35,907 nt of DNA from a virus, in IMG/VR virus record IMGVR_UViG_3300042503_000341, positions 1 to 35,907 of that record; one strand, 5' to 3'. Within the stretch, counting starts at the first letter, position 1. Each line of letters starts with the position of its first letter. Shown here piece by piece: positions 1-35,907 of this stretch. The notes beneath the pieces were generated by a model, which saw only the letters and a program-made list of their open reading frames with translations, did no database searches and had not been told where the DNA came from. The position numbers were made by a program, and so were the translations under genes.

Positions 1-23
1 ATTTAAACCAAAACACATAACAT

Positions 24-248
24 ATGACGCCAAAAGAAAAATGTGATGAGTTAATAAAGAAATACAAACCAATAGTAACTTTAAAAATGGGGTTTGAGCA
101 CTCATATATATTAAAAAAAGCTATACAATGCGCCTTAATAGCAGTAGAAGAAATAATTGCTTCTAACCCTATTGCATTTGACGAAGACGATAACTGCATA
201 GAAAAGAATTGGTGGAAAGAAGTTAAACAAGAAATAGAAAAACTATAA
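24..248 (+). CDS. Hypothetical phage protein, 74 aa
   Basis: Small soluble protein with a helical, charged sequence. It opens MTPKEKCDELIKKY, has a central alanine/isoleucine helix (QCALIAVEEII, about residues 35-45) and ends WWKEVKQEIEKL. Proteins of this layout (a short MTPKEKA-like start, an ALIAV-E helix and a terminal WKEVKQEIE helix) recur in Bacteroidota phages and prophages; this is a memory-based resemblance and no function is known to me. It heads a run of tiny plus-strand genes, with the next ATG four bases after its stop. No signal peptide or membrane segment is visible. Confidence 0.75.
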   Translation: MTPKEKCDELIKKYKPIVTLKMGFEHSYILKKAIQCALIAVEEIIASNPIAFDEDDNCIEKNWWKEVKQEIEKL

Positions 249-251
249 ATT

Positions 252-338
252 ATGTTAGCATTATTATTTATGATACTTGTAGGAATAGTATCTATACTAG
301 GATGTATATCAATCTATAAACAAATAAAGAAACTATGA
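252..338 (+). CDS. Tiny single-span membrane protein, 28 aa
   Basis: ATG at 252, four bases after the preceding stop, and TGA at 336-338. The product is almost entirely one hydrophobic helix (LALLFMILVGIVSILG) followed by a short basic tail (YKQIKKL), the form of a one-pass inner-membrane micropeptide. Its stop overlaps the next gene's start as ATGA, suggesting translational coupling. The function is unknown. Support comes from the tight packing and the clean hydrophobic-then-basic design, not from recognised homology. Confidence 0.5.
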   Translation: MLALLFMILVGIVSILGCISIYKQIKKL

Positions 339-463
339 ATATACAATTTGAAGGGTTCTTAATATCCTTTTTATTTGCTATCCCTGTATCTATACTATGG
401 GTATACCTCATAGATTATAGCAAGAGAAAGCTAGAAGAGGATGAAAGGAATAGGCAAGAATAA
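335..463 (+). CDS. Small membrane protein, 42 aa
   Basis: Starts at ATG 335, overlapping the upstream stop by four bases (ATGA), and ends with TAA at 461-463. The N-terminal half is hydrophobic (FLISFLFAIPVSILWVYLI, about residues 8-26) and the C-terminal half is charged (SKRKLEEDERNRQE), so it is probably a one-pass protein with a cytoplasmic charged tail. It is coupled to the preceding 28-aa membrane micropeptide. No family is recognised. Small phage membrane proteins of this form can act in superinfection exclusion or host takeover, but nothing here shows that. Confidence 0.5.
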   Translation: MNIQFEGFLISFLFAIPVSILWVYLIDYSKRKLEEDERNRQE

Positions 464-471
464 AAGTCAAT

Positions 472-516
472 CTATAACTTTACTTTAACCACATAAAAGT
501 AAACCTATAACTTTAC
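472..516 (+). repeat. Direct repeat CTATAACTTTAC, two copies 33 bp apart
   Basis: The 12-mer CTATAACTTTAC occurs at 472-483 and again, exactly, at 505-516. The intervening bases (tttaaccacataaaagtaaac) include AAAGTAAA, a partial inverted copy. The pair fills the gap just before the ATG at 522, so it could be a regulator or sigma-factor binding site or a small duplication. The three-turn spacing (33 bp) would put both copies on the same face of the helix. Confidence 0.5.
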
Positions 517-521
517 AAACT

Positions 522-716
522 ATGAAAATATTTAAAAACGACGTACAAGCTGTCATTGACAGCCCATTCATCGATGGACACGATGGGTCAATCTTACTAG
601 GGTTTAGCTTATCAGAAGGGGTATATGAACCATCTGGCAACCCTATACTAGCATTTCAGTTAGGTCTGTTGTTTGCGACATTGACAATAACTATATCTGA
701 ATACAATAAAAATTAA
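522..716 (+). CDS. Hypothetical protein, 64 aa
   Basis: Short protein beginning MKIFKNDVQAVIDSPF, with a Gly/Ser/Pro-containing centre and a C-terminal hydrophobic helix (LAFQLGLLFATLTITISEY, about residues 43-61). It may be a peripheral or one-pass membrane protein with a long N-terminal soluble part. It begins six bases after the second copy of the direct repeat at 472-516. It is the last gene before the RNA-rich segment that starts at about 717. I do not recognise a family. Confidence 0.6.
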   Translation: MKIFKNDVQAVIDSPFIDGHDGSILLGFSLSEGVYEPSGNPILAFQLGLLFATLTITISEYNKN

Positions 717-723
717 AAAAATA

Positions 724-754
724 TTTGGCGGTATGAAAAACATTTGTATTTTTG
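724..754 (+). promoter_or_regulatory. Bacteroidota-type promoter for the structured RNA
   Basis: TTTG at 724-727, 19 nt, then TATTTTTG at 747-754. This matches the known Bacteroidota primary-sigma consensus (TTTG, N19, TANNTTTG) in both boxes and in spacing. The predicted transcription start is near 760-762. No start codon follows; what follows is a run of hairpins ending in a terminator, so the product is probably a small RNA. Confidence 0.75.
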
Positions 755-760
755 TACTGC

Positions 761-861
761 AAATCCGATAAGGTAGTAGAGATACGTTATCGGGTGTGCT
801 TTTAGAAGGCTAACACCTTTTTGAATCATGCCCATCAAATCTCTACTTTGGTGGGCTTTTT
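761..861 (+). ncRNA. Candidate structured small RNA with loop-loop complementarity
   Basis: About 100 nt between a consensus promoter and an intrinsic terminator. Three hairpins are visible. Hairpin 1 pairs CCGATAA (765-771) with TTATCGG (787-793) around a 15-nt loop. Hairpin 2 pairs GGTGT (793-797) with ACACC (813-817), with GCTTT/AAGGC nested inside, followed by TTTTT. Hairpin 3 is the terminator at 830-856. The hairpin-1 loop contains GTAGAGA (776-782), exactly complementary to the 7-nt hairpin-3 loop TCTCTAC (840-846), so the loops could kiss or bind in trans. Hairpin 2 resembles a first terminator. No RNA family was recognised and no ORF fits. Confidence 0.7.
830..861 (+). terminator. 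Rho-independent terminator
   Basis: Ten-base-pair stem GCCCATCAAA (830-839) with TTTGGTGGGC (847-856), including one T-G wobble, loop TCTCTAC, then TTTTTC. It closes the promoter-driven RNA starting at about 761. Confidence 0.85.
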
Positions 862-1199
862 CTTTCCTACCCCATTCGGTAAGGTTTTAACACATTTTAG
901 CCTTGTTCTATACAACGATAGTTCAAATAAAAATTTGCTGTTCTTTACACTTAACGTGTGTGTTTTTCGTAGCACCTATGGTGCTTAACTTTTTGCACAT
1001 GCGGAGATATACATATTAGTACAAAGTGGTAGCCATGTCTTACAGGTTGACAACTGCCGACAAGTAAACAAAGTAAAAAACTAATGTGCCGTTAGATATG
1101 CGGGTGTGTAGTAGAGCTATGAATCCATGAGTTGAAATAAAGTGGAGGACTGTTCAGGTAACTTTTTACTTGGATATAGAACCTGATATACATATAGTT
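862..1199 (+). other. Gene-free stretch with further hairpins
   Basis: No credible ORF. Visible structure: a perfect hairpin AGCACC-TAT-GGTGCT (971-985) followed by TTTTT, which could terminate transcription; a weaker ACAC-TTAAC-GTGT hairpin followed by TGTGTTTTT near 949-966; a possible long-range pairing of AAGTAAAAA (about 1073-1081) with TTTTTACTT (about 1164-1172); and a second GTAGTAGAG at about 1108-1116, matching hairpin-1 loop sequence in the upstream RNA. It may hold another RNA transcript or a control region, but I cannot fold it reliably by eye. Confidence 0.45.
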
Positions 1200-1349
1200 A
1201 TGGTAAAAGATAAAAAAGAGAGAGCACTGATATTTATATTTACATTCTTCATTCCATATTTAGTATGGATATGGGGATTAATATACTCAGGTGTGATATA
1301 CGATATAATAGCAGAATTCAAAAAATTATTTAGGGTATTATTTAAATAG
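1200..1349 (+). CDS. Small membrane protein, 49 aa
   Basis: ATG at 1200, TAG at 1347-1349. The product has a charged N-terminus (MVKDKKERA), a long hydrophobic aromatic-rich helix (LIFIFTFFIPYLVWIWGLIY, about residues 10-29) and a basic C-terminus (EFKKLFRVLFK). It is probably one-pass or hairpin-inserted in the inner membrane. It lies alone between RNA-like segments, immediately upstream of the TAGTTTTG promoter element. No family recognised. The clear positive-hydrophobic-positive layout supports a real gene more than homology does. Confidence 0.5.
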   Translation: MVKDKKERALIFIFTFFIPYLVWIWGLIYSGVIYDIIAEFKKLFRVLFK

Positions 1350-1353
1350 TTTG

Positions 1354-1361
1354 TAGTTTTG
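1354..1361 (+). promoter_or_regulatory. Promoter -7 element (TAGTTTTG) ahead of RNA/tRNA segment
   Basis: TTGTAGTTTTGCAA contains TANNTTTG at 1354-1361. There is no clean TTTG 19 nt upstream (TTAG lies near there), so only the -7 box is convincing. The predicted start near 1368 falls just before the first strand of the 10-bp stem at 1376. The core TTGTANNTTNGCAA recurs at 3228-3241 and 7362-7375. Confidence 0.5.
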
Positions 1362-1372
1362 CAATAAGTAAT

Positions 1373-1466
1373 AAATGCTACTATAGTTTAGAAAGCCCTA
1401 GAACCGATGCCTTGCGGTTGGGTTAGACATAGTTTTCTTGCCAAGTGTGTTATAGTAGCAGCATTT
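1373..1466 (+). ncRNA. Candidate structured RNA closed by a 10-bp long-range stem
   Basis: TGCTACTATA (1376-1385) is perfectly complementary to TATAGTAGCA (1451-1460). AAATGC (1373-1378) can alternatively pair with GCATTT (1461-1466), so the base of the stem may have two registers. Inside is a hairpin AACCG (1402-1406) with CGGTT (1414-1418), extended by CCC/GGG with a TAG bulge. No credible ORF lies inside and no known RNA family was recognised. A -7 promoter box sits just upstream and a tRNA-like gene 57 nt downstream, so it could be a leader, a processed RNA or a processing signal. Confidence 0.55.
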
Positions 1467-1522
1467 GTTCATACGCATAAAGAAAACAAAGGGGCTTATG
1501 GTTGTGCCAGAACAACCGATAT

Positions 1523-1605
1523 AGTCAGGAAGTCGTTATGGTAGACGAAAACTGAGATTAAAGACCTCAGTCTCCTAAATGTAGGTTCGAATCCTACACT
1601 GACTA
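1523..1605 (+). tRNA. tRNA-like gene, possibly tRNA-Leu(UAA), atypical
   Basis: Acceptor TAGTCAG (1522-1528) pairs perfectly with CTGACTA (1599-1605); the canonical register AGTCAGG/ACTGACT has one mismatch. The T-arm GTAGG-TTCGAAT-CCTAC (1581-1597) is perfect. The D-arm TCG-TTATGGTAGA-CGA carries the conserved GG and the GGTAGA of leucine tRNAs. The anticodon arm CTGAG...CTCAG has a 9-nt loop ATTAAAGAC instead of 7, with TAA after a T. The variable region is about 9 nt, short for a leucine tRNA. CCA is not encoded. The overall fold is convincing; the identity is not, and a degenerate or repurposed tRNA is possible. It ends 20 nt before the ERF gene. Confidence 0.6.
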
Positions 1606-1625
1606 CGAACTAAATAAACAATAAA

Positions 1626-2171
1626 ATGCAGAATCTACTAAAAGCATTGTCACTATTTCAATCACAATGCGAACCAATTACAAAGTCATCTAACAACCCA
1701 TTCTTTAAATCAAAGTATGCGCAATTAGATGCAATCCAACATCACATAAGTCCTCACTTAACACGTAATGGATTAGTGATATCACAGCCAACTATTGTAC
1801 TAGACGGAGCTCCTTATGTTCAAACAAATCTATATCACGTAGAGACAGGAGAATTAATGGTATCATACTTCCCTATCGTAGTTCAAAAGCAGACTGCACA
1901 AGACTATGGTAGTGCTGTAACATATGCTAAAAGATATAGCCTATCAGGCTTATTAAACCTGGTTATTGAAGATGAAGATGATGATGGAGAGAAAGCTATG
2001 TCAAGAGATACAGCGGCCCCTCAAAAAGAATGGCTAACAGATAAGCATAAGGATTGGAGTGCTATTGTTAAAAGAGCTGAATCAAAGAACCTAGATGTAG
2101 CTAAACTTAGACAATTCTATAACATATCAAAGGCTGTTGAAGCTGAATTAACAAAAATTAAAAATGGATAA
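1626..2171 (+). CDS. erf: ERF-family single-strand annealing recombinase
   Basis: Anneals complementary single-stranded DNA for phage recombination and replication. At 181 aa it is near the family's usual length. It shows the ERF pattern: NPFFKSKYAQLDAI (residues 24-37), a central beta-rich stretch, then YGSAVTYAKRYSLSGLLNL followed by an acidic EDEDDDGEKA (about residues 92-125), matching the family's GSAxTYaRRYaL...DDDG signature. The C-terminal third is a lysine-rich tail typical of DNA contact or partner regions. It leads an apparent operon with a membrane coiled-coil protein and a PD-(D/E)XK nuclease, giving an annealer/exonuclease pair like Red or RecET. It starts 20 nt after a tRNA-like gene, so the two may share a transcript. 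Confidence 0.92.
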   Translation: MQNLLKALSLFQSQCEPITKSSNNPFFKSKYAQLDAIQHHISPHLTRNGLVISQPTIVLDGAPYVQTNLYHVETGELMVSYFPIVVQKQTAQDYGSAVTYAKRYSLSGLLNLVIEDEDDDGEKAMSRDTAAPQKEWLTDKHKDWSAIVKRAESKNLDVAKLRQFYNISKAVEAELTKIKNG

Positions 2172-2173
2172 CC

Positions 2174-2446
2174 ATGGAAAAGCAAAGGCTACTTCTTGTA
2201 TTGTGCATTGTTCTACTATGGACCGCATTGCACCAGGCTAATAAATGCTCAACATTAGAAGACCAGCTTCTTTATAAAAATGCATCACTAGACTCTCTTA
2301 AAGTTAAGTATGACATATTAAACTCTGACTTAAACGTAGAGAAGATGATTAATATGAGATACGAATATGCACTAGACATATTGAACGAAAGCGATCCTGT
2401 TGCCGCATACAAATACAAAGTAATATTAACCGACCAAACAGAATAA
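2174..2446 (+). CDS. Single-span membrane protein with coiled coil, 90 aa
   Basis: An N-terminal hydrophobic segment (LLLVLCIVLLWTALHQA, about residues 6-22) precedes a helical region with leucine heptads (EDQLLYKNASLDSLKVKYDIL). It could be a membrane-anchored coiled-coil protein; a cysteine at position 11 lies within the hydrophobic stretch and does not form a lipobox. It sits between the annealing protein and nuclease genes (two bases after one, one base before the next), so it is probably co-expressed with them. No family was recognised. An Rz-like form is possible, but an early position makes lysis unlikely. Confidence 0.6.
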   Translation: MEKQRLLLVLCIVLLWTALHQANKCSTLEDQLLYKNASLDSLKVKYDILNSDLNVEKMINMRYEYALDILNESDPVAAYKYKVILTDQTE

Positions 2447-2447
2447 T

Positions 2448-3206
2448 ATGATAACACTAGAAACACTACAACAAAGGCCGTTAAGCTACTCTTCATTAAA
2501 AGAGTTTGCTAAAAGCCCTGCGCATTACATTGCGTACCTAAATGGCGATAAAGAGCCTAGTAAAGAAATGATATTTGGCAGTATGCTGCACTGCTTACTA
2601 CTACAGCCAAAAGAATTTAATTCTCAGTTTGCTGTAATGCCAAACGTAGATAGAAGAACATCAGAGGGGAAGGCCATTTACGCAAGGTTTATGAGTGAGT
2701 CAGAAGGAAAGTCTGTCGTACAAGAGTCAGAACTAGAAGATGCTAATAGGCTTGTAGAAAAAGTAATGATGCAAGACCATTTTAAAAAGCTAGTATCAGA
2801 TTGTAATATATTTGAAAACGAATTCAGGCAAGATATAGATGGGTTACCTTTCAGGGGATTTATAGATGGTGAAGCTGATAACTATGTGCTAGAAGTAAAG
2901 ACTGCTTCAGACGCACATCCTAAAACTATCATCAACAATTTCTATGACCGAGGATACCACATACAAGCTGCCATATACAATATGGTTACAAACAAGCCTG
3001 TAAAATACCTAATCATCGAAACTAAATCTCCATACAATATTGTTGTAGCAGACGCAAGTCAAGACTATATCAATCTAGGCAAAAAGACAGTGTCAGAGCT
3101 GGTAATGCTATTCAATGGGTGTATGCAGAATAACCTTTGGGATATGGGGTACGAATTCCATTCAGGAGGAGATTTTGAAATTTCTTTGCCGTATTGGGTA
3201 AAATAA
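2448..3206 (+). CDS. PD-(D/E)XK exonuclease, RecE/YqaJ-like (DUF3799 type)
   Basis: Probable 5'-3' double-strand DNA exonuclease that makes single strands for the ERF annealer. The 252 aa carry the expected order of motifs: GSMLHCLLLQP (residues 44-54, with the conserved His48), FRGFIDGEAD (Asp140), LEVKT (Glu149 and Lys151) and RGYHIQAAIYN (Gln173 and Tyr177), i.e. the H, D, ExK and QxxxY residues of this nuclease superfamily. The length fits the exonuclease-VIII nuclease domain alone, without the large N-terminus of E. coli RecE. It directly follows the annealer gene cluster, the usual arrangement for recombination pairs. Confidence 0.88.
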   Translation: MITLETLQQRPLSYSSLKEFAKSPAHYIAYLNGDKEPSKEMIFGSMLHCLLLQPKEFNSQFAVMPNVDRRTSEGKAIYARFMSESEGKSVVQESELEDANRLVEKVMMQDHFKKLVSDCNIFENEFRQDIDGLPFRGFIDGEADNYVLEVKTASDAHPKTIINNFYDRGYHIQAAIYNMVTNKPVKYLIIETKSPYNIVVADASQDYINLGKKTVSELVMLFNGCMQNNLWDMGYEFHSGGDFEISLPYWVK

Positions 3207-3207
3207 T

Positions 3208-3237
3208 TTTGTTTTTGTAAAAAACATTGTATATTCG
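3208..3237 (+). promoter_or_regulatory. Probable promoter upstream of 3262
   Basis: TTTG (3208-3211), 18 nt, then TATATTCG (3230-3237), one base off TANNTTTG. The surrounding TTGTATATTCGCAA matches the TTGTANNTTNGCAA core at 1352 and 7362. The start codon follows 24 nt after the -7 box. A second TAATTTTG lies at 3204-3211 without a well-spaced -33 box. Confidence 0.5.
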
Positions 3238-3261
3238 CAATACACTATTTGTAAAAAGCCT

Positions 3262-3627
3262 ATGTCGAGCAGATACGACACCTTCAGAATAGACTTGAAG
3301 TTCCTTCCAATAGAGGATGAAAAGGAGCTTGAAGACCTTAAAGACCTTGAGTTCCAAACTAAGAGTCTTGACTGCCAATTCCTAGATTACCATGTTGGTA
3401 TGGATGGCTATTTATACTTTGAAGACTTCGAGTATGAATTAGTATCTAAAGAGAATAAAGACGGATTATTTTCGGCAGAGATGCGAAAGATTAACCAAGT
3501 AACAAAGAAAAGCTATTATAATGGAGATGTTTTATTCTACGGAAAACCCTACGAAGTATTCTATACGTTTATGGCGTACTTCAATGATGGTGAACTAGAA
3601 TCTGTCGTCCTGATTTCCAAACAATAA
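3262..3627 (+). CDS. Hypothetical acidic protein, 121 aa
   Basis: Soluble, acidic and aromatic-rich protein with no signal peptide or membrane segment. The N-terminus (SSRYDTFRIDLKFLPIEDEKE) leads into a strongly acidic stretch, and the rest is beta-like (GYLYFEDFEYELVSKENKDG, VLFYGKPYEVFYTFMAYFNDGELESVVLISK). I do not recognise a family. It has its own promoter candidate upstream and is followed after four bases by a 90-aa gene and then a strong terminator, making a compact two-gene transcription unit. Confidence 0.75.
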   Translation: MSSRYDTFRIDLKFLPIEDEKELEDLKDLEFQTKSLDCQFLDYHVGMDGYLYFEDFEYELVSKENKDGLFSAEMRKINQVTKKSYYNGDVLFYGKPYEVFYTFMAYFNDGELESVVLISKQ

Positions 3628-3631
3628 AACC

Positions 3632-3904
3632 ATGAACGCGAAGGGCATAACCAAAACCAAACTAACCAAAACCTACCCTCAAATCGCCAAAATACTAGAT
3701 GAGATTTACTCGAAAGACAAGTCAAAGAACTATTGGTTTTTCGTCAACTACTCTGGAAAGTATATGGATAAAGACGGGAAGCCAAGGACCGTATCCATGG
3801 GGGCTGTCATTGACATCCTCTCTGAATATGGCTTTGATGTAGCAATTACGGCTACCAAGAACCCAAAGAAAAAACTTCTATGGGGAAAGCTTGAAAATGT
3901 TTAA
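3632..3904 (+). CDS. Hypothetical basic protein, 90 aa
   Basis: Lysine-rich small protein (about one fifth Lys). The N-terminus (GITKTKLTKTYPQIAKILDEIY) looks helical, the middle has YWFFVNYSGKYMDKDGKP, and the C-terminus is basic (TKNPKKKLLWGKLENV). The charge suggests nucleic-acid contact, but no fold is recognised. It is the second gene of a unit starting at 3262 and ends about 27 nt before an intrinsic terminator. Confidence 0.7.
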   Translation: MNAKGITKTKLTKTYPQIAKILDEIYSKDKSKNYWFFVNYSGKYMDKDGKPRTVSMGAVIDILSEYGFDVAITATKNPKKKLLWGKLENV

Positions 3905-3930
3905 TATTGATTCTCATACATACAAGCGAC

Positions 3931-3964
3931 AATCCCCTGGTGTTTCTACATCGGGGGTTTTTTT
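3931..3964 (+). terminator. Rho-independent terminator
   Basis: Stem AATCCCC (3931-3937) with GGGGGTT (3953-3959), an inner GTGT/ACAT pairing, then TTTTTTT ending at 3964. It closes the 3262-3904 unit, so the SSB-like gene at 3995 probably needs read-through or its own promoter. Confidence 0.85.
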
Positions 3965-3994
3965 ACCGAATTTTTAACCAATAAAACCATAAAA

Positions 3995-4264
3995 ATGTCA
4001 GACACTGTTTACATCAATGCATTACGATGCAAGAAAACTCAGTATGGTACTAAGATTAGTATCAACGTAGAAAAGTTTATTGAAGAACTTAAAAGTCATC
4101 AAAATGACAGAGGCTACGTAAATATCGAAATCAAAGATAAAAAGACACCTGACCAATACGGATACAATGCATTTGCTGTATTGGATACATGGAAGCCAAA
4201 CAAAGATGCAGTTCAACCTGCAGCTCCAAAGTCTTTTAGTAAGACTGACGACCTTCCATTCTAA
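3995..4264 (+). CDS. Small single-stranded-DNA-binding-like protein
   Basis: 89-aa protein with a beta-rich body (TVYINALRCKKTQYGTKISI, then YVNIEIKDKK and AFAVLDTW), a Pro/Ala/Lys-rich linker (WKPNKDAVQPAAPKSFSK) and the terminal tip DDLPF. A short flexible linker ending in an acidic D-D-x-P-F tip is the hallmark of bacterial SSBs, where the tip recruits replication and recombination proteins. The body is shorter than the standard OB-fold SSB domain, so it is either a compact phage OB-fold or an unrelated protein that borrowed the tip. Placement between the recombination genes and the primase-helicase fits an SSB role. Confidence 0.65.
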   Translation: MSDTVYINALRCKKTQYGTKISINVEKFIEELKSHQNDRGYVNIEIKDKKTPDQYGYNAFAVLDTWKPNKDAVQPAAPKSFSKTDDLPF

Positions 4265-4267
4265 CTA

Positions 4268-4352
4268 ACTTAAGTTCAATTAGTGTAAATAAACTAAAAA
4301 ATTATTATTAATCAACGAGTTATTTAATGGGAACACTAATTGCGCTTTAAGT
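4268..4352 (+). ncRNA. Long hairpin directly upstream of tRNA-like element
   Basis: CAATTAGTGT (4277-4286) is perfectly complementary to ACACTAATTG (4333-4342). The pairing continues outward as ACTTAA (4268-4273) with TTAAGT (4347-4352), and inward as AAATAA (4287-4292) with TTATTT. The hairpin abuts the tRNA-like acceptor strand at 4353 with no spacer, so the two may form one folded transcript or a processing unit. It is AT-rich and not followed by a T-run, so an ordinary terminator is unlikely. Confidence 0.5.
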
Positions 4353-4418
4353 ACCTTGTTGGTGTTTAATGGTTAGCACATCTATATGAAGGAGTTAGTT
4401 CGAATCTAGCACAAGGTC
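4353..4418 (+). tRNA. tRNA-like element with truncated anticodon arm
   Basis: The acceptor ACCTTGT (4353-4359) pairs perfectly with ACAAGGT (4411-4417). The D-arm GTGT (4362-4365) with GCAC (4376-4379) encloses TTAATGGTTA with the conserved GG. The T-arm GTTAG-TTCGAAT-CTAGC is intact with one wobble. Between the D- and T-arms only 14 nt remain (normally 23), which can form at best a 3-bp stem TCT/GGA around the 7-nt loop ATATGAA, with no variable region. This is too short for a normal decoding tRNA, so it is either decayed or a tRNA mimic. CCA is not encoded. It sits 13 nt before the primase-helicase start. Confidence 0.6.
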
Positions 4419-4431
4419 AAAATCAATATGT

Positions 4432-6249
4432 ATGCAGAGAGTAACCTTATTTAGAAACATTACTACAATACATGAGCCCCACTTTGTCGAATTGGGTTCG
4501 GTATTGAAAGGAATAGAAACAGGCAAATACAAAGAGAAAGTAAGCGAGATAAGGCAATGTAAAGACGAGAACAAAATTAGAGAGTTAAAGTCAGGACTGC
4601 CATGCGTTTTATTTTCAGGAGAATTTAATAAGCCTATAACTAAAACAAGAGACAACGGAACAGAGTACGTGTCTTACAGAGATGACAAATCTTTGACAAA
4701 GCACAGCGGGTTTGTGCCCATAGATATTGATGATATCGAAGATGTTAATGAGGCAAAGCAAGAATTAATTAATAATCCATTCATATACGCCTTATGGATT
4801 TCTTCTAGTGGCAGAGGTCTTCATGGTCTAGTGAAGATTGGAGACGGCAATAAGCATACGCAGCACTACAAAGCTCTACTAGAAAAGATACCTGGCTTAG
4901 ACCCAACAGCTAAAAACATAGCTAGGGTATTGTACGTTTCTTATGATCCTGAGATATACGTCAACACATCTTCTAGTGTGTTTTTTGATATTGTTCAGGA
5001 CGAAGAGATAAAGCCATCCTCGGTTAAAATGGGAGATGGGTTTACGGATTATAAAAAGATTGATGTAGCTTCTAGAATGATTAGGCTAGCACCTGATGGA
5101 CAAAAGCATCACACGCTACTTAGGGCAGCTACACTATTAGGCGGATATGTTGCAACTAAATACATAGAATATGATATTGCTTACGATATTCTTGCTCATG
5201 AGATTTCTAAGAAAGATGTAGACGACATCCAACTAGCCAAGAGAACCATAGAAGACGGATTGCGTCATGGTATGACCAGGCCTATACATGAGGTGGAATC
5301 TGAGTACAGGGAAGCTGTACGTGAAATTGGAGTTATGGAGGAAGATTTGTCCTTTCTTTCTTCTAGGTCCAAGGACGATGATTTTATCTATAAGTTTAGG
5401 TCTGGCCTCATACCTATGGGTATGCCTTTTGGGTATAAGCATTTAGATGACCATCTGAGGCTAAAAGAGGGCGAATTTTATGCGTCCCTAGCACACAGCC
5501 ATATTGGTAAAACAACAGTCAATTTGTGGCTCATTTTCCTATCTGCTGTGCATTATGATTGGAATTGGATGCTGTACACAGGAGAGAATCAATCTGCTTC
5601 AGTTAAGATGAAGATTATGGAGTTCTTTGTTGGCAAGAAGATTACAAGTATGAATGACTCAGAGCACGCAGCTTCATTAAAGTTTGTAGATGAGCACTTC
5701 TTTATACTATCTACCGATAATATGTACACATACGGAGAGATATTAGACCACTCTAAAGTACTTATGAACTATAAGTCTTTGAAGGGGCTGTTTATTGACC
5801 CGTATAATTCTTTGAAGATGGAGTTGACAGCAGCAAAGAATAAATACATATACGACTATGAGGCATACAGCGAAATGCTAAACTATACAAAGAGATACAA
5901 CACATCTATATTTTTATCAGTACATAGTACAACCAATTCTCAAAGAGAAAGAGATAAAGATGGCAACCAAAAGATGCCTCACGCATCAGATACCGAAGGA
6001 GGTGCTGCACTTTACAATAGGGTTGATAACTTTGTGACTTATCACAGGAAAATCAAAGACCAATACGAATGGATGATAACAGAGATTTCTGTTGATAAAG
6101 TTAGAAATAAAGAGACGGGTGGCAAACCGACAACACAAGGAAATCCATGTATATTAAGAATGAACAATGGAGTTGAATTTGTAGATGAAAATGGAATGCT
6201 GCCTTTTAATAGGGATTATTTATTACTAAAACATAAATGTAAGTTTTAA
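4432..6249 (+). CDS. Primase-helicase (BT4734-like N-terminus plus RecA/DnaB-like ATPase)
   Basis: 605-aa replication protein. The N-terminal 190 residues match the BT4734/VirE-N type primase-associated domain of Bacteroidota (VTLFRNITTIHEP, GKYKEKVSEIR, LPCVLFSGEF, then an IDIDDI metal-type motif and SSSGRGLHGLV). The C-terminal half is a RecA-fold ATPase: P-loop AHSHIGKTT (residues 354-362, Lys360), with Ala where Gly is usual, and Walker B GLFIDPYN (Asp456), followed by LSVHSTTN. It probably primes and unwinds DNA at the phage replication fork. It starts 13 nt after a tRNA-like element and abuts the next gene (one base). The middle region (about 190-320) is not assigned. Confidence 0.82.
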   Translation: MQRVTLFRNITTIHEPHFVELGSVLKGIETGKYKEKVSEIRQCKDENKIRELKSGLPCVLFSGEFNKPITKTRDNGTEYVSYRDDKSLTKHSGFVPIDIDDIEDVNEAKQELINNPFIYALWISSSGRGLHGLVKIGDGNKHTQHYKALLEKIPGLDPTAKNIARVLYVSYDPEIYVNTSSSVFFDIVQDEEIKPSSVKMGDGFTDYKKIDVASRMIRLAPDGQKHHTLLRAATLLGGYVATKYIEYDIAYDILAHEISKKDVDDIQLAKRTIEDGLRHGMTRPIHEVESEYREAVREIGVMEEDLSFLSSRSKDDDFIYKFRSGLIPMGMPFGYKHLDDHLRLKEGEFYASLAHSHIGKTTVNLWLIFLSAVHYDWNWMLYTGENQSASVKMKIMEFFVGKKITSMNDSEHAASLKFVDEHFFILSTDNMYTYGEILDHSKVLMNYKSLKGLFIDPYNSLKMELTAAKNKYIYDYEAYSEMLNYTKRYNTSIFLSVHSTTNSQRERDKDGNQKMPHASDTEGGAALYNRVDNFVTYHRKIKDQYEWMITEISVDKVRNKETGGKPTTQGNPCILRMNNGVEFVDENGMLPFNRDYLLLKHKCKF

Positions 6250-6250
6250 C

Positions 6251-6487
6251 ATGGGGTACGAGTTTATAGACGAATCAAGAGTTACAATTTTAGCTTATGA
6301 CTTATCTATTGAAGATATAGAAGAGCGAAAGGCAAAGGCCATTGAATTTAAGACATTGAAATTAGCACAACAAAAGCTAATCATTGGCCACAATGTTATT
6401 AAGAATGCTATAAAACAAAAGAAGAGAGTCTACTCAAAGGAGCTAGACAAAGAATTTGCACTTAGAATTAAACCAATAAAACCATAA
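6251..6487 (+). CDS. Hypothetical protein, 78 aa
   Basis: Small helical, lysine-rich protein (KAKAIEFKTLKLAQQKLIIGHNVIKNAIKQKKR), with an acidic start (MGYEFIDESRVTILAYDLSIEDIEER). It starts one base after the primase-helicase stop, so it is probably translated with it and may act at the replication fork. No family recognised. Confidence 0.65.
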   Translation: MGYEFIDESRVTILAYDLSIEDIEERKAKAIEFKTLKLAQQKLIIGHNVIKNAIKQKKRVYSKELDKEFALRIKPIKP

Positions 6488-6491
6488 AACC

Positions 6492-6893
6492 ATGGCGAAG
6501 CAAGTATTCACAGACAAATCATTGCAATCTGCTTTTGAGAAGTCAATAGAAATGTACGAAACATACAGAGCTATTGTAGGTAAAAAAATTGATTGTAGTG
6601 ACCCTAGGGCTATTGTAGAACACCTATCTGAAATTACATCAGTAATGTATTTAGGTATTACGGCAAAGGCTCAGTTTCAATACCTTACAGAGAAATTATC
6701 TTTCTCTAAACTTATCACATTAAATAATGACGATAGGTCTGCAACAGAAAAAAAGATGCTAATAGCTTATGAGATAGGCGATTGTAGCTTTTACAATAAC
6801 ATTACAGAGCTATTGATTAAAGAATGTCATTACAAGATAGAAATATTGCGTTCTGCATTGTCATATAGCAAAAGTGAATTAAATTTGATATAA
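6492..6893 (+). CDS. Hypothetical protein, 133 aa
   Basis: Soluble, mostly helical protein. The N-terminus (AKQVFTDKSLQSAFEKSIEMYETYRAI) and C-terminus (LIKECHYKIEILRSALSYSKSEL) look amphipathic. A central LSEITSVMYLGITAKAQFQYL segment resembles the small helical proteins found near phage replication genes. No catalytic motif or family is recognised. It sits inside the replication operon, four bases after its neighbour. Confidence 0.7.
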   Translation: MAKQVFTDKSLQSAFEKSIEMYETYRAIVGKKIDCSDPRAIVEHLSEITSVMYLGITAKAQFQYLTEKLSFSKLITLNNDDRSATEKKMLIAYEIGDCSFYNNITELLIKECHYKIEILRSALSYSKSELNLI

Positions 6894-6896
6894 TTT

Positions 6897-7001
6897 ATGA
6901 AAAAAGACAATAATAATGAAGGACATCCCGTTTTAGTACTATTGTTTTTATATTTACTAATGATGGGTCTTTTACTTATCTGTTCTTTATCTGATTTATG
7001 A
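6897..7001 (+). CDS. Tiny membrane protein, 34 aa
   Basis: ATG at 6897, TGA at 6999-7001. A polar start (MKKDNNNEGHP) is followed by one hydrophobic helix (VLVLLFLYLLMMGLLLICSL, about residues 12-31). It overlaps the next gene's ATG as ATGA and starts three bases after the previous stop, so it fits the operon exactly. The function is unknown. Confidence 0.5.
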   Translation: MKKDNNNEGHPVLVLLFLYLLMMGLLLICSLSDL

Positions 7002-7366
7002 GGCAAATTAAAAAGGTGCAGAAGTATGGTTTGAAGTTTGACTCTAGGTTAGAGTTATTCTTCTATGAACTATTAATGAGCGAGAAAATTAAATTTGATT
7101 TTCAAGTTCCATACTTACTTCATCCAACATTTAAGTATCAAGGAAAGTCCATTAGGGCAATGACACTAACTGTTGATTTTGATTTAACAGAGAAAGGGAA
7201 GTCTGTAATAGTTGACACCAAAGGGTTTCAGAGGAATGACAATAAGCTAAAGTGGAAGCTCTTAAAGTACAGGCTTTATAGTGAATTCGGAGAACAGCCT
7301 CATATATTTTTACCAAAAAATCAAAAAGAGTGCAGAGAAGTTGTTGAGTTTATTAAAAAGTTGTAG
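6998..7366 (+). CDS. DUF1064-type PD-(D/E)XK nuclease
   Basis: 122-aa protein of the phage DUF1064 family, thought to be restriction-endonuclease-fold DNA junction or repair nucleases. Visible signatures are KYGLKFDSRLELFFYELL (Glu19), the core strand with Asp60 (TVDFDL) and IVDTKG (Asp73 and Lys75), matching the E...D...DxK arrangement. This length is typical. It is coupled to the upstream membrane micropeptide (ATGA overlap) and lies between the primase-helicase and metallophosphoesterase genes, consistent with DNA replication or branched-DNA processing. Confidence 0.8.
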   Translation: MRQIKKVQKYGLKFDSRLELFFYELLMSEKIKFDFQVPYLLHPTFKYQGKSIRAMTLTVDFDLTEKGKSVIVDTKGFQRNDNKLKWKLLKYRLYSEFGEQPHIFLPKNQKECREVVEFIKKL

Positions 7367-7371
7367 TTTAG
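7364..7371 (+). promoter_or_regulatory. Possible -7 promoter element TAGTTTAG
   Basis: TTGTAGTTTAGCAA spans the end of the DUF1064 gene and matches the TTGTANNTTNGCAA core seen at 1352 and 3228. TTG sits 17 or 20 nt upstream as a weak -33 box. The metallophosphoesterase ATG is 21 nt downstream. Confidence 0.4.
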
Positions 7372-7392
7372 CAAAACCTAACCCATAAATAC

Positions 7393-8433
7393 ATGAAAAA
7401 AGAAATCAGACCTCGGATTACAGAGGCCGAATTCGATATCTTAAAAGATATCAGGTCTCAACACGAAGCGCTTTCTGAGGAATGCGAAAAACAAGGCATT
7501 CCTGTACAAGATGTTAAGCACTATTGGTTCAAAGGAGAACACTTCTCAATCAATGTCAAGGGAGCTCAAGTAAGTTATAATGACGTCAAAGACGCTATTA
7601 TATCAGAAATGAAAGAATATGCTCCTGAGTATTTAGAGATTCAAAGAACTCCGTTTAACAGACCCGAAGATGCACATCTTTTGGTTATTGACCCTGCCGA
7701 TATACATATCGGTAAACTATGCTCTGCATTTGAAACAAATGACGAGTATAATAACAAGATAGCTGTTGATAGAGTTATGCAAGGCGTGTATGGTATACTT
7801 GAAAAAGCTTCTGCGTTCAATGTAGACCAAATACTATACGTTATCGGAAACGATATCCTGCATGTAGATACACCTAAAAGACAGACTACATCTGGAACTC
7901 CACAAGATACAGACGGAATGTGGTATGATAATTTCTTGATTGCTAAGAGATTGCATGTAGAGATTATTGAAACACTTAGAGAAGTATCTAATGTATTCGT
8001 TCAGTACGACCCTTCTAACCACGATTACACAAATGGTTTCTTTTTAGCTGATACAATTCAGTCTTGGTTCAGTAGAGATAAGAATGTTGAATTTAATTGC
8101 TCTATCAACCATAGAAAATATTACAGATACTATAACAACCTTATAGGTACTACACACGGAGACGGAGCAAAAGAAAATGATTTACCATTACTTATGGCTC
8201 ACGAGTCAGGAACTGACTGGTCTTCTTGTAAACACAAATACTTTTACATTCATCACATCCACCACAAACGTTCAAAAGATATCATGGGAGTTACTATCGA
8301 GGCTTTAAGAAGTCCGTCAGGAGCTGATTCATGGCATCATAGAAATGGATATGTGCATGCACCAAAGGCTGTTGAAGGTTTCTTGCATCACAAACTGCAC
8401 GGGCAGATTGCAAGATTCAGCCACATATTTTAA
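7393..8433 (+). CDS. Calcineurin-like metallophosphoesterase
   Basis: 346-aa phosphoesterase with the complete set of metal-binding motifs: DIHIG (Asp103, His105), GND (Asn153, Asp154), SNHD in place of GNHD (Asn209, His210), GTTHGDG (His255) and HHIHH (residues 287-291). The N-terminal 90 residues are a less conserved helical domain. Relatives occur in many phages next to recombination genes, with SbcD/Mre11-like nuclease as the nearest host analogue; a phosphodiesterase acting on nucleotides is the alternative. It is the last large plus-strand gene and follows a promoter candidate. Confidence 0.88.
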   Translation: MKKEIRPRITEAEFDILKDIRSQHEALSEECEKQGIPVQDVKHYWFKGEHFSINVKGAQVSYNDVKDAIISEMKEYAPEYLEIQRTPFNRPEDAHLLVIDPADIHIGKLCSAFETNDEYNNKIAVDRVMQGVYGILEKASAFNVDQILYVIGNDILHVDTPKRQTTSGTPQDTDGMWYDNFLIAKRLHVEIIETLREVSNVFVQYDPSNHDYTNGFFLADTIQSWFSRDKNVEFNCSINHRKYYRYYNNLIGTTHGDGAKENDLPLLMAHESGTDWSSCKHKYFYIHHIHHKRSKDIMGVTIEALRSPSGADSWHHRNGYVHAPKAVEGFLHHKLHGQIARFSHIF

Positions 8434-8641
8434 TTAGCGTATATATATGATAACAAGAAGGGGTCGTCAATCCCCCCGTCGACTCCTTCATCATCAGATA
8501 TAAAATCATTTATATACGAAGTGCTCAGTAAATCAATGGGGTCCATTTTAGTGCATAAATATATCACTTGAAATTGTATATTTGGATCTGTTTCTGGAAT
8601 CGGATGCACTGAAATAATCATAATAATAATAATTAGATACT
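8434..8641 (+). other. Intergenic stretch, no convincing gene
   Basis: About 200 bp between the metallophosphoesterase and a 55-aa gene. The frame of the upstream gene stays open for 45 codons after its stop (8434-8568) and encodes a plausible soluble-looking segment (IKSFIYEVLSKSMG), but lacks a start codon. It ends in an ATA-rich microsatellite (about 8617-8635). A minus-strand ORF of 63 aa overlaps it without other support. It may be a decayed gene. Confidence 0.4.
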
Positions 8642-8809
8642 ATGAAGATAATCAAAATGGATGAATCTGTTAATGATTCAAAAGACTTAGAAGTTTTAAT
8701 GGCAGAGAAAAAGAGAATAGAAGATTATCTTCAGTTGTTGCAATCTAAAATTAGAGCTATTGTATACAAGTATGATGTTGGGAAAGTAGACTACACAAAG
8801 AAAGGTTAA
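8642..8809 (+). CDS. Small helical protein, 55 aa
   Basis: ATG at 8642, TAA at 8807-8809. The acidic N-terminus (MDESVNDSKDLEVLMAEKKR) continues into a long helix with hydrophobic heptads (IEDYLQLLQSKIRAIVYKY), and the tail is basic (DYTKKG). A short coiled-coil or dimerisation protein is likely. It is the last plus-strand gene: its stop overlaps by four bases the stop of the first minus-strand gene, marking the tail-to-tail junction of the early and late arms. No family recognised. Confidence 0.6.
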   Translation: MKIIKMDESVNDSKDLEVLMAEKKRIEDYLQLLQSKIRAIVYKYDVGKVDYTKKG

Positions 8810-9021
8810 GAAGGGTTAGATTTCCCCCTCTTACCCTTTTTTAGTTCTCTATATTTAATAGAGATGTTGATTAACAGGTATGTTATTGACAATAGTGAAA
8901 TCACTAAAGTTAATATCATATTAATGTTTGATAAATTAAGCATCTGCATAATATTTAAAGTCATTGCCCCTAGCGTACTTGGTATGCCTACCGAATCCGA
9001 AATCTTTAAAGGATGCTCCAT
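8806..9021 (-). CDS. Small membrane protein, possible accessory holin, 71 aa
   Basis: A polar start with a Gly/Ser/Thr loop (GIPSTLGAMTLNIMQMLNLSNINM) leads to one strong membrane helix (ILTLVISLLSITYLLINISI, about residues 36-55) and a basic tail (KYRELKKGKRGKSNPS). Small proteins with one long helix and a basic tail are common at the end of phage lysis cassettes. It is the last minus-strand gene, with a TATATTTG promoter element 18 nt upstream of its start. A holin or pinholin-like role is possible but the canonical holin candidate is at 10096. Confidence 0.6.
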   Translation of the reverse strand: MEHPLKISDSVGIPSTLGAMTLNIMQMLNLSNINMILTLVISLLSITYLLINISIKYRELKKGKRGKSNPS

Positions 9022-9038
9022 TAATCTGTTAATTTTTG

Positions 9039-9046
9039 CAAATATA
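9039..9046 (-). promoter_or_regulatory. Late promoter -7 element TATATTTG
   Basis: Minus-strand TATATTTGC, 17 nt from the final G (9039) to the ATG at 9021. No TTTG is well placed upstream, so the -33 box is missing or degenerate. Confidence 0.45.
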
Positions 9047-9328
9047 TTACTTCTTGGTTGATTTACCGTTGCGCCCGTTCCTAGCTCTATTTAGCCTCTG
9101 ATGCTCCATTTTAAGTTTACCTGACTTAGTATGGCTCATATCCTTATTATCGCCGTTACCATAAGTACCAGCCTCCCTGTTTGCTCTGTTTAGTTCAACT
9201 CGATACTTCTTCTGTTTTTCAGAAGAGCTATACTTTTTATCGTACTCCCTTTTCCTCTTTATTGAGCTTGGGCTCCAGTTGAGACGCAGATAGCTCGGAT
9301 GCTTTCCAGCGTTATTGTTTCTAGGCAT
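9047..9328 (-). CDS. Basic phage protein of unknown function, 93 aa
   Basis: Very basic protein with conserved-looking blocks: WSPSSIKRKREYDKKYSSSE, YRVELNRANREAGTYGNGD, DMSHTKSGKLKMEHQRLNRARNG. This order (KREYDKKY, ELNRxNR, a Gly-rich turn, SHTxxGKLxxExxRxNRARNG) recurs in many unrelated tailed phages, including marine ones, always without a known function. It could bind nucleic acid. It lies between the lysis genes and the end of the late operon. Confidence 0.7.
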   Translation of the reverse strand: MPRNNNAGKHPSYLRLNWSPSSIKRKREYDKKYSSSEKQKKYRVELNRANREAGTYGNGDNKDMSHTKSGKLKMEHQRLNRARNGRNGKSTKK

Positions 9329-9356
9329 ATGTTACCAGGTTGTTCGGGTTTATTAT

Positions 9357-9503
9357 TTACCATTTTTTATATAATTCAAGCTCTTCTTTAAGAACCTTGA
9401 TTTCTTTTTCTTGTCTACTTACTTTTCTATCTGATATAACTAAAGATATAAAAAGATAAACGATTAATAGTATCATGCTTATGAATATTGCTCTAGGTAT
9501 CAT
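9357..9503 (-). CDS. Candidate small inner-membrane spanin (i-spanin-like), 48 aa
   Basis: ATG at 9503 overlaps the endolysin stop as ATGA; TAA at 9357-9359. The N-terminus is a single membrane helix (AIFISMILLIVYLFISLVI, about residues 5-23), followed directly by a charged coiled coil (SDRKVSRQEKEIKVLKEEL). This one-helix plus coiled-coil form, directly after the endolysin, is typical of small i-spanins (Rz class). It is very short, and no lipoprotein partner was seen nearby. A lone membrane-anchored coiled coil with another role is possible. Confidence 0.55.
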   Translation of the reverse strand: MIPRAIFISMILLIVYLFISLVISDRKVSRQEKEIKVLKEELELYKKW

Positions 9504-10096
9504 GATAATAATTGATGATACTCTTTGAAATGTTTAATTCTATCAGGAAGTCCTATGACACCGCCATTAACTCTTTTTGTAACCTTTGTTACTACATCTT
9601 CTGATGCACCTTGGTCAGATATAGCATTTAGGCCATTCTTAGACCAAAACCATGCAGCAGAAAGAAGAGGGTATTTTGTAGAAACTAAATCAGGATTAGC
9701 AATTATATCATCCTCAACAGATTTATCGAATGCTGTATAGTTGCTCCTGCCTGTCAATTGAATATAACCTCTACCTCTAAATCTAAAGCCATCTCCACTC
9801 GCTTGATTTCCGTTACCCATTCTGTTTGCGTAAACGACATTAGCAATCTTTTCAGGCTTACGTTCAAACTCTTTGGCACTTATTGGAGTAAAATACTTTT
9901 TGAATATATTAGCCAATCCCTTTGCACTATAGTTTAGGTTTTCGGCAGTTGCTCTGAATCCACCTGATTCATGTCCTGTTTGAGCTAAAAAATGAGCCAA
10001 ACGTAACGGGGTATTTACGCCAAATTTTTCAGAAACTAATGGAATCTGAGCTATTACAGAATCTGGTATGTGACCTTTTAACTTATCTAGTTTCAT
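9500..10096 (-). CDS. GH19 chitinase-like endolysin
   Basis: 198-aa peptidoglycan-degrading endolysin that opens the cell wall at the end of infection. The glycoside-hydrolase-19 pattern is clear: LAHFLAQTGHESGGF with catalytic Glu43, TAENLNYSA with Glu52, then YANRMGNG, DGFRFRGRGYIQLTGRSNY (about residues 108-126) and a C-terminal AAWFW segment. It lacks a signal peptide, so release needs the adjacent holin. Its ATG overlaps the holin stop (TAATG), and its stop overlaps the spanin-like gene. Length and composition fit phage GH19 lysozyme-like enzymes. Confidence 0.93.
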   Translation of the reverse strand: MKLDKLKGHIPDSVIAQIPLVSEKFGVNTPLRLAHFLAQTGHESGGFRATAENLNYSAKGLANIFKKYFTPISAKEFERKPEKIANVVYANRMGNGNQASGDGFRFRGRGYIQLTGRSNYTAFDKSVEDDIIANPDLVSTKYPLLSAAWFWSKNGLNAISDQGASEDVVTKVTKRVNGGVIGLPDRIKHFKEYHQLLS

Positions 10097-10344
10097 TATT
10101 GCTTTTCTTTTAAGTTTTTGTTACCAAATACAGCTTCTACTCCTGTAATGCCACACATAGTCATTGCAGTATACATCAATCCATTAAATACAATAGGTTC
10201 GATAACAAATGTAACACCGGCCACACCTGTAATGATGTCTGCTAGTGCATATAGAACCATTAATACAAATGATACAAAACCTAGTACAGCCTTTTGATTT
10301 ACGTCAGACTTGTCGCTGAACATTCTAAGTAAAAACTCTTTCAT
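10096..10344 (-). CDS. Holin-like membrane protein
   Basis: Start taken at 10344 (MKEFLLRMFSDKSDVNQ) because that ATG follows the upstream stop by one base (TAATATG); an in-frame ATG at 10374 would overlap the upstream gene. The 82-aa product has a basic N-terminus, two hydrophobic segments (VLGFVSFVLMVLYALADII and a glycine-rich region up to about residue 73) and a charged tail (NKNLKEKQ). This is the form of a two-span holin that makes the inner-membrane hole for the endolysin. It directly precedes the endolysin gene with a TAATG overlap. Confidence 0.78.
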   Translation of the reverse strand: MKEFLLRMFSDKSDVNQKAVLGFVSFVLMVLYALADIITGVAGVTFVIEPIVFNGLMYTAMTMCGITGVEAVFGNKNLKEKQ

Positions 10345-10345
10345 A

Positions 10346-10957
10346 TTATTTAATTTTCCAATATAATGACGCATTTACAAATGGAACTTTGTTTATGTCC
10401 ACACCTGCCCCTACGCCGTAAATTTTATCACACTTCGTTTTTATGAGAAAATTAGCTTGTACGTTATTCACAAAGTTAACCTTATCAAACGAAGCACCCA
10501 AACCCCAGAATATCTGCATTTTAGGTAGCTCCTTAACAATAGTTGTCTCTTTAATAGTACGCTCTTTTACTTTAGCGTTGTATAATCTGCTAACAATAGC
10601 GTTCTTGCTGATTGTATCTGTAATAGCTACGTATCCTAGTGAGTCATTGAGCAATAACGTATCCTTGTATACGTTCTTTGCATAGTAATGCATTAGGATA
10701 GCCATCGTATCAATAGGCTTATCTACAGGGATAGCTACATAAATGGTAGTATCGTGGTAGATATCTTCCCCTTTTACCTTCTTGATGGTTACTTTGTCGA
10801 TATATGTAGTATCGATATCATGTTTAATAACCTCGTATGGCTTACCATTTACATATTTGATTGTAGGAGAAAATGGGTTATGAACACCATTTAACTTGAT
10901 GTATACCGCCAAGGCAACTATCATAAAAAGACCAACTACTTGTAATGTTTTCTTCAT
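10346..10957 (-). CDS. Membrane-anchored periplasmic protein with beta-rich C-terminus, possible unimolecular spanin
   Basis: 203 aa. An N-terminal hydrophobic helix (LQVVGLFMIVALAVYIKL) probably anchors it in the inner membrane. A long polar, Thr/Asp/Lys-rich periplasmic region (DTTYIDKVTIKKVKGEDIYHD...) follows. The last 55 residues are glycine/aromatic beta-strands (FWGLGASFDKV, IYGVGAGVDINK, NASLYWKIK) like a small outer-membrane hairpin sheet. A helix-linker-beta layout immediately before the holin and endolysin suggests a spanin linking both membranes; this is inference. Similar proteins with a terminal SLYWKI-type strand occur in other Bacteroidota phages, to my recollection. Confidence 0.65.
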   Translation of the reverse strand: MKKTLQVVGLFMIVALAVYIKLNGVHNPFSPTIKYVNGKPYEVIKHDIDTTYIDKVTIKKVKGEDIYHDTTIYVAIPVDKPIDTMAILMHYYAKNVYKDTLLLNDSLGYVAITDTISKNAIVSRLYNAKVKERTIKETTIVKELPKMQIFWGLGASFDKVNFVNNVQANFLIKTKCDKIYGVGAGVDINKVPFVNASLYWKIK

Positions 10958-10974
10958 TGTTTTATAATTTAACG

Positions 10975-10982
10975 CAAATTTA
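10975..10982 (-). promoter_or_regulatory. Late promoter -7 element TAAATTTG before the lysis genes
   Basis: Minus-strand TAAATTTGC, ending 18 nt before the ATG at 10957. It overlaps the 3' end of the upstream gene. A TTG lies about 21 nt further up, a poor -33 match. It could give the lysis cassette its own late transcript. Confidence 0.45.
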
Positions 10983-12218
10983 CAAATTAAATCTAGAGCC
11001 TACCAATAGTCCGATTGTCTTGCTAGGTCCTCCCATATACTTAAGATTGGCACTTATCCTAAACTTCTTGGATAAAGCCAAGTCAAACGTATTCCCAAAT
11101 ATATAAGATATCTGCTTATTGACCCCTAGGTCCCTAGACCCCATGGCATACGATACAGGAGCTCCCATCAAAAAGAACTCAGGTATTATTGTAATTCTAC
11201 GATTAATAACTATAGCTCTCATACCAAACAACGTAACAGAGCTCATAGTAAATATTTGTTTAGCTGTTTCAGATGGTATTCTCATACCTATAACAGCTAG
11301 ATTATATCCTAAAATGTAGGATTTAACCATCGTTACATAAGAATACGCCCCTATATGCGTGAAACTTCCATCATTATAAGCTGTTGTGTAAGAGTAGGTA
11401 GATATGCCACATAATTGGTTATCCTTGAACTGCATCTTGGAATACCTGCTAGATAGGGCAAATTGCTTTAAATTTGACCATATAATTGCCGTAGTGCCGT
11501 AAGACACATCTCCAGCTAAAGATGACCTAGAAAGGCCTAAATTGGCCATTAAATTAAAGTCCCCGTCAATCACTTGAACAGAACTTAAATCAGAAGAGAA
11601 AACTATTGGCGTCATTGCCGCTTTATTGCCCCCTTTCTTCTTCTCTTCCTTCTTTTCTTCCTTCTTATCCTCCTTTTTCTCCTCCTTACTATCCTCCTTA
11701 GATTCCGATTTAGACTCCTCTTTGCTCTCGCTTTTAGACGAACTTTCTTCGCTTTTTGATGAGCCTCCTTCACTTTTGGAAGAACTACCCTCACTTTGTG
11801 ACGAAGATGAACTAGAACTACCCCCACTTTGTGACGACGAGGACGATGCAGCTGGTGCGGGAGGCGGAGTTGGTGGCGGAGGAGGCGGAGCTGCTGCTGC
11901 TACACTTGCTGCTACCGCATTAGCGACAGTCTGTGTTGCTACCTGTGTAGTTACTTGAGCCACAGGGCACGGGGCTGCGTATTCAGCATACACCCGATTT
12001 ATCCACGCCATCAAATTGCCATTAGATACATCTGCCGATGTAAAGTATCTTGACTTACCCATAAACACTATGGTAGTTCCTTGCATAGGGACTACAAATG
12101 TTGTAACCTTCTTAGTGCACGGGTCTACGAAAGTGCTCGTAATTATTTGAGAATACGAGAATATTGGTAGTAATACTACTGATATGTAAAGTAAAATAAA
12201 CTTATTTCGTAAAGACAT
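10980..12218 (-). CDS. Exported protein: N-terminal domain, Pro/Ser/Lys-Glu linker, C-terminal outer-membrane barrel-like domain
   Basis: 412 aa. The signal peptide (NKFILLYISVVLLPIFSYSQ) is of Bacteroidota type. After a small two-cysteine domain (DPCTKKV...APCPVAQ, about residues 30-90) comes an Ala/Pro stretch (PPPPPPTPPPAP), then a long linker rich in serine, then in lysine and glutamate (about residues 120-200). The last 210 residues are beta-strand-like with alternating residues and a C-terminal RFNL, resembling an outer-membrane barrel. The start overlaps the CsgG-like gene by 17 nt, so the two are probably made together. A role in the outer membrane with the linker spanning the periplasm is inferred; no family recognised. 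Confidence 0.7.
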   Translation of the reverse strand: MSLRNKFILLYISVVLLPIFSYSQIITSTFVDPCTKKVTTFVVPMQGTTIVFMGKSRYFTSADVSNGNLMAWINRVYAEYAAPCPVAQVTTQVATQTVANAVAASVAAAAPPPPPPTPPPAPAASSSSSQSGGSSSSSSSQSEGSSSKSEGGSSKSEESSSKSESKEESKSESKEDSKEEKKEDKKEEKKEEKKKGGNKAAMTPIVFSSDLSSVQVIDGDFNLMANLGLSRSSLAGDVSYGTTAIIWSNLKQFALSSRYSKMQFKDNQLCGISTYSYTTAYNDGSFTHIGAYSYVTMVKSYILGYNLAVIGMRIPSETAKQIFTMSSVTLFGMRAIVINRRITIIPEFFLMGAPVSYAMGSRDLGVNKQISYIFGNTFDLALSKKFRISANLKYMGGPSKTIGLLVGSRFNL

Positions 12219-12915
12219 TCTTTTTAACCATTCTACTTAGGATGCGAGCGCACGCAATATCTAGCGCTTTTTTAGTTGCTGTTCCTATGGTAGATTGATT
12301 AAATTTAACTTCTGATAAGTTAGCGTCGTTTAATAAACTTGCTTCCCTAGTTGTCTTTGCTTCACCAAGACCAGAAGCGGCAATAATTTCCCCTGTTTCT
12401 GCGTTAGTAAATCTAACTTGTAGACCTATACGAGTAACTACAGTTTCCTTTATTCCGTCCTTTACCCTTATTTCTTCATCTTCAGATACGCTATAGTCAT
12501 AACATTCTATCTCAACAAAGTAATGAGCTAGTCTAATCTTTCCTCGTCCGTCCAACTTATCTTGAGTGATTCCTGATTGGCTCGCTTGGAATTGCTTAAC
12601 CATTCTATTCTTAATCTCTGTCTTGTCTTCTGTAAACGTGAATCTGTTGAGGTTTTCAAGATATTCCAACGTGATATTAGCGACGCCAAGGCCGACCCTC
12701 TTCTCTTTGAGCTCAGGGTATTGTTCATACATTTCATCTGATATTCCGCATTTAAGTATTTGTATTGGTATAGTAGGTCCGTCATAATCCATAAACTGAC
12801 TTATATCAATCTTTGTCTCAAACGAAGCCTTATAGTTCTCTGTAGTTGTTTTAGCAACCTGAGCTTGTAACAAATTTGTATATAAAAATGTTACAAAGAA
12901 TAATATCTTTTTCAT
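12202..12915 (-). CDS. CsgG-like secretion-channel protein
   Basis: 237-aa exported protein (signal MKKILFFVTFLYTNLLQAQ, cleavage after QAQ). The body follows the CsgG pattern: GLGVANITLEYLENLNRF, a mixed helix with KNRMVKQFQASQSG, LAHYFVEIECYDYS, RIGLQVRFTNAETGEIIAASG and the terminal helix GTATKKALDIACARIL. Host CsgG forms a nine-subunit outer-membrane pore for export of curli subunits. Unlike E. coli CsgG it has no lipobox Cys after the signal, and no curli subunit or CsgE/CsgF is recognisable beside it. A pore for phage or host export is inferred. It lies in a block of exported proteins downstream of the tail-fibre genes. Confidence 0.82.
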   Translation of the reverse strand: MKKILFFVTFLYTNLLQAQVAKTTTENYKASFETKIDISQFMDYDGPTIPIQILKCGISDEMYEQYPELKEKRVGLGVANITLEYLENLNRFTFTEDKTEIKNRMVKQFQASQSGITQDKLDGRGKIRLAHYFVEIECYDYSVSEDEEIRVKDGIKETVVTRIGLQVRFTNAETGEIIAASGLGEAKTTREASLLNDANLSEVKFNQSTIGTATKKALDIACARILSRMVKKNVFTK

Positions 12916-12918
12916 ATA

Positions 12919-13758
12919 TTAAAAGTTAATACCTAGTCCAAAAGTTGTGCTATTGATTACAGGATCATAATCAGCCTTGATTGTGAAATTTTTATAATCA
13001 TGCAGAGCCCCTACTTTAATTGTAGTAAATCTATCTAAATACTTAGGGAACGTAATATATCCTATATCGTCCTTACCTCTCCACTTTACATCTTCACTAA
13101 TGCTACCAATCATAAAATGGATACCTGTTCTTTTGATTCTTTTACCTGCCCCAATATAAAAACTATTCCTTTGAACTAAATCTCCAACTAATGGAAAGTC
13201 AACTTGGGTTATGCTTCCGAATGGATAAAATGTTGAGTTGTCTCTTTCTACGCTTGAGTTATACTCTGCTATAAGATACGCTTTGCCACCTACTGTAAAG
13301 AATCCACCTAACTGATTGTCTTTTGTCTTTTGAATACCAAAGCTTATTATAGGTTTCTTGCCTCTAATAGTATCTCTTTTACCATCCTTGTAAACATATA
13401 TTCTTGCAGGCTGTCTGTATCCGAAATCATTCCAATACCAACTAGGCTGCCAGAACCACCAATTTGCTCCAAATCCAGGAGCTCCCCACATATCCCATCT
13501 ATTCCATCCCCAACCCCAACCATTTCCTAGCCAAGGGTCGTTGACGATAATATTTGAACCTGGTTTTGTTTCTATAGGTCTATTAAACTCTCTTGGTGAT
13601 TCGTCTCTCCATCTGCTGATATTGTCTCTTTGAGGCATTGATTGTTGAAACGATTGAGTGCTTCTTTGCATTTGAGGTGCGCCACCTCCTCTCCAATTAC
13701 TAACTTGCGAGAAAGATAATATTGGAAGTAAAAATAGTAGTATTGGTAAGTTTTTCAT
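12919..13758 (-). CDS. Exported outer-membrane-like protein with a Trp/Gly-rich segment
   Basis: Start set at 13758 (279 aa), where MKNLPILLFLLPILSFSQ is a clean signal peptide; the upstream ATG at 13794 would add a charged, non-signal extension, and 13758 overlaps the preceding stop (TAATG). After a Gln/Arg-rich stretch comes an extraordinary segment (about residues 80-115: NGWGWGWNRWDMWGAPG, ANWWFWQPSWYWNDFGY) with about 11 tryptophans. The rest is beta-rich, with QLGGFFTVGGKAY and a terminal SKLGINF-like strand (TFGLGINF), consistent with an outer-membrane barrel. It lies just upstream of the CsgG-like gene, which suggests a shared job at the outer membrane. Confidence 0.65.
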   Translation of the reverse strand: MKNLPILLFLLPILSFSQVSNWRGGGAPQMQRSTQSFQQSMPQRDNISRWRDESPREFNRPIETKPGSNIIVNDPWLGNGWGWGWNRWDMWGAPGFGANWWFWQPSWYWNDFGYRQPARIYVYKDGKRDTIRGKKPIISFGIQKTKDNQLGGFFTVGGKAYLIAEYNSSVERDNSTFYPFGSITQVDFPLVGDLVQRNSFYIGAGKRIKRTGIHFMIGSISEDVKWRGKDDIGYITFPKYLDRFTTIKVGALHDYKNFTIKADYDPVINSTTFGLGINF

Positions 13759-14354
13759 TATGCTTTGTCTTTTAAAAGTCCACAAATTTGACATTCTAAT
13801 TCGCCATCATTATCTGCATCTCCCCATTCATGTTGACATTGTCTGTGTGCTTGAAACTCAAATTCTAGTTTCTCCATTTCTTGGTCATGTTCTTGCTTGT
13901 CAACTTCCATAGCCTGTCTGTGCTCCTGCTCATCTTTATTTAAATCATAGTTCTGTTTGTTTTCTACAACAGCTAATTCTCTAGCAGCTTGAGCACCTGC
14001 AACAAAGGCATCAGGGATAGCTGGTCCAGCTGGCTTATTCGTCTCCTTCATATCATTTGCATGAGAAAGAGATACACCATCTTCTTCGTCCATCTTTTGA
14101 ACAAGTAACTTGTCCTTATCTGCGTCAGAGTAATAGTAGTCTATAATCTTATTATAGCTACCGCTAAAAACTCCGACCAATAGTAATAATATTTCTCTTA
14201 GTCCTGCCGGGATTTCAATTCCTATCGCTACTGCTACAAATAAGCCTAGCAATATAAGTACAAATATCCCTAGTACGATGGCTGTTACGTACCATCTTTT
14301 CTGCATCAAATTGTTTAACAGGTCTTTAAAACCTGACTGCTGTTTGCTGTCCAT
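13758..14354 (-). CDS. Two-span membrane protein with coiled coil and C-terminal zinc finger
   Basis: 198 aa. Two adjacent hydrophobic helices (YVTAIVLGIFVLILLGLFVAV and IPAGLREILLLLVGVFSGSY, about residues 22-70) precede a helical region (DKDKLLVQKMDEED, then a charged KQEHDQEMEKLEFEFQAHRQ coiled coil). The end has the zinc-binding CQHEWGDADNDGELECQICG (Cys, His, Cys, Cys). Such proteins are frequent near phage lysis and structural genes. It might be a holin-like or a structural scaffold in the membrane; unassigned. It overlaps a tiny basic gene at its start. Confidence 0.7.
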   Translation of the reverse strand: MDSKQQSGFKDLLNNLMQKRWYVTAIVLGIFVLILLGLFVAVAIGIEIPAGLREILLLLVGVFSGSYNKIIDYYYSDADKDKLLVQKMDEEDGVSLSHANDMKETNKPAGPAIPDAFVAGAQAARELAVVENKQNYDLNKDEQEHRQAMEVDKQEHDQEMEKLEFEFQAHRQCQHEWGDADNDGELECQICGLLKDKA

Positions 14355-14455
14355 ATGTTACTTATTATTTGTTGATTGTGTTTTATAATTGCAGAAGTCT
14401 TTAAACCAGACTTTCTACTTCTCATTGGTTTTTTCTTTTTCTGTGCGTTTGCCAT
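14315..14455 (-). CDS. Tiny basic protein, 46 aa
   Basis: ATG at 14455, TAA at 14315-14317, in a different frame from the neighbouring gene and overlapping its first 40 nt. The sequence starts MANAQKKKKPMRSRKSG and is strongly basic, then becomes neutral (IIKHNQQIISNIW). It fills an otherwise empty 100-nt gap, which is the main support. No family recognised; it could be a spurious ORF. Confidence 0.4.
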   Translation of the reverse strand: MANAQKKKKPMRSRKSGLKTSAIIKHNQQIISNIWTANSSQVLKTC

Positions 14456-14458
14456 ATA

Positions 14459-14779
14459 TTACCATTTAGGAGCCTCTTCCTTAAACTCATCACCTTCTTT
14501 TTTCTTATTCTTTGCAGGTTGAGCGGCTGGTTGGGCTGCAGGTTTTTCTACAACTCTTTCTTTAATAATAGTAGTTCCACCGCTAGCTTGTTGAGCCTGT
14601 TGGTTAGAGTTAGTAATATTGATTACAGGAGCTGCGGCAGGGGTAGCCTTATCTTCGCTTCCACCACCAAATAATGTTGATCCTAACCAAGCACCACCTG
14701 CTGTTACAACTGTAGCCAAAGTACCTACAACGGTTTTTTTTAGACTAGACATTGTGCCTTCTTGTTGTTCTTCTGACAT
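14459..14779 (-). CDS. Small protein with one membrane segment and Ala/Pro/Lys tail, 106 aa
   Basis: An acidic start (MSEEQQEGTM) leads into a hydrophobic Gly/Ala/Thr/Val helix (VVGTLATVVTAGGAWLGSTLF, about residues 17-37). A Gln/Asn-rich region (INITNSNQQAQQASGG) and VVEK lead into alternating Ala/Pro/Gln and a Lys/Glu-rich tail (KNKKKEGDEFKEEAPKW). The layout is like structural or membrane-anchored phage proteins with flexible tails. It lies between the lipoprotein and the two-span protein. No function assigned. Confidence 0.65.
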   Translation of the reverse strand: MSEEQQEGTMSSLKKTVVGTLATVVTAGGAWLGSTLFGGGSEDKATPAAAPVINITNSNQQAQQASGGTTIIKERVVEKPAAQPAAQPAKNKKKEGDEFKEEAPKW

Positions 14780-14784
14780 AAAAT

Positions 14785-15147
14785 TTATTTTATAATTATA
14801 GGGTATTTAACTTCTTTCCCATCAATATCTATAAAAATAAGATCATAATCTTTCTTTTCCAAATTTGATAGGTCTAATATTTTTGTTGTCACATCGGTAG
14901 ATGCTGTAAATCCTTCTTTTTTAACAGGCTTGTCTGAGCCAAATGGAACTATCTGAATAGAATATTTTGCCCCTATTGTAGTGCCAAATTCAGCCGTAAT
15001 TACGTTAGCTGATTGCTTGATAGACTTAATAGATGTTGACGTTGATTTAACGCCTAAATCAATCACTTCTGGCATTACTAAATCTATTTTAGTACAAGCC
15101 ATCATAATAAGCGTAACAATACAAACTAAAATGAACTTATTTTTCAT
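14785..15147 (-). CDS. Lipoprotein with beta-sandwich-like domain, 120 aa
   Basis: The N-terminus (MKNKFILVCIVTLIMMACTKI) has a lipobox around Cys18 (MMAC), so it is lipidated and membrane-anchored. The remaining 100 residues alternate strand-like segments (SIKQSANVITAEFGTTIGAKYSIQIV, DYDLIFIDIDGKEVKYPIII) compatible with a small fibronectin-like or Ig-like fold. It directly follows the cohesin/dockerin-type gene by two bases, suggesting co-expression and joint surface display. No specific family recognised. Confidence 0.75.
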   Translation of the reverse strand: MKNKFILVCIVTLIMMACTKIDLVMPEVIDLGVKSTSTSIKSIKQSANVITAEFGTTIGAKYSIQIVPFGSDKPVKKEGFTASTDVTTKILDLSNLEKKDYDLIFIDIDGKEVKYPIIIK

Positions 15148-15148
15148 A

Positions 15149-17224
15149 TTAAAAATTTTTATAACCTGTTAGTTTTATTTGAGTAGAGTTTAAGTTAATT
15201 CCTAGCTGATTGCCTTTATCATCACTAGCGTCCATTATCTGAGATACTCTGATAGAAGTTAGCATATCAACACCGCTTTCTTTTGCAGAGAATTTAAGCT
15301 TAAATGGAACGTTTGCTCCTTTGATTGGAAGAGACTTCGTTTGGTCTAAAGAACCAAACTTAACTCTACCATTCTTACTATCTGCAAAGATATACCAAGA
15401 ATTAGGAACATTGGCAACTAGCTCCTCAAATTTTAATTTAGACTCATCAAAAACAAACTCAAATTGAAGTCCACTCATATTAGCCCCATTTGTATTTACA
15501 GCCACAGGTACTTCAATGCTGTTAGATGTGATTGTCATGTTAGATAATGTAACATCTATAGCAGATACATTGTTTGGAGTATTGATGAATCCATTTGTAG
15601 AATTAACCTGTATAACAGGAGCCCCATTTTCAGACAATACAACCCTAGATGAATGAGACCTGTTTACGTCCCCCCATAATAGATATTTTAAATCTAGAAA
15701 CTGATTTGTACCTAAAGCTCCTGTTCTAAATATCGTTCTAGGCATTGTGATATTTTTCCAATTTGACGCTGTAACAGACCCCCAAGAATTGCTAGGATTA
15801 ACGTTGAATTGAAATTCAGCCTGTAAAGCATAGTCAGTATTGGCGTTATTCATATTTCTGATATTGCCCAAGAATACTGAACTACCATCGCTTACTTTTT
15901 GCATGTTAGAAGGAACTTTAAATGAAGCCCAAGCCGCATCTTCGCTAACGTATTCAACAGGACCAGAATAAATATCAAATATTTGTAGGCTCTTTATCTG
16001 ATTAGGAGTAATACCTGTGCCGACAAATTCTCTCATATCCACAAGTACTTTAGCAACTCCTTGACCATATCCGTTTGGAGTAACTATACACCATTCTGTA
16101 GCTCCTGCCATGGTTGTGCCATCATTTGCCATCCATGTAGGAATACTCATAAATCCGCCACTTCCAATCGTATACTGACTAGGTAATGCAACTAGCGTAT
16201 CTAGTCCTGCAATTTGAGCAAGCAATCTAGGTAAATCTCCTCCATCAATCCTTTGGTTTCTATTGATGTCGGCAGCGTACAATGATTGACCTGTCTTTAA
16301 ATTTTTTCCATTAGAACCATCTAAGCCCATGCTAGTAAATTCGCTTTGAGCTGTGGTAAAATCAGATATTGTAATGGCATTGTTGTATATGCTATATAGC
16401 TTATCCATTTCATACATAACAGAAACTTCATATACTCTATTAGCAGCCAATAAAGATTGATTAATATCTACGTCTCCTGAAGATGTTACATTGAATAATT
16501 GACCCTGATTTGTAAGCGTATCTCTAAAAGAAACTCTTATAGAAGACAAGCTTTGTAATGCAGAACTTAAATCAACTTTAGCTGTGACGAACTTGCCAAA
16601 GTTCTGATTCATATTAACAGTAGTCAATAATGGAGTTTCCATAATAGTAGGAGTTTCTACACCCTGGTTAGTCCAACCTGCTACAAAGTTTAATTTAATA
16701 GGATTGAATGTGTACGCTGTACTTGTAGTCCTAAGCCTAAATTTAATTACAATCAATCTATCGTAACTGGTATACGGCATAGCTGATGTAGTAGCCCAAG
16801 TTAAAGTAGCTCTAATAATTGCATTATCTCCATTAGCTCCATTAAACGTATAGTTCTGATTTTGGTAGTTTGTAGTACCATTAGACGTGCTATTCTGCGC
16901 GTTTGAATTCCACGTATAGTTAGGATAATTAGTCCAAGATAATTGTATATTAGAGCCCTGTGGCAATACTCCACCATTACCCCCTGTGCCCGTATGATTT
17001 ATAGATATGATTTCAAAGTTCTTTTGGTCATACATAACATCAAATAGCAATTGCTTGGTATTACTATTACCATTCCCATTTGCCTGTATAATGTAATCGA
17101 ACTCTCCACCTCTGTTTAGAGATGTTCCACCTACGGAAGATAGTGCTCTAAATCTAATTTGAGCACTTGAAGATGTCACAAATATTTGAAAAATTGTGAC
17201 AAAAAATAATAATTTTTTAATCAT
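15149..17224 (-). CDS. Large secreted cohesin/dockerin-like protein
   Basis: 691 aa with a signal peptide (IKKLLFFVTIFQIFVTSSSAQ). The N-terminal domain (to about 215) is Asn/Gly/Thr-rich and beta-like. Residues 319-330 form a dockerin/EF-hand loop (D319-x-N321-x-N323...D327..D330: DINRNQRIDGGD). A second partial one is at 519-525 (DVNRSHS). The C-terminus (about 552-691) resembles a cohesin (VPVAVNTNGANMSGLQFEF, then VKFGSLDQTK and VPFKLKFSAKESG). In other bacteria cohesin and dockerin bind each other outside the cell, so it may self-assemble or build surface structures. It overlaps the CsgG-like gene at 17221 by ATGA. Confidence 0.75.
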   Translation of the reverse strand: MIKKLLFFVTIFQIFVTSSSAQIRFRALSSVGGTSLNRGGEFDYIIQANGNGNSNTKQLLFDVMYDQKNFEIISINHTGTGGNGGVLPQGSNIQLSWTNYPNYTWNSNAQNSTSNGTTNYQNQNYTFNGANGDNAIIRATLTWATTSAMPYTSYDRLIVIKFRLRTTSTAYTFNPIKLNFVAGWTNQGVETPTIMETPLLTTVNMNQNFGKFVTAKVDLSSALQSLSSIRVSFRDTLTNQGQLFNVTSSGDVDINQSLLAANRVYEVSVMYEMDKLYSIYNNAITISDFTTAQSEFTSMGLDGSNGKNLKTGQSLYAADINRNQRIDGGDLPRLLAQIAGLDTLVALPSQYTIGSGGFMSIPTWMANDGTTMAGATEWCIVTPNGYGQGVAKVLVDMREFVGTGITPNQIKSLQIFDIYSGPVEYVSEDAAWASFKVPSNMQKVSDGSSVFLGNIRNMNNANTDYALQAEFQFNVNPSNSWGSVTASNWKNITMPRTIFRTGALGTNQFLDLKYLLWGDVNRSHSSRVVLSENGAPVIQVNSTNGFINTPNNVSAIDVTLSNMTITSNSIEVPVAVNTNGANMSGLQFEFVFDESKLKFEELVANVPNSWYIFADSKNGRVKFGSLDQTKSLPIKGANVPFKLKFSAKESGVDMLTSIRVSQIMDASDDKGNQLGINLNSTQIKLTGYKNF

Positions 17225-17709
17225 AGCAGCTTGTTAACCAATGAATTACACGACTTTTTAATTGCTGTGCTTAGATTCTGTTGGTTAAACTTGCCATCGT
17301 TGCTAATGATGAGTGTTGAGGTTGATACTTCTGTTGCTTGTTCTTCTACGATATACTCTTTAGATTTTTTACCATCTCTTATAATATATCCTTTCATTCT
17401 AATCACAACAGCATTATCATCCTTATGGAATATGGATAAGTTACTCTTCGTAGTTAATACATCCATATAAATAAGTTCTGCAAATATCTGATTTTTTGAG
17501 CTAGGAGACAAATTGTACCCGCTCTCCTGTAAATACTCTTCTAGTATATTCTTAACTCCGAACTCTAGTTTTCTGTTCCCGGCCAAAGGGCCTAATTTTA
17601 TTGAGTTTTTTACTTCCGCAACCACAATCTCTTGTGAATACGCAAGTATGGAAAATAAGAAAGCCCCCAATGTAAGGAGGCTTTTCTTATATGATAACAT
17701 TTTTGACAT
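17221..17709 (-). CDS. Exported CsgG-like small protein, 162 aa
   Basis: Signal peptide (KSLLTLGAFLFSILAYSQ) followed by VVAEVKNSIKLGPLAGNRKLEFGVKNILEEYLQESGYNL. This matches the early CsgG strand-helix order, and the C-terminus QQNLSTAIKKSCNSLVNKLL matches the final helix of the 237-aa CsgG-like protein at 12202. The middle strand (DDNAVVIRMKGYIIRDGKKS) fits as well. It is much shorter than true CsgG, so it would not include a full membrane beta-hairpin; it could be a chaperone-like or partial paralogue. An intrinsic terminator-like hairpin lies within its signal-peptide codons. It directly precedes the cohesin-type gene. Confidence 0.6.
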   Translation of the reverse strand: MSKMLSYKKSLLTLGAFLFSILAYSQEIVVAEVKNSIKLGPLAGNRKLEFGVKNILEEYLQESGYNLSPSSKNQIFAELIYMDVLTTKSNLSIFHKDDNAVVIRMKGYIIRDGKKSKEYIVEEQATEVSTSTLIISNDGKFNQQNLSTAIKKSCNSLVNKLL

Positions 17710-17710
17710 A

Positions 17711-18160
17711 TTAAATTTCTACAACTTGAGCTACTTCTGCAGTATCCTCGTCATCTTCTTCTTTAAGTTCAGGGAACTCAAGACCTTCTACGAATCCTTC
17801 AAGGAAACCATATTTTTCTAGTCCTTCTGTAGAGAAAGTAAACTGATAAAACTCAAATTCTTCAGCAAATAAAGCTTTAACTTTCTTGTTAAGTTCCTTA
17901 AGCTTATCTTTTGTATACTTATATCCTCCATTTTCATCTAATAATAAAGAGCCATCTTTATCTGTATTAGCACAATCTAGACGAATGTCTTCTAACTTCT
18001 CATTATAAGAGTCTAAATGAGATTTTAGCTTTTCACCAATTTTTTGTAGTTTTTTAACACCTTTGGTGTTTGCGTCAGCGTGCTCTTTATTATTAGTAAG
18101 CACATTTACTGCTCGAACTAGATTTAATAGTTCTTCGTGTGTTTTTTTAACTTTTGCCAT
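17711..18160 (-). CDS. Acidic helical phage protein, 149 aa
   Basis: Start set at 18160 (MAKVKKTHEELLNLV). An earlier in-frame ATG at 18181 lies inside the promoter. It is helical and highly charged: KGVKKLQKIGEKLKSHLDSYNEKLEDIR is a probable coiled coil, FEFYQFTFSTEGLEKYGFLEGFVEGLEF a conserved-looking aromatic patch, and the tail is strongly acidic (ELKEEDDEDTAE). No membrane segment. No family recognised beyond a general resemblance to small phage proteins. The promoter ahead of it has both boxes, so it may start the envelope-protein transcript. Confidence 0.7.
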   Translation of the reverse strand: MAKVKKTHEELLNLVRAVNVLTNNKEHADANTKGVKKLQKIGEKLKSHLDSYNEKLEDIRLDCANTDKDGSLLLDENGGYKYTKDKLKELNKKVKALFAEEFEFYQFTFSTEGLEKYGFLEGFVEGLEFPELKEEDDEDTAEVAQVVEI

Positions 18161-18178
18161 GTTTTTAGGTTTGTCGTA

Positions 18179-18210
18179 CAAATATATATTAACTCGTACT
18201 TATAAGCAAA
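18179..18210 (-). promoter_or_regulatory. Late promoter with both boxes
   Basis: On the minus strand, TTTG (18210-18207), 20 nt, then TATATTTG (18186-18179), a near-consensus Bacteroidota promoter. The start is predicted near 18172, giving a leader of about 10 nt before the ATG at 18160. It lies just after the hairpin closing the upstream gene, so it probably opens a new late transcript covering 17711 to the envelope genes. Confidence 0.7.
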
Positions 18211-18224
18211 TATTTTGCCAATAA

Positions 18225-18440
18225 TTAAAACCTGCCATCTGGGCAGGCTTTTTCTTTTGGACTAAACACTTTACCCTTTAAAAGACAACCGCACATGCCA
18301 CATCTATCAGCAAGCAATTCTTTTTTAATATGCTCGCAAGAGTGACATATGCTGAGTCTATTTGCAGCTCTTTCACGCTGCTCATCTGTAGGGTTGAATG
18401 AAATAGCCCAAGATTTAATAATCTCTTCTATTTGATTCAT
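18225..18440 (-). CDS. Small zinc-ribbon phage protein, 71 aa
   Basis: Contains two CxxC pairs (CHSC at about residues 32-35 and CGMCGC at about 47-52) and a CPDG close to the C-terminus, the pattern of the small phage zinc-ribbon proteins that end C-P-x-G-(K/R)-W/F. The N-terminus (MNQIEEIIKSWAISFNPTDEQRERAANRLSI) is a helical lead. It may bind one zinc and act in tail or virion assembly; similar small proteins sit among late genes of many phages. The stop overlaps the terminator-like hairpin. Confidence 0.75.
   Translation of the reverse strand: MNQIEEIIKSWAISFNPTDEQRERAANRLSICHSCEHIKKELLADRCGMCGCLLKGKVFSPKEKACPDGRF
18227..18255. terminator. Bidirectional terminator-like hairpin
   Basis: CCTGCC (18231-18236) and GGCAGG (18242-18247) form a 6-bp stem. 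On the minus strand it is followed by TTTTAATT; on the plus strand by CTTTTTC. The minus-strand stem falls within the last codons of the zinc-ribbon gene, so it would end that transcript before the next promoter. Confidence 0.5.
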
Positions 18441-18456
18441 ATTAACTTTATAAAAA

Positions 18457-18744
18457 TTAAGGAGCTACTTGAGTGTCTGGAGTTTGGTCTTCTGACTTAG
18501 TTAAACCTAATTGCTCAAGAACATCAGCTTCTACTGCTGCCCAATTAACACCTGTTGATGTAACGCCTGCAGTAACAATAAGGGATTTATTAGCAAAGCT
18601 AGCTGAAGTTGACATCATGTTTACCCATACACTAACTTGTGTTGCAAATAATTCGCAATTTCCGCTAATGCTTACTTTGGTAACTGTTCCGATAGACGAA
18701 CCATTAATTTCAATGCTTGCTGGTTCTACATAGATTGTTTTCAT
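18457..18744 (-). CDS. Hypothetical beta-rich protein, 95 aa
   Basis: A compact strand pattern (TIYVEPASIEINGSSIGTVTKVSISGNCELFATQVSVWVNMM) followed by Ser/Thr-rich strands and a C-terminal helix (WAAVEADVLEQLGLTKSED) with an acidic tail. It resembles small tail-adjacent proteins but no family is recognised. It sits between fibre-related and zinc-ribbon genes. A TATATTTG promoter element sits 21 nt upstream of its start. Confidence 0.65.
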   Translation of the reverse strand: MKTIYVEPASIEINGSSIGTVTKVSISGNCELFATQVSVWVNMMSTSASFANKSLIVTAGVTSTGVNWAAVEADVLEQLGLTKSEDQTPDTQVAP

Positions 18745-18751
18745 TATTTAT

Positions 18752-18937
18752 TTATTTTAGTTTACAAATATACTTATTATATCCTATTGAGATATTTTCT
18801 TTAAAACACGCTAATAGTAATATAGCCAACAATCCTACCATCAACAGATTATTGTCAAAACCTGAAAAGTTCTGAACAGGCTTAATTACGAATTCAAAAT
18901 TATTAAGGTTGTATGATGAATCTACTACTGTTTCCAT
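18752..18937 (-). CDS. Small single-span protein, 61 aa
   Basis: The N-terminal half is polar and aromatic (METVVDSSYNLNNFEFVIKPVQNFSGFDNN), followed by one hydrophobic helix (LLMVGLLAILLLACF, about residues 31-45) and a basic tail (YNKYICKLK). Probably membrane-inserted with the tail inside. A TACCTTTG promoter element precedes it. Function unknown. Confidence 0.55.
   Translation of the reverse strand: METVVDSSYNLNNFEFVIKPVQNFSGFDNNLLMVGLLAILLLACFKENISIGYNKYICKLK
18765..18772 (-). promoter_or_regulatory. Late promoter -7 element TATATTTG
   Basis: Minus-strand TATATTTG ending 21 nt before the ATG at 18744, overlapping the 3' codons of the preceding 61-aa gene. No clear -33 box. Confidence 0.35.
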
Positions 18938-18954
18938 TTTATTTTATTATTTTA

Positions 18955-18962
18955 CAAAGGTA
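18955..18962 (-). promoter_or_regulatory. Late promoter -7 element TACCTTTG
   Basis: Minus-strand TACCTTTG ending 18 nt before the ATG at 18937, with TTG about 17 nt further upstream as a weak -33 box. Confidence 0.4.
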
Positions 18963-18971
18963 ATTATTATA

Positions 18972-19805
18972 TTAACTCGCAACGTCTTGATTGTATATTG
19001 CGGTTACTTCAGACCCTGAAAGCTCCCTAGAATATAACCTCACCACAGCTATTCTTCCTGTATAGAATTCTGCTATATTGGTAGCCCCTGTTGCGTTATA
19101 CTGAGCGCCAATAAGAAATAACCCAGGAGCAGCATAGTTCATGCTTACCCCTAGGGAAGAAGACGTTATTAAAGAGCCATTTACATATAATCTTGCCGTT
19201 GAGCCGTCATAAGTTAATGTAGCATGTATCCATGTGTTCAATGAGAATCCATATGCTAAGTCTACAAAAGTAGTTCCGCTACCAGAAATCCTACCATACA
19301 GAGTTGTCCCATTTATCCATAACTGATACCCCTGAAATGTTGTTGAGCCGTTAAAGTTAGTACCGGCCAAAATCATAGGATAAGAAGACTCTGTAGGATA
19401 AAACCATACATTAAGTGTTACTCTATTTTTTCCGCTTGGTTCAGGGAATTCGTAGTTAGGAAAGCTTACATATCTACCATCTTGATAAGTACCAAATGGA
19501 TTAGACCCCTGAAATTCAAAGCTAGAGCCATTCCACACAGGGTTAATTGCAGACTTATTAGTAAGCGTGCCATGATTTCCCTTACCACTAATATCAAACC
19601 ATGTTGTTCCACTTCCTGGGTATGAACTTGAGTTGTTTGCTCTTAAATGAAGAAGAAGATCTGTATCGTAACCATAGAACTCACTAATGGCATCAGGAGT
19701 ACTAAACCCAGCTAAAGAGCTGAGCGTTCTTAAGCTACCTGAACTACTTCCTAGTTCTGTCCGTATAGCTCCAATACCTAAAGCTCCACTACTTGGTAAG
19801 GGCAT
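18972..19805 (-). CDS. LamG-domain (concanavalin-A-like) tail protein
   Basis: 277 aa. The N-terminal 50 residues match the phage tail-protein lead LPSSGALGIGAIRTELG...SL...P.AISEFYGYD seen in many fibre-adjacent proteins. From residue 50 the sequence is a LamG-type jelly roll: LHLRANNSSSYPGSGTTWFD, GKGNHGTLTN, VTLNVWFYPTESSYP, WIHATLTYDGSTARLYVNGSL and YTGRIAVVRLYSRELSGSEV. Such domains bind glycans, so a receptor-binding or accessory fibre role is likely. It overlaps the end of the long fibre gene by 17 nt, indicating tight coupling. Confidence 0.82.
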   Translation of the reverse strand: MPLPSSGALGIGAIRTELGSSSGSLRTLSSLAGFSTPDAISEFYGYDTDLLLHLRANNSSSYPGSGTTWFDISGKGNHGTLTNKSAINPVWNGSSFEFQGSNPFGTYQDGRYVSFPNYEFPEPSGKNRVTLNVWFYPTESSYPMILAGTNFNGSTTFQGYQLWINGTTLYGRISGSGTTFVDLAYGFSLNTWIHATLTYDGSTARLYVNGSLITSSSLGVSMNYAAPGLFLIGAQYNATGATNIAEFYTGRIAVVRLYSRELSGSEVTAIYNQDVAS

Positions 19806-22800
19806 TTAATTCAGATTTAAGATATTCAATTTGTTTTTGCTGCTCTTTGATAGCTTCTACCAATAAACCTACCATGTTACCGTAAGCTACGTTATATAAT
19901 CCTGTATCTTTATCTTGATTAACAACTTCAGGTAATACGGTTAAAACTTCTTGCGCTATAACACCAGAATGACGTTTTGCTTTATCAATAGTATCATTTC
20001 TTGTAAAAGTTACACCACGTATTCCTTGGACTTTTTCTAAAGCATCTTTAATGACTTCAACATTTTCTTTTATGCGGCTATCAGAAAAAGCAGTAATATC
20101 TCCACCTGCGGTTATGGCTGCTCCTACTACTAAGTTTCCTCCATGCCAAGCATAACCATCTGCTCTAAATCTATGATATAGGTTGTCTGATATAGCTCCA
20201 CAACCAAAACCAGCACAAGAGTTACCATATATTCTTATTTCTTCATTAGAATCATCATTCAATTGAAACTCTAACCAGCTTAATCCATTACCTCTTGCAG
20301 AGTTTTCATCTATCCAACGTAAGCAATATGGGTCACTTGTGGCGCTACCACCAGTAGTTCTAAAGTTTATCCTGTTGACATTTAACTCACCAGCAAAAGC
20401 ATTTACGGTCCCGTTCAAATTGGTTGTACCATTCAAATTGGTTGTGCCGCTAACTGAAAGATTTAATGCTGTTACATAGTTATCATTACTAATCCTAAGT
20501 ATAGTACTTCCATTAAGGTTATCAATACCATTATGCGGATTTCTATTAGCAGTAAATTGTGAGTATCCAAAATCTAAACGTGTACCTGACCCATTAGACC
20601 CAATTACCCATTGTTTATCAGCAGTGTTGTGAGCAAATTGTATAGTTGGTCCATGAGAAGGATTGCTTGTAACAGTATGATTCAATGTTAAAACAGGATA
20701 CTGACCGTGCAAATAAACAACGGGTCTATAGTTAGCATCAATTAAGGTATATGTAGGCGTAGTTGTACCAAGCATTAATGTTGGACCATAATCACCACTA
20801 TTACCAATAAGACGTGCTGTAAGGCTGTTGCTGTGAACAAAATCTATATTTGAAGAACCTGTACTCATTGTTAGGGTACTAGAAGCATAAACTCCTCCTC
20901 TATCCCAAGCAGCTCCTAGTCTTACTTCACCACTATAGTTTTCTGGGTTATTTATGTAAAGATTACCAACAGAGTCAAAATATCCTATATTCCCTTTACC
21001 ATTACCTACGCTTCTCCCATTAACAGAAGCTGCATTAATATTCCAGCTTCCAGAAGCTCCACCTCCAGTTAAACTTGGAGCATAAGAATTAAAATTAGCT
21101 GAGTGTAAAGATTGTACAGGAGCAAAGTTTACTTGTTTATTTGTAGTAGGTAAGCCACTATTTGTTATGCTTGTTACTCTATTTGTAGGAAAAGAAGCAA
21201 AAGCAGCGTAAACTTTTACATTAAACCCTTCCCAATAACCACCACTTGGCCACCAAAAACATAAGTTACCATTAAAGTTTATTGCTCTTATACCATCTAT
21301 ATATTTACCATTAGAATATCCACCTGTAGAAATAATTGTATTGTCATATATATAACCTTGTATTTGTATATCAAATGGTATTGTATTAAAATATGAGTTA
21401 CCTTTTATTTCTAAAACAAATGCGTCACCAGACGAGACACCATAATTAATGCTAGTCTGAACAAGAGTACCTGAAGGGAAATCTCTATCACTATGTCTAA
21501 AGTCAAGTAAGCTATATGTAGATGTATTTGCTGATGCTGCGTTACCTGTAATACTAATATCCCAAGTCCCATTATTATGTACAAATCTATAACCAGTGTT
21601 ACCATAATTAACAGCACCATTAGCAAGAATCTTTATACCTCCATTACCCCAACTACCATTTCTAGCAATCATAAACTCATCAGAAGCCATAGTAGCAACC
21701 TGATACCAAGAGCCACTAGAAACACCTCCTGAACGACCCATTCTAATACCTGCACCGCTTGAGCTATCAACCCATGTTGCATGCTGGTTATAAGTCATTA
21801 ATCCTGGTTCAGAACCACCTCCTGCACCAAGAACACCATATGAACCAGAATCACCCCAAGCATTTGATGCAACAAAAGAAAGTTTATTCCATCCACCTGT
21901 TGTTGATATTGTAGTAGACCATATGCCATTTATTGCAAGATTACCTGATATTGTACCACCAGATAAAGGAAGTGAGTAAGAGTTGTAGTTCCCTGAATGA
22001 AGAATAACATTAGAATCAATAAGCGGATCCCCTCCATTAGGGATAGACATTCTTGGATAAAATGTACCACCATCATAATAACCTAATCTTACGCCATTTC
22101 CAGAATTATGTCCATATACACTTGTCCATGCTCCACTAACACCCATGCCATATCTTCCACTAGCTCCCATTTGTATAAGACCTAGTACTTCAGAACCATT
22201 ACCAACATTTATATTTGAAGTGAATGTTGCATATCCTGTAATTAATCCACATGCCCCATAGTTAGGAGAACCTGCATTTCCGTTTCTTATTTCAATTGTT
22301 CTAGTACCCGGTATAGCACTTATAAATAAATCTGCTGATGCAGCGGCATTAAACTGAATCTGTGCGTTGTTCCCATTAAGGCCAATATTATTACCAAAGT
22401 TTACATTACCTCCACCACTATAAATTAATGCACTAACAATATAATTAGAAGTTCTTAAGATAGCATGCGTAACATCATCACCGGTTCTTACATACTGATT
22501 CATGTTGGCAGCATAAACGTCAGCTCCATCATTTAAAAGTCTTCTCCAAGGATAGAAACCATCAGCTTCTGGGCCATAACCCCATCCTCTAAACCATAGC
22601 TGTTGTGAACTATACCCACCAGCAATTTGAAGGCCTGTATCTGCACCTTTAGCTACTATAAGTTGACCATAAGAGTTTGGTGCATTAGAAGGTTGTGCTT
22701 CTGCATTAAAAAATCCAGAAGATAAAATAGAGTTATAGTTTGTAGTAAATCTTGTGCCGTCTTGTCTCGTAGCAAATCCTCCATACGATGCTGTAATATA

Positions 22801-25635
22801 ACCAGGACCATTTGTAAGCTGGTTTAGATTAGTTAAATTTCCTGAATGCCATACAGTTGACCCGTGCCAATAAAGTACTCCATCAGTTCTCATTTCTAAG
22901 AACTTACCTTGATTCCCACTTATATGAAAGGCTATACCCGTAGTAGTATTATCATATGATTCTGTCCATAAAGCAGCAGTTGTATAATTTCCAGCAGTTT
23001 GAGATCTTCTTGCAAATATTCCACCTGTAAATACAACAGAGCTACTTGTGCTAGAACCTCTACTTGTAACGCTTTGTAAAGTGTCTGTTTCTGTGTATCC
23101 TGTTATATAACCTGAGTTATTAGTAAACTGAGATATGTTCATGTTGGATAATGAACCTGCACTACCTGTAACAGATATACCCCAACTACCACTTGCTCCA
23201 CCCCCTGTTTTAGTTGGTGCATAATCATTATAGTTAGCTGAAGAAAGCATAGTCACCCATGCAGACCAGTTATCACAACAATCTCTTAAAGTTCTAAAAT
23301 ACATCACAGCACTTGGAGAATGCCAAGAAGCAGCAATCTCCATAGCTCTCCCAGATATAACATATTGAGCAGATATATCATAAGTAGTAGGACTATTAGC
23401 TCCTCCGGTATAAGCACTATATATAGCAAGACCACTACTTACTTTTGTAGTTCTATCTATATTGTAGCTAACACCACTGCCAAGTATAGCCCAATTTGAG
23501 GATGTGACATATCCACTAGGATTACTACTATTATAAGGAGTATATCCTAATGCTGTAGTAACCATTCCTGATGTAATACCTGTTATGTATCCACTAGGAT
23601 TACTAGCTAAATAGTATGTAGAGTTATCATATGTAATTGTTGTGCCAGACGCTTTAACAAAACCTGTTCCGTTGAGTTGCGCCTGTTTACCGCCAATAGA
23701 AGCTGCAATAGTAGTAGCGAAATTAGGGTCATCGCCAAGAGCTGCCGCAAGCTCATTAAGTGTATCTAATGTCCCTGGAGCTGAATCTACTAAATTAGAA
23801 ATAGCTGTATTTACGTAAGATTGTGTAGCATAGCCCGTTAATGCAGAAGACGTGATATATCCTGCACCATTAGTAAGCTGATTGTTATTTGTTATTGTAT
23901 TTGTAATAGTAGTTGTTCCGCCACTTGTAGAAACGCTTATTCCAGAACCTGCTAGTATTGATAATATACCCGTGTTGCTAATACTTAGCGAACCTCCCGA
24001 TGTACTTACACTAATACCACTACCTGCCAAAGCAGATAATAATCCTGTATTACTAATACTGAGTGTTCCTCCCGATGTACTTACACTAATACCGCTTCCG
24101 GCAGACGCTGATAGCAAACCAGTGTTACTAATGTTCAATGTTCCTCCTGATGTACTTACGCTGATACCTGAACCTGCTGTTCCTGATAATAAGCCTGTAT
24201 TTGAAACAGTTGCAACGCCACCACTTGTGGACACACTTATACCTGAACCTGCTTGAACCGATGATACACCTGCAGTAATACTCCAAGACCTATCAGCAGA
24301 CAAGTCAAATGAAGTTCCATTTATTGTTAACGTTCTTGAAGTTGGAACGTATCCACTTAAGCTTGGTATTTGACTAACAAGAGCTAACGTTCCTGAAGCT
24401 CCTGGCATAGTGTAAACATAAGTATTGTTACTTATTGTTGAACCTAATGTTAATTGACCTGATACTCTTAACGTACCATTTATATCAGTTGTAAATGCTG
24501 ATGCTGTTCTTGTTCCAATTAAAACTTGACCACCTGCTGGTTGAAGTCTTAATGCTCCCGAAGCAACAGAAAGTCCATAATATGATTGCAATTCTGCGAA
24601 TGCTGTGGCGGTGTTGCCACCTGCGGTAAATTGTACGAAACCATTATTTCCGCCTGTTGCAGGATTAGAGTTTATTAAAATTAATTGTGCAAGAGTACCT
24701 GAAGTATTTTTAATAATAACTCCTCCATTAACATCTAGCTTAAAGTTAGCTGAGTCATAAGGAGAAGTTGTATTAATACCTATACCGCTACCATTATCGT
24801 ATATTATACTATCTGTTAATGTTGTAGCTCCTGTAGCTTTAGGTACATATCCTGTAGTTAAATTACCCGTATGCGTACCTACTGACCAACTTCTATCCGC
24901 ACTTAAATCATAAGAAGTTCCATTTATAGTTAACGTTCTAGCATTGGTTGTAGGAGTATATCCTAGCAATGTAGAGATTGACTTCATCTTGTATAAAGAT
25001 GTAGAAGTCTCATATGCTAAAACTGCATTGTCAGAAGGGGTAGATGTTATCTGAACGTTGTGAAGCTCTTGTAGCTCAAATCCGTTCTGTACCTTAACAA
25101 ATATTTCTCCGTTATTAGCATTTTTTCTAGTAACAATACCAATGAAAACTAGATGGTCAGGAGCATAAGGTTTAGCACCTAAGCCGTATATTAAATTGCC
25201 ATCTGTTCCTAGCCATACAGGATCCCCTTCAGTTCCTGCAGCCATTGTATTTAATCCAGAAAGCAACCCTTCTGTAATAACAAATCCCTTGCCATTTATT
25301 GAAAGGTCTTGTGCTATTAATCCTAATGTTTTGCTTGATGTAGCCTCTGATGCGTTTGAAGCTTTGCCAACTATCATATTAGTGCCATCAGCGCTTGTCA
25401 CATATACAGCCTGACCTTTAGTTAGAGCTACGCCTGCCTTTACTTCATGCTGAAGCGTAGACGTATAAGCTGCAGCTCCACCTGCTCCAATATCATTGTA
25501 GAGCTCTTGGCCTGTTCTGTATTTTACTATGCCATTAGAATCTATGACAAGAAACTTGTCAGTATCAGTATTAGCGTCAGCTACTGAATTTAATCCTAAT
25601 GTTCCGTATAAGGATAAATTAGATAATATTTGCAT
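19789..25635 (-). CDS. Long tail fibre with C-terminal S74 intramolecular chaperone
   Basis: 1948-aa fibre, almost certainly a trimeric receptor-binding tail fibre. The N-terminus (MQILSNLSLYGTLGLNSV) resembles that of the next virion protein upstream. The shaft contains five 25-residue repeats of AGSGISVSTSGG...NTG (about residues 460-577) and repeated NGTSYDLSADRSW and GGGASGSW units. The last 100 residues are a peptidase S74 chaperone: SDSRIKENV (candidate cleavage before Ser1851), GVIAQEVLTVLPEVV, and a terminal coiled coil (EAIKEQQKQIEYLKSEL). S74 domains help the fibre trimerise and then cut themselves off. The function is firm; the receptor is unknown. Confidence 0.92.
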   Translation of the reverse strand: MQILSNLSLYGTLGLNSVADANTDTDKFLVIDSNGIVKYRTGQELYNDIGAGGAAAYTSTLQHEVKAGVALTKGQAVYVTSADGTNMIVGKASNASEATSSKTLGLIAQDLSINGKGFVITEGLLSGLNTMAAGTEGDPVWLGTDGNLIYGLGAKPYAPDHLVFIGIVTRKNANNGEIFVKVQNGFELQELHNVQITSTPSDNAVLAYETSTSLYKMKSISTLLGYTPTTNARTLTINGTSYDLSADRSWSVGTHTGNLTTGYVPKATGATTLTDSIIYDNGSGIGINTTSPYDSANFKLDVNGGVIIKNTSGTLAQLILINSNPATGGNNGFVQFTAGGNTATAFAELQSYYGLSVASGALRLQPAGGQVLIGTRTASAFTTDINGTLRVSGQLTLGSTISNNTYVYTMPGASGTLALVSQIPSLSGYVPTSRTLTINGTSFDLSADRSWSITAGVSSVQAGSGISVSTSGGVATVSNTGLLSGTAGSGISVSTSGGTLNISNTGLLSASAGSGISVSTSGGTLSISNTGLLSALAGSGISVSTSGGSLSISNTGILSILAGSGISVSTSGGTTTITNTITNNNQLTNGAGYITSSALTGYATQSYVNTAISNLVDSAPGTLDTLNELAAALGDDPNFATTIAASIGGKQAQLNGTGFVKASGTTITYDNSTYYLASNPSGYITGITSGMVTTALGYTPYNSSNPSGYVTSSNWAILGSGVSYNIDRTTKVSSGLAIYSAYTGGANSPTTYDISAQYVISGRAMEIAASWHSPSAVMYFRTLRDCCDNWSAWVTMLSSANYNDYAPTKTGGGASGSWGISVTGSAGSLSNMNISQFTNNSGYITGYTETDTLQSVTSRGSSTSSSVVFTGGIFARRSQTAGNYTTAALWTESYDNTTTGIAFHISGNQGKFLEMRTDGVLYWHGSTVWHSGNLTNLNQLTNGPGYITASYGGFATRQDGTRFTTNYNSILSSGFFNAEAQPSNAPNSYGQLIVAKGADTGLQIAGGYSSQQLWFRGWGYGPEADGFYPWRRLLNDGADVYAANMNQYVRTGDDVTHAILRTSNYIVSALIYSGGGNVNFGNNIGLNGNNAQIQFNAAASADLFISAIPGTRTIEIRNGNAGSPNYGACGLITGYATFTSNINVGNGSEVLGLIQMGASGRYGMGVSGAWTSVYGHNSGNGVRLGYYDGGTFYPRMSIPNGGDPLIDSNVILHSGNYNSYSLPLSGGTISGNLAINGIWSTTISTTGGWNKLSFVASNAWGDSGSYGVLGAGGGSEPGLMTYNQHATWVDSSSGAGIRMGRSGGVSSGSWYQVATMASDEFMIARNGSWGNGGIKILANGAVNYGNTGYRFVHNNGTWDISITGNAASANTSTYSLLDFRHSDRDFPSGTLVQTSINYGVSSGDAFVLEIKGNSYFNTIPFDIQIQGYIYDNTIISTGGYSNGKYIDGIRAINFNGNLCFWWPSGGYWEGFNVKVYAAFASFPTNRVTSITNSGLPTTNKQVNFAPVQSLHSANFNSYAPSLTGGGASGSWNINAASVNGRSVGNGKGNIGYFDSVGNLYINNPENYSGEVRLGAAWDRGGVYASSTLTMSTGSSNIDFVHSNSLTARLIGNSGDYGPTLMLGTTTPTYTLIDANYRPVVYLHGQYPVLTLNHTVTSNPSHGPTIQFAHNTADKQWVIGSNGSGTRLDFGYSQFTANRNPHNGIDNLNGSTILRISNDNYVTALNLSVSGTTNLNGTTNLNGTVNAFAGELNVNRINFRTTGGSATSDPYCLRWIDENSARGNGLSWLEFQLNDDSNEEIRIYGNSCAGFGCGAISDNLYHRFRADGYAWHGGNLVVGAAITAGGDITAFSDSRIKENVEVIKDALEKVQGIRGVTFTRNDTIDKAKRHSGVIAQEVLTVLPEVVNQDKDTGLYNVAYGNMVGLLVEAIKEQQKQIEYLKSELNALTK
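23905..24252 (-). repeat. Five tandem 75-bp repeats inside the tail fibre
   Basis: Five copies of about 75 bp encode AGSGISVSTSGG-xxx-I-x-NTG-(L/I)LS-xx. The final residues before each repeat (SVQ, SGT, SAS, SAL, SIL) vary while AGSGISVSTSGG is constant. They are likely shaft modules that can expand or contract by recombination. They are too protein-like and lack spacers, so they are not a CRISPR array. Confidence 0.8.
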
Positions 25636-25641
25636 TTACTT

Positions 25642-26730
25642 CTATTTCTTTATAATAACTCTATAAGCATTTAACGCAGGTGCTACTGCGAAACTGATTG
25701 TAACCGTGTTTGCGTCTGTGATAACTACATCAGCAAAAACTTGTGCTAAAGTACTATTATCTTTTAACATAACGTTTACATCAATTGTCCCCAATCCGTG
25801 AGATACTGCATAAGAAGTTGCACTTCCGTTACCAATGTTTGCAGCATATCCGCCTGTTCTATTATCTATAAAAGTTTTTAACTTAAGTGGAGTTACGATT
25901 CTTTGGTCGTCAGTTCCTGTATTTACTTCAGTTTGAGTAGCAATTTCTGCTAGACCTAAAACTGTTTCAGTAGCCTGGTCTCTATTAACCTCTAATTGAA
26001 TCCAATCAGAAGCAGTAGATGTAGAAGCATTATTAACTTTAGCAACAATTACATCTCCAACATTAAAAGCTACACCACCTGTTGTACCTGCCACGCTTAC
26101 GTACCAATAGTCACCAGCTTTTGTACCAGCAACAGGAGAAGAACCTACAGGGAAACTTCCACTTGAAGCGTTCCATGCACCCTCTAGATTACCGAGGTTG
26201 CCTACGTTAGTATCAATATATGTTTTAATTGCAGCAGATGTAGCAAGTGTAGTTGAACTAGCACTAGCTAAGTCAGTTACAATGATAACTTCAGAAGGTG
26301 TTGCAGTTCCGCCTGATGTATTACCAATTACGGTATTGTTAGCAACCTGAGCAAGTTTTGCCAATGTTACTTGGTTTGCTCCAATCTTAATAGTAGTTAC
26401 AGCACCATCGTTTAATTTAGCTGTAGTGATTCCTAGGTCTTTAACACGAACTATATCGTTATCTACTTCGATTGTAGCGTTATCTACGTTTACATCTAAT
26501 GTAACAGAGCCTCCTGTGCCACCACCTGTAAGACCTGAACCTGCAACAACTGCGGTAATATCACCTGAGATATTTACCCATTGAGTAGAATCCCAAAAGT
26601 AGATAGCTTTATCAACTGTGTTGTAGTAAACTTGACCTGCAACAGGTGAGCCTGGAGGTGAAGATAGATTCTGTAACGCTACGTTGAGAATCTGATTTTT
26701 AGTTAAATCGAGGTTGGTAAGAAACTGCAT
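25642..26730 (-). CDS. Tail fibre or fibre-adaptor protein, 362 aa
   Basis: The N-terminus (MQFLTNLDLTKNQILNVALQNL) resembles the fibre start and is followed by VYYNTVDKAIYFWDSTQWVNI, a common phage fibre opening. The middle repeats strand motifs (GSGLTGGGTGGSVTLDVNVDNAT, DGAVTTIKIGANQV). The C-terminus (YAVSHGLGTIDVNVMLKDNST...VTISFAVAPALNAYRVII) is a fibre-tip-like beta domain that the next gene also carries. It probably joins fibre to tail. Its stop is seven bases before the long-fibre start. Confidence 0.78.
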   Translation of the reverse strand: MQFLTNLDLTKNQILNVALQNLSSPPGSPVAGQVYYNTVDKAIYFWDSTQWVNISGDITAVVAGSGLTGGGTGGSVTLDVNVDNATIEVDNDIVRVKDLGITTAKLNDGAVTTIKIGANQVTLAKLAQVANNTVIGNTSGGTATPSEVIIVTDLASASSTTLATSAAIKTYIDTNVGNLGNLEGAWNASSGSFPVGSSPVAGTKAGDYWYVSVAGTTGGVAFNVGDVIVAKVNNASTSTASDWIQLEVNRDQATETVLGLAEIATQTEVNTGTDDQRIVTPLKLKTFIDNRTGGYAANIGNGSATSYAVSHGLGTIDVNVMLKDNSTLAQVFADVVITDANTVTISFAVAPALNAYRVIIKK

Positions 26731-26737
26731 TTTAATT

Positions 26738-27352
26738 TTAATTTATATAAGCTTTCCCGCTTATTGGTGATGTAAATGTTATTGTTAATTGATTTAATGA
26801 ATTATAAGTTATATCTCCCACAACAGCCTGATTAGCTGTATTCACTATACTTACAGAAGGGAATTTATTTAGTTCATGAATTACTACCCATGAATTAGAA
26901 GCTACCTGTTGGTCGTGCACATAATTCTCTCTTACTTGCTCCTGAACATATTCATAATCTATCGCTACTGATATTGTATCTTGGGTAAAATTAGTTGAGC
27001 CTACTAACCCAGGCCCTAACGCTAGATTTGTTGTTTTTAATACGTAAAGACTAACGGTAGATATACCAATCTGCTCAACAGAATCAGAATATATAGGAGT
27101 CAGTTTGCCGTAATCGTATATATTAACCTTTGCAGATAATCTCTCGACTACTGAATCTAACCTAGGGTCTCCTAAATATAAATTATCAGCCCACTCTACA
27201 GACTTCTTGTATATGAAAATAATATCTCTCTCGTAATCAAGACTTTCACTATCTTCATTGAACATGTCATCATAGGCTATTGAGCCTAATCTATAGACCG
27301 TCTTATCTGCCTTTAAGAGTATCTCTGATATTTGAGGAAGAGTATAAGGCAT
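26738..27352 (-). CDS. Virion/tail protein with fibre-type C-terminal domain, 204 aa
   Basis: The N-terminal 100 residues are helical and acidic (MPYTLPQISEILLKADKTVYRLGS, DIIFIYKKSVEWADNLYLGDPRL) followed by strands. The C-terminus (HELNKFPSVSIVNTANQ, LTITFTSPISGKAYIN) matches the fibre-tip strand pattern (H-x-L...P-S-V...TF-x-P-x-G-x-A-Y) of the 362-aa protein. It is therefore a tail or fibre-attachment component. Its ATG overlaps the upstream stop as TAATG. Confidence 0.7.
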   Translation of the reverse strand: MPYTLPQISEILLKADKTVYRLGSIAYDDMFNEDSESLDYERDIIFIYKKSVEWADNLYLGDPRLDSVVERLSAKVNIYDYGKLTPIYSDSVEQIGISTVSLYVLKTTNLALGPGLVGSTNFTQDTISVAIDYEYVQEQVRENYVHDQQVASNSWVVIHELNKFPSVSIVNTANQAVVGDITYNSLNQLTITFTSPISGKAYIN

Positions 27353-27882
27353 TAATATCCTATTTTAAGTGCATCTGAAAGTTGTTTGGCTCTGTCTAAG
27401 CAACCTTGTGCGGCTCCAACATCACCATCTGCGCCAGCCTTTTTAGCTGACTCCTGTTCCATAAATAACCTCATAACGTCTTTTACAAATTTGTAATCTT
27501 TCTCTAAGCTATTGTCAATTGACATCTTGTATGTATTAGAGAAGAACGCACTCATTGTGTAGCACGTAAGTACAGGTAATTCTATCTTAGAGTATATTGA
27601 ACCAGATTGAGGGCTAGTAGATGTCAGCTCTAACTTAATAGTAAATGCGCTGTCATTTTGCATATTAGATATAGTAATACTATTACCGCTAGCAAATGGC
27701 CAAACGTATTGATTATATGTGATACTACCTACTACTAGGTAAGTTCCATCAGATTTCTGTATAGTAAGTTTTCTAGCAGAAAACGTGCCTGTTCCCTCAA
27801 CATTGTATGTTGAACTATCCGCAATAGTAAACTGGCTACAATCTGCCCCTTGAGATATACTTACCGATGTTGTAAAAGGCAT
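27352..27882 (-). CDS. Hypothetical virion protein, 176 aa
   Basis: Start set at 27882 (MPFTTSVSISQGADCSQFT); an earlier in-frame ATG at 27900 lies within the promoter element. The N-terminal 100 residues are beta-sandwich-like with repeated strand patterns (YNVEGTGTFSARKLTIQKSDGTYLVVGSITYN). The last 60 residues are helical (LEKDYKFVKDVMRLFMEQESAKKAGA, CLDRAKQLSDALKIGY). It probably belongs to the tail or connector. It follows the 2082-aa virion protein in the late operon. No family recognised. Confidence 0.65.
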   Translation of the reverse strand: MPFTTSVSISQGADCSQFTIADSSTYNVEGTGTFSARKLTIQKSDGTYLVVGSITYNQYVWPFASGNSITISNMQNDSAFTIKLELTSTSPQSGSIYSKIELPVLTCYTMSAFFSNTYKMSIDNSLEKDYKFVKDVMRLFMEQESAKKAGADGDVGAAQGCLDRAKQLSDALKIGY

Positions 27883-27897
27883 ATTTATTTGTTTATG

Positions 27898-27905
27898 CAA
27901 ATATA
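27898..27905 (-). promoter_or_regulatory. Late promoter -7 element TATATTTG
   Basis: Minus-strand TATATTTGC ending 16 nt before the chosen ATG at 27882. A TTTG lies 16 nt upstream of the -7 box, shorter than the usual spacing of 19. It supports the chosen start, because the alternative ATG would overlap it. Confidence 0.5.
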
Positions 27906-27930
27906 CCTAAAAAGCTTTATTCAAATAATA

Positions 27931-30900
27931 CTATTGGTCAGAACCTAGAATATCTTCCGCTGCCTTCCTTTGTTCCTCAAGTCTTTTAGCCTCTTCTTCT
28001 GCATCAGCAGCGTCTTGCTCTTGCTTACTAAACTCTGCATATATCTTAATAAATTTGTCAAGATCTTTCTTGTCTAGCTTCTTTGCAAATAATACTATCG
28101 CATCGTCACTAAGCATTTTTAGTTCTAGAATACCACGAACCTTCTTAAAGAATCTATCAGAACCTATCTCCTGCTTAGTCCTAACAAGAGACTCTACTTT
28201 AGCCTCTGGCTTGGCTAATGAGAACGCTCTGTATACCTTCATGGCATCTTGGTCATTATTAGCCATAGCTGTCATGAAAGCAACCGTACCTCCGTCAATA
28301 ATACCTAATTTAGGGTCAGATATTAAATCCATTTCTTTAGACCAAAGTTCAGCTCCGTACTTCTTCTTTAAATCCAATAAGTATTTAGCTCTAGATTCAG
28401 GGTCCTTAAATTTAACAGCTTCTGCTGCAGCTTGATTGATAGTCTTATTGTCAACTATGGTAGCCTTACCTTCTTCAGCAGGAACCATGTCTATAGCCTT
28501 ATTAATTAATGCATTTTCTTCTGACATGCCCCTAGCACTAAGGTTCTTGATGATTTTATTAGAAATATTCCCTACATCAGAAAAACCTAGAGTACGTCCT
28601 ATTATTGAAAGTGGCATCCAAGACATAGCAATCTTTTTGTCTTCTCCTGTTAATTTCTTAACCTGGTCTTCTCCAAATGGGTCTTCTGTTTTAACCTCTC
28701 CACTTAAAGCAATATCGTTATACTTAGAAGCATCCATAATATTCTTAAGTAGAATACCTCCTACTCCATAGTTTTTAGCCCATGCTTCAGGACCTCCGCC
28801 ATCATATAATCTAACCTCAAATGCTTTTGGAGTATCAGGGTCTATTTTTTCTAGGCCAAAATTAACTAGCTTATCTAATCCGTCGTTCATAATAGGGTGA
28901 GGAGAGAATAAGTCGTTTGTTAAGTTTGTAATCGTAGTTCTTTTAGAAGATAATTCTCTTCTTCTTTTCTCTTCTTGGGAAGGAGTAGTATTTGACATCT
29001 TATCTGCAATACCCCATTGGATATTATTAGCCATCTGCCATATAGCATTATACACAAACATCTCGGCAGCAGTACCTGCTAACGATTTTACAGCTAACCC
29101 TCTATCTTCCACAGATACACCTTTACCTAAAGCAACTCTAATATTACCACCAACTTTTGCCTTTTGGTTCATCGTGTAGTTCGCTAGAGTCATTACCGTA
29201 TTCTTGAACGCCTTATGATAAGGGTCTTGAGAGCCAATGAATGTGCCTTGTAAATCTGTATCAGATACGTTCTGACTCACATTGGTCATCTGTTCAGCGT
29301 AATCTGCTGCATCTTTATTTATCTCATGAGTTTTCCAATCTAGATTAGAAACATCCTCTCCTTTCTTTCTTAAGGCATCTTTATAATAAGATAACCAAGC
29401 CATTCTAGCTGTAAGTATATCCGAGTATCCAACAAATATTTTTAGTTTTGCTTCTTGTATTTTTCCTAACGCTCTCACGCCTCTCATTAATGCATTATCA
29501 TCAGCCTGTCTGAGCATTGAGCTTACTCTTTCCATGCTAAATTGAGAACCCATGCCTCTATTAGATATACCATACCCGATTCTATCTAAAAAATCATGTG
29601 CATCTGCGTTAAGTGCGTCATTAATAGCTAATCTACCATTAGTAGCTATAAGCGTATGCATTGATGGTGCTAGCTGTTTGAATGGCTGCGCAAATGAAGA
29701 TAATGCAGTTGATACTGCCGTTGTAGCAGCAACGGATAAAGACCTGCCCACATTACTAAATTCCCTTGATTCTGCTATGTCTCTATTCTGCATTCTTTTA
29801 GCATAATTGCTAATCTTTCCTTTAAATACATTGCCGTCTTCTTGATTAAATATTTTATCAAAGAATGGAGAATCCCTAAATGCTTTAACTTGCCTTAAAT
29901 CTTTGGCTGTATGTATATTAGTCAGTGCTGTTTTAAGGGCCCTATTACTATTATAGTCAAAATCTAAATCAATAAACTTGCCATTAGGTAACATTTCAGG
30001 GTCTGTTGTCTTCATTAATGTTCCGCTCTTTACGTCAGGTATGTAATCGTAGCTAGAAAAGAATGGATTATCAGACAATGGGTCCATAGATGTTGGAGTT
30101 TCGCTCTTATCAAATTTCCCGTAAGTGTCTTGAGTATAGTTATTATGAAATCCTAAATCCTGATTGTATATGTTAAGGTTAACATCTTTCATTTTTTCAT
30201 AATGTTTACCCCACTGATTAGTCCACCAATTAACAGCCTCTAGGTTTACACTATCTGCCTTAGAATCTACCTCTAATGAATTTTTAGAATCCCTTACAAG
30301 TTTATCAAAAGCAGTTTGGTATAAATCAGCCATCTTCCCATAATCGCCGCCTCTGCTTCTCAATGCGTCGATAGTTTCTTGCAATAAAGTTTTTCTTCTA
30401 TTAAACTCTTTAGCCACAGAAGCTTCATCGCCACCCCTATTTCTTCTCATAAAGGCTAACATGCCTCTTTCATATATATTTTCTTTGGCATCAAATCTTA
30501 ATCCATTTGGATTTGTTTTAGATTTTAAAATTCCTCCATATTTTCCAACAAACTTATCTGTATATTCTTTAGACGCTTCTTGGTAAATCTTCTCTGCCAT
30601 ATTCTTATTACGCATTAAAGAAGACATTCCCATATACTTTTGAACAAGTAATGATTTATTAGTACCAAATGCTTTATCAAACAAAACAGGTAAGCTAGTC
30701 ATGTCGGCAGCAAACCATCTAGCTGCTTTTCTACCAAAAAGAGACTTAATAGTCAACGATTTTATTCCATAAGATTCTAGTATTCTGCCTCCCTGATACG
30801 CTTCTCCAATAGCTATTGCTGAATCAAGATTAGATACCTTTCCATTAACTGCAAAGTTGTTCAACGCTTCTACTACAGTATATGCATCTTTTAATGGCAG

Positions 30901-33900
30901 GTCATTTAAACCCATATCAATAATAGTATTAAGCCTAGCTCTATCAGCATTAGATATGTCTGACAATTGCATACCAGTAAATGGGTCGACATTTCTGTCT
31001 AACATAGACTTAACTATAGTAGATATAGAATCGAATCTCTTATTTACATAAGCTCTTACATATCTAGCTTTATCTCTAATATTAGGTATATCACTTTCTT
31101 TTCCTTGCTCTATCGCTCCTACAATTTGGTCAATCTCATCGAAAGGCATGTCCTTTGATATTACGCCAGACTCAACGAGTTCATTGTAGTCCTCTAATTT
31201 AGATTGCTTCTTTGACTCTTCTATTTTAGCCTTTTGCTCTTTAGCGTATTCTATTATATCCGAACTTCTAAATGCATCTGAAAAATTAGTTTCTAATCCT
31301 TTTGTTTTTGAAGACCTGATGCCATTTAAAACAACACTAGCTCTTTCAATGTATCCGTCTATATCCTCTATTTTACTAGGGTCTATTCCTAAAAATTCTT
31401 TAGCAGCAGATATTAAATTAACCTGCTTACCTTTCATTTTAGAAGCCTTGTTAATTAAAGCATTTAACCTAGATGCTGTTTGTAGTTTGTTATTATAATT
31501 AGCATCATTTACAATCTTTGTAACATAAGATGTAAAATCATTTATAGCATCATTGTTTTTAATATTCAATGAGTCATACTTCTTAAGTATTGATAATAGT
31601 TGAGCTGTTTTAATAACGCCCTTCTTCTTTAATTCATTAAGCCCATTACTAATAGCCTTTCTTGTACCCTTAATCCACATCTCAGAGTCTTTAGCTGCTT
31701 TTGCCTGCAGCTTCATATTCTCTTTTAAAGCAGCCATGTTGTTGACAACGTTCGTAGCATCATTAGCTATTCCAAGAAGTCTTTGAACTGTAGGAGACGG
31801 AGGTAGCTTACCTTCAAAAAATTTAGTAGCAGCTAATACATACTTTTCTCTTTCATTTTTATCTAGTCCCTTATAGAACGCAGAGTTTTTCAATGTAGAT
31901 AATGCTTTTCTAGAAGCACCAGCGAAATCGTCTACTTTTTTGGATAGATACTCTTCAGCAGCTTTTTTCATCTTGCCGAATACTGTAGCTGTTTCGTTGT
32001 TGTTAAACTCTTTTGGAGTTTCCTTTTGAGGCTCTACTTCTAATACGGGTGCTTCTACTTTTGGTTTCGTTTTGCCGCCGATATTGCTATCGCCAACATT
32101 TGCTTGAGTGGTCTCTTGGTCTTTGATGACTTGAGTTCCCGTAGGTTCGACGATATCGCCTGTTGCACCGCTTTCTTTTTTTGGCTCTTGGCCGATTGGA
32201 GTGGCATTTTCTGTAGGTTTTTTTTGTTCTGTAATAGGTGTAGTTTCTGCAGGTTTTGTTTCAGCAGGTGTTTCTGCAGGTTTTACTTCAATAGGTTTTG
32301 CTTCAATAGGCTTACCCTCTGGAGCAGTAATAGTAGGAACTTCTGCAACAGTTTCTTTGGCTTCATAAGTAGCATCTACTTCTAAAGGATTTTCTGATTC
32401 AAGAACTTTTACAGCTTTTTCATCAAGCTGGTCTTTCATTTTATTTATCCTGTCTAATAGTGGGCTCACTTTACCTAGGCTTTTAGCCATTTCGGTAAGC
32501 TTATTTATCTTAACTTGAATACCTCTGATGATGTCTCTTTTTTCTTTTGGTATATCCGTAGGAACTTGAGCATCTGTTTCGTCGTATAATTCTTTATCTG
32601 TTTTGTACTTCTTTAATGTACCTTGCTCGTAAACGCCTTGTGTTTCTCCTTCTTGTATTAGTGCTTCTACTTCTCCTTGAGGTAATTCATAAGCAATTAC
32701 TTTAGCCTGATGCATAACAGAAGGCTGAATATCTCTTGCAGCACCTGTAACCATGGCAAGTGCGTATTTAATATTTTGAGCATTAACATCTCTTACGAAT
32801 GGTATAGTTTCAGCAAATGCCCTAGAACTTTTTGCAGCAGCAGGTAATCCACCAAAAGCAAATACCATCTCAGCACCAGACTTAAATCTCTCTATGCTTT
32901 CTTTCATGGTCTCTTCAGCTGAAATATCAGCCCCTGCAATATTAGAAACAACATCAGTGATTACTGGCGTAGTAGCCGATATTGCTCCTATTTTAGCAGC
33001 CTCTTTTGTAACAGGAACAAGAGGAGCTAATCCTTTTTGTAATACACTTTTTTTACTACTATTAGCCATTGACTCTAGCAATGGGGCTGTATTTATTTTA
33101 CTAGCAGCTGCTGATATGCCAGGATATGGGGCTAATTTACTAAAAGCACCACCCATCAAAGAAGCTTCTAGCGTTCCTGTTACGGCTCCCGTAATGCCCC
33201 CAAGTGCTTCAGCTTCCCTCATTAATTCTACGGGATTTATATTTGGATTTGCCTTTAATTTAGAATTATAATATTTTTTTATGGCCGCAGACTGATTTCC
33301 TTCAGTCATGTCTCCAATCCAAGATACGGTATTCCCTAACTTATTTAGATTAGCCAAAGCCTCTGCTCCATAGGCTTCTCCTAAAGCAGGATTAAATCGT
33401 CCAATAGTAGCAGCTCCCATTCCAAAAGCAGTAGCTTTTAATAATGGCAATGTAACTTCTCCTATAAAATTTGTAACTGAAGAAAATCCTTTTGGTTTTT
33501 GAGGAAGATATTCTGGTCCGTATGCGTTCTCATATTTTATACGCTTTACCTTTTCTTCAGTAGATAATGAAAGAAAACCTCTAGTATCAAGAGTAGTATT
33601 TGCGCTTTTTTCGATAGCCTTACTAAAAGATGTTAGAGGAGCGTTATATAAAGAAAATAATATAGGAAGTCCCGTTAATTCATCTTTATCTATTTCAAAC
33701 TGACCTGTTTTTAATCCGTACTCTAACTCTTTTCTTTTTGCAATTACAGCAGGATGACTATACGGGTCAACGTTTTCAAACTTTTTTGTAGTTGGATTGA
33801 ATACTGTTGAATAGTTTTGACCAAACTTAGACTCTTGTTTTAAATATGCATCAAGGCTATTATTAATAGCATCATACTCGTCTACTACCTTTAACGCAAC

Positions 33901-34179
33901 AGCTTTATCTGCATTATCCTTCCACTTCTGCTCAATAGACTCCCTAGTATTTGTAATGGTATTAGGTGCTGTAGGTCTAATAAATTGCTGATTTATTAAA
34001 TCGCGGTTATACCTAGTATTTCTAGTAGCGTATTCACCTAAAGCATTAAACTCAGCATCAGCAGCATCTTGAACGGTTTTAATCCGCTTCATAATAGAAA
34101 GAACATTAGCTGGAAGCTTCTTAGGAGCTGGCTTAATACTCTTTGGGTCTGGTGTCTGAGTGTTGTTAATTTCCGCCAT
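27931..34179 (-). CDS. Giant inner virion protein, 2082 aa
   Basis: One of the largest genes here and the likely inner-core or ejection protein. The N-terminal region holds Gly/Ala-rich hydrophobic stretches (about residues 240-300 and 325-360: LLKATAFGMGAATIGRFN, GGITGAVTGTLEASLMGGAF) that could insert into membranes. A Pro/Thr/Glu/Lys-rich linker of PIEAKPIEVKPAETPAETK type lies at about 615-655. The rest is mostly helical with polar repeats and an acidic coiled-coil end (AADAEEEAKRLEEQRKAAEDILG). No enzymatic motif (transglycosylase, protease or polymerase) was found. A long, mainly helical protein next to fibre genes resembles internal virion proteins ejected with DNA. Confidence 0.72.
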   Translation of the reverse strand: MAEINNTQTPDPKSIKPAPKKLPANVLSIMKRIKTVQDAADAEFNALGEYATRNTRYNRDLINQQFIRPTAPNTITNTRESIEQKWKDNADKAVALKVVDEYDAINNSLDAYLKQESKFGQNYSTVFNPTTKKFENVDPYSHPAVIAKRKELEYGLKTGQFEIDKDELTGLPILFSLYNAPLTSFSKAIEKSANTTLDTRGFLSLSTEEKVKRIKYENAYGPEYLPQKPKGFSSVTNFIGEVTLPLLKATAFGMGAATIGRFNPALGEAYGAEALANLNKLGNTVSWIGDMTEGNQSAAIKKYYNSKLKANPNINPVELMREAEALGGITGAVTGTLEASLMGGAFSKLAPYPGISAAASKINTAPLLESMANSSKKSVLQKGLAPLVPVTKEAAKIGAISATTPVITDVVSNIAGADISAEETMKESIERFKSGAEMVFAFGGLPAAAKSSRAFAETIPFVRDVNAQNIKYALAMVTGAARDIQPSVMHQAKVIAYELPQGEVEALIQEGETQGVYEQGTLKKYKTDKELYDETDAQVPTDIPKEKRDIIRGIQVKINKLTEMAKSLGKVSPLLDRINKMKDQLDEKAVKVLESENPLEVDATYEAKETVAEVPTITAPEGKPIEAKPIEVKPAETPAETKPAETTPITEQKKPTENATPIGQEPKKESGATGDIVEPTGTQVIKDQETTQANVGDSNIGGKTKPKVEAPVLEVEPQKETPKEFNNNETATVFGKMKKAAEEYLSKKVDDFAGASRKALSTLKNSAFYKGLDKNEREKYVLAATKFFEGKLPPSPTVQRLLGIANDATNVVNNMAALKENMKLQAKAAKDSEMWIKGTRKAISNGLNELKKKGVIKTAQLLSILKKYDSLNIKNNDAINDFTSYVTKIVNDANYNNKLQTASRLNALINKASKMKGKQVNLISAAKEFLGIDPSKIEDIDGYIERASVVLNGIRSSKTKGLETNFSDAFRSSDIIEYAKEQKAKIEESKKQSKLEDYNELVESGVISKDMPFDEIDQIVGAIEQGKESDIPNIRDKARYVRAYVNKRFDSISTIVKSMLDRNVDPFTGMQLSDISNADRARLNTIIDMGLNDLPLKDAYTVVEALNNFAVNGKVSNLDSAIAIGEAYQGGRILESYGIKSLTIKSLFGRKAARWFAADMTSLPVLFDKAFGTNKSLLVQKYMGMSSLMRNKNMAEKIYQEASKEYTDKFVGKYGGILKSKTNPNGLRFDAKENIYERGMLAFMRRNRGGDEASVAKEFNRRKTLLQETIDALRSRGGDYGKMADLYQTAFDKLVRDSKNSLEVDSKADSVNLEAVNWWTNQWGKHYEKMKDVNLNIYNQDLGFHNNYTQDTYGKFDKSETPTSMDPLSDNPFFSSYDYIPDVKSGTLMKTTDPEMLPNGKFIDLDFDYNSNRALKTALTNIHTAKDLRQVKAFRDSPFFDKIFNQEDGNVFKGKISNYAKRMQNRDIAESREFSNVGRSLSVAATTAVSTALSSFAQPFKQLAPSMHTLIATNGRLAINDALNADAHDFLDRIGYGISNRGMGSQFSMERVSSMLRQADDNALMRGVRALGKIQEAKLKIFVGYSDILTARMAWLSYYKDALRKKGEDVSNLDWKTHEINKDAADYAEQMTNVSQNVSDTDLQGTFIGSQDPYHKAFKNTVMTLANYTMNQKAKVGGNIRVALGKGVSVEDRGLAVKSLAGTAAEMFVYNAIWQMANNIQWGIADKMSNTTPSQEEKRRRELSSKRTTITNLTNDLFSPHPIMNDGLDKLVNFGLEKIDPDTPKAFEVRLYDGGGPEAWAKNYGVGGILLKNIMDASKYNDIALSGEVKTEDPFGEDQVKKLTGEDKKIAMSWMPLSIIGRTLGFSDVGNISNKIIKNLSARGMSEENALINKAIDMVPAEEGKATIVDNKTINQAAAEAVKFKDPESRAKYLLDLKKKYGAELWSKEMDLISDPKLGIIDGGTVAFMTAMANNDQDAMKVYRAFSLAKPEAKVESLVRTKQEIGSDRFFKKVRGILELKMLSDDAIVLFAKKLDKKDLDKFIKIYAEFSKQEQDAADAEEEAKRLEEQRKAAEDILGSDQ

Positions 34180-34198
34180 TTGGTATCTTTATAATATG

Positions 34199-34206
34199 CA
34201 AATCTA
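34199..34206 (-). promoter_or_regulatory. Late promoter -7 element TAGATTTG
   Basis: Minus-strand TAGATTTGC ending 20 nt before the ATG at 34179. No good TTTG upstream. The box is flanked by the inverted repeat GGTATC (34182-34187) and GATACC (34225-34230), which could be an operator. Confidence 0.45.
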
Positions 34207-34234
34207 ACGAATTTTGCCCTATTTGATACCCTTT

Positions 34235-35527
34235 TTATTTTTGAAGAGCCTTTAATAAATCTAGAACCGCACTAGATTTTTTGTTGCCTGTTAGTTTCTT
34301 TTCATTAATAATACCAAGAGCTTTAAGGTCTAATGTGATTCCCTTATTTTTTAATAAATCAATAACATCAGGAGCAATAGTTGTACCACCACCTAATGCA
34401 AATCTTAAAAGACTCATTGTAGCAGCATTTGCTTGAGAATTAGCTTGTAATGCCGCATTTTGAATCGCCATTGCAGCAGACGCGTTTCTCATATCCATTC
34501 CAAAATCAGCACCTACTCTTTGCATAGCTAATTTAAACTCATCGTCATTATAATAAAACCCTTTAATTCTACCTTCTAATAGCCCTCTTTCTACAGCGTA
34601 AATTTGAGAAGGTAGGATATCTTTAACATCTTTTATTGAAGGGAATGATGCTTTTATTTTACCAAAAGTAGCTTCTGCCATTCTTTTTTCTGAAACTTGA
34701 GCAGGGGTAGTGTTTGGATTTGTTTCGTCAATAGATAATGATTTAGCTAAATTATTAATCTGATTAGAAGCGTAGTTCTTTATTTTTTCGCCACCAGGCA
34801 AATTAAAATTAGATTGAATAGCAGTGGCTACAGAATTTGGGTCTCTTTTCTCTTTTTTAGCCATCCAAGGAATGTTATATGTCTTTCCAGGAGTTTTACC
34901 AGGACTAGGAACTTGTATACTAAATGAAACAGCATTGCCATTGCCATCAAGAACAGCCTCGTCTTTTTGAGAGAATGTAATATTCTTTAAAATAGTAGCA
35001 TCAATATCTTTAAGGTCATCAGCATTAGCTAATGTTTTGTATTCAAATGGATTTATGTTAATGTCATTATCTGTTATTAAATCCAAATCGACATTACTTA
35101 GCTTATTAAAAGCATCTTTGAATTCACCAACAGGCTCTATACCATTCTTAAACATAGATTGGCTAGCTGAATTAAAAAGCTTTAATTTTCCAAAAACCTC
35201 AGATGATTTAGAAAAAACGCTATCCATATTCATTCTAGAATTTTCAACAGCTTGAGACGCCTGATATATTTCATCAGCACTAGCATTACTATTATTAACT
35301 CTAGTATATGCAATTAAAGAATTCTTATGTTCATCAAATGCCCTTAAAAATCTTGGAACATCTCCTGTTCTCATCCTTTTTGTATCATAAGACCTTCTTA
35401 AATCGTCCATGGAATTAGCAAATAGTCTATCTTGTCTAAGTCTATATTCCATAGCCCTATTGATTCCAGCTGTTATTCCAGATGTAAATCCAGTTGTGTC
35501 TACGAAAGAAGGTTGATACATCGCCAT
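34235..35527 (-). CDS. Virion-associated protein, 430 aa
   Basis: Largely helical, soluble protein without signal peptide. The N-terminus (MAMYQPSFVDTTGFTSGITAGINRAMEYRLRQDRL) leads into charged helices (RSYDTKRMRTGDVPRFLRAFDEHK). The C-terminus has ALQANSQANAATMSLLRFALGGGTTIAP and a Lys-rich tail. Its place between the 115-aa and 2082-aa genes in the late operon suggests an inner-core or connector protein. No family recognised. A second ATG at 35521 could be the true start. Confidence 0.65.
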   Translation of the reverse strand: MAMYQPSFVDTTGFTSGITAGINRAMEYRLRQDRLFANSMDDLRRSYDTKRMRTGDVPRFLRAFDEHKNSLIAYTRVNNSNASADEIYQASQAVENSRMNMDSVFSKSSEVFGKLKLFNSASQSMFKNGIEPVGEFKDAFNKLSNVDLDLITDNDININPFEYKTLANADDLKDIDATILKNITFSQKDEAVLDGNGNAVSFSIQVPSPGKTPGKTYNIPWMAKKEKRDPNSVATAIQSNFNLPGGEKIKNYASNQINNLAKSLSIDETNPNTTPAQVSEKRMAEATFGKIKASFPSIKDVKDILPSQIYAVERGLLEGRIKGFYYNDDEFKLAMQRVGADFGMDMRNASAAMAIQNAALQANSQANAATMSLLRFALGGGTTIAPDVIDLLKNKGITLDLKALGIINEKKLTGNKKSSAVLDLLKALQK

Positions 35528-35552
35528 TTTATAGGTTATTTATGTTTTATTG

Positions 35553-35900
35553 TTATACTCTATTCATTGCATTATAATAAGATTGAGCTCCAACTGCTTG
35601 GCCAATGCCAGCCAAGTTTCTAGATACAGATTGATTAGACTCAGCTTTTCTCATTCCCCAGAATTGTCTAGCTTCATCTTCTTTTCTAAGTCTATCTTGA
35701 GTTCTTATTGCGCCCATTTTATATGCAGCATCAGCAGCTGCCAACCTGTTCTGTCTTAATAAATTTTCATTCATTTCTCCCTGTCTTTTAAGGAATTCAT
35801 TGCCAGCATCCGCGACTTGACCTATGCCTCCTAATAAGGACCTTTTAGAGCGTAGGGCACTCATCATAGAACCCTGCTGTCTAGCAAAAGACTCATTCAT
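35553..35900 (-). CDS. Inner virion protein, 115 aa, possibly cut by the window edge
   Basis: Arg/Gln/Ala-rich helical protein (NEFLKRQGEMNENLLRQNRLAAADAAYKMGAI) with a serine/glycine-containing end. The first ATG is at 35900; the frame stays open to the window edge, so the true start may lie outside. AGGATTA just upstream of the ATG would allow an ordinary start here. The amphipathic helical content is like the small inner-core proteins of short-tailed phages. It begins the visible part of the late operon. Confidence 0.6.
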   Translation of the reverse strand: MNESFARQQGSMMSALRSKRSLLGGIGQVADAGNEFLKRQGEMNENLLRQNRLAAADAAYKMGAIRTQDRLRKEDEARQFWGMRKAESNQSVSRNLAGIGQAVGAQSYYNAMNRV

Positions 35901-35907
35901 TAATCCT

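Follow-up and report, generated by a model that had tools for sequence, protein, structure and literature searches.

The window analyzed here, a viral DNA stretch of 35,907 nucleotides, carries on its minus strand a cassette of nearly contiguous or overlapping open reading frames (Table 1). As the initial annotation had stated, it lies between tail-fiber and lysis genes, with fiber-like genes (18972-25635) on one side and the endolysin gene (9500-10096; PHROG 181, E 8.5e-70) on the other. The gene order of the conserved module is S-COH-LP-14459-13758-CSG-A, and GC content across the cassette (0.33-0.42) is like that of the rest of the window. Promoter-like sites were no commoner than in shuffled sequence.

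Table 1. Features of the cassette (10980-17709, minus strand) and of the adjoining lysis region
Feature	Positions	Strand	Basis or remark
Lysis region: 10346 membrane protein, holin-like 10096, GH19-type endolysin 9500	9500..10957	-	neighbor, outside core module
A: signal peptide, small N-domain, helix, long low-complexity linker, C-terminal beta-barrel	10980..12218	-	AlphaFold2
A, C-terminal outer-membrane barrel, about 12 predicted strands, aa 205-412	10983..11606	-	AlphaFold2 + Foldseek
A, low-complexity Ser/Lys/Glu linker, aa 109-199	11622..11894	-	pLDDT <50; length variable in family
CSG, predicted CsgG-fold periplasmic protein, probably soluble ring-type component	12202..12915	-	AlphaFold2 + Foldseek
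CSG, acidic hairpin equivalent to CsgG TM1	12421..12501	-	positions 145-147 D/E in 53/53 aligned members
12919, accessory exported protein, W/G-rich, putative barrel-like C-terminus	12919..13794	-	15/162 loci
13758, inner-membrane protein: N-terminal hydrophobic segments, C-terminal CxH...CxxC motif	13758..14354	-	88/162 loci, alignment, hydropathy
14459, small conserved protein: weak hydrophobic segment, N/Q-rich tail, invariant C-terminal Trp	14459..14779	-	153/162 loci, alignment
LP, lipoprotein: lipobox + domain resembling T9SS sorting tail (CTD)	14785..15147	-	PF18962 + hhalign
LP, CTD-like domain, aa 39-120	14788..15033	-	hhalign
COH, 691-aa exported protein: cohesin-like / dockerin-like / variable segment / cohesin; candidate cargo	15149..17224	-	Pfam Cohesin 1.4e-6
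COH, C-terminal cohesin domain, aa 569-674, effectively the protein end	15203..15520	-	Pfam
COH, variable segment, aa 361-480	15785..16144	-	conservation 0.10-0.21 vs 0.40-0.80 elsewhere
COH, dockerin-like calcium-binding-type repeats, about aa 278-341	16202..16393	-	read from sequence, NNAITISDF... AADINRNQRIDGGDL
COH, N-terminal cohesin-like domain, region tested aa 22-215	16580..17161	-	hhalign vs cohesin alignment 98.3%, E 2e-14
S, 162-aa exported protein, Lipoprotein_16 (YajG)/TraT-like, distant CSG relative	17221..17709	-	Pfam + shared motif

Relatives of CSG are encoded on 521 IMG/VR stretches, and a set of five to eight genes is common to hundreds of aquatic phages. In 82 CSG-centered loci, A and 14459 were present in 76 to 82 and S, COH, and LP in 62 to 70. 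The gene-order search in related phages also bore out a conserved neighborhood when run in reverse from S, with CSG, A, 14459, COH, and LP in 51 or 52 of 52 loci (CSG and A in 51). The linkage of the block is far above chance. Its membership needed some revision: the genes at 13758-14354 and 14459-14779 also belong to the block, and 12919, earlier listed as a second barrel-like member, is only an accessory, its true start likely at 13758. Carriers include T4-like myophages and phages of about 68 kb without Gp23 or sheath, and the position of the module in the genome varies. Immutovirus is the sole cultured relative; there, CSG, A, and S are annotated "hypothetical protein." No CSG or S match was found in 296 other Bacteroidota genomes; apart from two phage-like contigs in MAGs, cellular homologues were lacking. 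As judged by sequence comparison, the module is conserved and virus-specific, and the carrier phages probably all infect Bacteroidota.

A heuristic scan called the Sec signal peptides attributed to the cassette proteins in nearly all family members (CSG, 157/160; A, 166/167; COH, 267/268; S, 127/132; 12919 family, 15/15). Among members of the window's clade, CSG is 76-90% identical. At 75-88% CSG identity, COH is only about 30% and A only about 34% identical, which fits the expectation for exposed proteins.

The suggestion that the 12202 product is CsgG-like was supported by structure prediction. When the AlphaFold2 model of CSG (pLDDT 76) was compared with the PDB by Foldseek, the first 21 places were all CsgG (E 1.8e-7, TM about 0.5), and CSG is thus predicted to have the CsgG fold. 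PF03783 matched 2 of 53 members (best 1.9e-4), hhalign of CSG against CsgG gave short, modest matches only, and neither PDB searches with the single sequences of CSG and S nor profile searches returned anything relevant. The further idea of curli-type export through a CSG pore was not supported. CSG is probably not a pore, because it is without lipidation, its TM1-equivalent hairpin is acidic in all 53 aligned members, and the second CsgG hairpin (TM2) does not appear in the model, which has a low-confidence polar loop at 194-206. No lipobox precedes the mature N-terminus of the window's CSG; this N-terminus and those of most members are signal-peptidase-I-type, with a lipobox-like string in 19 of 160 members, mainly in one divergent clade.

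S had also been called CsgG-like, and it appears to be a distant relative of CSG. The two families share the C-terminal motif FNQ..AiKK, hhalign between them gave short, modest matches only, and an iterated HMM joins them, although drift may inflate that link, and we treat it as supportive only. Lipoprotein_16 was matched by 26 of 35 S members (best 4.2e-6). The protein occurs in a short form with a signal peptide (39 members) and in one with a long N-terminal extension (20 members). Matches of S to viral phosphoproteins were set aside as chance. The surface exclusion protein TraT is a helical-barrel decamer (PMC11733297); we rejected S as a TraT exclusion protein, since the TraT model matched only 3 of 35 members, weakly, most match Lipoprotein_16 instead, and a lipobox is found in 1 of 132.

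The proposal that A is an outer-membrane barrel agrees with its model, in which FapF-type domain order (N-terminal part, linker, 12-strand barrel) can be seen. The top 18 PDB matches by Foldseek were FapF (E 3e-7), at 9-10% identity and a moderate TM-score of 0.39/0.58; autotransporters also match the barrel. Pfam matches of A (Tim54, DDHD, and others) arise from the low-complexity linker and were discarded. The hydrophobic segment of the 14459 protein has a hydropathy of 1.25.

COH had been described as secreted and cohesin/dockerin-like, and the domain searches agree. Cohesin is found in 21 of 49 family members, C-type lectin in 12, and PA14 in 6; Dockerin_1 is weak and occurs in 5, the matches listed being below the curated cut-off. 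A C-terminal T9SS sorting domain (PF18962/TIGR04183) is present in 11 of these 49 diverse members and, by a tail model, in 80 proteins of the locus set. The window's own COH is without such a tail; 93-99 residues follow the cohesin domain in tailed members and 0-4 in tail-less ones. It was correctly noted before that no curli subunit, CsgE, or CsgF is recognizable, and Pfam scans of the module proteins found no such family. Naming a cargo, however, needs no curli-like subunit: the COH family is the obvious candidate.

LP is a lipoprotein, as first described, with a lipobox in 75 of 98 family members; what had been missed is that the remainder resembles a T9SS tail. PF18962 matched 11 of 29 members (best 3.7e-5). 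The tail model was built from COH tails alone, because an earlier iterated model had absorbed LP sequences; with it, hhalign gave 96.8% (E 2.3e-10) for LP, compared to at most 4% for the other module families tested. A T9SS sorting domain forms the C-terminal part of secreted cargo and is cleaved by PorU; LP, by contrast, is a short lipoprotein in which no further domain is present. Where the cohesin protein has its tail in cis, the locus has no LP; where one or two cohesin proteins are tail-less, the number of LPs is exactly one or two, respectively. This rule held in 124 of 127 loci, in 58 of 61 after near-copies were removed, and in 52 of 52 in a second, partly overlapping sample. Two large CSG clades account for most of this split between LP and tail, state changes being supported only two or three times, and the pairs available to an independent-pairs test were too few for significance. 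The surface export signal of Bacteroidota lipoproteins is C-x-K-(D/E)2 after the lipobox (PMC5080379). LP partly fits it, with K at +3 in 51 of 58 members, D/E at +5 in 38 of 58, and +4 mostly hydrophobic. A lipidated T9SS-tail-like domain points to Bacteroidota surface anchoring rather than to curli, although LP might be a plain beta-sandwich partner without a T9SS role.

The cassette is not a curli system. We favor, at a probability of roughly 0.58, a phage surface-display cassette for Bacteroidota hosts that would assemble and anchor adhesin-like proteins on the infected cell; folds, domains, gene linkage, and LP counts are observed, and we infer localization, complex formation, export route, and benefit. 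We imagine that COH and related cohesin, dockerin, and lectin proteins pass through Sec and on to the outside of the cell. There they would be anchored either by their own T9SS sorting tail or, as in the present phage, by LP, which may supply the tail domain as a separate product, one for each tail-less cohesin protein. A, whose barrel is FapF-like or autotransporter-like and whose linker is long and flexible, could serve as outer-membrane channel or scaffold, CSG and S might form a periplasmic collar of CsgG/PelC/YajG fold beneath it, and 14459 and 13758 may link all of this to the inner membrane. On the cell surface, the displayed proteins would form a coat or cross-links by way of cohesin-dockerin contacts. 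Receptor shielding, against competing phages or against progeny loss, would be the likeliest benefit, with aggregation of neighboring hosts as the next choice. One can also envision, more tentatively, a dedicated phage envelope organelle in which a FapF-like barrel, seated on a periplasmic ring of CsgG fold, exports self-linking cohesin-dockerin proteins, and a T9SS sorting domain supplied in trans as a lipoprotein anchors or escorts its cognate cargo.

Other roles seem less likely. Since the nearest solved relatives of A and CSG are both amyloid-secretion proteins, and A has the domain order of FapF (PMC5557850), these proteins and S could export an unfolded fiber subunit in a Fap- or curli-like manner. 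We consider this unlikely: no curlin repeat, CsgE, CsgF, or Fap-like subunit was recognized in the module, the candidate cargo consists of large folded multidomain proteins, and FapF is not alone in matching the 12-strand barrel. A module with both inner- and outer-membrane parts might instead open or destabilize the outer membrane before or during lysis, a role proposed for the CsgG of phage Melnitz (PMC9004378). Lysis genes adjoin the module in the window, and the endolysin family lies within 7.5 kb of it in 48 of 89 loci. In Immuto, however, the neighbors of the module are nuclease genes and genes of nucleotide metabolism, and about 6 kb separate its end from the endolysin; CSG is without membrane hairpins, and lectin, cohesin, and T9SS-tail cargo would go unexplained, so that a lysis aid is hard to favor. 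Adhesin-type domains and the tail-fiber genes nearby would suit COH, LP, and A as decorations of particles released through the envelope. This seems improbable, given that near-universal signal peptides, lipobox, and T9SS tails misfit cytoplasmic tailed-phage assembly and that the module shifts its genome position. A neutral hitch-hiker or a recent host pick-up without phage function is hardly credible: we reject host origin, as neither CSG nor S occurs in the other Bacteroidota genomes searched and the phage-like MAG contigs are the only cellular homologues found, and neutral hitch-hiking is contradicted by the conservation of CSG and of a fixed partner set across hundreds of phage contigs.

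This conserved multigene set, so far unannotated in hundreds of aquatic phages, large T4-like ones included, would add a layer of conflict, widespread in Bacteroidota, between phage and host or between phages if it remodels the infected-cell surface. Immuto, a phage of Flavobacterium sp. LMO8, provides a cultivable representative. That loci alternate between a cis T9SS tail and a lipidated protein resembling it, in matching gene numbers, raises the question of whether a sorting domain can anchor or guide cargo in trans.

Several known systems resemble parts of the cassette. PelC forms a soluble CsgG-fold ring, without membrane hairpins, under the outer-membrane barrel of PelB, and is a lipoprotein serving polysaccharide export. 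PelC and PelBC are among the fold-search matches of cassette proteins, and the ring-under-barrel plan would be similar, but the cassette is without polysaccharide genes. With FapF of the Pseudomonas Fap system (PMC5557850), A shares a signal peptide, N-terminal part, disordered linker, and 12-strand barrel, at about 10% identity. The linker of A is much longer and charged/Ser-rich, and its N-domain is different, with conserved cysteines; FapF is a trimer with a helical plug bearing a double Phe, and the model of A is single-chain. No FapA-E or other Fap partner gene was seen in the module. Sorting tails of T9SS type A have been reported on phage proteins, a PA14 protein among them, from Cryophage (PMC7468147) and crAss-related phages (PMC6949934), but, unlike the cassette, as isolated variable cargo genes without CsgG-fold/FapF-like machinery or a separate lipidated tail. 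The curli (type VIII) modules of pelagiphages and methylophages (HTVC008M, Melnitz; PMC7029224, PMC9599517, PMC9004378) likewise place a phage-encoded CsgG-fold protein in an envelope-directed block. They have a true CsgG, 37-40% identical to that of E. coli in our comparison, with CsgF, curlin repeats, FecR, and adenylate cyclase, none of which was recognized in the present cassette; it has barrel, cohesin, and LP genes in place of the curli partners.

Taken together, the parts of the module add up to a putative surface-display cassette. In the window, 35,907 bases of an IMG/VR virus record, minus-strand genes are nearly contiguous from the fibre-like proteins (18972-25635) through to the endolysin (9500-10096). 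Scanning the families heuristically bore out the Sec signal peptides and lipobox read in the initial annotation. The accessory exported protein has a striking Trp/Gly-rich stretch (WGWGWNRWDMWG...NWWFWQPSWYW), the inner-membrane protein has a C-terminal CxH...CxxC motif of metal-binding look, retained in most long members, and the 14459 family has Trp as the last residue in all aligned members, preceded by an N/Q-rich stretch. Two late-region genes, 27931-34179 (2082 aa) and 34235-35527 (430 aa), had no PHROG match at 1e-3.

Genes lying between the fibre-like genes and the endolysin in the window
Gene	Coordinates	Strand
S, exported YajG/TraT-like protein	17221-17709	-
COH, exported cohesin/dockerin-like protein	15149-17224	-
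LP, lipoprotein	14785-15147	-
14459, small conserved protein	14459-14779	-
13758, inner-membrane protein	13758-14354	-
12919, accessory exported protein	12919-13794	-
CSG, CsgG-fold protein	12202-12915	-
A, barrel protein	10980-12218	-

CSG relatives are encoded on 521 IMG/VR stretches, and Immuto, a cultured myophage of Flavobacterium, has one at 51% identity. Gene maps of 82 loci gave the order S-COH(x1-2)-LP(x1-2)-14459-13758-CSG-A, interrupted by small insertions. Loci of a second clade, to which Immuto belongs, are arranged as COH(x1-4)-14459-CSG-A-S, with LP usually missing. Starting from S recovered 470 stretches, and at the 52 S-derived loci with enough flank, some on contigs overlapping the CSG-derived sample, CSG and A were present at 51 and 14459, COH, and LP at all 52. 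The conserved neighbourhood in related phages that the initial annotation had put forward as a check was found from both starting points. Since some carriers are T4-like (the capsid family Gp23 in 15 of 25 module-bearing records, a tail sheath match in 17) and four of the 25, at 68-79 kb, have neither, the module crosses phage types. A search of cellular genomes gave two matches only, each on a phage-like contig within a MAG, and CSG and S had zero matches across 296 other Bacteroidota genomes. The contigs of L163 and L164, assigned to MAGs of Flavobacterium and Bacteroidetes, show phage-like surroundings for the module and are probably phage sequence within bacterial bins. In one phage group (L033 and L049), large ORFs (827 aa and 398 aa) lie between CSG and A; such ORFs are possible extra cargo.

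Similarity to CsgG had been read from the CSG sequence, and CsgG indeed occupied the first 21 PDB places in a search with the AlphaFold2 model (mean pLDDT, 76), followed by HpaA, PelC, FlgT, and LptE; Pfam CsgG was matched by two CSG members (best, 1.9e-4). The proposal of curli-type export by this protein found no support. The window CSG has no lipidation cysteine at its mature N-terminus; positions 145-147 of the TM1-equivalent hairpin are acidic in 53/53 aligned members, whereas the CsgG set has mostly small or hydrophobic residues there; and no TM2 hairpin is modelled. CSG thus lacks features that make CsgG a pore (lipidation, TM1 character, and TM2) and may work like a PelC-type soluble ring. 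One short record (OR851715.1; 1,499 bases) bears the label Salmonella phage and encodes a CsgG 95.7% identical to that of E. coli; this gene most likely comes from host DNA and not from a phage.

In the model of A, a small N-domain (25-80) and a helix are joined by a disordered linker (109-199) to a C-terminal barrel that starts at 205. FapF has the same domain order (PMC5557850) and provided the top 18 matches in a fold search (E 3e-7). Autotransporter barrels rank behind (E 1.7e-5), and A might alternatively be arranged like an autotransporter, its N-domain lying outside. Across the family, the linker is variable, long, and rich in Ser/Ala/Lys/Glu.

The candidate cargo, COH, has in the window an N-terminal cohesin-like domain (hhalign, 98.3%), then dockerin-like repeats, a segment whose conservation is just 0.10-0.21, and a C-terminal cohesin. 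The wider COH set, heterogeneous because it was collected by iterated HMM, includes C-type lectin, PA14, LamG, GEVED, and type IX secretion (T9SS) sorting domains. Members of the Immuto clade distribute these parts over separate proteins: lectin- or PA14-type proteins and, besides them, a cohesin protein of 243 aa that bears a T9SS tail (L091).

LP seems to supply such a tail separately. A T9SS sorting domain was matched by 11/29 LP members (best, 3.7e-5), and a tail profile built from COH-protein tails alone matched LP at 96.8% (E 2.3e-10), compared with ≤4% for the other module families tested. Of 127 loci, 67 lack LP and have a single cohesin protein that carries a tail itself, 29 have a single tail-less cohesin protein and a single LP, and 28 two of each; among the three exceptions, L027 and L100 look truncated. 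The rule was obeyed in 58/61 loci once near-copies were removed and in 52/52 S-derived loci. The cohesin domain is followed by 93-99 residues with a tail versus 0-4 without, and the CSG tree requires at least two or three changes of tail state, including L035/L065 and L081 within the LP clade, with LP number shifting repeatedly. The tail therefore apparently comes either in cis or as a separate lipidated domain, an arrangement for which we found no description in the literature searched. At its N-terminus, LP shows C-x-K with D/E at +5, in partial agreement with the signal for surface export in Bacteroidota (PMC5080379).

In pairs whose CSG proteins are ~83% identical, identity is ~50% for S and 14459, ~34% for A, and ~30% for COH; conservation is higher in the machinery (CSG, S, and 14459) than in the proteins likely to be exposed, which diverge. 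About one-third of S proteins have a long N-terminal extension that contains a likely membrane anchor, in place of the short signal peptide (e.g., L023:5555-6301). As for what the phage may gain, receptor shielding would fit a surface coat and the weak Pfam TraT-like signal in S. Elsewhere, phage CsgG has been suggested to act in aggregation ("sibling capture"; PMC7029224) or to help with lysis (PMC9004378); lysis genes are close to the module in 48/89 loci, a frequent but not general association.

We do not apply a curli or type VIII secretion label to the module, because defining features that were looked for are absent. Earlier work has described both curli modules and T9SS cargo in phages (PMC7029224, PMC9599517, PMC9004378, PMC7468147, PMC6949934); although their defining parts are absent here, they have folds in common with the present module.
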